The position numbers and the translations under genes were made by a program. 64,000 bases of DNA from NCBI RefSeq assembly GCF_014490485.1, contig NZ_JACTVA010000002.1:62001-126000 (forward strand), given 5' to 3'. The notes below the pieces were generated by a model. It was not told the origin of the DNA and did no database searches. It saw only the letters and a list, made by a program, of their open reading frames with translations. Positions 1-64,000 of this stretch are shown here, piece by piece. Positions within the stretch are counted from its first letter, which is position 1, and each line of letters starts with the position of its first letter. The stretch is from Teichococcus aerophilus (lineage in GTDB: Bacteria > Pseudomonadota > Alphaproteobacteria > Acetobacterales > Acetobacteraceae).

Positions 1-1101
1 GCCTATACGGACGCACTGATGGCCGAAATGGCGCTGCTGGATGCGGCCTTGCCGGCGCATGCCGGCGTGTCGCACCTGCATTTTGGGGGTGGTACGCCGT
101 CCATTCTGGGGGCGGATGGCTTGCGGCGGCTGATGGCGCGGCTGCGTGGCCTGTTCGGCCTGCGTCCCGGCGCGGAGGTCGCGATCGAGCTGGATCCGCG
201 CCTCATGGATGTGGCGCTGGTGGACGCGTTGGGCGAGATGGGCGTCACCCGCGCCAGCCTGGGCGTGCAGGACATCGCGCCCGACATCCAGGCCCGCATC
301 GGCCGCCCGCAGCCGGCCGAACTGGTGCAACTGGGCGTGGAGAGGCTGCGCCAGGCTGGGATCGCCGGCATCAACCTGGACCTGATGTACGGCCTGCCGG
401 GGCAGGCGGTCGCGCATGTCGAGGCCAGCGCCCGCTTCGCCGCTTCCTTGCGGGTCGACCGGATCGCGGTGTTCGGCTACGCGCATGTCGCGTGGATGAG
501 GCCGCACCAGAAGGCCATCGACGAGGCAACCCTGCCCGACGTGGTCGAACGCTTGGAGCAGGCGGAAGCCGCGGAGGCCGTGTTGCGCGCCTCCGGCTAC
601 GTGGCTTTGGGGCTGGACCACTTTGCCTTGCCGGATGACACGATGGCGCAGGCGGCGCGGGCCGGCAGGCTGCGCCGGAACTTCCAGGGCTACACGATCG
701 ATGACGCTCCGGCGCTGATCGGGCTGGGAGCATCCTCGATCGGTGCCTTGCCGTCAGGCTTCGCGCAGAACGAGGCGGATGAGCGGCAGTACATTGCCAG
801 TGTCGCCGCTGGCCGGCTGCCGATCCGGCGCGGCATTGCCACCACGCATGAGGATCGTGCACGCGCCCTGCTGATCGAGCGGCTGATGTGCGACTTCGCG
901 CTCGACCTGCGGGCTGTCCCTATGGATATCGTGAGCCCGGCTCTGGAGAGACTGCAACAGTTGGTCGAGGCCCGGCTGGTGGACATACAGAACGGCAATC
1001 TCCTCGTCGCACCGGAGGGGCGCCGCTTCGTGCGCCAGATTGCGGTATGCTTCGACGCGTATTTTGAGGCGGGCGCGCAGCGCCATTCCATGGCGATATG
1101 A
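1..1101 (+). CDS. hemN: Oxygen-independent coproporphyrinogen III oxidase, 5'-truncated by window edge
   Basis: Radical-SAM enzyme of anaerobic haem synthesis, which decarboxylates coproporphyrinogen III to protoporphyrinogen IX in the cytoplasm. The frame is open from base 1, so about 90-100 N-terminal residues, including the CxxxCxxC cluster motif, lie outside the window. Visible family signatures are HFGGGTPS (about 76-102), GVQD, the NLDLMYGLPGQ segment, GYAHVAWMRPHQ, GLDHFALPDD and RNFQGYT. The last two groups separate true HemN from the HemW-like paralogue. The C-terminal HemN domain is complete to the TGA at 1099-1101. An OmpW-type porin follows on the same strand, a pairing that suggests oxygen-limited expression, though I see no convincing FNR/ANR box in the 81-bp gap. 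Confidence 0.95.
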   Translation, partial: AYTDALMAEMALLDAALPAHAGVSHLHFGGGTPSILGADGLRRLMARLRGLFGLRPGAEVAIELDPRLMDVALVDALGEMGVTRASLGVQDIAPDIQARIGRPQPAELVQLGVERLRQAGIAGINLDLMYGLPGQAVAHVEASARFAASLRVDRIAVFGYAHVAWMRPHQKAIDEATLPDVVERLEQAEAAEAVLRASGYVALGLDHFALPDDTMAQAARAGRLRRNFQGYTIDDAPALIGLGASSIGALPSGFAQNEADERQYIASVAAGRLPIRRGIATTHEDRARALLIERLMCDFALDLRAVPMDIVSPALERLQQLVEARLVDIQNGNLLVAPEGRRFVRQIAVCFDAYFEAGAQRHSMAI

Positions 1102-1182
1102 TGCAGATCAAGGCGGCAGCAGAGGCGTTTGCCTAAATTTGGCGTCAGGCGGTGGCATTGCCGCTGGAAAGTGAGAGACGCT

Positions 1183-1836
1183 GTGAACAAGATGAACTGG
1201 AAGCTGCCCGTGATCGCCGCCATGGCCTGCGTGATGGCAATGCCCGCCACGGCACAGGAAGAACTGCGCGGCAAGCAGGCGGGCGACATCGTGCTGGGCT
1301 TCAGTGTGCTGGGTGTGTTGCCGCAGAGCGGTGGCCGCGTCGATGCCATCGGCGGCAAGCCCGACCCCAGCAACAGCGTGACGCCGCAGCTGGACGTAAC
1401 CTGGTTCGCGACGCCCAACCTGTCGCTTAACCTGATCGCCGCCACCACGCGGCATGACGTGACGGTGCGTGGCTCCGCCTTGGGGGATGTGGATCTCGGC
1501 CGGGTCTGGCTGCTGCCGCCGACCTTGACCTTGCAGTACCATCCACTGCCGCAATCGCGCATCAGCCCGTATGTCGGCGCCGGCATCAATTACACCGTGG
1601 CTTACAACGAGGGCGGTTCACGCAGCGCCGCCATCAGCAAAGTGGATGTGGAGGATAGCTGGGGCTGGGCGCTGAATGCCGGCGTCGACTATGAGTTGTC
1701 CCCGCACTGGGCCGCGAATATCGATGTGAAGAAGCTGTTCCTGCGGCCCGATGTCTCGGTGAATAGCGGCGCCATCGGCGCGCGGGCGGATCTCGACCCG
1801 TGGATCATCGGCGTCGGCGTGCGCTACCGCTTCTGA
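1183..1836 (+). CDS. ompW: OmpW family outer membrane protein
   Basis: Small eight-stranded outer-membrane beta-barrel, thought to let small hydrophobic molecules through. The 217-residue product starts with a Sec signal peptide (basic MNK, hydrophobic core, cleavage after ATAQ). It then has alternating beta-strand sequence with the OmpW features TPNLSLNL, LPPTLTLQYH and SPYVGAGINYT, and ends in an aromatic residue (RYRF) as outer-membrane barrels do. I chose the GTG at 1183 because GAGAGA lies five bases upstream. The ATG at 1192 is an alternative that leaves the signal peptide intact, while a TTG at 1129 would add a charged, unlikely leader. It lies downstream of hemN and converges on a regulator gene. 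Confidence 0.88.
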   Translation: MNKMNWKLPVIAAMACVMAMPATAQEELRGKQAGDIVLGFSVLGVLPQSGGRVDAIGGKPDPSNSVTPQLDVTWFATPNLSLNLIAATTRHDVTVRGSALGDVDLGRVWLLPPTLTLQYHPLPQSRISPYVGAGINYTVAYNEGGSRSAAISKVDVEDSWGWALNAGVDYELSPHWAANIDVKKLFLRPDVSVNSGAIGARADLDPWIIGVGVRYRF

Positions 1837-1863
1837 CGCCGCGGGGGCCGGGCCGCCAACATG

Positions 1864-2547
1864 TCAGCCCTGCCGCGAAGGCTTTTCGATCAACCGGTGC
1901 ACGGCGGCGATGTGATGATGCATCCGCTCCGCCGCCAGTGATGCCTCGCCCTGTTCGATGGCGCCGACGATGGCGGCATGTTCGGCGAAGGAAGGGTGGT
2001 CCGCCTGCGGCCCATCCGGCCGGGCGCGGGGGCGGTTCCAGGTCAGCACCCGGCGGATGGCTGCCAGCTGGTCGAACAGATGCAGCAGCAGCGGATTGCT
2101 GGCCGCCAGGGCAATCTCCCGGTGCAGCCTGGCATCCTGCCCCTCGTAACCCCGCCAGGATTGGCCCGGGCGGCAGGACGCCATCATGGCATCCCGCATC
2201 GTCGCCAGCTGGGCCGGCGTGGCGTGGCGCGCGGCCAGGGCGGCCAGTTGCGGTTCCAGCGTCAGCCGCGCCTGCACCATGTCGCCATCCCTCGCTTCCT
2301 GCGCCAGTTGCGCGACGTCGCCGATGGCGGCCAGCGGGCGCGGGCCCAGGAAGGTGCCTTTGCCCACATGCCGCCACAGCTGCCCCTCGGCCTCCAGCGC
2401 CGCCAGGGCCTTGCGCAATTCGGCACGGGAGACGCCAAGCGCCTCCGCCAGCTCGCGTTCCGGCGGCAGCCGGCCGGAGGCGGGCAGGGTGGTGGTCGCC
2501 AGATAGGCCTGCAGCAAGGTCAGGACCGGGGCGGTGTCGGTATCCAT
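1864..2547 (-). CDS. GntR/FadR-family (FCD) transcriptional regulator
   Basis: DNA-binding repressor of 227 residues. A GntR winged helix occupies roughly residues 5-70, with the family signature RLPPERELAEALGVSRAELRKAL. An alpha-helical FCD-type effector domain follows, with metal-site-like histidines in FAEHAAIV and HHIAAVHRLI. The ATG at 2547 places the winged helix at the usual distance from the N-terminus. The longer ATG at 2658 would overlap the start of the divergent hydrolase gene. The gene diverges from a fumarylpyruvate-hydrolase-like gene and the gap holds a perfect 7-bp inverted repeat, so it probably controls that gene and itself. The effector is unknown; an aromatic or dicarboxylate catabolite is plausible. 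Confidence 0.85.
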   Translation of the reverse strand: MDTDTAPVLTLLQAYLATTTLPASGRLPPERELAEALGVSRAELRKALAALEAEGQLWRHVGKGTFLGPRPLAAIGDVAQLAQEARDGDMVQARLTLEPQLAALAARHATPAQLATMRDAMMASCRPGQSWRGYEGQDARLHREIALAASNPLLLHLFDQLAAIRRVLTWNRPRARPDGPQADHPSFAEHAAIVGAIEQGEASLAAERMHHHIAAVHRLIEKPSRQG

Positions 2548-2623
2548 GCCCTCGGCATAGAACGCTCCAGCCCCAGGGCGCCAGGGCCAGCGTGGGCGCT
2601 TGACGACCGCTTGGGGCAGGCGT

Positions 2624-2644
2624 AACCAATCCGGCACATTGGTT
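2624..2644. promoter_or_regulatory. Candidate GntR operator between divergent regulator and hydrolase
   Basis: Perfect inverted repeat AACCAAT-N7-ATTGGTT ending 12 bases before the ATG of the hydrolase gene and 76 bases from the regulator start. FadR/FCD regulators commonly bind palindromes with TGGT/ACCA cores. Assigning it to the neighbouring regulator is inference from position and symmetry. Confidence 0.55.
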
Positions 2645-2656
2645 TGGAGATCCGCC

Positions 2657-3343
2657 ATGGCCTACGCCATTCAGCCGCCGCCCGAGACCACCGTTCCCGT
2701 CGCCGGCGAGGACAGCGTGTTCCCCGTCCGCCGCATCTGGTGCGTCGGCCGCAACTACGCGGACCATGCGCGCGAGATGGGGCATGACCCGGACCGGGAG
2801 CCGCCTTTCTTCTTCTCCAAGCCCGCCAACGCCGCCGTCGCGGGCGGAACGCTGCCGTTCCCCGGCCAGACCAAGGACCTCCACCATGAGGTCGAGTTGG
2901 TGGTGGCCGTCGGCAAGGGTGGCCGCGATATCCCGGCCGAGCAGGCGCTGGAGCATGTGTACGGCTACGCCATCGGCCTGGACATGACGCGCCGGGACAT
3001 CCAGGCGGAAGCCAAGAAGCTCGGCCGGCCCTGGGAATTGTCGAAGGGCTTCGACCAGTCCTGCCCGATCAGCCCGATCGTCCCGGCCACGCGCATCGGC
3101 CACCCGACGCAGGGCAAGATCGAGATCACGGTGAACGGCAAGGTGCAGCAGACCGGCGACATGAACCAGATGATCTGGTCCGTGCCGGAATCCATCGCCT
3201 ACCTGTCCCGCTTCGTCGAGCTACTGCCGGGCGACCTGATCATGACCGGCACGCCCGCCGGCGTCAGCGCGGTGAAGCCGGGCGACACGCTGCACGGCAC
3301 CTGCGAGGGTGTCGGTGAAGTGACCGTGACCTACGCCGCCTGA
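2657..3343 (+). CDS. Fumarylacetoacetate hydrolase family protein (fumarylpyruvate-hydrolase-like)
   Basis: Predicted C-C bond hydrolase of 228 residues, the usual length for the NagK/fumarylpyruvate hydrolase group, which cleaves fumarylpyruvate to fumarate and pyruvate in the gentisate pathway. The metal ligands of the FAH fold are present as E78-x-E80 (HHEVEL) and D109 (GLDMTRRD). Other family blocks are CVGRNYADHAREMG near the N-terminus, FFFSKPANA and GDLIMTGTPAGV. The ATG at 2657 follows GGAGATCCGCC, which contains an acceptable ribosome site. It stands alone with a divergent GntR regulator, and no gentisate dioxygenase or isomerase lies beside it, so the substrate is inferred from family only. 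Confidence 0.88.
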   Translation: MAYAIQPPPETTVPVAGEDSVFPVRRIWCVGRNYADHAREMGHDPDREPPFFFSKPANAAVAGGTLPFPGQTKDLHHEVELVVAVGKGGRDIPAEQALEHVYGYAIGLDMTRRDIQAEAKKLGRPWELSKGFDQSCPISPIVPATRIGHPTQGKIEITVNGKVQQTGDMNQMIWSVPESIAYLSRFVELLPGDLIMTGTPAGVSAVKPGDTLHGTCEGVGEVTVTYAA

Positions 3344-3355
3344 CACTGGCGGGAG

Positions 3356-3385
3356 AGGAGGGGTCCCGCAGTCGGGACTCCTCCT
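3356..3385 (+). terminator. Hairpin after the hydrolase gene
   Basis: A 13-base stem with one G-T pair (arms 3356-3368 and 3373-3385) and loop CAGT lies 12 bases past the hydrolase stop. There is no T-run, so it may be a rho-dependent stop or an RNA-stabilising hairpin. Confidence 0.5.
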
Positions 3386-3538
3386 GGATATGCCAGGATC
3401 GTTCCCGGATGCTGGTATGACTTGATCTGCCGGCATCGCTGGCGCACAGAGGGAGGCGCTTCGGGCTTTGCTGTGCCGCGGCCACTCACAATGCATGGGG
3501 AAGCGTCCGGGGCCACACGCCTTCGGAGGACTTCCACC

Positions 3539-3571
3539 ATGTCCAGCTTGCCCCCGGCATTCCGCGCATGA
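3539..3571 (+). CDS. Putative 10-codon leader peptide before lrgA-like gene
   Basis: Short reading frame encoding MSSLPPAFRA, preceded by a strong ribosome site (CGGAGGA at 3524-3530) with eight bases of spacing. Its TGA overlaps the ATG of the LrgA-like gene as ATGA, the junction typical of translational coupling, while the LrgA ATG itself has no ribosome site. This suggests ribosomes load on the leader and re-initiate. Expression is not shown, and chance occurrence in GC-rich DNA is possible. Confidence 0.4.
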   Translation: MSSLPPAFRA

Positions 3572-3921
3572 CAGGCGCCATCACCACCCTGCTGGTCTGC
3601 CAGCTGGCCGGGGAATTGCTGGCGCGCGCGCTGCATCTGCCGGTGCCGGGGCCTGTCATCGGAATGGTGCTGCTGTTCGTCCTGCTGTTGATCCGGCATG
3701 GGGAGGGCGAGGAGCCTCCGGCGGCGTTGACCCAGGTGGCCGACACGCTTTTGGCCCATCTGGGCCTGTTGTTCGTCCCGGCCGGCGTGGGCGTCGTGGT
3801 CCTGCTGCACACACTGGCGGCGAACTGGCTGCCGCTGGCCCTTGCAGTCGGCGGCGGCACGCTGCTGGGCATCGCCTTCACCGGGCGGCTGGCACAGGCC
3901 CTGCTGCGGCGGCTGGGCTGA
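3568..3921 (+). CDS. CidA/LrgA family holin-like membrane protein
   Basis: 117-residue, four-helix inner-membrane protein of the CidA/LrgA group. These proteins are linked to murein hydrolase export and lysis control in Gram-positives and to pyruvate or overflow-metabolite transport elsewhere. The diagnostic N-terminal pattern is QLAGELLAR followed by LPVPGPVIGMVLLF. Length matches the family. The ATG at 3568 overlaps the stop of a 10-codon upstream frame that carries the only good ribosome site. An LrgB-type partner follows after 10 bases, so the two form the usual two-gene operon. Confidence 0.88.
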   Translation: MTGAITTLLVCQLAGELLARALHLPVPGPVIGMVLLFVLLLIRHGEGEEPPAALTQVADTLLAHLGLLFVPAGVGVVVLLHTLAANWLPLALAVGGGTLLGIAFTGRLAQALLRRLG

Positions 3922-3931
3922 GGCGCCGCCG

Positions 3932-4651
3932 ATGGCCCCTGACCTGACCGAAATCTGGGTCTATCTGGCGCGGGAACCGCTTTCCGCCCTGACCATGACC
4001 CTGCTGGCCTGGCTGGCCGCGTTGCGCCTGCAGCGCTTGTGCCGCCGCCACGCGCTGGCCAACCCGGTATTGCTGGCCGTGGCGATCCTCGCCATCGGGC
4101 TGTTGGTGACCGGCGTGGATTACCGCAGCTATTTCCAGGGCGCGCAGTTCGTCCATTTCCTGCTGGGCCCGGCGACCGTGGCCCTGGCGGTACCGCTGCA
4201 CCGGCAGTGGAGCACCATGCGCGCCGCCATGCTACCGGCGGCCGTCGCCATCCTGTTGGGCGGCATCTTTGCCGCGGCGATGGGCGTGGGCTTCGCCCTG
4301 CTGCTGGGGGCGCCGGCCGATGTCACTGCCTCGCTCGCGCCGCGCTCCGTCACCACACCGGTGGCCATGGGCATTGCCGAGCGCCTGGGTGGGTTGCCGT
4401 CCCTGACCGCAGTGGTGGTGCTGTGCTCCGGCGTCGTGGGGGCTGCCGTGGGGCCGCTGGTGCTAAATTGGGCCCGGGTGACGGATTGGCGGGCGCGTGG
4501 CCTGGCCATGGGCACCGCCGCGCATGGCATCGGCACCGCCCGCGCGCTGTCCGTCAACATGACGGCGGGGGTGTTCAGCGGCCTGGCCATGGGGCTGAAC
4601 GCCGTGGCCACGGCGCTGTGGCTGCCTGTCCTCTGGCGCCTGTTCCAGTAG
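3932..4651 (+). CDS. LrgB family membrane protein
   Basis: 239-residue polytopic membrane protein of the LrgB/CidB family, the usual partner of the preceding LrgA-like gene. The conserved blocks are LLGPATVALAVPLHRQW, the central ASLAPRSVTTPVAMGIAE motif and the C-terminal RGLAMGTAAHGIGTARAL, all characteristic of LrgB. About six to seven hydrophobic segments are visible. The gene begins at the ATG at 3932, directly after the lrgA stop. Family members have been proposed as glycolate/glycerate or pyruvate transporters and as lysis antiholins; nothing here decides between these. Confidence 0.9.
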   Translation: MAPDLTEIWVYLAREPLSALTMTLLAWLAALRLQRLCRRHALANPVLLAVAILAIGLLVTGVDYRSYFQGAQFVHFLLGPATVALAVPLHRQWSTMRAAMLPAAVAILLGGIFAAAMGVGFALLLGAPADVTASLAPRSVTTPVAMGIAERLGGLPSLTAVVVLCSGVVGAAVGPLVLNWARVTDWRARGLAMGTAAHGIGTARALSVNMTAGVFSGLAMGLNAVATALWLPVLWRLFQ

Positions 4652-4716
4652 GCGTGTACTGCGCCGCGGGCTTTGCCCACGCCGCTTCCTTCCTCTCCTG
4701 CCCGCCGGATGTGCTC

Positions 4717-5616
4717 ATGGACCGCAGCGTGATGCGGGGCGTCTGCCTCGCTTTCGTCGCCTATTTCGCTTACGCGCTCAGCGACGCCTCGGTGAAGCTG
4801 CTGGAAGGCGGCATCCATCCGCTGCAATCCGCCTTTTTCGGCGGCGTGTTCGGCATCGCCGCCATACCCTTCCTCCTCAGCCCTGGCGAGCGGTGGCACT
4901 ACGCGTTCCGAAGCCGCAACCGGCGCATGTGGGTGCTACGGGCCATCGCCGCTGTCACCGGCGCCCTCGGCAGCATCACCGCCTTCACCTATCTGTCGAT
5001 GGCCGAGGCCTTCTCGCTGCTGTTCCTGATGCCAGCCTTCGTCACCGTCATGTCGGTCGTTTTCCTGAAGGAGGACGTTGGCTGGCGGCGCTGGACGGCG
5101 GTGATCCTGGGCTTTGTCGGCGTGCTGATCGTGCTGCGGCCTGGGTTCCGGGAGCTGAATATCGGCCATGCCGGCGCGGTGGTCGGCGGCTTTTCCGGTG
5201 CCATGACCATCGTGCTGATGCGGGCGATGGGCGGGAAGGAGCGCCGGATCTCGCTCTACGGGGCGGGGCTGGTCGGGCTGATCCTGGTCAGCGGCGTGCT
5301 GATGGTGCCGTATTTCCGCTGGCCGAGCATCGAGCAGTGGATCTGGCTGGCGGGCTACGGCCTGCTGGCGGCGGTGGGCAATGCCCTGGTGATGATGGCC
5401 TCAGCCCGCGCGCCCGCCACGCTGGTGGCGCCGCCGCAGTACAGCCAGATGCTGTGGGCCATCATCCTCGGCTACTTCGTGTTTGGCGACAGGCTGGATT
5501 GGCCGATGGCGGTGGGCGTCGCGCTGATCATCGCCTCCGGCCTCATCACCTTCGTGCGGGAAAAGGTGCGGGCACCGGCGGTGGCCGAGGCCGCGCCGCT
5601 GATCCACCCGCAGTAG
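4717..5616 (+). CDS. EamA/DMT superfamily transporter
   Basis: 299-residue inner-membrane protein with two EamA repeats and about ten hydrophobic helices, as in drug/metabolite exporters of the RhaT/YdcZ/S-adenosylmethionine-transporter-like type. The first repeat includes YALSDASVKLLEGG and the TYLSMAEAFSLLFLMPAFVT segment; the second includes APPQYSQMLWAIILGYFVFGD, the typical end-of-domain EamA block. The ATG at 4717 is preferred (the in-frame GTG at 4711 is an alternative). A much longer open frame upstream lies inside the LrgB gene and is not credible. The substrate is not deducible. Confidence 0.88.
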   Translation: MDRSVMRGVCLAFVAYFAYALSDASVKLLEGGIHPLQSAFFGGVFGIAAIPFLLSPGERWHYAFRSRNRRMWVLRAIAAVTGALGSITAFTYLSMAEAFSLLFLMPAFVTVMSVVFLKEDVGWRRWTAVILGFVGVLIVLRPGFRELNIGHAGAVVGGFSGAMTIVLMRAMGGKERRISLYGAGLVGLILVSGVLMVPYFRWPSIEQWIWLAGYGLLAAVGNALVMMASARAPATLVAPPQYSQMLWAIILGYFVFGDRLDWPMAVGVALIIASGLITFVREKVRAPAVAEAAPLIHPQ

Positions 5617-5689
5617 CTGGCCCCCCCCTGGCCAGCGCCTGGCCAGGGCGGCATGCTGCCAGGGCCAACCCTTTGCCCTGGAGCCCGCC

Positions 5690-6913
5690 ATGCCCGACAT
5701 CGCCATCAAGCGCCCCGAGGATGTGGGTCTCTCCAGCGCGCGCCTGGCGCGGGTGGATGCGTGGCGCGAGGCCTGGGTGAAAAGCGGCAGACTGGCTGGC
5801 GCGATGACGCTGGTGATGCGGCGTGGGCAGGTGGCGCATCTCGGCTGCTCGGGCCACGCCGATCTCGAACGCGGCGTACCCATGACGCCCGAAAGCATCC
5901 TGCGCATTTATTCGATGACCAAGCCGCTGACGAGCGTGGCCATCATGATGCTGTATGAGGAAGGCCGCTTCCAGCTCGATGATCCCATCACCCGCTTCCT
6001 GCCCTGCTTCAAGGACATGCGGGTGTTCACCAGCGGCAGCCGCGGCAGCTACGAGACGGTGCCGGCGGAGCGCGAGATCACCTTCCGCGACCTGCTGACC
6101 CATACCGCCGGCCTGACCTACGGCATGATGCACGCCAACATGGTCGACGCCATGTACCGGGATAACGGCGTCGACTTCCAGACCTCGCCAGGCAGCCTGG
6201 CCGAGGTGGTGGAGACCGCCGCCAGCCTGCCGCTGCTGGCGCAGCCGGGGCGGGAATGGAACTACTCCATCGCGACCGACGTGCTCGGGCATCTGGTGGC
6301 CGTCATTTCCGGCCAGGACTTCGCCAGCTTCCTGCGGGACCGCGTGATCGCGCCGCTCGGCATGATCGATACCGGCTTCCATGTGCCGGCGGAGAAGCTG
6401 GCGAGGTTCGCCGCCAATTACCGCAAGGGAGAGGATGGCCGCCTCGCGTTGATCGATGACCCACGCGACAGCCGCTTCAACGCGCCGCGTGCCATCGCCT
6501 CGGGCGGCGGCGGGCTGGTATCCACGGTGGGGGACTACACGCGGTTCTGCCGCTTCCTGCTGAACAAGGGCGCGTTGGATGGCGCCCGGCTGCTAGGCCG
6601 CAAGACGGTCGAGCTGATGATGTCCAACCACCTGCGGGGCGACATGGCCGCCATGGGGCAGCCCCGCTTTTCGGAATCCACCTATGAGGGCGTGGGCTTC
6701 GGGCTGGGCTTCTCGGTGATGCTGGACCCGGCGCGGGCGCAGATTGTGGGCACGCCGGGCGAATGCGCCTGGGGCGGCGCCGCCAGCACCGCCTTCTGGG
6801 TCGACCCGCAAGAGGACATGGCGGTGATCCTGCTGACGCAGCTGATGCCGTCCTCCACCTATCCGCTGCGGCGGGAGCTTCGGGTGCTGACCTACCAGGC
6901 CATCGTGGACTGA
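5690..6913 (+). CDS. Serine hydrolase, beta-lactamase class C/EstB family
   Basis: 407-residue penicillin-binding-protein-fold hydrolase, of the esterase/beta-lactamase class C type. The nucleophile motif S-x-x-K is S75-M-T-K78, in a typical IYSMTKPLTS context. The second catalytic element is Y192 (WNYSIATDVLG). The third, KTG-like strand is replaced by a glycine-rich WGGAAST segment as in EstB-type esterases. No signal peptide is visible, so it is probably cytoplasmic, which argues for an esterase or amidase rather than a resistance beta-lactamase. It begins at the ATG at 5690 after GGAGCCCGCC and is transcribed alone. Confidence 0.9.
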   Translation: MPDIAIKRPEDVGLSSARLARVDAWREAWVKSGRLAGAMTLVMRRGQVAHLGCSGHADLERGVPMTPESILRIYSMTKPLTSVAIMMLYEEGRFQLDDPITRFLPCFKDMRVFTSGSRGSYETVPAEREITFRDLLTHTAGLTYGMMHANMVDAMYRDNGVDFQTSPGSLAEVVETAASLPLLAQPGREWNYSIATDVLGHLVAVISGQDFASFLRDRVIAPLGMIDTGFHVPAEKLARFAANYRKGEDGRLALIDDPRDSRFNAPRAIASGGGGLVSTVGDYTRFCRFLLNKGALDGARLLGRKTVELMMSNHLRGDMAAMGQPRFSESTYEGVGFGLGFSVMLDPARAQIVGTPGECAWGGAASTAFWVDPQEDMAVILLTQLMPSSTYPLRRELRVLTYQAIVD

Positions 6914-6918
6914 CGGCA

Positions 6919-6936
6919 CGGCGCGGAGCCGCGCCG
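6919..6936. terminator. Hairpin between convergent genes
   Basis: An 8-bp GC-only stem (6919-6926 with 6929-6936) around a two-base centre lies immediately after the serine hydrolase stop and ahead of the convergent MFS gene. It has no T-run; a terminator role is inferred from position. Confidence 0.35.
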
Positions 6937-6982
6937 ACAGCCCGCTAGTGAAGCGTGCTTCGCGTCTTTCCGTGAAGCTACC

Positions 6983-8194
6983 TCAGGCGGTCACGCTCTC
7001 AGCCTCGTCTTCCTCGCCCCGCGTCTCGGGCATTAGGAAGACGACGAGCAGGAAGGCCAGGAAGCCGCTGCCCGCCAGCACACCGAAGGCCGCGCCGGCG
7101 CCGAACCAGCTGGAGATGGCACCCGCCAGGGTAGTACTGATGGTAGCGCCGATGCCGACAGCGAGGCCGAACAGCGCCATGCAGAGGTTGAAGCGGTTGT
7201 TGCCCTTCGTCAGGTCCGCCGCCAGCAGCGGCAGCAGCACGCCCAGCACGGCGGCGCTGATGCCATCGAGCATCTGCACCGCCGCCAGGCCCAGCGGGTC
7301 TGACACCACGCTCAGCAACAGGCCGCGCACGGGCAGGGCGGCGAAGCCCAGCATCAGCATGGAGCGCCGTCCCCGCGACTGCGCCATCCGCCCGACCCAG
7401 GGCGAGATCAGCGCCACGACGAATTGCGGTACGACGATGCAGGCGGCGATGACGAGGTTGGCCTCATCACCGGCGACGCGGGTGATCTCGGCGCCCACCA
7501 GGGGCAGCATGGCGGCGTTGGCCAGGGTGAACAGCAGGCAGCACGCGGCGAAGACCAGCACGCTGCGGTTGGTCAGCAGGCCGCGGATCTCGCCCCGCCC
7601 GGCGGCATCCTGCACCGGCGTGGGCGGCGGCGGCGGATGCAGCTCCGACTGGCGGATGAAGGTCAGCGTGACCATCGCCGGAATCATCATGAAGGCGGTC
7701 AGCCAGAAGACCGAGGCACCGGAGAACCAGGCGCCGGCACTGCCCATGGCTGCTGCTGCGACGCCATTGCCCAGCGAGGCATAGCGCGCGTTGCGCCCCA
7801 GCCGCTCCCCCAACCGCGCGCGCCCGACGAGGGCGAGGCTGATGGCGGCGATGGCGGGCGCCAGGATGCAACTGGCCACGCCATGCAGCACTTCGGAAGC
7901 CAGGATCGGCAGCCGCGCCGGCCACGCCGCCAGCAGAACCGCGCTGAGGGCAACGCCGATCATCGCGATCATTGCCAGCAGGCGCTTGCGGGGCGTGGCA
8001 TCCACCAGCAGGCCGGCGGGCACCTGGGCCAGCATCATCGTTGCGGTGCCGACGCTGAGGGCGACGCCGATCTCGACATCCGTCCAGGCCTGGGCGGTCA
8101 GGTAGACAGCGACAAAGGGCCCGAAGCCGGTCTGCACATTGGCGACGAAAAAGTTCAACCAGTCGAGCGAACGCTCGCTACGCCGCCTCAGCAT
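6983..8194 (-). CDS. MFS transporter
   Basis: 403-residue major facilitator with about twelve hydrophobic segments. The loop 2-3 signature appears as GLLVDATPRKRLLA, and a related half-repeat follows in the second half (WVGRMAQSRGRRSML). The ATG at 8194 is ten bases after the stop of the PRC-barrel gene and is preceded by GAAGG. A longer upstream frame runs through that gene and is rejected. The two genes are probably co-transcribed. Family resemblance is to putative drug or metabolite exporters; the substrate is unknown. Confidence 0.88.
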   Translation of the reverse strand: MLRRRSERSLDWLNFFVANVQTGFGPFVAVYLTAQAWTDVEIGVALSVGTATMMLAQVPAGLLVDATPRKRLLAMIAMIGVALSAVLLAAWPARLPILASEVLHGVASCILAPAIAAISLALVGRARLGERLGRNARYASLGNGVAAAAMGSAGAWFSGASVFWLTAFMMIPAMVTLTFIRQSELHPPPPPTPVQDAAGRGEIRGLLTNRSVLVFAACCLLFTLANAAMLPLVGAEITRVAGDEANLVIAACIVVPQFVVALISPWVGRMAQSRGRRSMLMLGFAALPVRGLLLSVVSDPLGLAAVQMLDGISAAVLGVLLPLLAADLTKGNNRFNLCMALFGLAVGIGATISTTLAGAISSWFGAGAAFGVLAGSGFLAFLLVVFLMPETRGEEDEAESVTA

Positions 8195-8204
8195 GTTGTG
8201 ACCT

Positions 8205-8768
8205 TCACCGGTTCGCAGGCGCCTCCGCCGTCCCCGGCGCGGCCGGGGGTACCGCAAGCACGGCCGGCTCGCCGTCCTTAAACTCTGGCAGACCACGAAG
8301 TTGCTCACGGCTCAGGCCGAGCCCGATTCCGTCGGGAGTAAACTGCAAGGCACGCCACGCCACAGCGATGCGCCGCTTACCAACACCCAGGAACCCGCCG
8401 TAATCCAGGATGGCCGCGACCGGCTGGCCCTCGGTGTTCACCAGGATATTCACCAGCTGCGCGACGACGATGCCGGACGGGCCCTTCACGTCCTGCCCCA
8501 TGGTGCGGAAGGCCGCGCGGGCCTCCAGCGTCTCTCGCGCCGCCGGGGGCACTTCTGCCTGTGGCGGCGTGGTGGGGGCAGCGACCGGTGGTGTGGCAGA
8601 AGCCGGGGGCGGGTCCACCGGGGGTTGGGTCGTGGCAGGCGGAGCCGTGGCCGCCGGGGGCGCTTCCGCCGGCGGGTCTCCATCCGCCGCGAAGGCCAGG
8701 GTGGGCAACAGCAAGCCGATGCAGGCGGCCGCATACCGGAGAGGCAGGGGACGGGGGCGCGAGAGCAT
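8205..8768 (-). CDS. Secreted PRC-barrel domain protein with proline-rich linker
   Basis: 187-residue exported protein. Residues 1-27 form a Sec signal peptide ending near AFAA. Residues 28-80 are a Pro/Ala/Thr-rich linker of the kind that spans periplasm or peptidoglycan. Residues about 95-165 form a PRC-barrel (GIVVAQLVNILVNTEGQPVA, then LDYGGFLGVGKRRIAV and a WRAL element), with a typical leftover tail. PRC-barrels occur in ribosome and photosystem assembly factors and in many small periplasmic stress proteins of alphaproteobacteria; the last group fits best. It precedes the MFS gene by ten bases and follows the FUSC gene by 90. Confidence 0.8.
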   Translation of the reverse strand: MLSRPRPLPLRYAAACIGLLLPTLAFAADGDPPAEAPPAATAPPATTQPPVDPPPASATPPVAAPTTPPQAEVPPAARETLEARAAFRTMGQDVKGPSGIVVAQLVNILVNTEGQPVAAILDYGGFLGVGKRRIAVAWRALQFTPDGIGLGLSREQLRGLPEFKDGEPAVLAVPPAAPGTAEAPANR

Positions 8769-8802
8769 GTCCGGTTCCTGCGCCTGTTCGGCGGTCCGGA
8801 CA
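8769..8802. repeat. Inverted repeat between FUSC and PRC-barrel genes
   Basis: TGTCCGG (8769-8775) is matched by CCGGACA (8796-8802) across 20 bases, abutting the PRC-barrel start codon. It could be an operator or a weak processing hairpin; nothing identifies a binding protein. Confidence 0.3.
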
Positions 8803-8858
8803 AGTGTTTTGGCCTGACGCGCTTGCGTGAGCGGCAGGTCCTGGCCTGAAGGGCAGCG

Positions 8859-10997
8859 CTACCGCTGCGGCGCCATTCCGGTGGCCTCGGCCGGCCCATG
8901 CTCATGGCCCCGCCGCAGGGCGCCTTCCAGCAGCTCGATCTGCCGGGCGATCCGGCTGAGCGGATTGGCCAGTGCATCGCCGGGCGGCAATTCCGGCCGT
9001 GGCGCGATGGGGGTGTTGCCCGTGGTCAGGGCGCCCAGGGACTGGCTGAGCCAGTTCCGCCAGGCCTCGCCATGCGCGGGGTCCAGGCTCTCCCGCGCCG
9101 CCGTATCGTACCAGAGGGCGGAGAGGCGGCCAGCGATCCGCCGCAGCGTCGCATCCACCAGCGTGGCCTGCGCCACGGCGGGAGAACGGCTGCCGCCCGG
9201 TTCCTGCAAGGCGCGGGAGAGCGACGTCTCCAGGTTGTTGGTGGTGACGCCTGCGGCGCGCCGGGCGGCATCGAAGCTGCCGGCATTCGGCTCCCCCAGC
9301 AGGTCCGACATCACCGCCTTGGCATAGGCCGCGTGGGCGGTGATGGCCTGGCGCTGCTCCTGCCCCAGCCGCACCGGCTCCCAGCTCGGCCAGAGCAGCC
9401 AAGCGCCGGCGACGGCGATCAGCCCGCCCGCGACGGTGAACAGCGCGCGCAGCTCCGCCACTTCCCAGGAGCTATGGCCCGGGTGCACCAGCTCCATCAG
9501 CACGACGACGATGGGTGTCACGCCCGCGATCCAGGCGACGAAGCTGACCTGCCGGGCGGCGAAGGCAACGGCGCAAAGCGGGAACAGCAGCATGGCCATC
9601 TGCAGCGGCGTGCTGGGCAAGTAAGCCAGCAGGGCACCGACCAGCCCGCCCAGCACCGTGCCACCCACCCGCTCCAGCGCCCGCTGCCAGGTGGTGGCGT
9701 AGAAGGGCTGCAGAGTGACGACGGCGGTGATGGTCAGCCAGTAGGCGAATTGCTGGCCATAGGGCAGCGTCAGCACCAGGGCCGGTGTGGCGACTGCGGG
9801 CACCCGCACGGCATGCCGCAGGATGGCCGAATGCCAGTTGAGGTTGGACAGCAATGGCGCCAGCACCCGGTCCCGCCAGGGTTGAGAGGGGGCGACGCCG
9901 GCGCCGCCGCCGGGCAGGTAGCCGCCCGGCGTGCTGAGCAGCGCCGCGATCCGCAGCCGGTCGAGAATCGCTTCCGTCAGGGGGCGGAGCACCGGGTCGT
10001 GCGCCGTGGCGGCCAGGGCCCGCTCGCCAGCCCGCGTCAGCGCCGGCAGGCGCAGCGGCGTATCGTCCAGCATGGAGCGGGAGAGCACGACCAGCATGGG
10101 CCGCAACAGCCGGAGCAAGGTCTCTGCCGCCTGCAGGCGGGCGGTGTCCTTGCTGCCTTCCACCACGCCCGCGAGCGCGATCAGGCTGCCGAAGACCTGG
10201 TCGCAGGCCTCCAGCCGCAACAGGGATTGGGAGCCGCGCAGCGAGAGGCGGCCGCGCTTGCCGGCCAGTTCCATCACCAGGCCACGGGCGTACTCGATTT
10301 CCTCGCGCACCGCACGGCGATGGGCGCGGCCGTGGGCATCGAAAGCCGCACTGTCCTCGCCGCCAGCCAGGATCAGTTGGCGCAGGCCTTCCGCCAGGGC
10401 GGCCAGCCGCCGCCAGCATTCGGACACCGCCGTCCGTGCCGGGCGATACAGGTGCACGCGCCAGATGCCCATGGTCAGCACGGTGGCCCACAGGCCGCCG
10501 GCCACGAACATCGCCCCGACCTCCAGCGCCTGGTGTAACGCCAGCGGCTGGTTCAGCGACAGGATCAATACGATGGACAGGATGTTGCCCACTGAGGTGG
10601 CGCTGGTGCCCCAGATGCGCGCGAAGCTGAACAGGAACAGGGTGGCGCAGGCGATGGGGATGGCCACGGCCACCCCCGCATTCCGCAGCAGGCCAAAGCC
10701 CATCCAGGTCGCCGCGCCCAGCACGGTGAAGGCCAGCAGTGCCGGTACGCGGAAGCGGATTGGCCCGCCCGCGTCGCACAGGCATGTGAAGAAGGAGGCC
10801 AACGCCATGTAGACCAGGGGCGGCCAGCCCAGCCATTCGTTCGCCAGGATGACCACTGCGCAGGCCAGCGCGGCGCGGATGCCTTCGGCCATGCTGAGCG
10901 CGCTGAGGTCGAGGCCCAGCGGCAGGCGCGCGAGATCCGCCCCGGGATTACGTGGGGTACCGCCGCCGATGAACCTGTCGCCTGGGCGCCTCGGCAC
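8859..10997 (-). CDS. FUSC family membrane protein (aromatic acid/drug efflux type)
   Basis: 712-residue protein with the FUSC layout, in which two clusters of about six membrane helices each lead into a cytoplasmic domain. The first cluster lies around residues 35-190 and the second around residues 395-540 (LPYGQQFAYWLTITAVVTLQ, then the FUSC signature WQRALERVGGTVLGGLVGA). Relatives include AaeB, which exports p-hydroxybenzoate, and YccS-like proteins. Translation is taken from the GTG at 10997; an internal methionine near residue 36 is an alternative start just before the first helix. It lies alone upstream of the PRC-barrel/MFS pair. The substrate is inferred only from family. Confidence 0.85.
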   Translation of the reverse strand: MPRRPGDRFIGGGTPRNPGADLARLPLGLDLSALSMAEGIRAALACAVVILANEWLGWPPLVYMALASFFTCLCDAGGPIRFRVPALLAFTVLGAATWMGFGLLRNAGVAVAIPIACATLFLFSFARIWGTSATSVGNILSIVLILSLNQPLALHQALEVGAMFVAGGLWATVLTMGIWRVHLYRPARTAVSECWRRLAALAEGLRQLILAGGEDSAAFDAHGRAHRRAVREEIEYARGLVMELAGKRGRLSLRGSQSLLRLEACDQVFGSLIALAGVVEGSKDTARLQAAETLLRLLRPMLVVLSRSMLDDTPLRLPALTRAGERALAATAHDPVLRPLTEAILDRLRIAALLSTPGGYLPGGGAGVAPSQPWRDRVLAPLLSNLNWHSAILRHAVRVPAVATPALVLTLPYGQQFAYWLTITAVVTLQPFYATTWQRALERVGGTVLGGLVGALLAYLPSTPLQMAMLLFPLCAVAFAARQVSFVAWIAGVTPIVVVLMELVHPGHSSWEVAELRALFTVAGGLIAVAGAWLLWPSWEPVRLGQEQRQAITAHAAYAKAVMSDLLGEPNAGSFDAARRAAGVTTNNLETSLSRALQEPGGSRSPAVAQATLVDATLRRIAGRLSALWYDTAARESLDPAHGEAWRNWLSQSLGALTTGNTPIAPRPELPPGDALANPLSRIARQIELLEGALRRGHEHGPAEATGMAPQR

Positions 10998-11065
10998 TCT
11001 GCAAAACCCTATCCGGAAGTCATGGAGGTGCGCCCTGCGCCTCCCATGCGGTCAGGTTCAGTAAC

Positions 11066-11107
11066 GCGGATCACGGCGTGGCGCCAAGCGCCGCCTTGCC
11101 GATCCGC
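11066..11107. repeat. Nested palindrome between divergent FUSC and lipoprotein genes
   Basis: Outer arms GCGGATC (11066-11072) and GATCCGC (11101-11107) enclose an inner perfect repeat GGCGC-CAA-GCGCC (11080-11092), in the 223-bp gap between divergently transcribed genes. It may be a double-operator or an RNA hairpin; function is unknown. Confidence 0.35.
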
Positions 11108-11220
11108 ACGCCGTTTGGCCGGTGGCGGCAGGCTGGTGCGTGGCGGGTCAACGGAATGGCGATTGATGCGTTACCCCCGCATCCTGCACTGCGCAGACGC
11201 AGGTAGAACGGAGGTTACAG

Positions 11221-11421
11221 ATGCGGAATCTTGGATTTGGAATGCTCGGCCTCGGCCTGCTGCTCGGTGCCTGTGCACCGGATGGCAGCAACTATGCCGC
11301 GCCCGCCTCGGGGCAGGTTGTCCGCGAAGGTGGCCGGCCGGCCGAGCCGCGCCCGACCGCACCGCCGCCGCCGGGCACGCCGATCATGAACACGACGCCC
11401 AGCACGGGCCCGTCCCGCTAA
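11221..11421 (+). CDS. Small lipoprotein, proline-rich
   Basis: 66-residue exported lipoprotein. The N-terminal hydrophobic stretch ends in a lipobox LLGAC with the lipidated cysteine at residue 18. The mature part is only about 49 residues, rich in Pro, Thr and Ser (TAPPPPGTP), with no recognisable domain. The start is well supported by CGGAGG seven to twelve bases upstream of the ATG. It is a stand-alone gene ended by a strong bidirectional hairpin. Similar tiny Pro-rich lipoproteins are common in Acetobacteraceae and usually have no known role. Confidence 0.75.
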   Translation: MRNLGFGMLGLGLLLGACAPDGSNYAAPASGQVVREGGRPAEPRPTAPPPPGTPIMNTTPSTGPSR

Positions 11422-11434
11422 GGGAACTGGCATT

Positions 11435-11463
11435 CGCTGTGCCTCCGGACAGGAGGCACAGCG
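11435..11463. terminator. Bidirectional hairpin between lipoprotein and ABC operon
   Basis: A perfect 12-bp stem (11435-11446 with 11452-11463) and 5-base loop GGACA lies between two convergent genes, 13 bases after the lipoprotein stop and 6 bases before the ABC ATPase stop. It lacks a T-run on either strand but its symmetry suits both genes. Confidence 0.65.
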
Positions 11464-11469
11464 AGGCTG

Positions 11470-13071
11470 CTAGGATACGGCTTCCAGCCTGGGGGCCGCT
11501 TCCAGCAGGGCCTGGGTGTAGGGATGGACAGGGGCATCGAAGATGCTGTCCCGGTCGCCTTCCTCCACCAGCTTGCCATGCTGCATGACGACGACGCGGT
11601 CGGCGATTTCCTCGACCGCGGCAAGGTCATGCGAGACGAACAGGCAGGCGAAGCCGCGTTCCTGTTGCAACTTGCGGAATAAGGTTAGGATCTGCTTCTG
11701 GACCGTCATGTCCAGCGCACTGACAGGCTCATCCGCCACGACCAGGGCTGGGTGCCGCACGATGGCGCGAGCGATGGCCACGCGCTGGCGCTGACCGCCG
11801 GAGAGCTGATGGGGGAAGCGTTCCTCGAAGCCCGGCAGGCCGACATCCTCGAACGTCTTCAACACCCGTTCCCGCTTCTGCTGCGGCGACAGGCCCGGTT
11901 CATGCCGCAACGGCTCCATCACGATCGAGCCGATCCGCTGGCGGGGGTCGAGCGATGAGTATGGGTCCTGGAACACGATCTGGCAGGACAGGCGGAAGCG
12001 CCGGTAATCGTCGTCGCGCTGTTGGGTGACTTCCTTGCCGCGGAAGAACAACTGGCCGCCCGTCGGCTGCACCAGCCGCAACATGGCGCGCCCCAGCGTG
12101 GTCTTGCCCGAGCCGCTGCCGCCGACCAGGGCCACCGTCTCGCCCGGATACAGGGCAAGGTCCACGCCATCCACGGCCTTCACCGCCGGCGTGCGGCGGA
12201 ACAGCCGCTGCCGGCCCTGGTAATGGACCTGCAGGCCCCGCGCCTCCAGCACCGGCGAAGCCCGTTCCGGCCTGGAACCCGTGCGCGGCACACGGCGGGG
12301 CAACGCGTCGACGAGAGCCTTTGTATAGGCCTCACGGGGCGAGGACAGCAGCGCGCGGGCGCCGCCTTGTTCGACGATGCGCCCGCGCTGCATGACAATG
12401 GCGCGGTCCGCATAGCGGGCGACGAGGCCGAGATTGTGCGTGATCAACAGCACCGCCGTGCCTTCATGCCGCGCCAGCCCGACCATCAGGTCCAGGATCT
12501 CGCGCTGCGACAGGGTATCGAGCGCCGTGGTCGGCTCGTCGGCGATCAGCAATGCCGGCTTCAGCATCATTACCGAGGCCAGCATGATTCTCTGCCGCAT
12601 CCCGCCGGAGAACTCATGCGGATAGGCGGCCAAGCATTGCTCCGGGTCGCGGATCTGCACGCGCTTGAGCATCGCGATACAGGCGGCGCGGATCTCGGCC
12701 TTGGAGAGGGAGGTATGCAGCGCCATGCCTTCCTCCATCTGTGCACCGATGGTCAGGGCCGGGTTCAGCGATACCATCGGTTCCTGGAACACCATGCCAA
12801 TGGCGGCGCCACGGAGATCGCGCAGCCGATCCGCGCTGACGGTCAGCAGGTCCTCGCCCTTGAAGCGGACGGCGCCGCCCGAGCAGGTCAGCCCCGGCGG
12901 CAGCAGGCCGATCACGGCCCGGCCTGTCGCCGTCTTGCCGCTGCCGGATTCGCCGACGACAGCCAGGATCTCACCGGCCTCGACATGGAAGGAGATGCCG
13001 TCGACGGCCACCAGCTTGCCGCCGGCGGCGGTGATGCGCAGCGCATCAACTTCCAGCAGGGAAGGGCTCAT
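11470..13071 (-). CDS. Peptide-type ABC transporter, fused DppD-DppF ATP-binding protein
   Basis: 533-residue ATPase carrying both nucleotide-binding domains of an oligopeptide/dipeptide transporter in one chain (GsiA-like). Domain 1 has Walker A GESGSGKT (40-47), signature FSGGMRQ (154-160) and Walker B LLIADEP (174-180). Domain 2 has Walker A GGSGSGKT (317-324) and signature LSGGQRQRVAIARA. A short Arg/Pro linker at about 259-273 joins them. The start overlaps the permease stop as ATGA. It is the last gene of an eight-gene operon and energises two DppB/DppC-type permeases with two candidate solute-binding proteins. Confidence 0.93.
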   Translation of the reverse strand: MSPSLLEVDALRITAAGGKLVAVDGISFHVEAGEILAVVGESGSGKTATGRAVIGLLPPGLTCSGGAVRFKGEDLLTVSADRLRDLRGAAIGMVFQEPMVSLNPALTIGAQMEEGMALHTSLSKAEIRAACIAMLKRVQIRDPEQCLAAYPHEFSGGMRQRIMLASVMMLKPALLIADEPTTALDTLSQREILDLMVGLARHEGTAVLLITHNLGLVARYADRAIVMQRGRIVEQGGARALLSSPREAYTKALVDALPRRVPRTGSRPERASPVLEARGLQVHYQGRQRLFRRTPAVKAVDGVDLALYPGETVALVGGSGSGKTTLGRAMLRLVQPTGGQLFFRGKEVTQQRDDDYRRFRLSCQIVFQDPYSSLDPRQRIGSIVMEPLRHEPGLSPQQKRERVLKTFEDVGLPGFEERFPHQLSGGQRQRVAIARAIVRHPALVVADEPVSALDMTVQKQILTLFRKLQQERGFACLFVSHDLAAVEEIADRVVVMQHGKLVEEGDRDSIFDAPVHPYTQALLEAAPRLEAVS

Positions 13072-13889
13072 CGCTCGGCGCTCCTCGGGTCCAGTCGGTC
13101 ACGCAAAGCATCGCCCAACAGGTTCACGCCCAGCAGGGTCAGGGCGATGCACAGGCCCGGCGCCAGGCTGAGCCAGATGGCGGATTCCATGTACGGCCGA
13201 GCGGCCGCCAGCATGTTGCCCCAGGTCGGTGCCGGCGGCGGCACGCCGAGGCCGAGGAAGCTCAGCGCGCTTTCCGCCAGGATCGCCCAGCCGAACATGC
13301 TGGTGGCCAGCACGATCAGGGGTGACGCGGTGTTGGGCATGACGTGGCGCCACATCGTGTAGCCCTCCGAATTGCCGATCGAGCGGGATGCCTCGACAAA
13401 CTCCCGCTCGCGGATGGAGAGCACGGCACCGCGGACCACCCGCGCCACGGTCGGCGCATAGGCGAGGCCGAGCGCCAGGATGATGCCCCACTGGCTGGCG
13501 CCGATAACGGCCATCAGCCCCAGCGCCAGCAGGATGCCGGGGAAGGCCAGCAGCGCATCGTTGATGCCCATCAGCACGCGGTCCACCCAGCCGCGCAGAA
13601 AGCCTGCCACTAGGCCGAGCAGCGAGCCGAGCAGCACGGCGGCCAGCACCGCGAGACCGGCGACCATGACCGAGGTACCCGCACCGGTCATGATCCGGCT
13701 GAACACGTCGCGGCCGACTTCGTCGGTGCCGAGCCAGAACTCCGCCGAGGGCGGCTTCAGGCGCTGCCGCAACGCGACGGCCAGGGGGTTGCGGGGCGTC
13801 CAGACGATGGATGCGGCTGCCAGCAGCAGCGTCGCGCCCACCAGGATGCTACCGATCAGGGCATTGGCCCTCAGGCGGATGCGCGGCAT
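13068..13889 (-). CDS. Peptide-type ABC transporter permease, DppC-like
   Basis: 273-residue inner-membrane permease with the OppC N-terminal element (LGTDEVGRDVFSRIMTGAG) and about six membrane helices. The cytoplasmic EAA loop that docks on the ATPase is FVEASRSIGNSEGYTMWRHVMPN. The start ATG at 13889 overlaps the preceding permease stop (TGATG), and its own stop overlaps the ATPase start. A longer upstream frame lies inside the DppB-like gene and is rejected. It forms the translocation pore with the DppB-like protein. Confidence 0.92.
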   Translation of the reverse strand: MPRIRLRANALIGSILVGATLLLAAASIVWTPRNPLAVALRQRLKPPSAEFWLGTDEVGRDVFSRIMTGAGTSVMVAGLAVLAAVLLGSLLGLVAGFLRGWVDRVLMGINDALLAFPGILLALGLMAVIGASQWGIILALGLAYAPTVARVVRGAVLSIREREFVEASRSIGNSEGYTMWRHVMPNTASPLIVLATSMFGWAILAESALSFLGLGVPPPAPTWGNMLAAARPYMESAIWLSLAPGLCIALTLLGVNLLGDALRDRLDPRSAER

Positions 13890-14833
13890 CAGGAAGCTGT
13901 CACGCGCGGATCGAAGAAGGGATAGGCCAGGTCCACGAGCAGGTTTACCACCACATAGATGGTTGCGATGAACAGCATGCAGCCCTGCACCACGGGATAG
14001 TCCCGGGCATAGATGCCGTCGACCAGCAGGCGCCCCAGGCCGGGCAGGGTAAACACGGTCTCGATGACCGCCACGCCGCCGAGGAGGTTGCCCAGTACGA
14101 TGCCGATGAGCGTCAGGGTCGGCGCGAAAGCATTCGGCAGGACATGGCGGCGCAGAACGCGGCTTTCGCGCAAGCCCTTGGCACGGGCATGGGCCACGTA
14201 TTCCAGCCGCAGCACATCGATGGCCGCCGCCCGCGCCATGCGGGTCAGGATACCGATCTCGATGAGCGTCAGGGTGGCGACGGGCAGGACAATGTAGAGC
14301 GCGGCCTTGAACGCGTCCTCGGAGAAGGAGACGTAGCCGACCACCGGTACCCAGCCGAGCTTCAGCCCAAAGAACAGCAGCATCAACAGGCCGAGCCAAA
14401 AGCTGGGAATGGACAGCAGCAGCGTGGCGCCGGAGACGATGGCGAAATCCGCCTTGGTGTTCTGCCGCCACGCGGCCACCGTGCCCAGCGGAATGGCGAC
14501 GACCGCCGCGATGGCCACCGCGGCGAAGACGATGGTGGCCGTGACCTGAAAGCGGGAGAGCGCTAGCGGAAGCACCGGCAGGTCGTTGGTGGTGGAGCGG
14601 CCAAGGTCACCATTGACGGCATGCAGCAGCCACAGGCCGTACTGCACGAACACCGAGCGGTCGAGCCCCATGGCCGCGCGCATGTCGGCCGCCTGCTGTG
14701 GATCGGCCTGATCCCCCAGCATCAGCACCACGGGGTCGCCCGGCACCAGCCGCATCAACAGGAAGACGGCCGCCGATACCAGGATGAGCGTGGGGACCGA
14801 GAGGATGAGCCGGTTCAGCGCATATCGCAGCAT
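13889..14833 (-). CDS. Peptide-type ABC transporter permease, DppB-like
   Basis: 314-residue permease of the DppB/OppB family. It opens with the classic helix MLRYALNRLILSVPTL and the periplasmic element LVPGDPVVLMLGD. The EAA loop is YVAHARAKGLRESRVLRRHVLPN, followed by ETVFTLPGLGRLLVDGIYARDYPV, the family C-terminal block. The start lies three bases after the stop of the upstream binding-protein gene, so all transport genes are tightly linked. Substrates of this family are peptides, nickel, opines or other amide-containing solutes; neighbouring hydrolases point to an amide. Confidence 0.92.
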   Translation of the reverse strand: MLRYALNRLILSVPTLILVSAAVFLLMRLVPGDPVVLMLGDQADPQQAADMRAAMGLDRSVFVQYGLWLLHAVNGDLGRSTTNDLPVLPLALSRFQVTATIVFAAVAIAAVVAIPLGTVAAWRQNTKADFAIVSGATLLLSIPSFWLGLLMLLFFGLKLGWVPVVGYVSFSEDAFKAALYIVLPVATLTLIEIGILTRMARAAAIDVLRLEYVAHARAKGLRESRVLRRHVLPNAFAPTLTLIGIVLGNLLGGVAVIETVFTLPGLGRLLVDGIYARDYPVVQGCMLFIATIYVVVNLLVDLAYPFFDPRVTAS

Positions 14834-14836
14834 GGT

Positions 14837-16396
14837 TTAGCGGACCCAAACGTTCCAGAGGCGGGTATGGCCGGATGGCCATGCGCGCAGCCCCTGGATC
14901 GCGTCCCGGCCAGCCAGGAAGTCCGGCTGGTTGTAGAGGATGACCATCGGCACATCCTGGGAGAACAGCTTGAACAGCTCGGCCAGGATGGCCTGCCGCT
15001 CGGCATCGTCGGTCACTTGCATGCTGCGCTGGACCAGCGCCTGCGCGGCCGGGTTGTCCCACACCTTGCGGGGCTGCGTCTCCTTCGGCCCGGCGATCAT
15101 CTCATAGGAGAGGGAGGGATCGAGCCGGGCGGAGTAGATAAAGGACTGCATCTGGTAATCGCCACGCGTGTACCGGTCCAGCTGCGTGGCCCAGTCCAGC
15201 ACCTCCAGTTCGATCTTGAGCCCGGCTTCCTCGGCCATGGCCTGGGCCGCCACTGCGGCGTCGTAGGTGTTGGCGTAGCGCCGGTTCACCTGCATGCGGA
15301 TCGGCTGGCCACGATAGCCAGCTTCGGCCAGCAGCCTGCGCGCGGCGGCCACGTTACGTGCCGGGCGCTGCGACTGCGCCTCGTCATGCCAGCGGCTGCG
15401 GATCGGCACGATGGAGGGATTCTGCTGCGCCATGCCCTCCATCGTCCCCTCGACGATCTGCTGCACATCGAGCGAAAGGGCGAAGGCCTGGCGGATGCGT
15501 GGGTCGCGCAGCACCGGGTCCCGCGTCTGCAACAGGAAGGCGGTCACGCCCATGGTGGGGGTGTGCAGCAGCGTGACGCCGGGGCGGGTGCGGAGATCGG
15601 TGGCTTCCGCCATCGGCACATCCGTCAGTACATCGACCGAGTTGCCGAGCAGGGCCGCGCGGGCGGCGGAGGCGTCGGGGATGACCACGAAGCGCAGGCG
15701 CGCCGCGTAGGCAACCTTCCCGCCGGTGAAGCCATCCATCTCGCCTTGGCGGGAGGCATACCGGTCGAAGCGCGTCAGCTCGATCGACTGGCCGCGTTTC
15801 CATTCGCCGATGCGGTAGGGGCCGGTGCCAATCGGCTCGCGCCACTGGCCATCGGCCCCGACGGAGTCCGGGTGCAGGATGGCGGTCTGGCCGCAATCGG
15901 CGCGGGCGATGATGCTGAGGAAGATGGCGGACGGCTTGTCCAGCGTGACAGCCACGGTCTGCGCATCGACCGCCTCGACCGAGACGACCTTGGAGAGGCC
16001 ACGGCCATCCAGATCCGGCAGGCACCGCCACTGCGTGGCCGGGTTCAGGTAGCGCCGCCAGCTCCAGACCACATCGGCGGCGGTCATCGTCGCGCCGTTG
16101 TGGAAGGTGACGCCCTGGCGCAGCTTGAAAGTATAGGTGCGGCCGTCTTCCGAAAGGCTCCAGCTCTCGGCCAGCATCGGGCCGACGGAGGTGTCCTCCC
16201 GATACGCCACAAGCCCTTCCAGGACGTGCATCATCACCACGTCGGTATTCGCATCCCGGTTGCCGCCTGGCTGGGTGCCGCGGATATCCGAGTTGAGGGA
16301 GGCGCGGATAGTATAGTCCCCAGGCGTTTGCGCCAGGGCAGGCTGGGCGGCCCAGAGACAACCCAGGAAGACCGTGCGACCCAGCGCCGCTCGCAT
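14837..16396 (-). CDS. ABC transporter substrate-binding protein, family 5 (second of two)
   Basis: 519-residue periplasmic binding protein of the peptide/nickel (SBP_bac_5) family with an N-terminal Sec signal peptide ending near ALAQ. Family features include the start NSDIRGTQPGGNRDANTD, the GLVAYRED segment, AESWSLSEDGRTYTFKLRQGVTFHNG, and GTGPYRIGEW. It shares the unusual NRDANTD block and overall plan with the other binding protein in this operon, so the two are paralogues. The ATG at 16396 overlaps the stop of the C45 hydrolase gene (TGATG). It delivers solute to the downstream permeases. Confidence 0.92.
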   Translation of the reverse strand: MRAALGRTVFLGCLWAAQPALAQTPGDYTIRASLNSDIRGTQPGGNRDANTDVVMMHVLEGLVAYREDTSVGPMLAESWSLSEDGRTYTFKLRQGVTFHNGATMTAADVVWSWRRYLNPATQWRCLPDLDGRGLSKVVSVEAVDAQTVAVTLDKPSAIFLSIIARADCGQTAILHPDSVGADGQWREPIGTGPYRIGEWKRGQSIELTRFDRYASRQGEMDGFTGGKVAYAARLRFVVIPDASAARAALLGNSVDVLTDVPMAEATDLRTRPGVTLLHTPTMGVTAFLLQTRDPVLRDPRIRQAFALSLDVQQIVEGTMEGMAQQNPSIVPIRSRWHDEAQSQRPARNVAAARRLLAEAGYRGQPIRMQVNRRYANTYDAAVAAQAMAEEAGLKIELEVLDWATQLDRYTRGDYQMQSFIYSARLDPSLSYEMIAGPKETQPRKVWDNPAAQALVQRSMQVTDDAERQAILAELFKLFSQDVPMVILYNQPDFLAGRDAIQGLRAWPSGHTRLWNVWVR

Positions 16397-17532
16397 CAGG
16401 CGGCGACCGCCTGCGCGGCGCCTCCATCCAGCGTGTAGCGGGTGAAAGTCTTGTTGATGGCCGGCAGCGGGGCGATTTCCAGCACGCCGAGCTTGGGCTG
16501 CATCAACAGCATCGCCACGGTCGCCGAGAGGTTGCCGGCCAGCGAGAGGCGCGGCGGGCGGCACACCGCCCACGGGTGCTGGAAATCGTCGAACAGCGCG
16601 TCCCGGACCGCCGCCATGTCCAGCCGCCCCTGCTTCGCTTCCAGCAGCGAGCGGACCCGCATGTCCCGGTACAGCGTGTCCGGCGTGTTGGCGATGCCGG
16701 TATCCTTCAACTTGCCCAGCGCCACGGGGCTCTGCCAGTGGTTGGCGTGCACCAGCATGCCGTTCTGCGGATGCACCAGGAAGGTCTCGTCCGGCGCGCA
16801 TTCGAAGTTCAGCGCCACGCCATCGGCATGGCTCAGCATGATGTTGTTGGAGCCGGATTTCTTCGTGACGTAGGCAGTGCGCATCGCCATCGCCAGATGC
16901 TCCGACTGCAGGAACTTCCGGCGGAGCAGGGCCAGCGGCACGCCCAGCTCGCGGTAGTCGCGGTCGCTTTCCAGGTAGTTCGCCGTGACGGCAACGCCGG
17001 CCGAATTCAAGCCTGCCCGTGCCAGCCCGCCGGCCTCGACGAAGGTGAGGATATCCGGGCCGTTCTCTTCACGGATGCGCAGCACCACGCCGGTCTCAGC
17101 GCATTCGGACTTCCAGTCCCAGTTCTGTCCATGGACCAGCAAGCCGTCCTGCGTGGCCTCCGGCAGCAGAATCACGCCGGTGCAACCATCCGGGTCCGCC
17201 TTGGGCGAGGGCACCGCCGCCGCGGCGCTACGTTTGCCGAGCTGCAGCACCTCAGTTCGTGCGTTGATTAGCACGATATCCTCGAAGGGCACGTTGGCGC
17301 CTTCGGAAATGCCGCGCATCTCGGCGACGAAGCTGGGTTCGAAGGCCTCGATGCTCGGCACGAAGTCCCGCGCCCAGCCACGCACGCGCTCGGCACCATG
17401 GCCGGCGGCAGAAAGCTGCGCGGCGTAGTGGCCGATGCTGCGGCGAATGCGCTCGGCGGCCTGCTGGCCGTAGAGGCGGCCGCGCGCTTCCGGCGTGCCG
17501 TGCAATTCAATCAGGGGGAATGCTTCAACCAT
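16396..17532 (-). CDS. C45 family autoproteolytic acyltransferase/hydrolase
   Basis: 378-residue Ntn-hydrolase related to isopenicillin N acyltransferase (peptidase family C45). These proteins self-cleave at Gly-Cys to expose a catalytic cysteine, then hydrolyse or transfer acyl groups on amides. Here the Gly116-Cys117 pair sits in PDGCTGVILL. Other conserved elements are LINARTE just before it, LLVHGQNWDW after it, and GLARAGLNSAGVAVTAN. No signal peptide is visible, so it acts in the cytoplasm. It lies between two solute-binding-protein genes, 12 bases after one and overlapping the other, which strongly implies that the imported solute is its substrate. The actual substrate is unknown. Confidence 0.9.
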   Translation of the reverse strand: MVEAFPLIELHGTPEARGRLYGQQAAERIRRSIGHYAAQLSAAGHGAERVRGWARDFVPSIEAFEPSFVAEMRGISEGANVPFEDIVLINARTEVLQLGKRSAAAAVPSPKADPDGCTGVILLPEATQDGLLVHGQNWDWKSECAETGVVLRIREENGPDILTFVEAGGLARAGLNSAGVAVTANYLESDRDYRELGVPLALLRRKFLQSEHLAMAMRTAYVTKKSGSNNIMLSHADGVALNFECAPDETFLVHPQNGMLVHANHWQSPVALGKLKDTGIANTPDTLYRDMRVRSLLEAKQGRLDMAAVRDALFDDFQHPWAVCRPPRLSLAGNLSATVAMLLMQPKLGVLEIAPLPAINKTFTRYTLDGGAAQAVAA

Positions 17533-17544
17533 GACCAGATATCC

Positions 17545-19113
17545 TCAGCGCTGCCGCCAGATGCCCCAGGTGACCGGGCGCCCGGCCGGCCAGGGAGTGA
17601 CGCCCTGCAGATCCTGCCGGCTGGCGACGATCTGAGGCATGAAATAGAGACCAATGGAGGGCACGTCCTGCGCCATCAACGCGTGCATCTGCCGGAACAG
17701 CTCGGCACGCCGCGTCATGTCGCTGGTGGCCGAGCTTTCCGTCAGCAGGCGGATCACTTCCGGGTTCTCCCACTGCGCCGAAGCACCCCGCGCCTTCTCG
17801 CCCACCAGGGAGCTGAAGGCCAGGCCGGTGTCCAGGCGCGGCGAGAACGAGAAGGACTGCAGCTGGAAGTTGCCGGTGGTATAGTTGGAAAGCTGCGTAG
17901 CCCAGTCGAGCACTTCCAATTCCACACGGAAGCCGGCCGCCGTCAGCATGGCCTGGGTCGCGACGGAATTGTCGTACATTCCGTTGTAGCGGCGGTTGGT
18001 CTGCAGCTTGATGACCTGGTTGCGATACCCGGCTTCCCGCAGCAGGGCACGCGCCCGTGCCGGGTCGTAGGCCGGCCACGCGCGGAAGCTCTCGTCGAAG
18101 AAGCTCATGGACGGGCTGACCGGGGATGGGCTGGGCTCCGCCAGCCCCATGGTGCGGATTTCGGCCAATTGGCTCAGGTCGATCGCATGCGCCATGGCGC
18201 GGCGGATGCGCGGATCCTTCAGCACCGGGTCGTTCGTCTGGATCAGCAAGGTGCTCCAGGACAGGCCGGGCGCCGACTGGACGCGTAACCCCTGTGCCCG
18301 CAATGCATCGGCGCGCTCGATATCCGCATCCGGCATCAGGTCGATGGCGCCGGTCTGCAACGCTGCCTCGGCCGCGCTCTGGTCCGGAATCACCCGGTAG
18401 ATCACCTGGTCCAGCATCACGTCCCGGCGGCCGGAATAGCCGCTGGCGGGCGCGGAGCTTGCGCCGTACTGCTCGAAGCGCTGCAGGGTGACCAGCTCGC
18501 CGCGGCGCCATTCGCCCAGCTTCCAGGGGCCGGTGCCGATGGGCGCCTGGAACTTGCCGTCCGCCCCGAAGCTGTCCTGGTGCGCTACGACGACGCCGCA
18601 CTGCACGCTGGCCATCCAGGGCAGGAACAACGCGCTGGGATTGGCGATGCGGTAGACGATGGTGGACGCGTCCGGCGCCTCCACCGACTGCACCTGCAGG
18701 CCACCCGACTGGTCGAAGATGCGCCGGCAGGGCCAGGCCTGGTTGTTCCACTGCCGGTCCCACGCCGCCTTCACGTCGGCCGATGTCAGCCGGGCCCCGT
18801 TGTGGAACACCGCATTGTCGCGCAGCTTGAAGGTCCAGACCCGGCCATCCTCGCTGGAGGTCCAGCTATCCGCCAGGGCTGGGCCGACGCCCAGGTCGGT
18901 CTGGTAGCCGACCAGCCCTTCGTAGATCTGGTGGACGATGCCGTCGGTATTGGCATCCCGGTTGATGCCAGGCTCCAGGCTGCGGATATCGGCGTTCAGC
19001 CAGATGGCAGCCCGGCCACCGCGCTGCGGCGCCTGCGCCCGCGCATCCTGGCAGAACGTCGTGGCCAGCGCGGCCACGCAGGCAGCCAGCGCGGCAGTGC
19101 GGAACGGGGTCAT
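17545..19113 (-). CDS. ABC transporter substrate-binding protein, family 5 (first of two)
   Basis: 522-residue periplasmic binding protein with a Sec signal peptide ending near ARAQ. It has SBP_bac_5 landmarks: NADIRSLEPGINRDANTD, YEGLVGYQTDLGVGPALADSW, FKLRDNAVFHNGARLTSADV and GTGPWKLGEWRRGE. Closely parallel blocks in the second binding protein show tandem duplication with the C45 gene between them. The start overlaps the alpha/beta-hydrolase stop. No dedicated second permease pair exists, so both binding proteins probably serve the same DppBC-DF transporter with different ligands or stereoisomers. Confidence 0.92.
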   Translation of the reverse strand: MTPFRTAALAACVAALATTFCQDARAQAPQRGGRAAIWLNADIRSLEPGINRDANTDGIVHQIYEGLVGYQTDLGVGPALADSWTSSEDGRVWTFKLRDNAVFHNGARLTSADVKAAWDRQWNNQAWPCRRIFDQSGGLQVQSVEAPDASTIVYRIANPSALFLPWMASVQCGVVVAHQDSFGADGKFQAPIGTGPWKLGEWRRGELVTLQRFEQYGASSAPASGYSGRRDVMLDQVIYRVIPDQSAAEAALQTGAIDLMPDADIERADALRAQGLRVQSAPGLSWSTLLIQTNDPVLKDPRIRRAMAHAIDLSQLAEIRTMGLAEPSPSPVSPSMSFFDESFRAWPAYDPARARALLREAGYRNQVIKLQTNRRYNGMYDNSVATQAMLTAAGFRVELEVLDWATQLSNYTTGNFQLQSFSFSPRLDTGLAFSSLVGEKARGASAQWENPEVIRLLTESSATSDMTRRAELFRQMHALMAQDVPSIGLYFMPQIVASRQDLQGVTPWPAGRPVTWGIWRQR

Positions 19114-19988
19114 GGCTGCATCTCCGTCTCGGCTACGGTCCCGCGTCGGGAGCGTGTGAAATGGTGGGTGAAAAAGTCTTCGACGGCTGGCGCCACCCGC
19201 GCATAGTCATGCGCGACCCCGGGTACGACATCGCAGCGAACCGCGATCCGCTGTGCCTCCAGGCTGCGGCCAAGGGCCTTGATGCGGTCGATGCGGTTGG
19301 CACCCATGGCATCGGCGCCCGGCATCCACAGCCGGCTTTCGCGCGGCACAGCGATTTCCCAGGTTTCCGTGTCATCGCCGCCGACGACGGTCTGCACCGC
19401 CACGTCGCGCATGGCGGGGACGTTCAGCGGCTTGCCGAAATGCTTCGCGAAATCCCGCGTGCCGGCCCAGAAATCGTAGCTGTCATCCAGCAGCGTGACG
19501 ATGCCGGGCGCGCCGATCGATACAGCCTCCAGCGCTTCCGGCTGCGCGTAGAGGAAGCGATGCGCGAAATGCCCACCGCCTGAGAAGCCGAACAGGGACA
19601 TGCGTGGGCCGCTGATGCGGTACTTCGCCCGCATCTCCGCCGCCATATCCAGCAGGATCTCGTCGTAGCGCAGGTCGCCGGCGCGCAGGAACTTGTAGCT
19701 GTTCAGCTCGCCCGGCGCGGTGATGCCGGCGGGAAACAGCGGTGCCAGCAGGATCAGCTGGCACCGCTCGGCCAGGTTGATGAAGGCCTCCCGGTAGGCC
19801 GCGTTGTCCCGCAGGGTACCGTGCAGGATGACGAGCAGGGGGTAGGACTGGGTACCCTCCTCCTCATAGCTCTCCGGCACATAGGCGCAGTAGGAGAAAC
19901 GGGGGTCGCTCTGGCACGCCTGCACCGTCGTGCGGCCGAAATCGTAATAGCTCAGCCGCGTGCCATGGCCTGGAATCTTGCGGACCAT
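19110..19988 (-). CDS. Alpha/beta hydrolase (PHB-depolymerase/esterase-like)
   Basis: 292-residue predicted serine hydrolase. The nucleophile elbow is GFSGGG with Ser136, the oxyanion HG is at 56-57 (VILHGTLRDN), and the likely catalytic histidine is H260 (GVAHDYARV). An acid residue is probably in the VVGGDDTETW region. The fold resembles the polyhydroxybutyrate depolymerase/feruloyl esterase group but there is no signal peptide, so it is likely cytoplasmic. Its start touches the amidase stop and its end overlaps the first binding-protein gene, fixing it in the operon. It may deacylate the imported compound or a product of the amidase. Confidence 0.85.
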   Translation of the reverse strand: MVRKIPGHGTRLSYYDFGRTTVQACQSDPRFSYCAYVPESYEEEGTQSYPLLVILHGTLRDNAAYREAFINLAERCQLILLAPLFPAGITAPGELNSYKFLRAGDLRYDEILLDMAAEMRAKYRISGPRMSLFGFSGGGHFAHRFLYAQPEALEAVSIGAPGIVTLLDDSYDFWAGTRDFAKHFGKPLNVPAMRDVAVQTVVGGDDTETWEIAVPRESRLWMPGADAMGANRIDRIKALGRSLEAQRIAVRCDVVPGVAHDYARVAPAVEDFFTHHFTRSRRGTVAETEMQP

Positions 19989-21394
19989 TACTGCGCTCCT
20001 CGCGGATCGATGGGAAGGATCGGCGGCCGGTGCGCCTCGATGATTTCGGCGGCCTCGTAGCAGAGGGCTTCGCGGAACCGTCCGGCGACGAGCTGCACGC
20101 CGACGGGCCAGCCCGCCCCGCCGCCTACCGGCACGGACAGGCCCGGCAGGCCGAGCGCCGAGACGGCCAGCATCGGCGCCTGTTCCCGCAGCATCCGCGC
20201 GGTAGTCTCGGCGTCCCGCAAGTCCTCATCCACCGGATAGGGAAGAGCGCAGGAGACCGGCATTACCAGAATGGGCCAGTCTTCCAGGAATAATTGCCAC
20301 TGGCGCAGTATGGCGTTGCGCTGTGCCAGCGCGGCCAGGCAGGTGCTGGCATCCACCTGCGGCCAGCTCTCCCGCCACAGCGCTAGCGCCCGGCGGATCG
20401 CCGCATCACCATGGCGCTCGACCAGCGGCACCAGCCCGGCAATGACATCGGGCATGCCCATGGCCGGCCACAGCGCCGCCGCTTCATGCAGCTGTGGGGG
20501 TGCGACCTCTTCCACCGTCCAACCGGCAGCCTGGAGGCGCCAGCCGGCTTCGCGCACCGCGGCAGCGATGACGGGGTCGGTCACGCCCATCTCGGGCACC
20601 AGGGCGGCGTGGCGTGGTCGGCGCGGCGGTGGCAGGTCTCCCGTCACTACGTGGCGCGGGTCGCGCGGGTCCGGGCCCGCCATCACCTCCAGCGCCAGGC
20701 GATTGTCCCGCACGCTGCGGGTCAGCGGGCCCTGCACGGCCATGAGCTGCGACGAGATCGGCGCAGCGCCCCCGGCGGAGGCGTTGAAGGACGCCACCCG
20801 GCCGTAGCTGGGCCGCATGCCCACCAGGCCGCAGCAATAGGCCGGGTAACGGACGGAGCCGGCGATGTCGTTGCCATGGGCAATGGCGCCGATCCCCGCC
20901 GCCACGGCCGCGCCCGCCCCGCCGGAGGAACCGCCGCAAGTGATGCCGGCATCCCACGGGTTCAGGGTCGCGCCATGCAACTCGTTGTCGGTGAACCAGC
21001 GCATGGAGTAGCAGGGGGTATTGGTGCGGCCGACGATCACCGCGCCGGCCTTGCGGAAATTCGCCACGACCGGGCTGTCTTCCGTTGCCATGACGTCGCG
21101 ATAAGCTACCACGCCGCCATCTGTGGGATGGCCGGCCTGGTCGATATTCACCTTGATGGTGACTGGCACGCCGTGCAGCGCACCAAGTGCCTGGCCGGAG
21201 GCGCGGGCCTTGTCCGCCTGTTCCGCCGCCGCCAGGGCCTCTGCGTCCATCCGCCGCACCACCGCGTTGATCTGGGGATTGACCTGTTCCAGCCGCTGCA
21301 GCGTCGCGGCCGTCAGTTCACGGCTGGACAGCACACCGCTGCGGATCAACGCGGCGGCTTCGGTGGCACCCAGGCTCCACAGCGGCACCGTCAT
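19988..21394 (-). CDS. Amidase signature family enzyme
   Basis: 468-residue amidohydrolase that cleaves an amide to acid plus amine. The Ser-cisSer-Lys triad is visible as K81 (VPVTIKVNID), S156 in CGGSSGGAG and nucleophile S180 in DIAGSVRYPA. I chose the ATG at 21394, giving the usual short lead (LWSLGATEAAALIRSG). This ATG overlaps the stop of an 18-codon leader frame that has a good ribosome site. In-frame ATGs at 21433 and 21499 give longer, atypical N-termini and the last overlaps the divergent regulator. It is first in the eight-gene uptake operon. Confidence 0.88.
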   Translation of the reverse strand: MTVPLWSLGATEAAALIRSGVLSSRELTAATLQRLEQVNPQINAVVRRMDAEALAAAEQADKARASGQALGALHGVPVTIKVNIDQAGHPTDGGVVAYRDVMATEDSPVVANFRKAGAVIVGRTNTPCYSMRWFTDNELHGATLNPWDAGITCGGSSGGAGAAVAAGIGAIAHGNDIAGSVRYPAYCCGLVGMRPSYGRVASFNASAGGAAPISSQLMAVQGPLTRSVRDNRLALEVMAGPDPRDPRHVVTGDLPPPRRPRHAALVPEMGVTDPVIAAAVREAGWRLQAAGWTVEEVAPPQLHEAAALWPAMGMPDVIAGLVPLVERHGDAAIRRALALWRESWPQVDASTCLAALAQRNAILRQWQLFLEDWPILVMPVSCALPYPVDEDLRDAETTARMLREQAPMLAVSALGLPGLSVPVGGGAGWPVGVQLVAGRFREALCYEAAEIIEAHRPPILPIDPRGAQ

Positions 21395-21447
21395 GCCTGG
21401 ATCGAGGCCGGAAGTGGTGCTGGCTGACAACATTCCGCTTGCGGCAT
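21391..21447 (-). CDS. Putative 18-residue leader peptide before the amidase
   Basis: Short frame encoding MPQAECCQPAPLPASIQA. A GGAGA ribosome site (minus strand, 21458-21454) sits about six bases before its ATG at 21447. Its TGA overlaps the amidase ATG as ATGA, so the amidase, which has no convincing ribosome site of its own, could be translated by re-initiation. The Cys-Cys pair is noteworthy because paired cysteines occur in other short regulatory uORFs. Translation is not demonstrated. Confidence 0.4.
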   Translation of the reverse strand: MPQAECCQPAPLPASIQA

Positions 21448-21497
21448 CGGGTGTCTCCGGTGGAATGAAGCAAAACGTTAATGTACTTCGGTGTGAC

Positions 21498-22418
21498 ATG
21501 GAACAGAAAATCGCGTCCTCTGCCTCGCTTCACCTCAGCCGGTTGGCACGCGATCTCCTGACGCCGGTGCTGGAATGGATCCGCCGCGAGCAGCTGGAGC
21601 CTGGCGCCCGCCTGACGGAGCAGGCCCTGGCCAAGGCGCTGCGGGTGTCCCGTACCCCGGTGCGCGCGGTGCTGGAGGAATTGGAGCGGCAGGGCGTGGC
21701 GGAGCGGCGACCTTCCGGCGGCTATGTCCTGCGCACGCTGGCCTTGCCGACGCCTGAGGCTGCGCATGCGCCGGTACTGGATGATATCGAGCTGCTCTGC
21801 CTGCGGATCGCGCGGGACCGGGTCGCCGGCATCCTGCCGCACGAGGTCTCGGAAGCCGACCTGATGCGCCGCTACGGCATCAGCCGGCCGATCCTGCTGC
21901 GCGTGTTGGGCAGCCTGTCCGAGATCTCGATGGTGGACCGGAAGCCAGGGCATGGTTGGACGTTCACCCAGACCCTGACGGACCCGGCGGCGCGGGCGGA
22001 GAGCTATCGCTTCCGGCTGGTGCTGGAGCCCGCGGGCATCCTGATGCCGAGCTTCGCCCTGCCGCCCGGATGGCTGGCGGAGATGCAGGCCCGCCACCAG
22101 GCCATGCTGGCCGCGCCCTGGACCGAGACCAGCGCCATCGCGTTGTTCGAGATGAATGCCTCGTTCCATGACGGCCTCGCCGCCGCATCCGGCAACCGGC
22201 ACCTGGCCCAGGCGATCCAGCAGCAGACCCGCCTGCGCCGCTTCAGCAATTACGACTGGTCCTGGGGCCGGGCAGGGGTCGTCGCGTCCTGCCGGCAGCA
22301 TCTGGAGATCCTGGAGCAGTTGGAGCGTGGTGAGCGCGAGGTGGCATCCTTGCTCATGCGGCGGCACCTGGAGCGGACCAGTGCCCTGCCGCCGATCGGC
22401 CCGCGCCCACCCGAATAA
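21498..22418 (+). CDS. GntR-family regulator with two winged-helix segments
   Basis: 306-residue regulator. Residues about 15-75 are a standard GntR winged helix (GARLTEQALAKALRVSRTPV). Residues about 92-155 look like a second winged helix (HEVSEADLMRRYGISRPILL, then a wing ending near GHGWTFTQ). The rest is an FCD-like helical effector domain (YRFRLVLEPAGI, FHDGLAAASGN). The start at 21498 leaves a short gap to the divergent amidase operon, which it most likely controls. An aminotransferase gene follows 66 bases downstream on the same strand. Duplicate DNA-binding segments are uncommon in the family. Confidence 0.85.
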   Translation: MEQKIASSASLHLSRLARDLLTPVLEWIRREQLEPGARLTEQALAKALRVSRTPVRAVLEELERQGVAERRPSGGYVLRTLALPTPEAAHAPVLDDIELLCLRIARDRVAGILPHEVSEADLMRRYGISRPILLRVLGSLSEISMVDRKPGHGWTFTQTLTDPAARAESYRFRLVLEPAGILMPSFALPPGWLAEMQARHQAMLAAPWTETSAIALFEMNASFHDGLAAASGNRHLAQAIQQQTRLRRFSNYDWSWGRAGVVASCRQHLEILEQLERGEREVASLLMRRHLERTSALPPIGPRPPE

Positions 22419-22484
22419 GGCTTCTTGCTTTTTCTCAGTTCAAAGTGCTGAACTCGCGCCGACATAACCCGTGAGGAGAGGCCG

Positions 22485-23819
22485 ATGAAGGATGCCATGA
22501 CCGATGCCCCCAGCGCCGAGGCGATGGAGGCCTACTGGTTGCCCTTCACGGCCAACCGTGCCTTCAAGGCGCAGCCCAAGATCTTCTCCGGCGCCGATGG
22601 AATGTACTACTTCACGCCCGACGGGCGCCGGATTCTGGACGGCATGGCCGGGCTCTGGTGCGTCAATGCCGGGCACAACGCCCCGCGCATCGCCGCCGCC
22701 ATCCGCGAGCAGGCCGGGAAGCTGGACTACGTCTCCTCCTTCGGCATGAGCCATCCGCTTGCCTTCGAGCTGGCCCGCCGCATCGCCGCCGTGGCGCCGG
22801 AGGGGCTGGACCACGTCTTCTTCGTGAACTCGGGGTCCGAGGCAGTGGATACGGCGCTGAAGATCGCCAGGGCCTATCACCAGGCACGGGGCGATGGCCG
22901 CCGCATTCGCCTGGTCGGCCGGGCAAAGGGCTATCATGGCATGGGCTTCGGCGGCCTGTCCGTTGCCGGGATATCCCGCCATAAGCGCGATTTCGGACCC
23001 CTGCTGGGCGAGGTCGACCACCTGCCGCACACGCACCACCCGGAGCACAACGCCTTCTCCCGCGGCTTGCCCGCCTGGGGGGCGCATCTGGCGGATGAGC
23101 TGGAGGCGATCTGCGCCATCCAGGACCCTTCCACCATCGCTGCGGTGATTGTCGAGCCGGTGACCGGCTCCGGCGGCGTGCTGCCGCCCCCGGTCGGCTA
23201 TCTGGAGCGGCTGCGGAAGATCTGCGACCGCCACGGCATCCTGCTGATCTTCGATGAGGTCATCACCGGCTTCGGCCGCATCGGCGCCCCGTTCGGCGCG
23301 CAGGTCCTCGGCGTCACGCCGGATATCATCACCTGCGCCAAGGGCATGACCAACGGGGCGGTCCCCATGGGCGGCGTGCTGGTGAACCGGCAGGTCTTCG
23401 ACACGTTCATGGACGGTCCGGCGGAAGCGCCGGAACTGATGCACGGCTACACCTATTCGGGCCACCCCCTGGCCTGCGCCGCCGGCATCGCCGCGCTGGA
23501 TACCTATGAGCAGGACGGCATCTTCGAGAACACGCCCAAGACCGCATCCGTGTGGGAAGATGCCGCGCACGCGCTGAAGGATGCGCCGCATGTGGTGGAC
23601 ATCCGCAATATCGGCCTGCTCGCGGCGATCGAGCTGGCACCGCGGGCCGGCGCCGGCGGCACGCGCGCGGCCAGCGTTATGCAGCACTGTTTCGACAAGG
23701 GCGTGCTGGTGCGCACCGCCGGGGACACGCTGGTGCTTTCCCCGCCGTTGATCATCACTCCGGACGAGATCGACCGGCTGTTCACCACCATTCGCGAAGG
23801 GCTGATGTCGCTGAACTGA
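22485..23819 (+). CDS. Omega-aminotransferase (beta-alanine--pyruvate transaminase-like), class III
   Basis: 444-residue PLP-dependent transaminase. The PLP-binding lysine is K286 (ITCAKGMTNGAVP) and the pyridine-nitrogen aspartate is D257 (LLIFDEVITGFGR). The N-terminal WLPFTANRAFKAQP and FFVNSGSEAVDTALK blocks match the omega-amino acid:pyruvate group. It transfers an amino group from beta-alanine-type or other omega-amines to pyruvate. GAGGAGAGGCCG precedes the ATG. Standing behind the amidase-operon regulator, it could consume the amine released by amide hydrolysis; that link is inference. Confidence 0.92.
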   Translation: MKDAMTDAPSAEAMEAYWLPFTANRAFKAQPKIFSGADGMYYFTPDGRRILDGMAGLWCVNAGHNAPRIAAAIREQAGKLDYVSSFGMSHPLAFELARRIAAVAPEGLDHVFFVNSGSEAVDTALKIARAYHQARGDGRRIRLVGRAKGYHGMGFGGLSVAGISRHKRDFGPLLGEVDHLPHTHHPEHNAFSRGLPAWGAHLADELEAICAIQDPSTIAAVIVEPVTGSGGVLPPPVGYLERLRKICDRHGILLIFDEVITGFGRIGAPFGAQVLGVTPDIITCAKGMTNGAVPMGGVLVNRQVFDTFMDGPAEAPELMHGYTYSGHPLACAAGIAALDTYEQDGIFENTPKTASVWEDAAHALKDAPHVVDIRNIGLLAAIELAPRAGAGGTRAASVMQHCFDKGVLVRTAGDTLVLSPPLIITPDEIDRLFTTIREGLMSLN

Positions 23820-23863
23820 AGCCCGGCCGTTTCCGGGCGGTGCCGCGGGGGCGGCATCATAAA

Positions 23864-23891
23864 GGGCGCGGCGCCGGGAGATGCCGCGCCC
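23864..23891 (+). terminator. Hairpin downstream of the aminotransferase
   Basis: GGGCGCGGC (23864-23872) pairs with GCCGCGCCC (23883-23891), a perfect 9-bp stem. It is preceded by two smaller GC hairpins in the 214-bp gap before the SDR gene. No T-run follows, so termination is uncertain. Confidence 0.4.
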
Positions 23892-24033
23892 GCGCTGCGT
23901 TTAAGGGTCTGGTAGAGCAGGAAGGCGCTGGAATCGCCAAGACGCGCGAATCATGCGAACACAGGGGCCTTGGCGCGCGGCTCATGTCGCGCCGCGCCCA
24001 GCATCCCCAGCCGAGACTTCGGAGACCGCCTCC

Positions 24034-24774
24034 ATGGCGCCTACTCGTCCCATCATGTTGTTGACCGGTGCCAGCCGCGGCATCGGGCACGCGACGGTGA
24101 AGCGCTTCCAGGCGGAGGGCTGGCGGATCCTCACCGTCTCCCGCCAACCCTTCTCCGAAGAGTGCCGCTGGCCCGAAGCGCGAGAGAGCCACATCCAGGC
24201 GGATCTCTCCGACCCCGCCGCCTTCGGGCCATTGATCGAGGATGTGAAAAGCCGCCTGCCGGATGGAAAGTTGCAAGCTCTGGTCAACAACGCTGGCATA
24301 TCGCCCAAGGTCCAGGGTGGCGGGCGCATGGGCCTGATGGATACCGATTACGCCACCTGGATGAACGTGTTCAACGTCAACCTGTTCGCCACGGCCACCC
24401 TGGCGCGCGGGTTGTTCGGGCCGCTGAAGGCCGCCCAAGGGGCGATCGTCAACGTAACCTCCATCGTCGGCTCCCGCGTGCATCCCTTCGCGGGCGCGGC
24501 CTATGCGTGCTCGAAGGCCGGGCTGGCGGCGCTGACACGGGAGATGGCGCATGAATTCGGCGGCCACGGCATCCGGGTCAACGCCATTGCCCCGGGCGAG
24601 ATCGACACCGCCATCCTCTCCCCGGGCACCGAGGACATCATTCAGCGGCAGATCCCGATGCGCCGCCTGGGCGATGCGAGCGAGGTGGCGGAGACGATCC
24701 TGTTCCTCTGCTCCGCCCGCTCCTCCTACATCAACGGTGCGGAAATCCACATCAATGGCGGGCAACACGTCTAG
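24034..24774 (+). CDS. Short-chain dehydrogenase/reductase (SDR)
   Basis: 246-residue classical SDR oxidoreductase. The cofactor motif TGASRGIG starts at residue 11, NNAG at 85-88, and the catalytic triad is S143, Y157 and K161 (YACSK). The C-terminal NGAEIHINGG block is typical. The ATG at 24034 gives the usual seven-residue lead to the first strand; a longer frame upstream lacks support. It is separated from the aminotransferase by hairpins, so co-regulation is unclear. The absence of an acidic residue after strand 2 (VSRQPF) leaves NADP(H) possible. Substrate unknown. Confidence 0.9.
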   Translation: MAPTRPIMLLTGASRGIGHATVKRFQAEGWRILTVSRQPFSEECRWPEARESHIQADLSDPAAFGPLIEDVKSRLPDGKLQALVNNAGISPKVQGGGRMGLMDTDYATWMNVFNVNLFATATLARGLFGPLKAAQGAIVNVTSIVGSRVHPFAGAAYACSKAGLAALTREMAHEFGGHGIRVNAIAPGEIDTAILSPGTEDIIQRQIPMRRLGDASEVAETILFLCSARSSYINGAEIHINGGQHV

Positions 24775-24853
24775 AGCGTGATGGCCTGAGGTGGAAGCAC
24801 CGGAAGGCGCGAGTTACGCGGCCGAACAGACCGCGCTCCTGCGCCAGCGGCGC

Positions 24854-24879
24854 GGCGGAAGGGAAGCATCCCTCCCGCC
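24854..24879. terminator. Hairpin between convergent SDR and metZ
   Basis: An 11-bp stem with one mismatch (24854-24864 with 24869-24879) and loop AGCA sits in the 115-bp gap between two convergent genes and ends ten bases before the metZ stop codon. No strong T-run; a bidirectional role is inferred. Confidence 0.5.
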
Positions 24880-24889
24880 GGCCGGGGGC

Positions 24890-26314
24890 TCAGGCTTTCT
24901 GGCGGCGCTTGGCGGGCTTCGGCGCCGGTTCGGCATCAGGCTCGCGGAACAGGTCCTGCATCGCCGTGACGAACAGGTCCGGCGCAGCCGGCTTGGCGGC
25001 CGGGGCAGGCGCTTCCGCCTTTTTGCCACGTGGCTTCGCCGGGGCCGGCGGCGGCACCGGGGCTGAGTCCTCGACCACCTGCTTCCCAGCCGACTTGGCG
25101 CGGGGCGCCGCCGGCGTCACGGCGGCCGCATCCAGTGCGGCCGCGATATCCTCGATCAGGTCGGCGACATCTTCCAGGCCGACGGACAGGCGCACCGATC
25201 CTTCTGAGATCCCCAGCCGCGCCCGCTCCTCCGCCGGCACCCGCATGTGAGTGGTTGTCGCCGGGTGGGTGATGAGGCTCTTGGCGTCGCCAAGGTTGTT
25301 GGAGATATCGATCACCCGCAGCGCATCCAGGAAGCGGAAGGTCGCTTCCTTGCCGCCCTTGATGTCGAAGGTCACCAGCGTGCCGCCGGCGGCCATCTGC
25401 TGCTTGGCCAGGCCGTATTGTGGGTGGCTGGCCAGGAACGGGTAGTGCACGCGCTCGACCTCCGCGCGCTCCTCCAGCATCTGCGCGATGGCGGCGGCGC
25501 TGCGGCACATGGCGGGCACGCGCAGGTGCAGCGTCTCCAGACCCTTCAGGATGGTCCAGGCATTGAAGGCGGAGATGGCGGGGCCAGTGTTGCGCACGAA
25601 GGGCTGCAACACTTCCTCAACCCACTTCTTGTTGCCCAGCACGGCGCCGCCCAGGACGCGGCCCTGGCCGTCGAAATGCTTGGTGGCGGAATAGACCACG
25701 ACGTCGGCGCCGAACTTCATCGGCCGTTGCAGCAGCGGCGTGGCGAAGACGTTATCCACCACGACGATGGCGCCGGCCTCATGCGCCAGCTCGCACACCG
25801 TCGCCAGGTCCACCAGTTCCAGCATCGGGTTGGACGGGGTCTCCAGCAGCACCAGCTGGCATGGGCGCTTGAAGGCCGCCTTCCACTGCTCCAGGTCGCC
25901 GCCATCGACGAACTCAGTCTGGATGCCGTAGCGCGGCAGCAGGGTGGAAACGATCCAGTGGCAGGAGCCGAACAATGCCCGGCTGGCCACCACCCGGTCA
26001 CCGGTCTTCAGATGCGACAGCATGGCAGAGCTGACGGCGGCCATGCCCGTGGCAGTGGCGCGGCAGGCCTCGGCCCCCTCCAACTGCGCCAGCCGCGCTT
26101 CCAGCATCTCGATCGTTGGATTGCCGAAGCGGGAATACTGGTAGTGGCTGACTTCGCCGGTGAAAGTCTTCTCGGCCTGGCTGGCGCTGTCATAGACGAA
26201 GCCGGAGGTCAGGTAGAGCGCCTCGGACGTCTCATCGAGGTTGCTGCGCATCTGCCCGCCGCGCACCAGCAGGGTGGCGGGGCGAAGCGGTCTGGTGGGT
26301 GCGGGCTTGGCCAT
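24890..26314 (-). CDS. metZ: O-succinylhomoserine sulfhydrylase with long C-terminal extension
   Basis: PLP enzyme making homocysteine from O-succinylhomoserine and sulfide in methionine synthesis. The PLP lysine is K212 (VYSATKHFDGQG). The MetZ-type opening LLVRGGQMRSNLDETSEALYLTSGF and HYQYSRFGNPT distinguish it from plain cystathionine enzymes. The catalytic core ends near residue 397. About 77 extra residues follow, rich in Ala, Pro and Lys, with a short hydrophobic island (DLFVTAMQDLF) and a basic end (PAKRRQKA). That tail is not usual for the family. The ATG at 26314 is the right distance from the core. The tRNA-Gly lies upstream on the other strand. Confidence 0.92.
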   Translation of the reverse strand: MAKPAPTRPLRPATLLVRGGQMRSNLDETSEALYLTSGFVYDSASQAEKTFTGEVSHYQYSRFGNPTIEMLEARLAQLEGAEACRATATGMAAVSSAMLSHLKTGDRVVASRALFGSCHWIVSTLLPRYGIQTEFVDGGDLEQWKAAFKRPCQLVLLETPSNPMLELVDLATVCELAHEAGAIVVVDNVFATPLLQRPMKFGADVVVYSATKHFDGQGRVLGGAVLGNKKWVEEVLQPFVRNTGPAISAFNAWTILKGLETLHLRVPAMCRSAAAIAQMLEERAEVERVHYPFLASHPQYGLAKQQMAAGGTLVTFDIKGGKEATFRFLDALRVIDISNNLGDAKSLITHPATTTHMRVPAEERARLGISEGSVRLSVGLEDVADLIEDIAAALDAAAVTPAAPRAKSAGKQVVEDSAPVPPPAPAKPRGKKAEAPAPAAKPAAPDLFVTAMQDLFREPDAEPAPKPAKRRQKA

Positions 26315-26527
26315 CGGGCGGCAACTCTCGGGGCTTGAAGGCACCCGGCCCGGTCGGGGCGGCATTGCACGCGATTCCACGCGCAGTCCGCCTCGGCCGT
26401 TTAGCGCGGTTCTTTATGCTCGCCGCAAGCTGGCCGGACAAATCGCGAGCACCCCCTTCCGGGAAGTGGGTCGGACCTTACGCCCGGCTTGCCGACCGCA
26501 CAAGGGCAGGCTAAGAGTGCTCCCGCT

Positions 26528-26602
26528 GCGGGCGTAGTTCAGAGGTAGAACGTCAGCTTCCCAAGCTGAATGTCGTGGGTTCAATTCCCATCGCCCGCTC
26601 CA
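26528..26602 (+). tRNA. tRNA-Gly (anticodon CCC)
   Basis: A 75-nt cloverleaf. The acceptor stem GCGGGCG (26528-26534) pairs with CGCCCGC (26592-26598). The anticodon stem TCAGC/GCTGA encloses loop TTCCCAA, giving CCC. The T-loop GGTTCAATTCC is intact, the discriminator is T and CCA is encoded at 26600-26602. The CCC anticodon reads GGG glycine codons, frequent in this GC-rich genome. Confidence 0.97.
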
Positions 26603-26615
26603 TTCCCCTTTCGCT

Positions 26616-27398
26616 TCATTGATCTGGCGCTAGACCCCTCTCGCGCGCCGTTCGCGCCATCTGGGCCAGGGTCGCGCGCAGGCCTGCCGCGTCCGCCACC
26701 CGTGCGGGGAATGGGATGCGCAGGCCACGATCTTCCAGCACCAGATCCATTCCCTCCGGGTCGAAGCCCGTCACGCGCCAGGGCCCGGCCTCGGCCCGCG
26801 CCAGCCGGGTCGCGTAGAGGCCGATCGCATCCGCGTGGTCGGCATTCATGTGCGCGATGGCGTCCGCCTCGCCCGCCAGCAGCGATTCGGCACCGGCCAG
26901 CGGCGTCAGCAGGTCGGCGCCGGGAAGGTCCGGCGCGCGCCCAAACCCGGCCACCAGATGCGCGGCCTCCGGCGTGATCGTCCAGAAGCCGAAATCCGGG
27001 AAATCGATATACAGCGCCGCCTTCGGATGCCGCTCCAGGAAGCGGCCGCGCAGATGCGGCGCCGTGGCCGGGCGCGCGGTGCCGGAAAGGGTGAGGCGCG
27101 GATGCGCCAGCGGGTCGCCTTTCCCCGCGCGGCGCACCAGCAACGAGACGCGGGCGTCGCCGCGCATGTTGCGATCATGCAGCGCCAGCCTGGATGCGAG
27201 CAGGACGGGCGTACCGTCGAAATCCGTCGCCATGGCGATCAGCGAGACGAAAGGATGGCCGCCCGCCGGGTCCAGGCTGGCCAATGACGCGGTCAGGGCC
27301 TCCCGCAACAGGGCCTTCGCCAGCGCCAGGTGGTCGCCAGGGCCAGGCGGCGGCAGGGCTTCGGTGCGGGGAGTGATGGCGCTGAGATCTTGGCTCAT
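26616..27398 (-). CDS. HugZ-type pyridoxamine 5'-phosphate oxidase-fold protein
   Basis: 260-residue protein with a split-barrel flavin/haem-binding domain followed by a DUF2470-type C-terminal domain, the arrangement of HugZ/HutZ haem-utilisation proteins. N-terminal family blocks are LLREALTASLASLDPAGGHP, SLIAMATDFDGTPVLLASRLALH and ARVSLLVR. The C-terminal domain starts at EADAIAHMNADHADAIGLYA, whose HMNxDH motif is typical. The ATG at 27398 is preferred over an upstream start with a poor leader. It ends 13 bases from the tRNA 3' end. No haem transporter is adjacent, so a haem role is inferred from family only. Confidence 0.87.
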   Translation of the reverse strand: MSQDLSAITPRTEALPPPGPGDHLALAKALLREALTASLASLDPAGGHPFVSLIAMATDFDGTPVLLASRLALHDRNMRGDARVSLLVRRAGKGDPLAHPRLTLSGTARPATAPHLRGRFLERHPKAALYIDFPDFGFWTITPEAAHLVAGFGRAPDLPGADLLTPLAGAESLLAGEADAIAHMNADHADAIGLYATRLARAEAGPWRVTGFDPEGMDLVLEDRGLRIPFPARVADAAGLRATLAQMARTARERGLAPDQ

Positions 27399-27502
27399 GC
27401 CGCCATCCTGCCACGTGGCGGCGTCGCTGGCATGCCCCCGCCTTGCCAGCGCGGTAGCCGGCGGCAATCCTGGCCGCAGCGACGAAGGGGAAGCACCGAT
27501 CC

Positions 27503-28273
27503 ATGCAGCAGCCAGACGAACCCGGGCAGGTACCCCTGCTGCGTGTGGACGGGCCTGTCGCCACCATCACGCTCCGCCGGCCGCGCCACCACAACCGGCT
27601 GGAACCAACTGATCTGGCGGCGCTGATGGACATCTTCCACAGCGTCGAGGCTCAGCCGGATCTCCGGGTCCTGATCCTCACCGCCACGGGCAAGTCCTTC
27701 AGCGCTGGCTTCCACATTGGCGCCTTTGGCCAGGGTGAGCCCGACCCCAGCCTGGAAGCGGTGATCGAGGTGCTGGAACGGCTGGCCGTCCCGACCATCT
27801 GTGCCCTCAATGGCAGCGTCTATGGTGGTGCCACCGACCTCGCACTGGCCTGCGACTTCCGCATCGGCGTCGAGGGGATGCGGCTGGTGATGCCGGCCTG
27901 CCGGCTGGGGCTGCACTACTACCCCAGTGGCATGCGCCGTTACGTTAGCCGCCTCGGGCTCGCCGTCGCCAAGAAGCTGTTCCTGACCGCCGAGCCACTG
28001 GACACCGCCGCCCTGCTGGCGGTCGGCTACCTGGACGAGGCCCTGCCGGCAGCGCAGCTGGAGACCCGGGTGCAGGCCTTGGCGCAGCGCCTGGCCGCCG
28101 GTGCCCCGCTGGCGGTGCAGGGCATGAAGAAGGCGCTGAACGACATCGCGCGCGGCGATGCGGATGATGCCGAGATCGCCACCCGTGCCGCCGCCGTCGC
28201 CCGTTCCGCCGATTTCGCCGAAGGCCGGGCCGCCTGGCATGAGAAGCGGGAGCCGCGCTTCAGCGGGGCGTAA
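27503..28273 (+). CDS. Enoyl-CoA hydratase/isomerase family protein
   Basis: 256-residue crotonase-fold protein that would hydrate or isomerise an acyl-CoA. The oxyanion-hole segments are SFSAGFHIGAF and NGSVYGGATDLALACDFRIG. The second hydratase glutamate is not obvious; the stretch MPACRLGLHYYPSGMRRYVSRLG carries Cys/His where many hydratases have Glu, so isomerase, hydrolase or decarboxylase activity is possible. It converges on the glycosyltransferase gene and their ends overlap by 14 bases. It appears as a single-gene unit starting at the ATG at 27503. Confidence 0.87.
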   Translation: MQQPDEPGQVPLLRVDGPVATITLRRPRHHNRLEPTDLAALMDIFHSVEAQPDLRVLILTATGKSFSAGFHIGAFGQGEPDPSLEAVIEVLERLAVPTICALNGSVYGGATDLALACDFRIGVEGMRLVMPACRLGLHYYPSGMRRYVSRLGLAVAKKLFLTAEPLDTAALLAVGYLDEALPAAQLETRVQALAQRLAAGAPLAVQGMKKALNDIARGDADDAEIATRAAAVARSADFAEGRAAWHEKREPRFSGA

Positions 28274-29051
28274 GCTCTTCCCGACCGCCCGGCGCCGGGC
28301 GGGCCTTTCGCAGCAGCAGCATGGGCAGCCGCAGCAGGAAACCAGCACCGAGGCGCAGGTGCATCCAGCTCAGCACCACGTTGTCGCGCCCATAGCGGAA
28401 ATGGGAGACGCCGCCCTCATCCGCGCGCAGGTATCGTACCGGCACCCGGACATTGCGGGCCGGTACGCCCTTCCAGCACAGCCGGACCGCGGCCTCGGCA
28501 TCGAAATCGTAGCGGCGCATCCACCGGCTGGCGCGCATGATCTCGATCAGCGGCTCCACCGGATAGACGCGGAAGCCGAACAGCGAATCACCGATGCCGT
28601 GCCATAGCGTCTCGACATTGGCGCAGGCGTTGGAGAGTCGGCGGCCGCGCACCCGCACCAGCGGTGCCTCCGGGCCGAAGATGGGCTCGCCGAGGATCAG
28701 TGCTTCCGGCTCGGCCGCGGAAAGCGCCATGAAATGCTGGATGCTGTCCGGCGGATGCTGCCCGTCCGCGTCCATCGCCAGCGCGTGGGTGAAGCCTTCG
28801 GCAGCGGCGGCTTCCAGGCCGTGCAATACGGCGGCACCCTTGCCCTGGTTGCGGGGCAAGACCAGCACGCGCAGGCCACTATCACTGGCCGCCATGGCCT
28901 GCAGCTGCGCCGCGGTGCCATCGGTGCTGCCATCCACCACGACCCAGACCGGGTTCCAGCACGCCCTGGCCGACCGCACCGTCTCCAGCACCAGCGGGCC
29001 GCTATTATAGGAAGGGATCAGGACGAAATGCGTCCGGGAGAAAGTCATCAT
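28260..29051 (-). CDS. Family 2 glycosyltransferase of the aryl-polyene-like locus
   Basis: 263-residue GT2 enzyme. The nucleotide-sugar fold is visible as VLIPSYNSGP, VVVDGSTDGT and the metal-binding AMDADGQHPP (DxD) near residue 95. A C-terminal hydrophobic segment (LGAGFLLRLPMLLLRKAR) suggests membrane association, as in dolichyl-phosphate-mannose-synthase-like enzymes. It is followed on the same strand by nothing and preceded, 52 bases upstream, by an acyltransferase. In aryl polyene loci a GT2 gene of this type sits with acyltransferases that build the lipid anchor, so a role in attaching the polyene to a glycolipid is inferred. Confidence 0.87.
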   Translation of the reverse strand: MMTFSRTHFVLIPSYNSGPLVLETVRSARACWNPVWVVVDGSTDGTAAQLQAMAASDSGLRVLVLPRNQGKGAAVLHGLEAAAAEGFTHALAMDADGQHPPDSIQHFMALSAAEPEALILGEPIFGPEAPLVRVRGRRLSNACANVETLWHGIGDSLFGFRVYPVEPLIEIMRASRWMRRYDFDAEAAVRLCWKGVPARNVRVPVRYLRADEGGVSHFRYGRDNVVLSWMHLRLGAGFLLRLPMLLLRKARPAPGGREELTPR

Positions 29052-29103
29052 GCCCGACCGGTTTTAGGGCAACCCTCGCAGGCTGCGTACTCCCCAAGCT
29101 TCA

Positions 29104-29934
29104 TCACGGCGATGCGGGGCGCGAAAGATGGCTTCGCAGATACACCTCGACCTCCCGGCTCAACGCCTGGGCGTCCCCGGCAGCGGGAAAGCGCCGGCCA
29201 AGCCGCAGCTTGTAGCGTAGCGGCAGCTTGGGCTTGCGAAACAGCGAGACGCCCTTGCGCAGGTAGTCCGATTCGCACTCGATCAGGATGGTCTGTATCG
29301 GCGCCTGCGCCTGCAACGCCATGACGGCGAAGGAGCGGCTGAACGGCCCTGGGCACAGGTCCACCGCATCCTTCGGCGTGCGCGTGCCTTCCGGAAAGAT
29401 GACGAGTTGCCGGCCGGCGCGCACCGCCTCCGCCGCATTGCGGATCATCGGCAGGGGCGCGTCGTTCAGTACGTAGCCGGCCAACCGCATGCCGCCGCCC
29501 AGCAGGATGTTCCGTCCAATGGATGCCTTGGCGATGCAAACGGCGTGGGGAAGGCGGGAGACCAACAACACCGCGTCCAACAGGGAAGGGTGGTTGGCGG
29601 CGATGACGATGCCCTGCTCATCCCGCAACGTGTCCAGCGCCGACATATCGCAGCGCAGCAGCCCGCTGCCCTTCAGCATGCCGATATACAGCCGAAACCC
29701 AGCTGAGATGGCGCGTTGGCCAAGCGGACGTCCCACCGACGGTGGCAACAGCCACGCCAGCAGCCCGGCCGGCAGGCTCCAGACCAGGCAGATAACCGCA
29801 AATGCCAGCAGCAGCAGATAGAACAAGAACGCCTGGAATGCTCCGCCCACGCTCCGTTGGGATGCCGGGGCAGGGGTGTCTGGCGTCGGCGTGGCGCTCG
29901 CATGCGTGATGAGTGGACGGTGCTGGTACGGCAT
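29104..29934 (-). CDS. Lysophospholipid acyltransferase (PlsC-like)
   Basis: 276-residue membrane acyltransferase. The catalytic HX4D appears as NHPSLLD and the acceptor-phosphate motif as FPEGTRTP, with a long hydrophobic helix at about residues 33-70. These are the PlsC/LPLAT hallmarks. A Pro/Thr-rich N-terminal stretch (residues 8-27) precedes the membrane helix. The ATG at 29934 is chosen because upstream frame sequence overlaps the divergent methyltransferase gene. It diverges from that gene across only 50 bases and lies just upstream of the GT2 gene. It probably acylates the anchor of the aryl-polyene-type lipid. Confidence 0.9.
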   Translation of the reverse strand: MPYQHRPLITHASATPTPDTPAPASQRSVGGAFQAFLFYLLLLAFAVICLVWSLPAGLLAWLLPPSVGRPLGQRAISAGFRLYIGMLKGSGLLRCDMSALDTLRDEQGIVIAANHPSLLDAVLLVSRLPHAVCIAKASIGRNILLGGGMRLAGYVLNDAPLPMIRNAAEAVRAGRQLVIFPEGTRTPKDAVDLCPGPFSRSFAVMALQAQAPIQTILIECESDYLRKGVSLFRKPKLPLRYKLRLGRRFPAAGDAQALSREVEVYLRSHLSRPASP

Positions 29935-29984
29935 GAATGGCGGTTTTGGGCTTCTTCTGCCAGTACCGACCCTAGCCGAGAGGC

Positions 29985-30809
29985 ATGGAAGCGGTCTATC
30001 GCTGCGGTGTCGGAAATGCCGAGGATTCGCCTTTGAACGGCCTGCCATCCCAAGAGCATAGCGCCGCATCCTCCGCCAGCGCGCAGGCACCGCACCCCAC
30101 CCTGCCCAGCTATTACGGGGAGACAGCGGCGCGGGCTGGCTTCGTGCGGCGCCTCTTCGACGATACCGCGGTGCACTACGACCGGATCAATGCTGTGTTC
30201 TCGCTCGGCACCGGGGCCTGGTACCGCCGGCAGGCCATGCGCCGCGCCGGCCTGCGCCCCGGCGCCCAGGTGCTGGATGTGGCCTGCGGTACCGGGCTGG
30301 TGACGCGGGAAGCCCGCTACCTCGCCGGGCCTGCCGGTCGGGTGATGGGGCTGGACCCCAGCGCCGGCATGCTGTCCGAGGCGCGGCGGCAACTGGGCGG
30401 CCCCTTCATGCTGGGCAGGGCGGAGACGCTGCCGCTGGGTGATGCCAGCCTGGACTTCATCACCATGGGCTACGCGTTGCGGCACGTCGCCGACCTGGCG
30501 GCGCCCTTTGCCGAGTTCCACCGCGTGCTGAAGCCCGGCGGCACGGTGCTGCTGCTGGAGATCGGCCGGCCGGAAGGGCGGGTCGCTCATGCTTTGGCCA
30601 AGGCGTATCTGGGCAAGGTGGTGCCGGCCTTGTGCCGCGTCGCCGCGCCGCGTGCCCGTTCCGGCACGCTGATGCAGTATTACTGGGACACGATCGAGGC
30701 CTGCGTGCCGGCAGAGACCATCCTGCAGCACCTGCGCGCGGCCGGCTTTGCCCGGGTCGAGTGCGAGACCACCCTTGGGATCTTCCGCTCCTATATCGCC
30801 CACCGCTGA
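29985..30809 (+). CDS. UbiE-like class I SAM methyltransferase
   Basis: 274-residue methyltransferase. Motif I is VLDVACGTGLVTREA, followed by GLDPSAGML and the UbiE-like ITMGYALRHVADL and FHRVLKPGGTVLLLE. The N-terminal YYGETAARAGFVRRLFDDTAVHYDRIN segment is also UbiE-like. The ATG at 29985 lies after GAGAGGC. In context, first plus-strand gene of an aryl-polyene-like locus, it more likely methylates the aryl head group than ubiquinone. Acyl carrier, synthase and export genes follow. A housekeeping ubiE elsewhere in the genome would support this; it cannot be seen here. Confidence 0.87.
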   Translation: MEAVYRCGVGNAEDSPLNGLPSQEHSAASSASAQAPHPTLPSYYGETAARAGFVRRLFDDTAVHYDRINAVFSLGTGAWYRRQAMRRAGLRPGAQVLDVACGTGLVTREARYLAGPAGRVMGLDPSAGMLSEARRQLGGPFMLGRAETLPLGDASLDFITMGYALRHVADLAAPFAEFHRVLKPGGTVLLLEIGRPEGRVAHALAKAYLGKVVPALCRVAAPRARSGTLMQYYWDTIEACVPAETILQHLRAAGFARVECETTLGIFRSYIAHR

Positions 30810-30843
30810 GGCGCCTTCGCCGCGGCGCTGGCGCCCTTCCGCC

Positions 30844-31641
30844 ATGGTGCGGCTGTCGGCCGGGCTGCATGCGGGGGCGGCGGCTGCGCTGCTGCTGCCG
30901 GGTGCCTGGCCATGGGCGCTGGGGGCGGTCGGGCTGAACCACCTGGCGCTGACGGCCGCCGGGATGGTGCCGTCCTGCCGGCTGCTGGGGCCAAACCTCA
31001 CCCGCCTGCCGGCATCCCACGCGCTACGAAACGAGGTGGCACTGACCCTGGATGACGGCCCGCACCCCGACCTGACCCCACAGACACTGGCGCTGCTGGC
31101 CGAGCACGGCGCACGCGCCTCCTTCTTCCTGATCGGCGAGCGGGCGCAGCGGCATCCTGGCCTCGTCCGCGCCATCCTGGCCGGCGGCCACACGGTGGAA
31201 AACCATACGCATACCCACCCGCTGCATTTCTCCACCTTCGGCATGGCGGCGCAGCGGCGGCAGATCCTGCGTGCCCAGCAGGCCATCCAGGCGGCTGGGG
31301 GGCAGCCGCGCTACTTCCGCCCGCCGGTGGGGCTGCGCAATCCGCTGCTGGACCCGGTGCTGGCGGGGCTCGGCCTGCACCATGCCTCCTGGAGCCGCCG
31401 GGGCGCCGATGGCTGGCTGGCGGATCCGGTGCGCATCCTCCGGCGCCTCGACGGCGTCGCGGCGGGGGAGGTGCTGCTGCTGCACGATGGCACCTGGCGC
31501 CCGGACCCTGGGGGGCGCCCACCCCTGCTGACGGTACTGCCCGCTTTGCTCCAGCGGCTGCGCGCCCAGGGCCTGCGGGCGGTGCCATTGCCGGACCCTT
31601 GGCCGGCCGATGCGCCGCGCAGGCAGAATTCCCCGGCTTGA
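30844..31641 (+). CDS. Polysaccharide deacetylase (NodB domain) family protein
   Basis: 265-residue protein with two N-terminal hydrophobic segments (roughly residues 5-50) and a NodB deacetylase domain. The metal-binding DD pair is in LTLDDGPHPDLTP, the second motif is ENHTHTHPLHF (H-x3-H type) and the third is YFRPPVGLRNP. The late catalytic LLLHDGTW histidine is also present. All metal and catalytic positions look intact. It likely removes N- or O-acetyl groups from a glycan or glycolipid at the membrane. It begins 34 bases after the methyltransferase. Such a gene is not a standard part of described aryl polyene loci. Confidence 0.88.
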   Translation: MVRLSAGLHAGAAAALLLPGAWPWALGAVGLNHLALTAAGMVPSCRLLGPNLTRLPASHALRNEVALTLDDGPHPDLTPQTLALLAEHGARASFFLIGERAQRHPGLVRAILAGGHTVENHTHTHPLHFSTFGMAAQRRQILRAQQAIQAAGGQPRYFRPPVGLRNPLLDPVLAGLGLHHASWSRRGADGWLADPVRILRRLDGVAAGEVLLLHDGTWRPDPGGRPPLLTVLPALLQRLRAQGLRAVPLPDPWPADAPRRQNSPA

Positions 31642-31840
31642 GTGGTCCCGGCCCAGCCGCCGCCGAGCCTCGCGCGGACCCTGGCGAACCGGCTTCGGCA
31701 CGGCTATGGAACGACAGCCCTGCCACCGCTGCCCAGGACGATTCGTGCCGATACCAACGCTCGCAGCCACGCCCCGGCTGACGCCGGCAGAAGCGTCACC
31801 GCCCCCTTCCACAGCAGGCCGCTGGCCAACGAGGCACGTC

Positions 31841-32698
31841 ATGAACCGCTCGCCCGCCTACGTCCTCGGCCTTTGCCTCGCCGCGTTGCCTGTCACGGCG
31901 ATGGCGCAGGAGCAAACGACCCTGCCGAAATTCGAGGCTGGGCTGGGCGGCGGCGGTGGCTGGCTGCCCGACTATCCCGCTGCCGGGCAGAACCATCTGC
32001 GCGGCCTGGTAGTGCCCTACGTGATCTATCGCGGCGAGATCCTGCGCAGCGACGATCAGGGCGTGCGTGGCCGCTTCTACAATTCCGATAGTATCGGGCT
32101 GGATCTCAGCTTCTCCGGCGCATTTCCCTCGTCCTCGGACAACAACCGGGCGCGGCAGGGCATGCCGGACCTGGATTGGCAGGGCGAGGTCGGCCCATCC
32201 TTCCGGCTGACGCTGTGGCGGGACCAGGAGATACCGCAGCGGCTGAACCTGGAGCTGCCGGTGCGGGCGGTGTTCTCCACCGACCTGTCCTCGGTCCATT
32301 ACCGCGGCCTCACGGCGTCGCCCGAGCTGGCCTACGAGCGGCTTGGCCTCGGCCGCACGGGTTCCCGCTTGCGTGTAGGGCTGGGGCCGGTCTTCGCGAC
32401 GGGGCGGCTGATGGACTACTTCTACCGGGTCGACCCCGAATACGCCCGCCCGGACCGGCCGGCTTATGACGCACAGGCAGGGTATCTCGGCACCAAGCTG
32501 CAATTCTCCTACCGGATGCCGTTGACCGAGCGGCTCTCCGTGGTCGCGGGAGGCCGCATCGAGTCCTTCCATGGCGCCGCCAATGACGACAGCCCGCTGT
32601 TCCGGAACGAATGGAACACCAGCGTGGCCTTGGGCTTCTCCTGGTCGCTCTATCGCTCCGAGGCCCGGGTGAATTCCACCTCCAGCCCGTTCGACTGA
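31841..32698 (+). CDS. MipA/OmpV family outer membrane protein
   Basis: 285-residue outer-membrane beta-barrel with a Sec signal peptide ending at AMAQ. MipA/OmpV landmarks are GLGGGGGWLPDYPA at the N-terminus of the mature protein, VVPYVIYRGEILRSDDQGVRGRF, and the barrel end (NTSVALGFSWSLYRSE). In E. coli MipA scaffolds murein synthase with a lytic transglycosylase, and OmpV-type proteins also act as porins. The ATG at 31841 follows GAGG and leaves a normal signal peptide. It is separated from the deacetylase by 199 bases and from the carrier-protein gene by 244, so its link to the polyene locus rests on position alone. Confidence 0.87.
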   Translation: MNRSPAYVLGLCLAALPVTAMAQEQTTLPKFEAGLGGGGGWLPDYPAAGQNHLRGLVVPYVIYRGEILRSDDQGVRGRFYNSDSIGLDLSFSGAFPSSSDNNRARQGMPDLDWQGEVGPSFRLTLWRDQEIPQRLNLELPVRAVFSTDLSSVHYRGLTASPELAYERLGLGRTGSRLRVGLGPVFATGRLMDYFYRVDPEYARPDRPAYDAQAGYLGTKLQFSYRMPLTERLSVVAGGRIESFHGAANDDSPLFRNEWNTSVALGFSWSLYRSEARVNSTSSPFD

Positions 32699-32942
32699 TG
32701 CGGCTGCGCCCTCCCGCCGGTCCAGTAGGGCTGGGGGCGGCGCAAGCACAGCCCGTGCCGAGACCAAGCTGCCGCAGAGTACCGGCAGCGAAACGTCTTC
32801 AGCATTGGAGACGACGCCCAATGCAACGGAACACTGGCGAGAGCGAAACGGGCCAGCCAGCGGCTTTTTTTGAATGGTTCCAGGGGTTGCGACGGGCTAA
32901 ACCACCCTCAGCGTTGGCCGGACCGGCCCAGGGAGGATGATC

Positions 32943-33209
32943 TTGAGTTCTGCGATAGCCATGGAATCCGAGGTGGCTGCCTTGATCGTCGAAGCCCTGC
33001 ATCTGGAAATGGCGCCGGAAGACATTGCCCCTGACGCCCCGCTATTCGGGGAAGGCCTGGGCCTGGATTCCATCGATGCGTTGGAAATCGCCCTGGCCGT
33101 GTCTCGCCGCTATGGCTTCCAACTGCGTTCGGACGATGAGCGGAACGGCCAGATCTTCGCCTCCCTGCGGAACCTGGCGGCGCATATCGAGAAGAATCGC
33201 GTTCAGTGA
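32943..33209 (+). CDS. Acyl carrier protein of the aryl-polyene-type synthase
   Basis: 88-residue carrier protein. The phosphopantetheine site is S43 in the motif GEGLGLDSIDALE, and the helical ACP fold follows. I chose the TTG at 32943 because GGGAGG (32931-32936) is six bases upstream. The ATG at 32937 would sit directly against that ribosome site. It is the only carrier protein in the locus, whereas described aryl polyene clusters usually have two. The stop overlaps the next gene as GTGA, and from here to the reductase the genes are mostly coupled. Confidence 0.9.
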   Translation: MSSAIAMESEVAALIVEALHLEMAPEDIAPDAPLFGEGLGLDSIDALEIALAVSRRYGFQLRSDDERNGQIFASLRNLAAHIEKNRVQ

Positions 33210-33856
33210 GGCAGGCCGGGGCGCTGTCGCGCCCGCTGCTCGGGCCGATGCTGGTGCGGTCGGTGCCGCTGGTCGGCCTGGCCACGGGTGCGTTGGCGCT
33301 GCGCTGGCTAGGGCAACCGGCTGCCGCCGCGGTGGTCGGGTTGGGCGGGATCTCGCTTTATATCGGCAGGCATCTGGGCCGTGTGGCGCGGCTCGGGCTC
33401 GGGGTCGCGCTGGCTGGCGTCGCGATGGTCCTGTGGTCGAGCCCGGATGCCATGGGGCTGCTGGTGCGGTTGCTGCCTTCCCTCGGCATGCTGCTGATGG
33501 CCTCGCATTTCGGCATTACGCTGCTGCCGGGCCGGGAAGCGCTGATCACCCGCTACACGCGGCATGACCCCGGCGTCTGCGTGGACGAATCCGCTGGCTA
33601 TACCCGCACGCTGACCTGGCTGTGGACGCTGCTCTTCCTGGCGCTGGCGCCGCTTTACGCACTGGCGTTGCTTGGCCTGCCGCCGCTGCGCAATGTGGAT
33701 GGCGGGCTGCTCTTCACCCTCAGTGCCTTGCTGATGCTGGCACTGTTCCTGGGGGAGCATGTGGTCCGCACGCTGCGCTTTCCCCATTTCGGCATCGCGA
33801 CGCCGCTGCGCACGTTGCGCGCCGTCCTTGCCGCCACCATGGCCGCCCATGCCTGA
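33206..33856 (+). CDS. Polytopic membrane protein of aryl-polyene loci (COG4648-like)
   Basis: 216-residue inner-membrane protein with about six hydrophobic segments. The central cytoplasmic stretch PGREALITRYTRHDPGV is the conserved part of the family found in aryl polyene and flexirubin clusters between the carrier protein and the ligase. The GTG start at 33206 overlaps the carrier-protein stop, and the end overlaps the ligase start by eight bases, so expression is coupled on both sides. No catalytic role has been assigned to the family to my knowledge; assembly or transfer of the lipid intermediate is plausible. Confidence 0.8.
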   Translation: MRQAGALSRPLLGPMLVRSVPLVGLATGALALRWLGQPAAAAVVGLGGISLYIGRHLGRVARLGLGVALAGVAMVLWSSPDAMGLLVRLLPSLGMLLMASHFGITLLPGREALITRYTRHDPGVCVDESAGYTRTLTWLWTLLFLALAPLYALALLGLPPLRNVDGGLLFTLSALLMLALFLGEHVVRTLRFPHFGIATPLRTLRAVLAATMAAHA

Positions 33857-35204
33857 CACGTTTCCGCTGACCGACCGTGCCTCCGGCGACATCATGTTCT
33901 ATCGCGGGGCGGAAGCCATCACGGTCGGTCGGTTCCTGGCCGATGTGGCGGCGCTGGCATCCAGGCTGCCACAGCGCGCCTACGCGCTGAACCTGTGCCT
34001 GGACCGCTACCATGCCTTGCTCGGCCTCGCCGCCGCCGTCAGCCGTAGCCATGTCATGCTGCTGTCGGCCGACCGCACGGAGCGGCGGGTGGATGAGATC
34101 GCCGCCGGCTATCCGGACCTGTACGTGCTGACGGATGCGGACGCCGTGGCACATGCCAGCGGCTGGCAGCCGCCCGCCGACGCCCTGTTCGTCACGGCCG
34201 AGGGCCAGGGCGAAGGCGGGCCCAACCCCGAGATTCCAGCCGCGCGCGTCGCCATCATCGGCTTCACCTCCGGCAGCACGGGCGAGCCTGCGGCGCACCC
34301 GAAGCCCTGGGGTGCCCTGGTGGGCGCCACCCGCGCGGCCGCCGCGCGGTTCGGCCTGACGGGGCCGGGGACCACGACGCTCGTCGCCACGGTGCCGCCG
34401 CAGCACATGTATGGGTTCGAGACGACGATGGCGATGCCGTTGCATGCCGCGACCGCCAGCCATACCGGCCCGCATTTCTACCCCGTCGAGATCGCCGAGG
34501 CGCTGCGCGAGGTGCCGGCGCCACGCGTGCTGGTGACGACGCCGTTGCAGATGCGGGCCCTGCTGGGGTCGCGCGAGGCGCTGCCGCCGTTGATGAGCGT
34601 CATCTCCGCCACGGCCCCCCTGGCACCGGAGCTGGCGAACGAGGCCGAGCAGGCCTGGAAGACCCCGGTGCTGGAGATCTACGGCGCCACGGAAATCGGC
34701 TCTATCGCCAGCCGCCGCACCACCGCCGGCGATGCCTGGACCTTGTATGACGGCATCGTGCTGGAGCGGGATGCGGAGGAGAACGTGCATGTCGGCGTGC
34801 CCGGCATGCCGGAGCTGGTGCCGTTGGCGGATGCCGTGGCCTTCCTGCCTGATGGTGGCTTCCGCCTGCTGGGGCGGCGGACCGACATGGTCAAGCTGGG
34901 CGGCAAGCGTGCCTCGCTCTCCAGCCTGAACCGGCTGCTGATGCAGGTGGAAGGCGTCGAGGACGGCGTGTTCGTCGCACCTGAAGACCTGGACAGCAAC
35001 CCGGCCGCGCGGCTGATGGTCTACGCCGTGGCGCCGCAGCGCAGCGCGGGCGAGATCCTCTCCGCTCTGCGGCGGCAGGTGGAGCCGGTGTTCCTGCCAC
35101 GCCGCGTGGTGCTGGTGCCTTCGCTGCCCCGCAACGAGATCGGCAAACTCACGCGGCAGGCCCTGGCCACGCTGGGGCGCCAGCCCGCACAGGACGCCGG
35201 ATGA
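33849..35204 (+). CDS. AMP-dependent acyl/aryl-ACP ligase of the aryl-polyene-like locus
   Basis: 451-residue adenylating enzyme that would activate an aryl or acyl carboxylic acid and load it on the carrier protein. The ATP-binding loop is GFTSGSTGEPAAHPKPW, the A5 motif is EIYGATEIGSIASR and the hinge/A8 region is FRLLGRRTDMVKLGGKRASL. The C-terminal catalytic lysine is in NEIGKLTRQAL. Length is shorter than acyl-CoA synthetases but normal for aryl-polyene ligases. Start ATG 33849 overlaps the membrane-protein gene; the end overlaps the dehydratase gene. The usual starter is 4-hydroxybenzoate-like; no gene for making it lies here. Confidence 0.9.
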   Translation: MPDTFPLTDRASGDIMFYRGAEAITVGRFLADVAALASRLPQRAYALNLCLDRYHALLGLAAAVSRSHVMLLSADRTERRVDEIAAGYPDLYVLTDADAVAHASGWQPPADALFVTAEGQGEGGPNPEIPAARVAIIGFTSGSTGEPAAHPKPWGALVGATRAAAARFGLTGPGTTTLVATVPPQHMYGFETTMAMPLHAATASHTGPHFYPVEIAEALREVPAPRVLVTTPLQMRALLGSREALPPLMSVISATAPLAPELANEAEQAWKTPVLEIYGATEIGSIASRRTTAGDAWTLYDGIVLERDAEENVHVGVPGMPELVPLADAVAFLPDGGFRLLGRRTDMVKLGGKRASLSSLNRLLMQVEGVEDGVFVAPEDLDSNPAARLMVYAVAPQRSAGEILSALRRQVEPVFLPRRVVLVPSLPRNEIGKLTRQALATLGRQPAQDAG

Positions 35205-35491
35205 GCGTCTTTTCCCTACCGGCCGGGCATCCCTGCTTCGAAGGCCATTTCCCCGGCCGCCCGCTGGTGCCGGGCGTGCTGCTGCTGGACGCCGTGTTCC
35301 TGGCGGTGGCCGAGGCCGGTTATGGCACTGTCAGCCGCCTGCGCCATGCCAAGTTCCGCGCGCCAGTGGGGCCGGACGTGGCGATGGACATCATCCTGCA
35401 ACCGCTCGCCGCCCACCGCATCGGCTTCCGGTGCGAATGCGGCGGGGCGCTCGTCCTGGCCGGTGAAGTGGAAGTGGCCGTCTCGCTGTGA
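35201..35491 (+). CDS. FabZ-like 3-hydroxyacyl-ACP dehydratase (first)
   Basis: 96-residue hotdog-fold protein. The FabZ signature is present as HPCFEGHFPGRPLVPGVLLLD with the catalytic histidine in GHFP. The second-half acidic residue is not clear, and the protein is shorter than FabZ (about 150), matching the short dehydratases of aryl polyene loci. It would dehydrate hydroxyacyl-ACP without reduction so double bonds accumulate. ATG 35201 overlaps the ligase stop, and its own stop overlaps the next start (GTGA). Confidence 0.85.
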   Translation: MSVFSLPAGHPCFEGHFPGRPLVPGVLLLDAVFLAVAEAGYGTVSRLRHAKFRAPVGPDVAMDIILQPLAAHRIGFRCECGGALVLAGEVEVAVSL

Positions 35492-36384
35492 CCTGGACCC
35501 GTCAGAAGGAACGCGGCAGCCTCGCGGCCCTGCGGTTGATGGCCTGGATCGTCACCCGGCTGGGGTACCGCATCGGCTACGCGCTGCTCTACCCGATCGC
35601 CACCTACTTCTTCCTCTCCTCGCCCTTGCAGCGGCAAGCAGTGCGGCGCTTCCAGCGGCGAGCCCTGGGGCGGGAGCCGACGCGGCGCGAGGTGTTTCGT
35701 TCCTTCTTCGTCTTCTCCGCCACGTTGCTGGACCGCCTGTTTCTGGTGGATGGCAAGCGGCACGGCTACGAGTTGCGGGTCGTCGGGCTGGACCTGCTGA
35801 ACGAACGGATCGCGCGGGGGCAGGGGTGCATCCTGCTCGGCGCCCATCTGGGCAGCTTCGAAGCGATGCGCGCCGTGGCCGATACCGGCTGCCCGGTCGA
35901 GGTCGTCGCGCTGATGCACCAGGAGAACGCGGCGAACGTCGCCAGCTTTTTCGCGGAGTGGGGGCCACGCCAGGCCGCCGCGGTTATTCCCCTGGGCCGG
36001 CCGGACGCCATGCTCCGCGCCAAGGAATGCCTGGAGCGCAACGGGCTGGTCGGCATCCTGGCGGACCGGACGCCGGGCACCGGCAAGGTGACCCGTGTGC
36101 CATTCCTCGGCACCGACGCTGCGTTCCCCCTGGGGCCGCATATCCTGGCCGGGGTGCTGGACGCCCCGGTGATGATCGCCTTCGGGGTATGGACCGGCCC
36201 ACGAAGCTACGAGGTGCATTTCCAGCCTTTCGCCGATCGAATTACCATCGACCGGCGAGACCGACAGGCAGCGCTGGACGTTATCGTCCGGGATTATGCG
36301 TCGCGCTTTGAGGATATCGCTCGAAAATTCCCCTATAACTGGTTCAATTTCTACGATTTTTGGGAAGAGTTCGGCACAGGATGA
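35488..36384 (+). CDS. LpxL/HtrB-like acyltransferase of the aryl-polyene-like locus
   Basis: 298-residue inner-membrane acyltransferase of the lipid A late-acyltransferase family. The HX4E motif is HLGSFE (GAHLGSFEAMRAV), and the later motifs LADRTPGTGKVTRVPFLG and FPLGPHILA match the family. One N-terminal hydrophobic helix anchors it. In aryl polyene loci enzymes of this type transfer the polyene acyl chain to its lipid anchor. The GTG at 35488 overlaps the dehydratase stop; the last bases overlap the LolA-like gene. The final 90 bases are visibly AT-richer than the surroundings, probably just the Phe/Tyr/Asn-rich tail. Confidence 0.9.
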   Translation: MTWTRQKERGSLAALRLMAWIVTRLGYRIGYALLYPIATYFFLSSPLQRQAVRRFQRRALGREPTRREVFRSFFVFSATLLDRLFLVDGKRHGYELRVVGLDLLNERIARGQGCILLGAHLGSFEAMRAVADTGCPVEVVALMHQENAANVASFFAEWGPRQAAAVIPLGRPDAMLRAKECLERNGLVGILADRTPGTGKVTRVPFLGTDAAFPLGPHILAGVLDAPVMIAFGVWTGPRSYEVHFQPFADRITIDRRDRQAALDVIVRDYASRFEDIARKFPYNWFNFYDFWEEFGTG

Positions 36385-36950
36385 TGCTTCGCTTCGTGGC
36401 TGCCCTGCTGGTCGCGCTGGCCCTCTGCCGGCCCGTATCGGCCGAGACGACGTTGGAAGGCACCATGCAGGCCCTGGCCGCCATCCGGGAAGCCCACGCC
36501 ACCTTCAGCGAGGACAAGGCGATCCCCGAGCTCAGCGCGCCGCTGCCCAGCACGGGCACGCTGACCTGGGTCGCCCCCAATCGGCTGGAAAAGCACACGA
36601 CCTGGCCGAGCGAAGAGATCCTGCGCATCGAAGGCGACCGGCTGCTGCTGCAGCGGCCCGGCCAGAACATCCGGCAGGAGCTCAGCCTCGACCAATCGCC
36701 GGATATCCGCCCGTTCGTGGAAGCCATCCGCTCAACTCTGGCCGGTGACCTGCCGACTCTGCGGAAGTACTTCGAGGTCAGCTTCGCGCCGGAAGGCAAT
36801 GGCTGGCGCATGCGGTTGACGCCGCTCTCCATCCGGATTCGAGCCGCTCTGCAACTGGTTGATCTGCATGGAGAGGGCGCCCAGGTCCTGCGGGTGGAAA
36901 CGCGCGGAAGCGACGGTACGACGCGGCTGCGGATTACCCCGAGCCCGTGA
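36381..36950 (+). CDS. LolA-like periplasmic outer-membrane lipoprotein carrier
   Basis: 189-residue exported protein with a signal peptide ending at VSA. The LolA-like fold is suggested by THATFSEDK-like N-terminal sequence, GTLTWVAPNRLEKHTTWPSE, DRLLLQRPGQN and the C-terminal VLRVETRGSDGTTRLRITP. LolA relatives are fixed partners in aryl polyene loci, where they probably ferry the hydrophobic product across the periplasm. The ATG at 36381 overlaps the acyltransferase stop, and its stop overlaps the exporter start as GTGA. Confidence 0.87.
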   Translation: MMLRFVAALLVALALCRPVSAETTLEGTMQALAAIREAHATFSEDKAIPELSAPLPSTGTLTWVAPNRLEKHTTWPSEEILRIEGDRLLLQRPGQNIRQELSLDQSPDIRPFVEAIRSTLAGDLPTLRKYFEVSFAPEGNGWRMRLTPLSIRIRAALQLVDLHGEGAQVLRVETRGSDGTTRLRITPSP

Positions 36951-39337
36951 GGCTGCCGCTCCCGATCCAGGCCGCGAGCAGGGCCGTCATGGCGTTGCTA
37001 TTGCTGGCACTGCTGGGTCTGGTGCTGTTCCGCGCAGTGCCGATCCGCACGGAGATGAGCGATCTGCTGCCCCCGGGCCAGACTCCTGCCGCGGAGTTTC
37101 TGCTGCGCGAACTGCGCTCCGGCGCCGCGACGACGGTGCTGCTGGCGGGCATCGAGGGCGCGCCGGAGGCCGAGCTGGCCCGGATCAGTCGCGCCGTGGG
37201 GGACGGGCTGCGGGCGTCCGGGCAGTTTTCCTTTATAGGCAACGGGTCGCTCGATATGTCTGACGAAGAACGCGAGCTGATTTTTCGCTACCGATACCTC
37301 CTGTCTCCCTCCACCGCACCGGCACTGTTTGAAGCTGAGCCGCTGAAGACCAGGCTCGCTGGGCTGATCGAGGGTCTGCGCTCCTCGGCCTCGCCGCTGC
37401 TGGCCCGCTATGGCTTCGCCGACCCGACCGGTGCGTTCTTCGACCTGTTGCGTGGCTGGCTGGGGCAGAGCCAAGTGCAGTTGCGCTCCGGCGTCTGGTT
37501 CGCTGGGGAGAGTGCCACGCCGCGTGCGCTGATCGTGGCGCGCAGCAAGGCGTCCGGGCTGGATACCGATGCCCAGGCCGCCGCCATGCGGATTTTCCAG
37601 CAGGCCTTCGCCGCTGCCGATTCCGGCCCGGCCCGGTTGCTGCTCAGCGGGCCTGGCGTGTTCGGTGCCGAGGCGGCCGCCGCCGTGCGCGCGGATGTCG
37701 AGATGATCTCGGTGCTGTCCGGTGTGCTGATCCTGGGCTTCCTGTGGCTGCGGTACCGTTCGCTGCTGATGTTGCTGGTGGTGGCGGTGCCGTTGCTGGC
37801 GGCCTCCCTCAGCGGCGTCGCGGCGGTCGGGCTGGTGTTTGGCACGGTGCATGCGGCGGCGCTCGGCTTCGGCATGACCATGCTGGGCGTGGTGGTGGAC
37901 TACCCGCTGCTGCTGATCACGCAGCGGCGGCCGGAGGAAACCCTGCGGCAGACCGCGCGCCGCATCTGGCCGACGCTGCGGCTGGCGGCCGGTGCCGCCG
38001 CGCTGGGCCTGACCGGAATGATGGCCTCCGGCTTCCCGCTGCTGGCGCAACTGGGCCTGTTCGGCGCGGCCGGGCTGCTGGTGGGGGTGATGGTCACCGC
38101 CTGGGTGCTGCCCTGGCTGCTGCGCGATGCGGTGCTGATGCCCCGGCCTTTACCGGGCTTCGTCTCCCAAGCCCTGACGCTGCTGCGGGGCCGTCGGGCC
38201 GTGGCGCTGGCGGTGCCGGTCGCGTTGCTGGTCCTGCTGTTCGGCGGCGGCGTACGGTGGGAGGACGACCTGGCCCGCCTCAGCCCGGTGCCGCAGGCGC
38301 AGCGGGACCTGGACAAGGAGCTGCGCCACCAACTCGGCGCAGCCGATGTCGGCGGCGTTGTGGTGCTGGCCGCGCCGCGGACCGAGACCGTGCTGCAGCA
38401 AGCTGAACGCGTCGGCGATGCGTTGGCCCCGCTGATGGCACGCGGTGCGCTGAACGGCTTCGACAGCCCCGCCCGCTACCTGCCCAGCGCTGCCGTCCAG
38501 CAGGCGCGGCAAGCCAGCCTGCCGGCGGCGGATGCGATGCCGCCGCGCCTTGAGCAGGCGGCTGCCGGTTTGCCCTTCCGCCCGGATGCCTTCCAGCGCT
38601 TCCTGCAAGGCCTGGAGGACAGCCGCGCCCTGCCACCCCTGGCCGTAGCTGACCTGCCCCGTTTGCCTACGCTGGCCGCCCGGCTCGGCCCGCTGCTTTC
38701 CCCCCACGGTGACGGCTGGCAGGGACTGATCATCCCGCAGGAATTGCGCGACAAGGCGGCATTCCAGCAAGCGCTGGCCGGGCTGGGCCTGCCCGATCTC
38801 CTCTGGGTCGATATCAAGGCGGAGATGGAGGGCATCGTCGGCGTGGCCACGCGCCAGGCTTTGCTGTGGTGCGGCCTGGGCGGGCTAGGAGTGCTGGTGC
38901 TGCTGGCCATTGGCTTGGGCCGGCGGCCCGGCCAAGCTTGGCATGGCGGGTTGCTCGCCGCGCTCTGGACCGCCGCGCCGATCCTGGGAGCGATGCTGGT
39001 GACGCTGGCGGCCCTGATGGCCATGGGGCAGCGCCTGACGCCCTTCCATATGGTGGCGCTGCTGCTGGCGGCGGGGGTGGGGATGGACTACGCCCTGTTC
39101 TTCGGCACCACGGCCCGGCAGGGCGAAGTGGAAGCGGAGCGGACGATGGGCGCCATCCTCAACTGCACCGTCACCACACTGCTGACCTTCGGTCTGCTGG
39201 CATTCTGCGCCACGCCGGTGCTGCGCGGCATCGGTCTTACCGTCGCGGTCGGCGTGCTGTCGGCCTTCCTGCTGGCACTGGCGTTGTCGCCCAGGCCGGC
39301 TTCACCCCTGGCAGCCGGCGAAAAGGCCCCCAACTGA
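36947..39337 (+). CDS. MMPL family exporter of the aryl-polyene-like locus
   Basis: 796-residue RND/MMPL-type inner-membrane transporter with two repeats of one helix, a large periplasmic loop and five helices. Membrane blocks are visible around residues 260-400 (VLILGFLWLRYRSLLM, FGMTMLGVVVDYPLLLI) and 640-780 (GVGMDYALFFGTTARQG). The paired VVDYPLL and GMDYALF motifs are the proton-relay-bearing helix-4-type segments of the family. It likely extracts the polyene lipid from the inner membrane. The GTG at 36947 overlaps the LolA-like stop; the ketosynthase starts eight bases after its end. Confidence 0.92.
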   Translation: MRLPLPIQAASRAVMALLLLALLGLVLFRAVPIRTEMSDLLPPGQTPAAEFLLRELRSGAATTVLLAGIEGAPEAELARISRAVGDGLRASGQFSFIGNGSLDMSDEERELIFRYRYLLSPSTAPALFEAEPLKTRLAGLIEGLRSSASPLLARYGFADPTGAFFDLLRGWLGQSQVQLRSGVWFAGESATPRALIVARSKASGLDTDAQAAAMRIFQQAFAAADSGPARLLLSGPGVFGAEAAAAVRADVEMISVLSGVLILGFLWLRYRSLLMLLVVAVPLLAASLSGVAAVGLVFGTVHAAALGFGMTMLGVVVDYPLLLITQRRPEETLRQTARRIWPTLRLAAGAAALGLTGMMASGFPLLAQLGLFGAAGLLVGVMVTAWVLPWLLRDAVLMPRPLPGFVSQALTLLRGRRAVALAVPVALLVLLFGGGVRWEDDLARLSPVPQAQRDLDKELRHQLGAADVGGVVVLAAPRTETVLQQAERVGDALAPLMARGALNGFDSPARYLPSAAVQQARQASLPAADAMPPRLEQAAAGLPFRPDAFQRFLQGLEDSRALPPLAVADLPRLPTLAARLGPLLSPHGDGWQGLIIPQELRDKAAFQQALAGLGLPDLLWVDIKAEMEGIVGVATRQALLWCGLGGLGVLVLLAIGLGRRPGQAWHGGLLAALWTAAPILGAMLVTLAALMAMGQRLTPFHMVALLLAAGVGMDYALFFGTTARQGEVEAERTMGAILNCTVTTLLTFGLLAFCATPVLRGIGLTVAVGVLSAFLLALALSPRPASPLAAGEKAPN

Positions 39338-39345
39338 AACCGAAC

Positions 39346-40554
39346 ATGCAATCAGCTTTCTCTCCACTGGCGCTGGCGGCTGTCTCGGCCGTCAGTGCAA
39401 TGGGCACCGGCCTCGCTGCCACCCGCCAATCCTTGCAGGACCGCACCGGGGGCCTGCGACCAGCAGATGCGGAGGATCATCCCGCCCACTGGGTTGGCCG
39501 CGTGCCGGAAGCCACGTCGGTCAACCTGCCGCCCGAGCTCGCGCGCTACGATTGCCGCAACAACCGGCTGGCGGAGCTGGCGCTGCGGCAGGACGGGTTC
39601 GCTGATGGCGTCGCGGCGGCCAAGACGCGCTATGGGGCGGAGCGGATTGCCGTCATCCTCGGCACCAGCACTTCCGGCATCGCGGAGACGGAGGCGGCCT
39701 ACCGGCGCCGGGCCGAAGGCCAGACGACCCTGCCGGTCGATTTCGACTTCGCCGCCACGCACGACCTGTTCTCCCTGTCGCGCTATCTGCGGGCACGGCT
39801 CGGCCTGTCGGGGCCGGCGCTGACCATCTCCACTGCCTGCACCTCCGGCGCGCGCTCCTTCATGGAGGCTGAGGTGCTGATCCGTGCCGGGCTGTGCGAT
39901 GCCGCCGTCGTCGGCGGCGTCGATACGCTGTGCCGGATGACGTTGCAGGGATTCGGCTCGCTGGCGCTGCTTTCCCAAGGCCCGACTCGCCCTTGCGCGG
40001 CGGACCGCGACGGCATCACGGTGGGGGAGGCCGCCGGCCTCGCGCTGCTGGTGCGGGCGGAGGATGCGGCGCCGGGCACGGTGCTGGTGCTGGGCGCCGG
40101 CGCCAGCAGCGACGGCCACCACATGTCGTCGCCCCACCCGGAAGGGTTGGGGGCGGTCACCGCCATGCGGGCGGCGCTGGATTCGGCCGGGCTGCGGCCG
40201 GAGGAGATCGGCTACATCAACCTGCACGGCACCGGCACGCGCGCCAATGACGCGATGGAGGACAGGGCGGTCACGCATGTCTTCGGCGCCGGCACGCCTT
40301 GTTCCTCGACCAAGGGCTGGACGGGCCACACGCTTGGGGCTTCCGGCGCGCTGGAAGCCATCATCGCCGCGTTGTGCATCCAGGACGGCTTGGTACCCGG
40401 CTGCCTCGGCGTGGAGCAGGTGGACCCCGATTTCCGCTCGGATGTGGTGACAGAGAACCGGCGGATGCCGTTGCAGCGTGTGCTCAGCAACTCCTTCGGC
40501 TTCGGCGGCAGCAATTGCAGTCTTGTGCTGGGGCGGCAGGAGGCCGGCGCATGA
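39346..40554 (+). CDS. Beta-ketoacyl-ACP synthase (KS) of the aryl-polyene-like locus
   Basis: 402-residue ketosynthase that elongates the polyene chain. The Cys-His-His catalytic triad is complete: C165 (ISTACTSGA), H294 (INLHGTGTRAND) and H328 (GWTGHTLGASGA). The FGFGGSN block near the C-terminus is typical. The ATG at 39346 lies just past the exporter stop; a longer open frame upstream is inside that gene and is rejected. It overlaps the KS-like chain length factor gene as ATGA, so the two are made together and should form a KS-CLF heterodimer. Confidence 0.94.
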   Translation: MQSAFSPLALAAVSAVSAMGTGLAATRQSLQDRTGGLRPADAEDHPAHWVGRVPEATSVNLPPELARYDCRNNRLAELALRQDGFADGVAAAKTRYGAERIAVILGTSTSGIAETEAAYRRRAEGQTTLPVDFDFAATHDLFSLSRYLRARLGLSGPALTISTACTSGARSFMEAEVLIRAGLCDAAVVGGVDTLCRMTLQGFGSLALLSQGPTRPCAADRDGITVGEAAGLALLVRAEDAAPGTVLVLGAGASSDGHHMSSPHPEGLGAVTAMRAALDSAGLRPEEIGYINLHGTGTRANDAMEDRAVTHVFGAGTPCSSTKGWTGHTLGASGALEAIIAALCIQDGLVPGCLGVEQVDPDFRSDVVTENRRMPLQRVLSNSFGFGGSNCSLVLGRQEAGA

Positions 40555-41330
40555 GCGGCGTGACATGCCATATCGGCGGCCTGGCGCTGCTGGGCCCGGG
40601 GCTACCGGGCTGGGCCGCCAGCCAGGCCGTGCTGCTGGGGGAACAGCCCTGGCAGGATGCACCCATCGTCGTCCCGCCACCCGCCATGCTGGCACCGACG
40701 GAACGCCGCCGCACCAGCCTGGTGGTCCGCCTGGCCCTGGCCGCGTCCACCGAGGCGGCGGAGGCGTCGGGCCTGGCGCCGGATACGCTGGAGACGGTGT
40801 TCGCCAGCTCCAATGGCGATGGCGCGGTCGTCGGCGCCATCCTGGAAACGCTGGCGACGCCGGGGGGCGAGGTCTCGCCGACGCAGTTCCACAACTCGGT
40901 GCACAACGCCGCGGCGGGCTACTGGGGCATCGGCGCGCATTCGACGCAGCCCTCGATCAGTATCGGCTGCCATCTGGACAGTTTCCCGCTGGGCCTGCTG
41001 CATGCGGCGGCCCGGCAGGTGCCGGTGCTGTTCTGTGCCTATGACGCACCACTGCCAAACCCGTTGGCCGAGCTGCAGCCGACCGAGTTTCCCTTCGCCA
41101 TGGCCTGCGTGGTGACGCCCGAACCGACCGCCGCAACGCGTGCCCGGCTGACGCTGCGCTATTGCGTGGGCGAGGCAGCCCCTGCGGCTTCTCCCTGGCA
41201 GGTGCTGGAACGAGGCAATCCGGCGGCGCGCGCCTTGCCGCTGCTGGCGGCCCTGGCCGCCGGCCGGCCGGCCCAGTTGACCTTGCCGCTGCTGGATGGC
41301 GCGCGGCTGGAGATCGAGGTGACGCCGTGA
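40551..41330 (+). CDS. KS-like chain length factor subunit
   Basis: 259-residue protein of the short beta-ketoacyl-synthase-like group (Ketoacyl-synt_2) found as the second subunit in aryl polyene synthases. Recognisable blocks are FASSNGDGAVVGAILETLATP, SPTQFHNSVHNAAAGYWGIG and PFAMACVVTPEP. The usual TACTS cysteine motif is absent, in keeping with a non-condensing, chain-length-determining partner. It is about 140 residues shorter than a full KS. Start and stop overlap the neighbouring genes by four bases. Confidence 0.88.
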   Translation: MSGVTCHIGGLALLGPGLPGWAASQAVLLGEQPWQDAPIVVPPPAMLAPTERRRTSLVVRLALAASTEAAEASGLAPDTLETVFASSNGDGAVVGAILETLATPGGEVSPTQFHNSVHNAAAGYWGIGAHSTQPSISIGCHLDSFPLGLLHAAARQVPVLFCAYDAPLPNPLAELQPTEFPFAMACVVTPEPTAATRARLTLRYCVGEAAPAASPWQVLERGNPAARALPLLAALAAGRPAQLTLPLLDGARLEIEVTP

Positions 41331-41770
41331 CGCACCAACTGGACCACGCCGGCATCGCCGCGCTGGTGCCGCATGCCGGCAGCATGTGCCTGCTCGACCA
41401 TACTCTCGCCTGGAATGCGGACAGCATCACCTGCGGCGCCGTTTCCCACCGCGATGTGGCGAACCCGCTGCGGCGGGGCGGCGTGCTGCCGGCGGTGTGC
41501 GGCGTGGAATACGCGCTGCAGGCCATGGCGCTGCACGGTGCGCTGACCGCACAGGACGGCCCACAAGCGGCTGGCTACCTGGCCAGCCTGCGCAACCTGG
41601 ACCTGGGTGCGGAGCGGCTGGACGACGTGACGGCGGACCTGCTTGTGGAGGCCACGGCCCTGGCGCGGGAGGCGCGTTCCTTCGTCTATGCGTTCCGGGT
41701 GACGGCGGATGGCGCAGCGCTGTTGTCGGGCCAGGCGGCCATTATCCTGCCGCCGGAGCCGGGCGCGTGA
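41327..41770 (+). CDS. Hotdog-fold 3-hydroxyacyl-ACP dehydratase (second)
   Basis: 147-residue hotdog protein of the dehydratase type found beside the KS pair in aryl polyene loci. The N-terminal LVPHAGSMCLLDHTLAW with following NPLRRGGVLPAVCGVEYALQAMALHG corresponds to the catalytic His/Asp-bearing helix region. It would work with the shorter dehydratase; in characterised systems two different dehydratases form a heteromer. The GTG at 41327 overlaps the previous stop and its own stop overlaps the reductase start (GTGA). Confidence 0.87.
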   Translation: MTHQLDHAGIAALVPHAGSMCLLDHTLAWNADSITCGAVSHRDVANPLRRGGVLPAVCGVEYALQAMALHGALTAQDGPQAAGYLASLRNLDLGAERLDDVTADLLVEATALAREARSFVYAFRVTADGAALLSGQAAIILPPEPGA

Positions 41771-42486
41771 AGCGCGCCCTCATCACTGGCGGCGCCAGCC
41801 CGATCGGCGCCGCCATTGGCCGCCGGCTGGCTGAGGACGGATTGCACGTGATCCTGCATGCCCATGCTGGTATCGAGCGGGCGCGGGCGCTGGCCCATGA
41901 GTTGCGCGAGGCCGGCCATAGCGCCGAGGCCGCCGGCTTCGACCTGGCGGACCCGGAGATCAGCATGGCGGCGGTCAATGCCCTGCTGGAGTCCGGCCCC
42001 TTGCAGGTGCTGGTGCACAATGCCGGCACGCATGCCGATGCACCGATGGCAGCGATGACGGTGCCGCAATGGCATGACGTGGTCGACATCTCCTTGAACG
42101 GCTTCTTCCACGTCACGCAGCCGCTGCTACTGCCGATGATCGGCACGCGGTGGGGGCGAATCATCGCCATCTCCTCCGTCTCCGCCATCATGGGCAATCG
42201 GGGGCAGGCCAATTACGCGGCGGCGAAGGCGGGTCTGTCCGGCGCCATCCGCTCGCTCAGCCTGGAATGCGCGCCGCGGGGCGTGACGGCGAATGTCGTG
42301 GCGCCCGGGGTGATCGATACGCCGGCCGTGTCAGCGGTCATGACGAAGGAGCAGATCGCCAAGATGGTACCGGCGCGGCGTGCCGGGCGGCCGGAGGAAG
42401 TGGCCGATCTGGTCGGGTTCCTGGCGTCGGAGCGGGCCGGGTACATCACCGGCCAGACCATCTCCATCAATGGCGGGCTCGCCTGA
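41767..42486 (+). CDS. 3-oxoacyl-ACP reductase (FabG-like)
   Basis: 239-residue NADPH-dependent ketoreductase of the SDR family. Cofactor motif TGGASPIG starts at residue 8, HNAG at about 84, and the catalytic residues are N111, S137, Y150 and K154 (NYAAAKAG). The C-terminal TGQTISINGG closes the fold. It reduces the beta-keto group before dehydration. GTG start overlaps the dehydratase stop. It is the last gene of the coupled plus-strand run; a 114-bp gap with palindromes separates it from the next gene. Confidence 0.93.
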   Translation: MKRALITGGASPIGAAIGRRLAEDGLHVILHAHAGIERARALAHELREAGHSAEAAGFDLADPEISMAAVNALLESGPLQVLVHNAGTHADAPMAAMTVPQWHDVVDISLNGFFHVTQPLLLPMIGTRWGRIIAISSVSAIMGNRGQANYAAAKAGLSGAIRSLSLECAPRGVTANVVAPGVIDTPAVSAVMTKEQIAKMVPARRAGRPEEVADLVGFLASERAGYITGQTISINGGLA

Positions 42487-42545
42487 CGCCGGGACCCGCA
42501 AGGATGTGATTCCGGCTTCGTGAAGGAGTCGGCGTAGCGAGAAAG

Positions 42546-42572
42546 CGGAACATTCCGATTCCGTTCGAATCG
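42546..42572. promoter_or_regulatory. Overlapping palindromes before a lipoprotein gene
   Basis: CGGAA-CA-TTCCG (42546-42557) overlaps CGATTC-N5-GAATCG (42556-42572), both perfect, 28 bases before the lipoprotein ATG. The position between the polyene locus and the lipoprotein fits an operator for the latter. The binding protein is unknown. Confidence 0.4.
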
Positions 42573-42600
42573 CTTCCGCCAGATCTTCACGGAGAGACCG

Positions 42601-43185
42601 ATGCGCCGCTTCCTGCTGCTTTCGATGCTGGGCCTCGCCCTGGCCGCCTGTGGTACCACGCAGATGTCCATGCCCTATTCACCGGCGGCCCAGCCGGTGT
42701 CCGTCGGCCGTCCGGTCGTGGCACTCGGCACGGTGACGGACCGGCGGGAGGAGGGGCGGGAAGACCCCAACTGGATCGGCACGGTACGCGGCGGCTTCGG
42801 CAATCCGCTGAAGCGGCTGGAGGCGCCGGTGCCGGTATCCGAGGTGGTGCGCCAGGCCTTCAGCGATGCGCTGGCGGCCCGCGGCATGCTGGCCACCGGG
42901 GCCCCGCGCTACCTGCTTTCGATCGACATCATCCAGTTCAAGTCGGACCAGGTTGGCCGGCGGGAGGCCACCGTGGAGTTCCAGGTGACGCTGACCCCGG
43001 CAGCCGGCGGCGCCCCGGTGCTGCAGGACCGGGAGCTGGCCAACCAGATCGCCGGCAGCGTCCTGACCCTCTCGGCCGGCGTGTTCGGCTCGCTCGATGA
43101 GCTGAGGGCCATCGCGCTCTCCACGATGAGCCAGGCGATCGATCGCATCCTCGACAAACCTGGCTTCGCGGCCGCACTTCGTTAA
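42601..43185 (+). CDS. Predicted outer-membrane lipoprotein (YajG-like layout)
   Basis: 194-residue lipoprotein. The lipobox LALAAC puts the lipidated cysteine at residue 17. The mature domain has the layout of small lipoproteins related to YajG/DUF799-like families: VVALGTVTDRREEG, FGNPLKRLEAPVPVSEVVRQAFSDALAARGML and an LLSIDIIQFKSDQVGRREATVEFQVTL sheet. No catalytic motif is visible. GGAGAGACCG before the ATG supports the start. It lies between the polyene locus and a TRAP transporter; a function in the polyene system is possible but not supported beyond proximity. Confidence 0.78.
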   Translation: MRRFLLLSMLGLALAACGTTQMSMPYSPAAQPVSVGRPVVALGTVTDRREEGREDPNWIGTVRGGFGNPLKRLEAPVPVSEVVRQAFSDALAARGMLATGAPRYLLSIDIIQFKSDQVGRREATVEFQVTLTPAAGGAPVLQDRELANQIAGSVLTLSAGVFGSLDELRAIALSTMSQAIDRILDKPGFAAALR

Positions 43186-43287
43186 CCACCCGATGTAAGA
43201 AACGGTGACAAGCCGCCCTGTTCCCCGTCAGAATTGGCGCCGAGACGGCATCCAAGCCGCCGGGACTCCAAGAGGAACAGTACAGGA

Positions 43288-44400
43288 ATGATCAGTCGCC
43301 GTTTCCTGGCGGGGACAGCCGTGGCGGGTACCACCGCCGCGCTGGCTGCCCCCGCGATCGCCCAGACCGCCCCCGAAATCCGCTGGCGCATGGCCAGCAG
43401 CTTCCCGCGCTCGCTGGACACCATCTACGGTGCCGGCGAGTACGTCGCGAAGCGCGTAGGCGTCCTCACCGACGGCAAGTTCCAGATCCGAGCCTTCCCG
43501 GCCGGTGAGCTCGTGCCGGGGCTGCAGGTGGCGGATGCGGTGCAGGCGGGGACCGTGGAATGCGCCCACACCGCCTCCTACTACTTCACCGGCAAGGACC
43601 CGACCTTCGCCTTCGACGGCGCCGTGCCGTTCGGCCTGAACATGCGGCAGAACAACGCCTGGCTGACGCAGGGTGGCGGCCGCGACGTGATGAAGGAGTT
43701 CTTCGCCGGCTATAACATCGTCTCCATCCCCGCCGGCAATACCGGCGCCCAGATGGGCGGCTGGTTTCGCAAGGAGATCAAGACCGTCAAGGACCTGGAG
43801 GGGCTGAAGTTCCGCATCGCCGGCATCGCCGGCAGCGTCATGCAGAAGCTGGGCGTCATTCCGCAGCAGATCGCCGGCGGCGACATCTATCCCTCGCTGG
43901 AGAAGGGCACGATCGACGCGGCCGAGTGGGTCGGGCCGTATGACGACGAGAAGCTGGGCTTCAACCGTGTCGCGCCCTTCTATTATTACCCAGGGTTCTG
44001 GGAAGGCTCGCTCAACCTCTCCTTCTACGTCAACAAGGCGAAGATGGAGGAGCTGCCGCCCCTGTACCGGGAGGTGCTGGAGAGCGCCTGCCGCGACTCC
44101 ACGATCGAGACGATCGCCAAGTACGACGTGCAGAATCCAGCGGCGCTGCGCCGGCTGGTGGCTGCCGGCACCCAGCTGCGGCCGTTTCCGCGCGAGGTGA
44201 TGCAGGCTTGCTACAAGGCCGCCTTCGAACTGTACGACCAGATCGCGGACCAGAATCCCAACTTCAAGAAGGTCTACGAGCACTGGAGGGCCTTCCGGGA
44301 GACCCAGTATGGCTGGTTCCGGGTGACGGAATACAGCTTCGACCAGTTCGTTTATTTCATGTATGGGCAGGAATTGCAGCAGCAGCCCCCAAGGCGCTAA
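43288..44400 (+). CDS. TRAP transporter solute-binding protein (DctP family)
   Basis: 370-residue periplasmic binding protein of a TRAP transporter. The N-terminus is a Tat-type signal (MISRRFLAGTAVAG, cleavage near AIAQ). DctP features include FQIRAFPAGELVPGLQVADAVQAG, the ligand-carboxylate arginine region LEGLKFRIAG, GGDIYPSLEKGTIDAAEWVGPYDDEKLGF. That last part, with WVGP and a C-terminal YEHWRAFRETQYGWFRV, resembles the subgroup that binds keto or hydroxy acids and lactate. ATG 43288 is chosen for its signal peptide and AGAGGAA upstream. The two membrane subunits follow. Confidence 0.93.
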   Translation: MISRRFLAGTAVAGTTAALAAPAIAQTAPEIRWRMASSFPRSLDTIYGAGEYVAKRVGVLTDGKFQIRAFPAGELVPGLQVADAVQAGTVECAHTASYYFTGKDPTFAFDGAVPFGLNMRQNNAWLTQGGGRDVMKEFFAGYNIVSIPAGNTGAQMGGWFRKEIKTVKDLEGLKFRIAGIAGSVMQKLGVIPQQIAGGDIYPSLEKGTIDAAEWVGPYDDEKLGFNRVAPFYYYPGFWEGSLNLSFYVNKAKMEELPPLYREVLESACRDSTIETIAKYDVQNPAALRRLVAAGTQLRPFPREVMQACYKAAFELYDQIADQNPNFKKVYEHWRAFRETQYGWFRVTEYSFDQFVYFMYGQELQQQPPRR

Positions 44401-44487
44401 AGCGGCGCGCGCCTGCGGCCCAGCTGGGAGGGTTGCTGGGCGCGAGGCCCATACTGGAATGAGACGATAGAGGGAGGAACCCAGGAG

Positions 44488-45036
44488 ATGGGTCCGTTTC
44501 TGGCCTTCAGCCGCGTCATGGATAAGGTGAGCGGTACTTTCGGCTGGGTGGCCGATGCCTGTGTGTTGCTGGCCTGCCTGATCAGCGCAGGCAATGCCAC
44601 GATACGCTATACCTTCAACTACAGCTCCAACGCCTGGCTGGAAGTGCAGTGGTACCTGTTCGCCGGCATCGTCATGTTGGGCGCGTCCTATACCCTTGTT
44701 CGCAACGAGCATGTCCGCGTGGATCTGGTCTATGGCAACCTGGGGACGCGCGGAAAGCTCTGGGTCGATGTCTTCGGCATCATCTGCTTCCTGATGCCGG
44801 CCATGGTCCTGTTGACGTGGATGACCTGGCCCTTCTTCCTCGACGCTTTCCTGCGCAATGAGCAGTCTTCCAATGCTGGCGGGCTGCTCCGCTGGCCGAT
44901 CAAGCTGCTGCTGCCGGTCGGTTTTCTCCTGCTGACCCTGCAAGGGTTGGCGGAACTCATCAAGCGCATTGCCCTGCTGCGTGGCATTCAGCCATCCGGC
45001 GAGGTGGTGGTCGAATACGTCCGCCACGAACAGTGA
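44488..45036 (+). CDS. TRAP transporter small permease (DctQ family)
   Basis: 182-residue inner-membrane protein with four helices, the small membrane subunit of a TRAP transporter. Family signs are NATIRYTFNYSSNAWLEVQWYLFAGIVMLGASYTLVRNEHVRVDL, split here between helices 2 and 3, and the loop LGTRGKLWVDVFG. The ATG at 44488 follows GGAGGAACCCAGGAG. It lies between the binding protein (87-bp gap) and the large permease (27-bp gap) and stabilises the DctM subunit. Confidence 0.92.
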   Translation: MGPFLAFSRVMDKVSGTFGWVADACVLLACLISAGNATIRYTFNYSSNAWLEVQWYLFAGIVMLGASYTLVRNEHVRVDLVYGNLGTRGKLWVDVFGIICFLMPAMVLLTWMTWPFFLDAFLRNEQSSNAGGLLRWPIKLLLPVGFLLLTLQGLAELIKRIALLRGIQPSGEVVVEYVRHEQ

Positions 45037-45063
45037 ACCCGCAGATCAGGAAGCGTTCTGTCC

Positions 45064-46476
45064 ATGCTCTCCCTTGAGGTGATGCCGCCGCTGATGTTCG
45101 GCGGCCTCGTCGTATTCCTGCTGATCGGGTTTCCGGTCGCTTTCTCTCTTGCCGCTGTCGGGCTGTTCTTCGGCTTCCTGTCGATCGAACTCGGCTTCTT
45201 CACCGCGGCGTATCTGGGCAACCTGCCGCTACGCGTGTTCGGCATCATGTCGAACGAGCTGTTGCTCTCCATTCCGTTCTTCACCTTGATGGGCGCCATC
45301 CTGGAACGTTGCGGGCTGGCCGAGGACCTGTTGGAGGGAACCGGTCAGCTCTTCGGCAAGGTTCCAGGTGGCCTGGCCATCGCGGTGATCCTTGTGGGCG
45401 CGGTTCTTGGCGCCATCACCGGAACCGTTGCCGCCTCGGTCATCGCCATGGGCATGATCAGCCTGCCGGTCATGCTGCGCTATGGCTATGACATGCGGAT
45501 CGCGACCGGCGTCATCGCGGCATCAGGCACCATCGCCCAGCTGATCCCGCCGTCGCTGGTGCTGATCCTGCTGGGCGATCAGCTTGGGAAGAGCGTGGGC
45601 GACATGTATGCCGGCGCCATCGGCCCGTCGCTGATGCAGCTGGCCCTGTTCATCATGTTCATTGCCGGCGTGGCCATCCTGCAACCGCACCGTGTGCCGC
45701 CGCTGCCGCCCGAGGCGCTGGGACCACGCGGCTGGCCGCTCTACTGGCGCGTCGCCAAGGGCATGGTGCCTTCGATCGTGCTGATCTTCCTGGTGCTGGG
45801 GACGATCTTCCTCGGCCTCGCGACGCCGACTGAAGCGGGAGCCATGGGCGCGGTTGGTGCGCTGGTGCTGGCGCTGATCAATCGCCGGCTCACTTGGTCG
45901 CTGCTGAAGCAGGCCACGCAGAACACCATGCGGCTGACGGCGATGGTGATCTTTATCCTCGTCGGTTCCACCGTCTTCTCCCTGGTATTTCAGGGCGTCG
46001 ATGGCAGCCTCTGGATCGAGCATCTGCTTTCCCACTTGCCTGGCGGCCAAACGGGCTTCCTGATTTTCGTCAATATCTTCGTCTTCTTCCTGGCCTTCTT
46101 TCTCGATTTCTTCGAGATCGTCTTCATCGTCGTTCCGCTGCTGGCGCCGGCAGCGGCGAAGCTGGACATCAACCTCGTTTGGTTTGGCGTGCTGCTTTGC
46201 GTGAACCTGCAGACCAGCTTCATGCATCCGCCATTTGGGTTCGCGCTGTTCTACCTGCGCGGCGTGGCGCCAAAGACCGTGCTGACCAAGGACATCTACC
46301 TGGGCGCGATCCCCTGGGTGTGCATACAGCTCATTCTGGTGGCTATCGTCATTCTCTGGCCGCAGAGCGTTACCTACTGGCTCGACGGCGGTACCGGAGT
46401 GGACCCCAGCACCGTGCGTATCGAGATCCCGATGTCCGACATCCCGGATAATGACGCGCCAGTGACCTTCAAGTAG
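45064..46476 (+). CDS. TRAP transporter large permease (DctM family)
   Basis: 470-residue, about 12-helix membrane protein that performs sodium-coupled solute transport. Recognisable DctM elements are GFPVAFSLAAVGLFFGFL, LSIPFFTLMGAILERCGLAEDLLEG, TGTVAASVIAMGMISLPVMLRYGYD, GTIAQLIPPSLVLILL and the second-half ATPTEAGAMGAVGAL. The C-terminal TSFMHPPFGFALFYLRGVAP is also characteristic. With the preceding genes it completes a three-gene operon closed by two hairpins. The solute is probably a carboxylic acid; identity unknown. Confidence 0.95.
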   Translation: MLSLEVMPPLMFGGLVVFLLIGFPVAFSLAAVGLFFGFLSIELGFFTAAYLGNLPLRVFGIMSNELLLSIPFFTLMGAILERCGLAEDLLEGTGQLFGKVPGGLAIAVILVGAVLGAITGTVAASVIAMGMISLPVMLRYGYDMRIATGVIAASGTIAQLIPPSLVLILLGDQLGKSVGDMYAGAIGPSLMQLALFIMFIAGVAILQPHRVPPLPPEALGPRGWPLYWRVAKGMVPSIVLIFLVLGTIFLGLATPTEAGAMGAVGALVLALINRRLTWSLLKQATQNTMRLTAMVIFILVGSTVFSLVFQGVDGSLWIEHLLSHLPGGQTGFLIFVNIFVFFLAFFLDFFEIVFIVVPLLAPAAAKLDINLVWFGVLLCVNLQTSFMHPPFGFALFYLRGVAPKTVLTKDIYLGAIPWVCIQLILVAIVILWPQSVTYWLDGGTGVDPSTVRIEIPMSDIPDNDAPVTFK

Positions 46477-46482
46477 CGCCAT

Positions 46483-46517
46483 CGGCCAGATCGTGCCCTG
46501 AAGGGTCGGTCTGGCCG
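46483..46517 (+). terminator. Hairpin after the TRAP operon
   Basis: CGGCCAGA (46483-46490) pairs with TCTGGCCG (46510-46517), with a second small CCCT/GGG stem inside. It starts six bases after the dctM stop. No T-run follows. Confidence 0.5.
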
Positions 46518-46575
46518 GCACCTACCTTCCGCCGCTGCGGATTTCGCCCTTGGGCAGGTAGGCATTAGGCTGCAC

Positions 46576-46607
46576 AGGCGGGCAGGGGCCTCGGCTTCTG
46601 CCCGCCT
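46576..46607 (+). terminator. Second hairpin between TRAP operon and nitroreductase
   Basis: AGGCGGGCAG (46576-46585) pairs perfectly with CTGCCCGCCT (46598-46607) around a 12-base loop, followed by TGCTTCT. It insulates the TRAP operon from the nitroreductase promoter region or acts in its leader. Confidence 0.45.
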
Positions 46608-46623
46608 TGCTTCTCCGCTTAGA

Positions 46624-46644
46624 TGCAAATGACTTGCAATTGCA
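46624..46644. promoter_or_regulatory. TGCAA repeat array resembling a Fur/Mur-family operator
   Basis: Near-perfect palindrome TGCAAATGACTTGCA (46624-46638) overlaps a perfect TGCAATTGCA (46635-46644), 52 bases before the nitroreductase start. Alphaproteobacterial Fur/Mur sites are built of TGCAA-type half-sites, so metal-responsive control of the nitroreductase is suggested. Assignment to Fur, Mur or Zur is inference. Confidence 0.4.
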
Positions 46645-46695
46645 CTTACTTGCGCCTAGGTCATCCCGGTGACCAAGGGCCGCTGGAGCGAACTG

Positions 46696-47271
46696 ATGGA
46701 TACGATCGACGCCCTGCTCTCCCGCGCCTCCGCTTCCGTGCTGCAGGAGCCTGCCCCGGAAGGTGACGTCCTGCGGCAGGTGCTGGAAACCGGCCTGCGC
46801 GCGCCGGACCATGGGCATCTGCGCCCCTGGCATTTCGTGCTGATCCGCGGCGCCGCCCGTGCCGCCTGGGCGGACAAGGTTGCCGCCGCCACTCTGGCGC
46901 GGGACCCGGAGACACCGTCGGGCCTGGTGGAGCGCCGACGCGCCCGCATCAACAGTATCCCGCTCATCGTCGCGCTCGGCGTGAAGGTGAAGAAGGGCCA
47001 CAAGATCCCGGAGATCGAGCAGATCCTCACGGTGGGTGCCGCTGCCATGAACATGCTGAACGCCCTGCACGCGCTGGGCTTCGGCGGTATCTGGGTCAGC
47101 GGCGCTAACAGCTACGACCCCGCGCTGGTCGCCGCGTTGGGCCTTTCGCCTGACGACCAGCTCGCTGGCTTTCTCTACATCGGCACCCCGGCCGAGCCCC
47201 GCCCAACCCCGCGTCGTCCTGCCCTCGACGAGCATCTCAGCGAATGGACCGGCGCACCCGCGCCGGCCTGA
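46696..47271 (+). CDS. Nitroreductase family protein (YdjA-like)
   Basis: 191-residue FMN-dependent oxidoreductase of the small, minimal YdjA group. Family blocks are SRASASVLQEPAPEGDVLRQVLETGLRAPDHGHLRPWHF (given here as the N-terminal FMN-binding run, interrupted by helix 1), ILTVGAAAMNMLNALHALGFGGIWVSG and GFLYIGTPAE. I chose the ATG at 46696, which has GGAG seven bases upstream and gives a YdjA-like N-terminus; a GTG at 46669 is less likely. The physiological substrate is unknown. Upstream TGCAA repeats suggest metal-dependent expression. A hypothetical gene follows after 11 bases. Confidence 0.9.
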   Translation: MDTIDALLSRASASVLQEPAPEGDVLRQVLETGLRAPDHGHLRPWHFVLIRGAARAAWADKVAAATLARDPETPSGLVERRRARINSIPLIVALGVKVKKGHKIPEIEQILTVGAAAMNMLNALHALGFGGIWVSGANSYDPALVAALGLSPDDQLAGFLYIGTPAEPRPTPRRPALDEHLSEWTGAPAPA

Positions 47272-47282
47272 AGAGGAGCACG

Positions 47283-47786
47283 ATGATCTTCGCCGCCAAT
47301 GACGACACCCCGCGCGCGGCCTTGCCGGTGCTGGACAATGCCCTGCTGTGGTCGATGCAGGCCTGGGTGGTAGGGCTGTGCAAAGGCGCCGATGTCGCCG
47401 GCCGGATCGGCGCCCTTTACGCCGATCTCGGTGCGCCGACGGCCACGGGGTATCTGGATGGCTTCATGTGGGCGCTCAGCCAGGGCGCCAGCCGGATGCT
47501 GGAAGTCAATTGCGTCTGCTGCGGCACCGTCAGCGCCGATGAGCGCGCCTTGCTGGATGTCTTTGCCTTGCAGCAGGAAGGGCAGGCGGACGAAGCACTG
47601 AACCTGCTGGGTGGCATGGTGACACCCGGGGCCGCCCTGGCCGCCCGCAGCAGCGTCTCCCGCCTCATGGCCGCGCTCAACGAGGCCGGCCAGTACCTGC
47701 CGGAGGCCGAGGCCGCGGTGCGTCGGCATGCTCTGGTGCTGCCCGCCGGCCGGATCATCGCCGCCGCGCCGCATTGGGTGCATTGA
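47283..47786 (+). CDS. Conserved-looking hypothetical protein
   Basis: 167-residue protein I do not recognise. It is predicted soluble and mostly helical, with no signal peptide. A CVCCG cysteine cluster in the middle (VNCVCCGTVSADE) could bind a metal or be redox active. Ala/Leu-rich helices follow. AGAGGAGCACG before the ATG is a strong ribosome site, and codon use matches its neighbours. It is 11 bases behind the nitroreductase, so it is probably co-transcribed, and may share its redox or metal-linked regulation. Confidence 0.7.
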   Translation: MIFAANDDTPRAALPVLDNALLWSMQAWVVGLCKGADVAGRIGALYADLGAPTATGYLDGFMWALSQGASRMLEVNCVCCGTVSADERALLDVFALQQEGQADEALNLLGGMVTPGAALAARSSVSRLMAALNEAGQYLPEAEAAVRRHALVLPAGRIIAAAPHWVH

Positions 47787-47822
47787 GCGGGCCATCTGGC
47801 GAAGGTCACAGGCAGCAGCAGG

Positions 47823-47864
47823 AGAAGGAAGGTCGGGGAAGGAATTCCCCGAACCCCATCTTTT
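47823..47864 (+). repeat. Copy A of a 42-nt hairpin repeat (terminator-like)
   Basis: Centred on CGGGGAA-GGAA-TTCCCCG (47834-47851) and followed by a T-rich tail (ATCTTTTGTTT). It matches 35 of 42 bases with a copy on the opposite strand at 48023-48064. It lies 37 bases after the hypothetical gene and can terminate that operon. Confidence 0.65.
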
Positions 47865-47901
47865 GTTTGCGAGTTTGGTGTTGCGCTGCAGGCCGATGGA
47901 T

Positions 47902-47941
47902 AAGCGCCGAGAGTAGGCGTTGCGGGCCAAATTCGGCGCTT
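47902..47941. repeat. Inverted repeat between the two hairpin copies
   Basis: AAGCGCCGA (47902-47910) and TCGGCGCTT (47933-47941) form a perfect 9-bp pair across 22 bases, in the middle of the segment enclosed by the two 42-nt hairpin copies. No gene is visible there. Confidence 0.5.
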
Positions 47942-48022
47942 GAGGTGGTTTCTCTCGAACGCGCTTTCGAATAATCCCACTCAGGCGTCCCCGGGCAGTC
48001 GTTGCGCCAGAAACTTGTCGAA

Positions 48023-48064
48023 AAAAGAAGGGGCCCGGGAAATTCCTTCCCCGGCCTTCTTTCT
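48023..48064 (-). repeat. Copy B of the 42-nt hairpin repeat, inverted (terminator of pcaF)
   Basis: Read on the minus strand it has AAGAAGG, then CCGGGGAAGGAATTTCCCGGG and a CTTCTTTTTTCG tail, a good intrinsic terminator 20 bases after the thiolase stop. It is 35/42 identical to copy A in opposite orientation. Together they bound a 242-bp non-coding segment. Confidence 0.65.
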
Positions 48065-48083
48065 TAGCCTTCGGCGTGAAGGA

Positions 48084-49292
48084 TCAGACCCGCTCCAGCA
48101 CCATCGCGATGCCCTGGCCCACGCCAATGCACATCGTCACCAGGGCGTAGCGCGCCTTGCGCCGGTGCAGCTCGGCCACCGCCGTCATGGCGATGCGGGC
48201 GCCAGACATGCCGAGCGGGTGGCCCAGGGCGATGGCGCCGCCGTTGGGGTTCACATGCTCGGCGTCGTCCGGCAGGCCGAGGTCGCGCATCACCGCTAGG
48301 GCCTGGGAGGCGAACGCCTCGTTCAGCTCGATGACGTCGATGTCGCTGAGCGTCAGCCCCGCCTTCTCCAGCACTTTCTTGGAGGCCGGGGAGGGGCCGA
48401 AGCCCATGATGCGGGGTGGCACGCCGGCGGTCGCCATCGCCACGACGCGGGCGCGTGGGGTCAGGCCGTAGCGGCCGGCCGCGGCCTCGCTGGCGACGAT
48501 CAGGGCGCAGGCACCATCATTGACGCCGGAGGCGTTGCCGGCGGTGACGCTGCCGCCTTCCTTGCGGAACGGCGTGCCCAGCTTCGCCAGGGCTTCCAGC
48601 GTCGTCTCCGGGCGCGGGTGCTCGTCCTGCGAAAAGACGATCGGGTCGCCCTTGCGGCGCTTGATCTCGACGGGGACGATCTCTTCGGCAAAGCGGCCGG
48701 ATTCCTGTGCCGCCTTGGCCCGCTGCTGGCTGCGGAAGGCGAACAGGTCCTGATCCTGGCGGGAGATCTGGAAATCCTGCGCCACGTTCTCGCCAGTCTC
48801 CGGCATGGAGTCGACGCCGTACTGCGCCTTCATCAGCGGATTGATAAAACGCCAGCCGATGGTGGTATCGTAGATTTCCGCGGCACGGCCGAAAGCCTCG
48901 GCGCTCTTGCCCTGCACGAAGGGCGCGCGGGTCATGCTCTCGACCCCGCCGGCCAGCATCAGCTCGGCCTCGCCGGACTTGATGGCGCGGGCGGCGGTGC
49001 CGGTGGCATCGAGGCCGGAACCGCAGAGGCGGTTGATGGTGGTGCCGCCGACGCTCTCCGGAATGCCGGCCAGCAGGGCGGACATCCGCGCCACGTTGCG
49101 GTTGTCCTCGCCCGCCTGGTTGGCGCAGCCATAGATGACGTCGTCCAGCGCGGCCCAGTCCAGGCCGGGGTTGCGCGCCATCAGCGCCTTCATGGGGATG
49201 GCGCCCAGATCATCGGCGCGGACCGGCGCCAGGCTGCCGGCATAGCGGCCGATCGGGGTACGGATGGCATCGCAGATGAAAGCTTCGGTCAT
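48084..49292 (-). CDS. pcaF: 3-oxoadipyl-CoA thiolase (acetyl-CoA acyltransferase family)
   Basis: 402-residue thiolase that splits 3-oxoadipyl-CoA into succinyl-CoA and acetyl-CoA, the last step of the beta-ketoadipate pathway. The nucleophile is C90 (INRLCGSGLDA), the base pair H358 (IALGHPLGMSG) and C388 (TMCIGVGQG). The N-terminus (EAFICDAIRTPIGRYAGSLAPVRADDL) and GCANQAGEDNRNVARM are typical of PcaF/PaaJ. The assignment to the 3-oxoadipyl substrate rests on that plus the adjoining CoA-transferase genes. A gap of 102 bases separates it from pcaJ. Confidence 0.92.
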   Translation of the reverse strand: MTEAFICDAIRTPIGRYAGSLAPVRADDLGAIPMKALMARNPGLDWAALDDVIYGCANQAGEDNRNVARMSALLAGIPESVGGTTINRLCGSGLDATGTAARAIKSGEAELMLAGGVESMTRAPFVQGKSAEAFGRAAEIYDTTIGWRFINPLMKAQYGVDSMPETGENVAQDFQISRQDQDLFAFRSQQRAKAAQESGRFAEEIVPVEIKRRKGDPIVFSQDEHPRPETTLEALAKLGTPFRKEGGSVTAGNASGVNDGACALIVASEAAAGRYGLTPRARVVAMATAGVPPRIMGFGPSPASKKVLEKAGLTLSDIDVIELNEAFASQALAVMRDLGLPDDAEHVNPNGGAIALGHPLGMSGARIAMTAVAELHRRKARYALVTMCIGVGQGIAMVLERV

Positions 49293-49394
49293 GTCGTTTC
49301 CTCGTCCGGCAGCGGGGCCTTTGCACTTGGCTGTATCCCACGCCTACCGTCTGTCCATGCGTAGCGGGTCTGCACCCGGAGGTGCCGGTTCAGC

Positions 49395-50051
49395 TCAACC
49401 CGGCAGGTGCAGCTTGGCGCCGGTCTGGGCCTGCAGGGCCTCCAGCGTCAGGCCGGGCACCATTTCCAGCACGATGAAGCCGCGGTCCGTCACCTCGATC
49501 ACCGCCAGGTTGGTATAGATGCGGGATACCGCCCCCAGCGCCGTCAGCGGGTAGGAGCAGGTCTCGACCAGCTTGGGCTGGCCGTCCTTGGTGGTGTGCT
49601 CCATCAGCACCCAGAGGCGCTTGGCGCCGGCGGAAAGGTCCATGGCGCCGCCAACAGCCGGGGCATTGTCAGCGGCCGAGGTCGCCCAGTTCGCGATGTC
49701 GCCGTTTTGTGCCACCTCGAAGGCGCCCAGGACGCAGAGGTCCAGATGGCCGCCGCGGATGATGGAGAAGCTGTCCGCGTGGTGGAAGAAGCTGCCGCCG
49801 GGGCGCAGCGTCACCTGCTGCTTGCCGGCATTGATCAGCCAGGGGTCGGCCTGTTCCGGCGTCGGGGCAGGGCCCATGCCCAGCAGGCCGTTCTCGGAAT
49901 GGAAGATCACCTCCCGCTCCTGCGGCACGAAGTCAGCCACCAAAGTTGGCAGGCCGATGCCCAAATTGACGTACCACCCCTCGGGGATGTCGCGCGCCAG
50001 CCGCTCGGCCATCTGCTTGCGGGACATGGTCTGGAAGGACAGGTCGTTCAT
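49395..50051 (-). CDS. pcaJ: 3-oxoadipate CoA-transferase subunit B
   Basis: 218-residue beta subunit of a succinyl-CoA-dependent 3-oxoacid CoA-transferase. The catalytic glutamate is E53 in the motif HSENGLLGMGP. Other blocks are YVNLGIGLPTLVADF, GGHLDLCVLGAFEV and NWATSAADNAPAVGGAMDL. It activates 3-oxoadipate with CoA from succinyl-CoA. ATG 50051 overlaps the PcaI stop by four bases. The alternative 3-oxoacid (acetoacetate) transferase ScoB is very similar; pcaF next door favours 3-oxoadipate. Confidence 0.9.
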   Translation of the reverse strand: MNDLSFQTMSRKQMAERLARDIPEGWYVNLGIGLPTLVADFVPQEREVIFHSENGLLGMGPAPTPEQADPWLINAGKQQVTLRPGGSFFHHADSFSIIRGGHLDLCVLGAFEVAQNGDIANWATSAADNAPAVGGAMDLSAGAKRLWVLMEHTTKDGQPKLVETCSYPLTALGAVSRIYTNLAVIEVTDRGFIVLEMVPGLTLEALQAQTGAKLHLPG

Positions 50052-50743
50052 GCCGCCTTCTCCTGCACGCTGGCGCCATCGACCGGGACTTCGATGACGC
50101 GGTTGACGAAGATGCCGGGGGTCACGACGGTCTCCGGCGGGATGCCACCAAGATCGACGATCCGGTTGGCCTGCACGATGGTCAGGTCCGCCGCCGTCGC
50201 CATCACCGGGTTGAAGTTCCGGCCACTGAGCCGGAAGGTCAGGTTGCCCCAGCGGTCGGCGAGCTCCGCCTGCACCAGTGCCACATCGGCCTTCAGGGCT
50301 AGTTCCAGCACGCAGGGCTTGCCGTTGAACTCGGCGGTCTGCTTGCCCTTGGCCAGCAGGGTGCCGTAGCCCGTCGGGGTGAAGAAGGCCGGAATACCGG
50401 CGCCGGCGGCGCGCAGCCGCTCGGCCAGCGTGCCCTGTGGGACCACTTCCAGTTCGATCTCGTGGTTACGGAACAGTTCCTCGAACACGACCGAGCCAGC
50501 GCTACGGGGGTAGGAGCAGATGATCTTCCGCACCCGCCGCAGTTCCAGCAGCCGCGCCAGACCGATACGGCCCGCACCGGCATTGTTGGCGACGACCGTG
50601 AGCTCCTTCGCGCCGTGCTCGATCAGCCCATCGATCAGCGCATCGGGCTGGCCCACCGAGCCGAAGCCGCCCACCAGCACCGTGCTGCCGTCCTGAACGC
50701 CCGCCATGGCTTCCGCCATGTCGCGCACCACTTTGTTGATCAT
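50048..50743 (-). CDS. pcaI: 3-oxoadipate CoA-transferase subunit A
   Basis: 231-residue alpha subunit. Landmarks are the CoA-binding glycine loop VLVGGFGSVGQPDALIDGL, VVANNAGAGRIGLARLL, the RKIICSYPRS segment and EFNGKPCVLELALKADVALVQA. ATG 50743 follows GGGAGGACAGC, a good ribosome site; longer frames run into the divergent regulator. It is first in the pcaIJF unit. No protocatechuate or catechol ring-cleavage genes are in the window, so upper-pathway genes must be elsewhere. Confidence 0.9.
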   Translation of the reverse strand: MINKVVRDMAEAMAGVQDGSTVLVGGFGSVGQPDALIDGLIEHGAKELTVVANNAGAGRIGLARLLELRRVRKIICSYPRSAGSVVFEELFRNHEIELEVVPQGTLAERLRAAGAGIPAFFTPTGYGTLLAKGKQTAEFNGKPCVLELALKADVALVQAELADRWGNLTFRLSGRNFNPVMATAADLTIVQANRIVDLGGIPPETVVTPGIFVNRVIEVPVDGASVQEKAA

Positions 50744-50804
50744 GCTGTCCTCCCGCATGCCGTTGCCGGCGAGGTTGACTCTTTTGGGCGATCTACGCAA
50801 CGCT

Positions 50805-50819
50805 GTGCGCTATGCGAAC
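50805..50819. promoter_or_regulatory. Candidate IclR operator overlapping the regulator start codon
   Basis: GTGCGC-TAT-GCGAAC is a 6-3-6 palindrome with one mismatch, spanning the ATG at 50812 in the divergent region between pcaI and the IclR gene. PcaR/PobR-type IclR proteins bind short GTTCG-type palindromes. Autoregulation is inferred. Confidence 0.4.
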
Positions 50820-51576
50820 AAACTTGGATGGATCGGAGCTGGAGAAGGGGGATACGCTAGGCGGGCTGGCCCGTGGGCTGGCCGTCATCGAGGCCTTCAA
50901 CCCACAGCGCCCCAAGGCCAGCATCGCTGATATCGCCCGGGCCACTGGCCTGACCCGCGCGGCGGCCCGGCGTTGCCTGCTGACGCTGCAAGGCCTGGGC
51001 TATGCCGAGTTCGACGGCAAGTTCTTCACCCTGACGCCGCGCGTGTTGCGGCTAGGGGGTGCCTACCTCTCCAGCACCCCCTTGCCGGACATCCTGCAGC
51101 CCGAGTTGGAAGCGGTGCGGGAGGCGGTGCACGAATCCTGCTCCGCCGCCATTCTCGACGGACCGGACGTGATCTACGTGGCGCGGAGCGCTGCGCGGCG
51201 GATCATGTCTGTTTCCTTGGGGGTCGGCAGTCGGCTGCCGGCGCATTGCACGTCGCTCGGGCGCGCGCTGCTCTCGGCACTGCCGGAGTCACGGTTGGAG
51301 GCCTTTCTGGCGCAGGTGCAGCCGGGCCCGCTGGCCGAGCACACGCGCGGCGCCGTGCAGGCCGCACGGGCGGCGGGCTATGCGTTGGTGAATGAGGAAC
51401 TGGAACCAGGCCTGCGCTCCGTCGCCATGCCGGTGCGGGACATGCGTGGGCGGTGCGTGGCGGCCATCAATATCGGTGCCCATGCCGGGCGCGCGACGGA
51501 TGCTGTGGTGGAGGGGCTATTCCTGCCGGCCCTCCGCCGTGCGGTGACCCGGCTGGGGGAGCGGATCCCTGGATAA
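50812..51576 (+). CDS. IclR-family regulator, PcaR/PcaU-like
   Basis: 254-residue regulator. An N-terminal winged helix (about 15-75; PKASIADIARATGLTRAAARRCLLTLQ) is followed by the IclR ligand-binding domain (SCSAAILDGPDVIYVARSA, SLGRALLSALPE, GYALVNEELEPGLRSVAMPVRD). These patterns match the PcaR/PobR/CatR group that senses aromatic acids or beta-ketoadipate. It diverges from pcaIJF and is the obvious regulator of it. The ATG at 50812 is the only methionine before the HTH; a TTG five codons in is possible. It converges on rpoD across a perfect hairpin. Confidence 0.92.
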   Translation: MRTNLDGSELEKGDTLGGLARGLAVIEAFNPQRPKASIADIARATGLTRAAARRCLLTLQGLGYAEFDGKFFTLTPRVLRLGGAYLSSTPLPDILQPELEAVREAVHESCSAAILDGPDVIYVARSAARRIMSVSLGVGSRLPAHCTSLGRALLSALPESRLEAFLAQVQPGPLAEHTRGAVQAARAAGYALVNEELEPGLRSVAMPVRDMRGRCVAAINIGAHAGRATDAVVEGLFLPALRRAVTRLGERIPG

Positions 51577-51580
51577 AGCA

Positions 51581-51608
51581 AGGGCGGGATGGTTGCCCAT
51601 CCCGCCCT
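51581..51608. terminator. Bidirectional hairpin between IclR gene and rpoD-like gene
   Basis: A perfect 12-bp stem (51581-51592 with 51597-51608) and loop TTGC lie between two convergent stops, five bases from each. No T-run, but the symmetry suits termination on both strands. Confidence 0.65.
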
Positions 51609-51612
51609 GGTC

Positions 51613-53415
51613 TCAGGCGAGGAAGCTGCGCAGCGCGCGGCCGCGCCGGGACTGCTGGAGCTTTTTCAACGCCTTCGCCTCGATCTGGCGAATACGCTCG
51701 CGGGTCACGTTGAAGGTGCGGCCCACCTCTTCCAGCGTGTGCTCGTTTTCGGCGCCGATGCCGAAACGCATCCGCAGGATACGCTCCTCGCGCGGGCTGA
51801 GGCCGGACAACACGTTGGTCGCCGCGTCGCGGAGCGAGGAGCGGGCGGCCGCATCGAACGGCATCACCGCGTTCTCGTCCTCGATCAGGTCGCCCAGGCG
51901 GCCGTCATCCTCTTCGCCGATCGGCGCTTCCAGGCTGATCGGCTCACGCGCCAGGCGCTGCACGGTGCGCACCTTGTCCGGCGACATGCCCAGCTCGCCC
52001 GCCAGCTCTTCCGGCGTCGGCTCGCGGCCGGCCTTCTGGGCGAAGCGGCGGCTGGTGCGCGCCACCTTGGCCGCGGTCTCCGTCATGTGCACGGGGACGC
52101 GGATGGTGCGGGACTGGTCGGCGATCGAGCGGGTGATCGCCTGCCGGACCCACCAGGTGGCGTAGGTGCCGAACTTGAAGCCACGGCGCCAGTCGAACTT
52201 CTCGACCGCCCGCATCAGGCCGATATTGCCTTCCTGGATCAGGTCGCCAAACATCAGGCCGCGGTTGCGGTAGCGCTTGGCGATATGCACCACGAGGCGG
52301 AGATTGGCCTGGACCAGCTCCTCCTTCGCACGGCGCATCTGCCGCTCGCCCTGGGCGACTGCGTTGCAGACCTCGCGCAGGCGGCTGGCCGAGAGACCAT
52401 TCTCCTGCTCCAGCACCGCGATGTCCTTGCGGACATTGGCAAGCTCGCCGGCCAGGTCGATGACCGGCGCGCCACGGCGGCGTGGCTTCTCCAGCTTCAG
52501 CACGGCCTGGATAGAAGCTTCGCTGCCGTCCCACAGGCGCAGGAAGTCGGGATGCGGGACGCCGCTGCCCTGGGCGGCGCGCGAGGCGCGGCCATCCAGC
52601 GCCATCAGCTTGCGCTTGGCTTCCCGCACGGTGCCGACCAGCAGATCCAGCCGCGCCGGGCGCAGGTGGACATTCGCCAGCAGGCTGGCGAGCTCGATCT
52701 TCAGCGCTTCCGCTTCCGCACCCGTCAGGTTGGGCAGCGGGGTGCGCGCGGCGAACAGCGCTTCGAAGGAGGCCAGAACCTCCGGCTTCATCTTCTCTTC
52801 AAGCGTCGAGTGAAGCGCGGGGTCCGCGTCCTCGCTCTCCGCCGTCGTCTCGCCGGACTGCGCGGCGTCGGCCGCGGCCATCGCCTCGACCTCGACCATG
52901 TCGCGCAGCGGCACCTGGCTCTGCACCATCGCCTCGTACCACGCGGTCAGCATGGTAAAGGTGGCGGGGTGCTCGCACAGGCCAGCGAGCATGTCGTCAC
53001 GGCCGGCTTCGATCCGCTGGGCGACGGCGATCTCCGCCTCGCGCGTCAGCAGGTCGGTACCGCTCATCTCGCGCAGGAACATGCGCACGGGGTCGTCGGT
53101 GCGGCTGAGGGAGGCCTCATCCACATTGCCGTCGGAACCCTGGCTCTCCCGCGCTACGGGCGCACCATTCTCGTCGACCGTTTCCTCGGCAGCGTCCTCG
53201 CTGGCCTCGGTCTCGGCGTTCTCGTCCTCGGCTTCCGGCTGGACCTCGTCGTCCTCGCCAACCCAAGTGCTGGGCGCAGCCGCGGGGGTTTCGCCCTCAC
53301 GGCGGCTCCAGGCGCTATCGTGGAAGTTACCGAAGGCGCCCGTCCGTGCGCGGAGCGCGGGCTCGTTCTCCGCCTCGTCCTGATCCATCGCCGCCTGCGT
53401 AAACATCCCGTCCAT
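51613..53415 (-). CDS. rpoD: RpoD-type (group 1) sigma factor without recognisable region 1.1
   Basis: 600-residue sigma-70. Regions are visible in order: 1.2 from about 107 ([13 protein letters not shown]), a shortened non-conserved insert (about 145-330), 2.1-2.4 at 363-443 ([49 protein letters not shown]), region 3 at 450-510, and 4.2 ending [17 protein letters not shown]. Residues 1-106 are acidic, low-complexity sequence with no region 1.1 helical fold, which RpoD normally has. dnaG is not adjacent. It may be the housekeeping factor with a diverged N-terminus or a second RpoD paralogue. Confidence 0.88.
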
Positions 53416-53968
53416 GCTTCAGACCTGCGCCTTCTTCATTCTGTGGGGGCTGGGGGTTACCCAACCAAACGGCGCCTGTGCCCCCTTCCGCCACGAGAAC
53501 GCGCCGCGTCCGACCGCCAGGGGGCGTGACAGGACAACTTGCGTCGGGGGGAGGGCGCGCCGTCTGGCGACCGGACCTCTACATAGGCAGTCCCGCGCCA
53601 ACGCACACCCCTAAACTGTCATATTGACCTTGGGTTGACGATGGTCAGGCATGCACAAAAGCGGGGCAAAGCCAACAGAAACAAGTTCCATGGGGCCTCT
53701 CTTCATGCCTTGGGCAACGTCGAAGAGCATGATTCGAAGCTCTCGTTGCCGGGCAATGAGAGCATTTCATCAACCCATGCCCAGATGCAAGCATGGAGGG
53801 CGGCTGCCAAGAGTGATGCTGTAGGCGACAATCTGCTTGTCTGGCAGGCAAGGCTTAGCACTCACTGGCAAGAAAGATCGAAAATCGGTCAAATTCTTGC
53901 TTGCCGCATCGCAATTACCATCGGACAGTAAGAATCTGACCGCCGATCCTTTCATAGGACGAAACGCG
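53416..53968. other. 553-bp non-coding gap with lower GC
   Basis: Between the divergently placed rpoD-like and IclR genes. From about 53600 the sequence is visibly poorer in G and C than the flanks, and open frames there lack codon bias. It must carry the rpoD promoter on the minus strand. A 13-bp imperfect inverted repeat lies near its right end. I see no tRNA, known riboswitch or mobile element in it. Confidence 0.6.
53886..53942. promoter_or_regulatory. Inverted repeat upstream of IclR regulator
   Basis: CGGTCAAATTCTT (53886-53898) and AAGAATCTGACCG (53930-53942) match at 12 of 13 positions, with outer GATCG/CGATC also paired further out. It ends 26 bases before the predicted TTG start of the IclR gene. 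It may be a regulator site or a leader hairpin. Confidence 0.4.
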
Positions 53969-54754
53969 TTGCCAGTCGCAGCCGACCAAGACAGTAGCCT
54001 CCGCACACTTTCTCGCGCCTCCACGTTGCTGCGCCATCTCGCGGGTTCCCCAACGCGCTCCTGGAGGCTGACTGACCTGGCGGCTGCGTCCGGCTTGCAC
54101 AAGGCGACGGTCCACCGCTTGCTCGGCGGCCTGATGGCGGAGGGGCTGGTGCAGCCGATCCCCGGTGGCTACGCGCTCGGCCCCCAGGCCTGGTTGATTG
54201 GCCGCGCCGCCGCCCAGCGCTTTGACCTCAGCGCCTTCGCACTGCCCTCTCTGCGCCGAATCGCGGACGAGACCGGCGACGTCGCATTGCTGGGCGTCCT
54301 GGCCGGCCACCACACCCATTGCGTGGCGCGGGAGGAAGGCGACTCGCCGATCCTGCCGACCTCTATCCGCGTCGGCTCCATCCACCCGCTCGGCTGCGGT
54401 GCCCATGCCCTGGCGCTGCTGGCCGCCCTGCCGGATGACGAGGTGAACCGCGCGATCCAGGCCACGGCGCCCGAGCGGATTGGGCGGTACGCGCCGATCA
54501 CCGAAACCTATCTGCGTACCGGCGTCGCCGAGACCCGGGCCCAGGGCTATGCCATTAACGAAGGGGTCATCGTCCCCGGCATGACGGCCATTGCCATGGT
54601 CGCCAACGATGCCTGGGGCCGGCCGATCGTGGCGTTGAGCTGCTCGGCGGTGTCGGACCGCCTGTTGCCGGATAAGCGCCCGGCTATCGTCTCCATGCTG
54701 CGGCAGGAGGTCGAGCGGATCGAGGCCCGGTTGCGTCCCACCGTGGACGCCTGA
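53969..54754 (+). CDS. IclR-family transcriptional regulator
   Basis: 261-residue regulator. Winged helix at about 12-75 (SRASTLLRHLAGSPTRSWRLTDLAAASGLHKATVHRLL) with the IclR effector domain after it (DETGDVALLGVLAGHHTHCVAREEGD, GCGAHALALLAALPDDE, GYAINEGVIVPGMTAIAMVAND). I chose the TTG at 53969, which has AGGAC eight bases upstream; an upstream TTG at 53837 would add 44 residues with no resemblance to the family. It is followed by a strong terminator, then by the organosulfur operon. Whether it controls that operon is unknown. Confidence 0.87.
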   Translation: MPVAADQDSSLRTLSRASTLLRHLAGSPTRSWRLTDLAAASGLHKATVHRLLGGLMAEGLVQPIPGGYALGPQAWLIGRAAAQRFDLSAFALPSLRRIADETGDVALLGVLAGHHTHCVAREEGDSPILPTSIRVGSIHPLGCGAHALALLAALPDDEVNRAIQATAPERIGRYAPITETYLRTGVAETRAQGYAINEGVIVPGMTAIAMVANDAWGRPIVALSCSAVSDRLLPDKRPAIVSMLRQEVERIEARLRPTVDA

Positions 54755-54809
54755 GGCCGGTTTAATTCCCGACCGCGTCGCGTGATATGTGCCAGGAGGC
54801 ACCCAAGAT

Positions 54810-54839
54810 AGCCGTCCTGCCTGCAGGGCGGCTTTTTTT
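54810..54839 (+). terminator. Intrinsic terminator after the IclR gene
   Basis: An 11-bp stem with one G-T pair (54810-54820 with 54823-54833), a two-base loop and seven consecutive T residues. The clearest intrinsic terminator in this half of the window. It separates the regulator from the sulfur operon. Confidence 0.9.
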
Positions 54840-54918
54840 GTTCCAGGCAAAACAAGGCTTTGGGTATTGCGCGCGCCTAAAGCGGCTGGCGATGGGATCT
54901 CCGCGCGCAATAAGTTAA

Positions 54919-54948
54919 TTGACTCATTACGCGATGTCGTTTGAGATA
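54919..54948 (+). promoter_or_regulatory. Possible promoter of the organosulfur operon
   Basis: TTGACT (54919-54924) and a weak GAGATA (54943-54948) are separated by 18 bases, about 55 bases before the first gene. The -35 is convincing and the -10 poor. The local sequence is AT-richer, as expected of a promoter. Confidence 0.3.
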
Positions 54949-55004
54949 AACCCGTTCACAATGCGTGATACGGGACGGCGTCCCCTTCCCGTGGGGGTTT
55001 CCAG

Positions 55005-56114
55005 ATGACGCAGCAGTATTCCACAGCTTCTAAGACCGCCCGCCCCCAGGGGCGTCGCAGCGTTCTGGCGGCGCTCGGCCTCGGCGGTCTCGCCTTGCCG
55101 CTCGCCGGCTTCGCCCCGCTGGGCGCCGAGCGCAGGGCGTTCGAGGCGATGCTGAAGAATACGCCCACCTGTCTGGCCCCCGTCGCTGCCCCAGGCGCTG
55201 CCGCTGGCCCGCTGCGGAAGCTGACCATCGCCTGGAACGCCACCTCCATCTGCACCTCCCCTGTCGAGGTCGCACGGCGCAGCGGCATTCTGGCGCGCCA
55301 TGGGCTGGAGGTGGAGCTGGTCAATTTCGGCGGCTCCACGGAAGCGCTGCTGGAGGCCATCGCCACCCGCAAGGCGGATGCCGGGGTGGGCATGGCGCTG
55401 CGCTGGTTGAAGCCGTTGGAGATGGGCTTCGACGTCAAGATCACCGGCGGCACGCATGGCGGTTGCCTGCGGCTCGCCGGGCCTGCCTCGGCGGGGCTGA
55501 CGAACGACATCAACTCGGTGCGCGGCAAGACCATCGCGGTCAGCGACATGGCGGGCGCGGACAAGAACTTCTTCTCCATGCTGCTGAAGCGCCGCGGCAT
55601 CGACCCGGACCGGGACGTCACCTGGCGCGTCTTTCCGCCGCATGTCTTCGGCCTTGCGCTGGAGCGTGGCGAGGCGCACGCCTTTGCGGCCGGTGACCCA
55701 ATTGCCTGGACCCTGGTGCGGGACAAGCAACTGGTCGAGGTCGCCACCAACCTGACCGGTGAATGGGCGCAGCGCGCCTGCTGCATCATCGGCGTCTCCG
55801 GCGCCCTGGTGAAGAACGACCCGCAGGCGGCTGCCGCCCTGACCCGCGCGCTGATCGAGGCGCAGCACCTTGCCGCGTCCGACCTCTCGATCGCTGCCGA
55901 CGCCTTCATGGATTACGCGCCGGGCCGGGTGAACCGTGACGACCTGATCGCCATGCTGAGCAGCCACACCCACGGCCACAGCCCCGCCGGTACCGACATC
56001 CGCCGCGAGATCGAGCTGTATGCCGAGGAGCTCAAGGCCGTCGGCGTCATGCGCGCCAACACCGATCCGAAGCGCTTCGCCGAGCGGGTAACCGCCGACG
56101 TGCTGAGCGTGTGA
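55005..56114 (+). CDS. ABC transporter substrate-binding protein, sulfonate/nitrate type
   Basis: 369-residue periplasmic binding protein of the SsuA/NrtA/TauA group. A Tat-like signal (RRSVLAALGLGGLALPLAG) opens it. The ligand domain follows: KLTIAWNATSICTSPVEVARRSGILARHGLEVELV, TRKADAGVGMALRWLKPLEMGFDVKITGG and VRGKTIAVSDMAGADKNFFSMLLKRRGIDPDRDVTW (the last broken by two helices). It delivers an organosulfur anion to the adjoining permease. ATG 55005 follows GGGGGTTTCCAG. It heads the operon. Confidence 0.9.
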   Translation: MTQQYSTASKTARPQGRRSVLAALGLGGLALPLAGFAPLGAERRAFEAMLKNTPTCLAPVAAPGAAAGPLRKLTIAWNATSICTSPVEVARRSGILARHGLEVELVNFGGSTEALLEAIATRKADAGVGMALRWLKPLEMGFDVKITGGTHGGCLRLAGPASAGLTNDINSVRGKTIAVSDMAGADKNFFSMLLKRRGIDPDRDVTWRVFPPHVFGLALERGEAHAFAAGDPIAWTLVRDKQLVEVATNLTGEWAQRACCIIGVSGALVKNDPQAAAALTRALIEAQHLAASDLSIAADAFMDYAPGRVNRDDLIAMLSSHTHGHSPAGTDIRREIELYAEELKAVGVMRANTDPKRFAERVTADVLSV

Positions 56115-56127
56115 GGGAGATGACCTG

Positions 56128-57129
56128 ATGAGTGCATCTGGAATCACCGTCGCCGCACCCGGCGTCACGCCACGCGCTTCGGCGCCGGCATTGTGGCTGG
56201 GCGGGCTGCTGGCCGGCGGCATCTGGCTGGGCGCCGCGGCCTTCACCGCTTGGCTGCCGGACGAGATCGAGGTCGGCCGCACGCAGGAGCTGGCGCTGCT
56301 GGCCGCCGTGCTGGGCGGCCTGGCCGTGCTGGCGGCACTGACCTCCGGCCTGTTTGGCGAGGCTGGGCTGAAGCTGCGCAAGGCCGGGCCGTGGCTCTCC
56401 GTCCTCGGCCTGGCGCTGATCGGCTGGGAGTGGCTGACAGCCAAGAGCGGCACCTTGCCGCTGCCGTTCTTCGCCTCCCCGCAAGGTCTTCTGGAAGTCT
56501 ATCTGGAGGACTGGCCGCGCCTGGGTGAGAGCGTGCTGCGCTCCCTCTGGCTGCTGCTGACCGGCTACGCCATCGGCGCCTTCGCCGGCTTCGTGGCGGG
56601 CGTCGCGCTCGGCTGGTCCAAGGCCATCGGCTACTGGGTGCACCCGGTGCTGCGGCTGATCGGGCCGCTGCCGGCCACCGCCTGGCTGCCGATCGCCTTC
56701 TTCGTCTTCCCGACCAGCGGCAGCGCCAGCACCTTCCTGGTGGCCCTGGCCGCCTGGTTCCCGGTGACGGTGCTGACCTGGTCCGGCGTCGTCGGCGTCA
56801 ACCGTAACTACTACGACATCGCCCGCACGCTGGGCGCCAGCCAGACCTTCCTGGTGCTGAAGGTGGCCATTCCGGCCGCCCTGCCACAGGTCTTCGTCGG
56901 CCTGTTCATGGGGTTGGGCGCGTCCTTCTCCGTGCTCGTGGTGGCGGAGATGCTCGGCGTGAAGGCCGGGCTGGGCTGGTACCTGCAATGGGCCCAGGGC
57001 TGGGCTGCCTACGGCAACATGTATGCGGCCCTCGTCGTGATGGCGCTGATGTGCTCTGGCCTGACGACACTCCTCTTCAAGAGCCGCGACCGCCTGCTGG
57101 CGTGGCAGAAAGGCACGGTGCGGTGGTGA
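56128..57129 (+). CDS. ABC transporter permease, sulfonate/nitrate type
   Basis: 333-residue permease with the SsuC/TauC family block VAEMLGVKAGLGWYLQWA near the C-terminus and the EAA loop NYYDIARTLGASQTFLVLKVAIPAALPQ. The N-terminal 90 residues contain two extra membrane helices (ALWLGGLLAGGIWLGAAAF, LALLAAVLGGLAVLAAL) beyond the usual core, making it longer than SsuC (about 260). Start 13 bases after the binding protein; the stop overlaps the ATPase start (GTGA). Confidence 0.9.
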   Translation: MSASGITVAAPGVTPRASAPALWLGGLLAGGIWLGAAAFTAWLPDEIEVGRTQELALLAAVLGGLAVLAALTSGLFGEAGLKLRKAGPWLSVLGLALIGWEWLTAKSGTLPLPFFASPQGLLEVYLEDWPRLGESVLRSLWLLLTGYAIGAFAGFVAGVALGWSKAIGYWVHPVLRLIGPLPATAWLPIAFFVFPTSGSASTFLVALAAWFPVTVLTWSGVVGVNRNYYDIARTLGASQTFLVLKVAIPAALPQVFVGLFMGLGASFSVLVVAEMLGVKAGLGWYLQWAQGWAAYGNMYAALVVMALMCSGLTTLLFKSRDRLLAWQKGTVRW

Positions 57130-57908
57130 GCGCGAATCTGCAGACCGCCGGCTCCGCCGCCGGCATGGCCGTGGGCATCCACGGCGTCAGCCACAGCTTC
57201 CAGCTAGAGGATCGGCCGCTGCCGGTGCTGGACGACGTGTCCATCGACGTGCAGCCGGGCGAGTTCGTCGCCCTGCTGGGCCCCTCCGGCTGCGGCAAGT
57301 CGACCCTGCTGCGGCTGCTCGCCGGGCTGGACCAGCCGAGCGAGGGCAGGGTGGTCGGCGACGGCGCCGACATCACCGCGCCCGACCCCTCCCGCGTCTT
57401 GGTGTTCCAGGACCCGACCTTGTACCCGTGGCGCACGGTGCAGGCCAACGTGGCGCTGGGGCTGGAGGCGCGCGGGTTGCTGAAGACGCAGGGCCACCGC
57501 GTCGGCGATGCCATCCGGCTGGTGGGCCTTGCGGGGTTTGAGGCCGCCTACCCGCACCAGCTTTCCGGCGGCATGGCACAGCGCGTGGCGCTGGCCCGGG
57601 CGCTGGTGAACGACCCGCGCCTGCTGCTGCTGGATGAGCCTTTGGGCAAGCTGGACAGCCTGACGCGGCTGTCCATGCAGGGGGAGCTCGTCTCGCTCTG
57701 GCAGCGCTCCGGCCTGACGGCGCTGCTGGTGACGCACGATGTCGAGGAAGCGCTGATCCTGGCCCAGCGCGTCATCGTCTTCAGCCCGCGCCCGGCGCGC
57801 ATCGCGGCGGAGCTGGTGGTGGACCGGCCCTACCCGCGCCATCGCGACGACCCGCATCTGGTGGAACTGCGCCGCCAGGCCCTGGCCGTCCTCGGTCTCG
57901 ATAGCTGA
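57126..57908 (+). CDS. ABC transporter ATP-binding protein, sulfonate/nitrate type
   Basis: 260-residue ATPase of the SsuB/TauB group. Walker A is GPSGCGKS at 52-59, the Q-loop is [13 protein letters not shown], the signature is [15 protein letters not shown] and Walker B is [12 protein letters not shown]. The H-loop is [12 protein letters not shown] 57126 overlaps the permease stop; GTG 57123 is one codon earlier and also possible. It powers uptake by the two preceding gene products. Confidence 0.93.
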
Positions 57909-57965
57909 GGGCAACCGCGCCGGGCCCAGCCCCGGCGCGGCCTGCCCGATTAGGAGGTGACTGCC

Positions 57966-59120
57966 ATGTCTCTCGCCCTCGCACCGCATGTCGCGGAGAC
58001 GGACCTGCAGCTCCTGGCGCAAGGCTTTGCCGCGGAGGCGGCGCGCCATGACCATGATGGCAGCTTCCCGCACGAGAATTTCGACCGGCTGCACGATGGC
58101 GGCTGGCTCAACCTGACCATCCCGCGCCGCTTCGGCGGCCAGGGCGCCGGGCTGGCGAAGGCGGCCGAGGCCATCGGCATCGTCGCCAAGGGCTGTGCGT
58201 CCACCGGCCTGGTCTATGCCATGCAACTGACGCAGCAGGGCTCGCTCTCCCGCAACGAGCATGTGCCGGAACAGGTGCGCGCCCGGGTGGCGGCGGATGC
58301 AGTGGCCCATGGCGGCCTGCTGAACGCCATGCGGGTTGAGCCGGAACTGGGCTCGCCCACCCGGGGCGGGCTGCCGCAGACCATCCTGCGCCGGCAGCCG
58401 GATGGCAGCCTGCTGCTCTCCGGCCGCAAGATTTACTGCACCGGCTCCCCCGGCCTGACATGGATGCTGGTCTGGGCACGGGACGAGGCGGAGGAGCCGA
58501 AGGTCGGCCATGTGCTGGTGCCGGCGCGCTCCCCCGGCGTGCGGATCGAGGAGAGCTGGGACCATCTCGGCATGCGGGCAACCGGCAGCCATGACGTGGT
58601 GTTCGAGAATGTCCGCATCCCCGCCGAGTACGCGACGGACCTAAGGCCGCCGGAGGCCTGGGCGAAGCCGGACCCGGTGCAGGCCACCTGGAACGCCGCC
58701 GGCCTGGGCGCGCTCTATACCGGGGTGGCGCATGGCGCGCGGGACTGGATCATCCACTTCCTGCGCAACCGGGTGCCGAGCGGCCTGGGCAAGCCCTTGG
58801 CCACGCTGCCGCGGATGCAGGAGAAGGTGGGCGAGATCGAGGCGTTGCTGGCCGTCAACGCGCGCCTGATCGGCTCCCTGGCCCAGGCGCTGGACCAGGG
58901 CACGCCGGCGCCGGCCACGGAGGCGCATGTGATGAAGAGCGCCCTGGTGGAGAACGCCGTGCGCGCGGTGGAGATTGCCGTGTCCCTGGCCGGCAACCAC
59001 GCGCAGAGCCGCCGCAACCCGATCGAGCGCCATTTGCGGGACGTGCTGTGCGGCCGCGTGCACGTACCGGTGCCGGAAGCTGCCCACAGCGCCGCCGGGC
59101 GCGCGGCGCTGCTGCCATGA
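57966..59120 (+). CDS. SfnB/DszC-like acyl-CoA dehydrogenase-fold flavoprotein
   Basis: 384-residue flavin enzyme with the acyl-CoA dehydrogenase fold, in the group linked to sulfur acquisition (SfnB, DszC-like monooxygenases) rather than fatty-acid oxidation. Family blocks are LTIPRRFGGQGAGLAKAAEA, GNHAQSRRNPIERHLRDVL and DHLGMRATGSHDVVFENV. The acyl-CoA dehydrogenase catalytic Glu is not seen in the usual place. An excellent ribosome site AGGAGGTGA (57952-57960) precedes ATG 57966. It may oxygenate a sulfone or sulfide. Confidence 0.87.
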   Translation: MSLALAPHVAETDLQLLAQGFAAEAARHDHDGSFPHENFDRLHDGGWLNLTIPRRFGGQGAGLAKAAEAIGIVAKGCASTGLVYAMQLTQQGSLSRNEHVPEQVRARVAADAVAHGGLLNAMRVEPELGSPTRGGLPQTILRRQPDGSLLLSGRKIYCTGSPGLTWMLVWARDEAEEPKVGHVLVPARSPGVRIEESWDHLGMRATGSHDVVFENVRIPAEYATDLRPPEAWAKPDPVQATWNAAGLGALYTGVAHGARDWIIHFLRNRVPSGLGKPLATLPRMQEKVGEIEALLAVNARLIGSLAQALDQGTPAPATEAHVMKSALVENAVRAVEIAVSLAGNHAQSRRNPIERHLRDVLCGRVHVPVPEAAHSAAGRAALLP

Positions 59121-59230
59121 TCAACCTGTTGCTGCGCACGGCCCTGGCGCTGGGCCTGACCATCGGACTGATCGGCCTCGCCGGGTTGGGCGAGACGTCG
59201 CCGCGCCCCGACCGCGTCGCCGCACGATAA
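59117..59230 (+). CDS. 37-residue predicted membrane micro-protein in the sulfur operon
   Basis: Single hydrophobic helix (residues about 3-25, LLLRTALALGLTIGLIGLAG) with a short polar tail ending in basic residues. Its ATG overlaps the SfnB-like stop as ATGA, and its stop is 17 bases before the SsuD gene, so it is embedded in the operon. No homologue comes to mind; such peptides can be regulators or stabilisers of a membrane transporter. It could also be non-coding read-through, since there is no separate ribosome site. Confidence 0.5.
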   Translation: MINLLLRTALALGLTIGLIGLAGLGETSPRPDRVAAR

Positions 59231-59247
59231 TACGGAGGACCCTTCCC

Positions 59248-60345
59248 ATGGCTCATCCCTTGCAATTCATCGGCTTCACGTCGCACCGGGCCGGTTCTGA
59301 GATCCATCCGCCCAGCGGGCCGATCCTGGATACCGACTACGTCATCCGCATGGCGCAGGCGCATGAGGAGGCGGGGTTCGACCGCGTCCTGATCGCCTGG
59401 CATTCCAGCACGCCGGATGGCATGGCGCTGGCGCAACTGGCGGCGGTGCATACCAAGCGCCTGCAGTTCATGATCGCGCATCGCCCCGGCTTCATCGCGC
59501 CCACCCTGGCCGCGCGGCAATTCGCGACCTTCGACCATATCAGCGGCGGGCGGGCCAGCATCCACATCATCACCGGCGGCAGCCCGGCCGAGCAGCGCGC
59601 CGATGGCGATTGGTTGGACCATGCCGAGCGCTACGCGCGCACCGACGAGTTCGTGACGCTGCTGCGGCGCGTCTGGACCGAGGACAAGCCGTTCGACTTC
59701 GAAGGCACGTACTATAAGGTCGCCGGCGCGCATTCGGCCATCAAGCCGGTACAGAAACCGCATGTCCCGGTGTTCTTCGGCGGTTCCTCGGACGACGCCA
59801 TCCGCTTCGCCGGCCGGCACGCCGATATCTATGCCTTCTGGGGCGAGACGCTGGACCAGGCACGCGAGACCATCGCCCGCGTCCGCCGCTCCGTCGCCGA
59901 GGCAGGGCGGGACCCGGCTTCCATCCGCTTCAGCCTGTCCGTGCGCCCGGTGATGGCGGCGACGGAGGAGGCCGCCTGGAAGCGCGCAGACCGCATCCTG
60001 GAGCGGATCAAGGAATTGCGCGGCGATGCGGTGGAGCAGGGCAACAGCAAGCCGCAGAGCATCGGCTCCGCGCGGCTGCTAGAAGCCGCCAAGGGCGGCC
60101 GTGTCCGTGACAAGCGGCTGTGGACCGAAGTCGCTGCCGCCGTCGGGGCCGGCGCCAACACCACTGCATTGGTCGGTACGCCGGAGCAGGTGGCGGAGGC
60201 GATGATCGACTACCGTGCGCTGGGCGTCGACACCTTCCTGATCCGTGGCTTCGACCCGGAGGAGGATGCGGTGGAGTATGGCCGTTCCCTGCTGCCGGCG
60301 GTGCGTCACCTCGACGCGCGCGGCCTCTCCGTCGCGGCGGAGTAG
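59248..60345 (+). CDS. ssuD: FMNH2-dependent alkanesulfonate monooxygenase (SsuD-like)
   Basis: 365-residue luciferase-like flavin monooxygenase that cleaves the C-S bond of sulfonates to an aldehyde and sulfite. SsuD-type runs are AHRPGFIAPTLAARQFATFD, ISGGRASIHIITGG, LDHAERYARTDEFVTLLRRVW and VPVFFGGSSDDA. The ATG at 59248 follows GGAGGA. No flavin reductase (SsuE) is in the operon, so reduced FMN must come from elsewhere. The next gene is a second enzyme of the same family. Confidence 0.92.
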   Translation: MAHPLQFIGFTSHRAGSEIHPPSGPILDTDYVIRMAQAHEEAGFDRVLIAWHSSTPDGMALAQLAAVHTKRLQFMIAHRPGFIAPTLAARQFATFDHISGGRASIHIITGGSPAEQRADGDWLDHAERYARTDEFVTLLRRVWTEDKPFDFEGTYYKVAGAHSAIKPVQKPHVPVFFGGSSDDAIRFAGRHADIYAFWGETLDQARETIARVRRSVAEAGRDPASIRFSLSVRPVMAATEEAAWKRADRILERIKELRGDAVEQGNSKPQSIGSARLLEAAKGGRVRDKRLWTEVAAAVGAGANTTALVGTPEQVAEAMIDYRALGVDTFLIRGFDPEEDAVEYGRSLLPAVRHLDARGLSVAAE

Positions 60346-60447
60346 CCAGGCCATGCCGCGTCAGCCGTCCTTGCGATGTCGCCGCGGCCGCCACGCCATC
60401 CCGGCATGGCGGCCGCACCTTCCATCGATCTGAAAGGAAGAGCGACA

Positions 60448-61560
60448 ATGAGCAGTCTGCACGTGACCGGCATGATCTGGGCCCAGCCCACGTCGGATCT
60501 GGAGGCGGCGTCCGGCGAGGCGTTCCAGCCGGCGCATATCGAGGCACTGACCCGCGCGCATGAAGATGGCGGCTTCGACCGCGTGCTGGCGGGATACTGG
60601 ACGAACGCGCCGGACGGCTTTCTGGTGCTGGCGCATGCCGCCGCCGTGGCGAAGAAGATCCAGTTCCTGCTGGCGCACCGCCCCGGCTTCGTGGCCCCGA
60701 CCCTGGCGGCCCGCAAGCTGGCGACGCTGGACCAGCTGACGGGCGGCCGGCTGGCGCTGCACGTGATCTCCGGCGGCGAGGATGCCGACCAGCGCAAGGA
60801 TGGCGACCACGCCGACCATGCCGCGCGCTACCGCCGCACCGATGAATTCCTCGACGTCATCCGCCGGGTCTGGACGGCGGAGAAGCCCTTCGACCACGCG
60901 GGCGAGTTCTACAACATCCAGCAGGCGTGGTCCGATATCCGCACGGCGCAGAAGCCGCATCTGCCGATCTTCTTCGGCGGCGCATCGGATTCCGCGTTGA
61001 AGGTCGCGGCCCGGCATGCCGATGTGTATGCGCTGTTCGGCGAGCCGCTGGCGGATACGGCGGCGATGCTGGACCGCGTGCGTGCTTCGGTGCCGTCCGA
61101 CCGTCGGCTCGCCTTCTCCTGGTCCAACCGGCCGATCCTGGGCGCGACCGAGAAGCAGGCCTGGGAATACGCCCATCACATCCGCGCCCGTGCCATCGCC
61201 AAGTTGCAGCAGAGCGGCTCGGCCGGGCTGATCGCGGCCGGGCAGGCGGTCAACTCGCAGCGCCTGGTCGGCCTGTCCCAGCGCGGGGAGGTGCTGGATG
61301 AACGGCTGTGGACCGCCATGGCCGGCGTGCTGGGCGGGCGCGGCAACAGCACCGCGCTGGTCGGGACGGCGGAGCAGGTGGCACGCTCCATGCTGCGTTA
61401 TCGGAAGCTGGGCGTCTCCCACTACATCATTCGCGGGTGGGACCCGTTGCCGGACGTCATCGGCTATGGGCGCGAGTTGATCCCGCTGCTGCACGAGTTG
61501 GCGGCGGCTGAGGATGTGGGCCGCGTCTCCATTGCCAGTGCCGCCGTCGCGGCCGAGTGA
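60448..61560 (+). CDS. LLM-class flavin-dependent monooxygenase, second copy
   Basis: 370-residue luciferase-like enzyme that parallels the SsuD protein block for block (AHRPGFVAPTLAARKLATLD, LTGGRLALHVISGGED, HAARYRRTDEFLDVIRRVW, PIFFGGASDSAL), so the pair arose by duplication or shuffling. Divergence is large enough that substrate specificity probably differs. ATG 60448 follows AAAGGAAGAG. It is 102 bases after ssuD. Some relatives act on dimethylsulfone, methanesulfinate or nitrilotriacetate; the context favours an organosulfur compound. Confidence 0.9.
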   Translation: MSSLHVTGMIWAQPTSDLEAASGEAFQPAHIEALTRAHEDGGFDRVLAGYWTNAPDGFLVLAHAAAVAKKIQFLLAHRPGFVAPTLAARKLATLDQLTGGRLALHVISGGEDADQRKDGDHADHAARYRRTDEFLDVIRRVWTAEKPFDHAGEFYNIQQAWSDIRTAQKPHLPIFFGGASDSALKVAARHADVYALFGEPLADTAAMLDRVRASVPSDRRLAFSWSNRPILGATEKQAWEYAHHIRARAIAKLQQSGSAGLIAAGQAVNSQRLVGLSQRGEVLDERLWTAMAGVLGGRGNSTALVGTAEQVARSMLRYRKLGVSHYIIRGWDPLPDVIGYGRELIPLLHELAAAEDVGRVSIASAAVAAE

Positions 61561-61570
61561 GGGGCAACCG

Positions 61571-62875
61571 ATGACCCAGCGCCCCGAGACTCTCGCCTTG
61601 CATGCCGGCTGGCGGGCGGACCCTGCCACCGGCGCCGTGGCGGTACCGATCTACCAGACAACCTCCTACAAGTTCCAGGATTCCGCCCATGCGCAGGACC
61701 TGTTCTCACTGACCAAGCTGGGTTTCACCTATACCCGCACCGGCAACCCGACGACCGATGTGCTGGAGAAGCGCGTGGCGGCGCTGGAAGGCGGCGTCGG
61801 CGCGCTGGCCGTGGCGTCGGGGCAGGCGGCTTCGGCCTTTTCCGTCCTGGCGCTGGCGCGGGCCGGGGACAACATCGTCTCCTCCACCGACCTGTATGGC
61901 GGCACCTGGAACCTCTGGGCCAATACCCTGGCGCGGCAGGGCATCTCCGTCCGCTTCGCCGACCCGGCGGACCCGGAGAGCTTCCGCCGCCTGACCGACG
62001 CCCGTACCCGGGCCTATTATGCGGAGACGCTGCCGAACCCGAAGCTGACAGTCTTCCCGATCGCCGAGGTCGCCGCCATCGGGCGGGAATTCGGCATCCC
62101 GTTGATCGTGGACAACACGGCGGCGCCGCTTCTGGCCAGGCCGCTGGAGCACGGCGCGGCGGTGGTGGTGTATTCCGCCACCAAGTATCTGGGCGGACAT
62201 GGCACCAGCATCGGCGGCATCATCGTCGATGGCGGGCAGTTCGACTGGACGGCGCATCCCGGGCGCCAGCCGGCGCTGAACGAGCCGGACCCCAGCTACC
62301 ACGGCGCGGTCTGGACCGAGGTCGCCGCCCGGCACGGCATCGGCGCCTATGCGGCACTGGTGCGCAGCACCGTGCAGCGGGACCTGGGCGCGGCCATCTC
62401 CCCCTTCAACGCGTTCCAGCTGCTGCAAGGCATCGAGACGCTGGCGCTGCGGATCGAGCGGCATGCGCGCAATGCCGCCGAGGTGGCGGAGTGGCTGACG
62501 CGGCAGCCCGGCGTATCCCGCGTCATCTATCCCTCGCTGCAGACCGGCCAGGCGCGGGCGCGGGCGGACCGCTATCTGCGCGGCGGCCATGGCGGCCTGG
62601 TGGGGTTCGAGCTGGCTGGGGGCGCCGATGCGGGTGCTGCCTTCATCGACCGGCTGAAGCTGTTCTACCACGTGGCCAATATCGGCGATGCACGCAGCCT
62701 GGCGATCCATCCCGCCACCACCACCCATTCCCAGCTCTCGGCCGAGGAGCAGGCGGCGAGCGGGGTAACGCCCGGCTATGTCCGCCTTTCCATTGGCATC
62801 GAGCATATCGACGACATCCTGGCCGATCTGCGGCAGGCGCTGGAGAAAGCCCGGCTGCCGATCGCCGCTGAATAA
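61571..62875 (+). CDS. O-acetylhomoserine/O-acetylserine sulfhydrylase-like PLP enzyme
   Basis: 434-residue gamma-family PLP enzyme of the MetY type. The PLP lysine is K205 (VVVYSATKYLGGHGTS). MetY-like features are HAGWRADPATGAVAVPIYQTTSYKF and YTRTGNPTTDVLEKRVAALEGG. It makes homocysteine from O-acetylhomoserine and sulfide, and many members also accept methanethiol. Placed here it can capture sulfur released by the monooxygenases, though sulfite must first be reduced unless a thiol is released directly. ATG 61571 is ten bases after the monooxygenase stop. It differs from the metZ copy near 25 kb. Confidence 0.9.
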   Translation: MTQRPETLALHAGWRADPATGAVAVPIYQTTSYKFQDSAHAQDLFSLTKLGFTYTRTGNPTTDVLEKRVAALEGGVGALAVASGQAASAFSVLALARAGDNIVSSTDLYGGTWNLWANTLARQGISVRFADPADPESFRRLTDARTRAYYAETLPNPKLTVFPIAEVAAIGREFGIPLIVDNTAAPLLARPLEHGAAVVVYSATKYLGGHGTSIGGIIVDGGQFDWTAHPGRQPALNEPDPSYHGAVWTEVAARHGIGAYAALVRSTVQRDLGAAISPFNAFQLLQGIETLALRIERHARNAAEVAEWLTRQPGVSRVIYPSLQTGQARARADRYLRGGHGGLVGFELAGGADAGAAFIDRLKLFYHVANIGDARSLAIHPATTTHSQLSAEEQAASGVTPGYVRLSIGIEHIDDILADLRQALEKARLPIAAE

Positions 62876-62892
62876 GACGGAGGAAACCAACC

Positions 62893-63924
62893 GTGACTGC
62901 TGAACTTTCCCTGCCCCTGCTGGATCTGCGCGAACTGGATGCGGGGCCGGAGCAACGCGCCGCCTTCCTGCTGAAGCTGCGGCAGACGGCCCGCGATGTG
63001 GGCTTCTTCTACCTGGCCGGCCACGGCGTGTCGCAGCAGGAGGCCGATGAGGTGCTGGCGACCTCCCGCCAGTTCTTCGCGCTGCCGGAGGCCGACAAGC
63101 TGTCCGTGCAGATGATCCACTCGCCGCATTTCCGCGGCTACAACCGCGCCGGGCAGGAGCTGACGCGCGGCAAGGCCGACTGGCGCGAGCAGTTCGACGT
63201 GCATGCGGAGCGGGAGGCGCTGCCGCGTGGGCCGGAAAGCCAGCCCTGGTCCCGCCTGCAAGGCCCGAACCAGTGGCCGGAGGCGCTGCCGGCGCTGAAG
63301 CCAGCCTTGCTGCACTGGCAGGCCCGTCTGACCGAAGTGGCGCAGCGCCTGGTCCGTGCCTTTGCCGAGGCGCTGGAGCAGCCGGCGGATGCGCTGGACG
63401 GTATCGTCGCCGGCACGCCCAACCAGACGATGAAGATCATCCGCTATCCCGGGCAGGAGCAGGCGCGCGACGACCAGGGCGTGGGCGCCCACAAGGATAG
63501 CGGCCTGCTGACCTTCGTATTGCAGGACAGCCGCCGGGGTTTGCAGGTGCTGAAGGAGGATGGCACCTGGGTGGACGCATCCCCGGTGCCGGGCACCTTC
63601 GTGGTGAATATCGGCGAATTGCTGGAACTGGCTTCCAACGGCTATCTGCGCGCGACGATCCACCGGGTGGTGAGCCCTGGCCCGGGCGAGGAGCGAATTT
63701 CCGTCGCGTTCTTCCTGGGGGCGCGGCTGGATGCGGAGGTGCCGTTGCTGGACCTGCCAGAGCATCTGGCGCGCGAGGCGAAGGGCCCGGCCAGCGACCC
63801 GCAGAACCCCTTGTTCCGCTCGGTTGGCCAGAACTACCTGAAGGGGCGGCTGCGATCCCACCCCGACGTGGCGGAACGCTGGCACGCGGACCTGCTGCCG
63901 GCGAAGCAGGCCGAGACGGTCTGA
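62893..63924 (+). CDS. Isopenicillin-N-synthase-like 2-oxoglutarate/Fe(II) oxygenase
   Basis: 343-residue non-haem iron oxygenase. The iron ligands are H200, D202 (GAHKDSG) and H257 (ATIHRVV), and the carboxylate-binding pair is R268-I-S270. The N-terminal DIOX_N segment (LPLLDLRELD, GFFYLAGHGV) is typical of plant-like and bacterial IPNS-family enzymes. It is not TauD, which is a different subfamily. GTG 62893 has GAGGAAACCAA upstream and lies 17 bases after the sulfhydrylase, and the gene ends at the operon terminator. It could hydroxylate or desaturate an organosulfur substrate; no known reaction matches this context. Confidence 0.9.
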   Translation: MTAELSLPLLDLRELDAGPEQRAAFLLKLRQTARDVGFFYLAGHGVSQQEADEVLATSRQFFALPEADKLSVQMIHSPHFRGYNRAGQELTRGKADWREQFDVHAEREALPRGPESQPWSRLQGPNQWPEALPALKPALLHWQARLTEVAQRLVRAFAEALEQPADALDGIVAGTPNQTMKIIRYPGQEQARDDQGVGAHKDSGLLTFVLQDSRRGLQVLKEDGTWVDASPVPGTFVVNIGELLELASNGYLRATIHRVVSPGPGEERISVAFFLGARLDAEVPLLDLPEHLAREAKGPASDPQNPLFRSVGQNYLKGRLRSHPDVAERWHADLLPAKQAETV

Positions 63925-63932
63925 GACGAAAG

Positions 63933-63957
63933 AAGGGGCCTCGCGGCCCCTTTTTTT
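63933..63957 (+). terminator. Intrinsic terminator of the organosulfur operon
   Basis: AAGGGGCC (63933-63940) pairs with GGCCCCTT (63945-63952) around loop TCGC, followed by a run of T to 63957. It closes the operon eight bases after the oxygenase stop. Confidence 0.95.
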
Positions 63958-64000
63958 ATGGCTCCTCGGTCCGTGCCGGGGAGGGGACCGGAGCAGGGAC

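Follow-up and report, generated by a model that had tools for sequence, protein, structure and literature searches.

The locus described here raises the question of what a C45 hydrolase with a self-cleavage site is doing in an operon for peptide-type import. The window, a stretch of 64,000 nucleotides of Teichococcus aerophilus DNA taken from an assembly of 5.66 Mb in 140 contigs, contains a run of eight minus-strand genes. From position 21394 downward these encode an amidase-signature enzyme (19988..21394), an alpha/beta hydrolase (19110..19988), a periplasmic binding protein (SBP1, 17545..19113), the C45 Ntn-hydrolase proenzyme (16396..17532), a second periplasmic binding protein (SBP2, 14837..16396), a DppB-type permease (13889..14833), a DppC-type permease (13068..13889), and a fused DppD-DppF-type ABC ATPase (DppDF, 11470..13071). 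Neighbors within the run overlap by 1-4 nt or are spaced by 3-12 nt, so a single transcript is likely. Divergent from the operon, on the plus strand, are a GntR/FCD-family regulator (21498..22418; PF00392 and PF07729) and an AptA-type omega-aminotransferase (22485..23819), and downstream of these lies an SDR-family dehydrogenase (23953..24774, plus strand; NF009466 171.6 bits, below cut-off) that may belong to the gene set. All eight minus-strand genes listed in a preliminary description of this DNA are present at the places it gave, with families assigned by profile searches. The amidase that it named is also upheld (PF01425 306 bits; NF005687 606 bits, cut-off 428), but its start, placed at 21447, more likely lies at 21394, where homology begins; the reading frame is open as far as 21499.

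The C45 protein scores well within the profiles of its family (NF040521, 274 bits against a cut-off of 85; PF03417, AAT, 38 bits against 23.2). In an alignment with isopenicillin N acyltransferase from Penicillium, Gly116-Cys117 corresponds to Gly102-Cys103, D139 to Asp121, and N264 to Asn246, the last two being residues of the fungal enzyme that we take to be catalytic. G116, C117, D139, and N264 are invariant across all 84 C45 sequences compared (84/84), in agreement with the intact Gly116-Cys117 self-cleavage site claimed earlier, and judged by these residues the enzyme looks catalytically intact. Its AlphaFold model (pLDDT 88, pTM 0.90) has the predicted Ntn fold of isopenicillin N acyltransferase, with that enzyme as the best structure match (2x1c/2x1d, TM 0.78-0.84) and N-acylethanolamine acid amidase and acid ceramidase as the next. 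Because the protein begins directly with the catalytic domain and no signal peptide is apparent, this reading of the N-terminus predicts that it is located in the cytoplasm.

The two binding proteins (PF00496, 263 bits for SBP1 and 283 bits for SBP2) are paralogous SBP_bac_5 proteins, as had been noted, with 43.6% identity over 484 aa, and both have N-terminal segments that read as signal peptide-like. With the two BPD_transp_1 permeases (PF00528 at 110 bits in the DppC type; PF00528 and PF19300 in the DppB type) and an ABC ATPase with an oligo_HPY region (PF00005 in two stretches, 203.6 bits), they have the parts of a PepT-type importer. None of the named NCBIfam equivalog models (DppA, NikA, GsiB, OppA, and others) reaches its cut-off for the binding proteins or permeases; the best named-subfamily score is 144.7 bits against a cut-off of 600 for the binding proteins, while the permeases reach 267 and 293 bits against cut-offs of 300 and 350. 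The nearest solved relative of both SBP1 and SBP2 is AgaA (SBP2 versus 6hlx, 4e-40). The alpha/beta hydrolase (292 aa) matched no Pfam family, and its predicted model has an alpha/beta-hydrolase fold (pLDDT 90) with poly(aspartic acid) hydrolase-1 (PahZ1) and LpqC as best structures. All 22 sequences compared share its residues S136 (in GFS136GG), D206, and H260.

Proximity of binding-protein and permease genes to a C45 gene is weak evidence for a shared function, because the source genome holds 103 SBP_bac_5 genes. Orthologs of the window genes were therefore scored in the flanks of 80 genome loci collected by C45 similarity. DppB orthologs are found beside C45 at 59 of these loci, DppC and DppDF at 55 each, the GntR type at 54, SBP2 at 46 (at least 45% identity), the alpha/beta hydrolase at 28, and AptA at 24. 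The C45-linked DppDF proteins have 50-86% identity to that of the window, while other full-length DppDF matches in the same flanks do not exceed 46%. The carriers belong to Acetobacterales, Rhizobiales, Rhodobacterales, Burkholderiales, Pseudomonas, and Izhakiella (six orders), and the synteny of C45 with SBP_bac_5 permease operons across genera, which the preliminary description had put forward as a check, is conserved. The reverse comparison, which gives the stronger evidence, used 289 evenly drawn genomes of Alphaproteobacteria: C45 is present in 17 and the DppDF ortholog in 11, all 11 of which also have C45, and 13 of 15 DppDF matches are within about 7 kb of C45. The hypergeometric probability of this co-occurrence is 5e-16, or 2e-11 by genus, both values being optimistic given the relatedness of the genomes. 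Orthology-based synteny and co-occurrence together rule out chance proximity of C45 and the importer. Over 65 loci compared pair by pair, C45 distances correlate with permease distances at r of 0.88-0.90, similar to the values for transporter parts among themselves. Shared species ancestry contributes to this correlation.

The amidase gives a first impression of being confined to close relatives, an idea rejected by its presence in the loci of genome G193, Tistrella, and Pseudoroseomonas. Its orthologs have 52-79% identity (L009, L016, L090, L091, L125, and L126). All of the genes, the amidase among them, are found together again in other families: plasmid pTM1 of Tistrella mobilis has, in a row, SBP-hydrolase-amidase, GntR, AptA, C45, two permeases, the ATPase, and an SSADH-like dehydrogenase. 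Plasmid pL11-A of Pseudoroseomonas cervicalis has AptA, an FCD regulator, the amidase, the hydrolase, a binding protein, the permeases, the ATPase, and C45. G193 combines AptA, C45, the amidase, GntR, SBP1, and the hydrolase with another SBP1-type gene; its DppDF ortholog is located far away from C45. A C45 relative is found in 30 plasmid records. The gene set is real and is conserved in many soil- and plant-associated bacteria.

The coupling of C45 to the transporter is strong but not absolute. One relative (G005, locus L120) has kept SBP2-DppB-DppC-DppDF-GntR and a divergent AptA-type aminotransferase but has lost C45, so that the absence of C45 from an otherwise syntenic operon, named in advance as an observation that would count against a dedicated system, occurs once. 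In this genome GntR is followed by a hydrolase of beta-lactamase fold, a relative of 6-aminohexanoate-dimer hydrolase, and by an alpha/beta hydrolase. Orthologous DppB is missing at 21 of the 80 C45 loci, in some through a contig end, and at several C45 loci that do not have the orthologous importer there are TctC-type binding proteins along with tandem NodB/PuuE-like deacetylases. With about a quarter of loci lacking the orthologous importer, the C45 family is not bound to one transporter or ligand. Neither are the final pathway steps universal, since just 24 of the 80 loci have a linked AptA and few lineages have the amidase.

The clearest clue to metabolism is the aminotransferase, which passes the AptA equivalog model (NF052567, 671.5 bits against a cut-off of 500) and has beta-alanine:pyruvate transaminase (4b98) as its nearest solved relative. 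The omega-transaminase from Caulobacter favors beta-alanine and beta-aminobutyrate (PMC3281772). Orthologs of AptA are common, being present in 109 of the 289 alphaproteobacterial genomes at E 1e-160 or better, and in most cases they are not linked to C45. In a quick tree with limited sampling, all 27 C45-linked copies (27/27) fall outside a clade of 18 unlinked copies (SH-aLRT 100), none of the window type grouping with these ordinary copies, and two genomes holding one linked and one unlinked copy show the same split. This tree rejects the idea of AptA as a housekeeping gene that is adjacent by accident. At L116, L117, and L119, by GntR-C45-SBP-Dpp, another class-III aminotransferase with an ALDH alongside replaces AptA; the replacements at L116 and L117 scored as a PRK06105-type aminotransferase and an SSADH-like dehydrogenase, and L072 has a PRK07482-type aminotransferase with an SSADH-like dehydrogenase. 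The presence of non-orthologous enzymes in the place of AptA suggests that a role, in which an omega-amino compound is converted to a semialdehyde and then processed, recurs. Relatives of the window SDR with 62-64% identity adjoin C45 at L058 and L060.

The spacer between the divergent transcripts contains a conserved box, GAAGTACATTA (21479..21489, minus strand; consensus AAARTRCAYTA), which is a candidate promoter or GntR operator; it could serve as a -10 element, as an operator, or as both at once. Scored as AAARTACAYTA with at most two mismatches in 24 representative divergent GntR/operon spacers, the box is found in 18, compared with 1.9 expected in shuffles, an enrichment that comes out too high, since the consensus was derived after the fact from the very sequences in which it was then scored.

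Gene content, synteny, co-inheritance, intact catalytic residues, and predicted folds are the observations on which a route through the operon can be drawn. The operon is probably a dedicated catabolic system, for nutrient scavenging, that imports an amide solute, cleaves it with C45, transaminates the product, and is controlled by GntR. In the periplasm, SBP1 and SBP2 would catch a small solute that contains an amide; DppB, DppC, and DppDF would bring it into the cytoplasm. There the C45 proenzyme, having presumably cleaved itself between Gly116 and Cys117, would use Cys117 to hydrolyze the amide via an acyl-enzyme, rather than transfer the acyl group, while the amidase and the alpha/beta hydrolase may cut related amide or ester bonds. 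The freed product, presumably an omega- or beta-amino compound, would be deaminated to a semialdehyde by the co-inherited AptA-type transaminase, and the semialdehyde would then be reduced or oxidized by the SDR in the window or by a succinate-semialdehyde-dehydrogenase-like enzyme in other species. The GntR/FCD protein may sense the substrate and control both divergent transcripts. A dedicated import and deacylation system with GntR and the aminotransferase had been proposed at the outset, and synteny, co-occurrence, the divergence of C45 in step with the permeases, the clade of linked aminotransferases, and the spacer box speak for this part of the proposal. The beta-lactam-like substrate that accompanied it is not upheld: the resemblance to the penicillin enzyme does not go beyond fold and mechanism, the neighbors are amino-acid and semialdehyde enzymes, and no penicillin-handling gene was noticed as recurring in the 80 neighborhoods.

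Other explanations account for some of the same observations. The transporter is a member of the peptide/nickel/opine ABC family, both binding proteins are nearest to AgaA, and the genome, with its 103 SBP_bac_5 genes, is extremely rich in such importers, all of which would fit an ordinary peptide or opine importer operon in which C45 is a general peptidase-like hydrolase and the function is peptide nutrition only. This is nevertheless unlikely, as the operon does not have a peptidase of standard type, the transporter orthologs track C45 across genomes, and the linked omega-aminotransferases and semialdehyde dehydrogenases are ill-suited to ordinary alpha-peptides. The import and deacylation of a beta-lactam or other antibiotic, as a penicillin-amidase-like detoxification or use, seems barely credible. 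It draws on the membership of C45 in the isopenicillin N acyltransferase family and on a model that matches that structure; however, identity to isopenicillin N acyltransferase is only 23-24%, the neighbors are amino-acid catabolic enzymes with no penicillin-handling gene noticed as recurring in 80 neighborhoods, and it would be unusual for an antibiotic to be actively imported.

Two further readings concern what the C45 enzyme itself does. Since the protein responsible for the pantothenase activity of Pseudomonas fluorescens is still unassigned (PMC10393543), it is attractive to suppose that the substrate is pantothenate or a derived amide and that C45 is a pantothenase freeing beta-alanine for a beta-alanine-type transaminase. 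AptA-type enzymes accept beta-alanine and C45-DppBCDF loci are present in P. fluorescens, but no pantoate-degrading gene set recurs at C45 loci, an isopropylmalate-dehydrogenase-family gene is near C45 in two loci only, and pantothenate would be an unusual solute for so large an importer of peptide type, with its pair of binding proteins; on balance this is quite improbable. Marginally less probable again is that C45 is a biosynthetic acyltransferase like isopenicillin N acyltransferase, with the importer supplying precursors. There are precedents in AzsT and DobA, C45 enzymes that work in the biosynthesis of natural products (PMC10445470, PMC12154687), but biosynthetic genes, such as those for carrier proteins or synthetases, were not seen to recur around C45 loci, and the importer, regulator, transaminase, and dehydrogenase suggest catabolism.

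A scavenging operon for an amide solute is apparently undescribed in this form; what is new would be the way in which parts of known kinds are combined, and not the kind of system. A literature search that took in few subscription papers turned up no account of a C45-Dpp-GntR-aminotransferase operon, so that an earlier description is possible; the preliminary description likewise knew of no such system. C45 enzymes are widespread among bacteria, and the few found with known substrates belong to natural-product biosynthesis. Here, in many genera, the enzyme is coupled to one particular importer, regulator, and transaminase. The identity of the ligand, for which both binding proteins offer a direct screen, would give the C45 family a catabolic role and would also reveal an amide nutrient in which soil- and plant-associated bacteria invest. 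The gene set is of value chiefly in making it possible to test what a large orphan branch of C45 enzymes does.

Several known systems share features with this operon. Opine and peptide ABC importers (Dpp, Gsi, and AgaA-type) have the same plan of an SBP_bac_5 protein, two permeases, and an ABC ATPase, but the binding proteins and permeases in the window pass no named subfamily cut-off. Isopenicillin N acyltransferase (peptidase C45 of Penicillium) shares the predicted Ntn fold, the Gly-Cys self-cleavage site, and the matching Cys, Asp, and Asn, although at low identity and with an operon setting here that suggests import and catabolism instead of penicillin synthesis. AzsT and DobA of diazo natural-product clusters are also bacterial C45 enzymes that remove an N-acyl group, and the removal of a succinyl group by AzsT illustrates that known C45 enzymes cut amides (PMC10445470); their substrates, however, are carrier-protein-bound intermediates and their role is biosynthetic. 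The insect N-beta-alanyldopamine hydrolase Tan is another C45 member (PMC10194958). It cleaves itself at Gly-Cys and is an amide hydrolase that frees a beta-amino acid, a product that a transaminase of the beta-alanine type could be expected to use, but it is an animal enzyme with neither transporter nor operon, and the likeness is one of description and not of sequence alignment.

The nylon-oligomer pathway, comprising the NylA amidase, NylB, NylC, the NylD aminotransferase, and the NylE dehydrogenase, has a like logic, in which amidohydrolases of several folds are followed by a class-III transaminase and then by a semialdehyde dehydrogenase. NylC belongs to an Ntn family different from C45, and we know of neither a C45 enzyme nor a dedicated ABC importer in that pathway. 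A NylB-family (PF00144) protein is absent among the operon genes of the window; related hydrolases are found only at the G005 locus and at L117. More tentatively than the operon-level reading, and with somewhat less than even confidence, the gene set can be seen as part of a widespread and so far undescribed bacterial pathway for environmental omega- and beta-amino acid amides, in which an Ntn hydrolase of the isopenicillin-acyltransferase type would carry out the committed step in the cytoplasm and to which a specialized paralogous omega-transaminase would belong; such a pathway might even include the pantothenase. By analogy, and just as tentatively, it could be a natural counterpart of the breakdown of nylon oligomers or of beta-alanyl amines.

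The gene for C45, an Ntn-hydrolase proenzyme of the peptidase C45 family, has further genomic contexts besides the window operon. The second consists of loci where two NodB/PuuE-like deacetylases are encoded in tandem in the vicinity of C45 (L010, at 17022-18598, L020, L027, L029, L035, L080, and L086), in which TctC-type binding proteins often replace the Dpp importer. The third has sulfopyruvate/phosphonopyruvate-decarboxylase-like subunits encoded immediately upstream of C45 (L112:7789-8304 and L113:10346-11522). Some genomes carry an extra C45-like copy close to the first (L073:19654-21080, L046:16197-17447, and L061:4739).

The transporter operon also occurs without C45, again with a divergent aminotransferase, in one relative (locus L120, G005:C174:10000-29900; region 4217-14043 within it). 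Downstream of the GntR gene, L120 encodes an alpha/beta hydrolase and a NylB-related beta-lactamase-fold hydrolase, which a hydrolase encoded at L117:15524-17017 resembles.

The spacer divergent from GntR contains the box AAARTRCAYTA (window 21479-21489), conserved in such spacers across many genera. Downstream of the window operon lie FUSC-family and MFS exporter genes (6983-10997), whose conservation alongside it is limited to the MFS gene in one relative (L009). The number of peptide-type importers in the source genome is extreme, with 103 SBP_bac_5 binding-protein genes in the whole 5.66 Mb.
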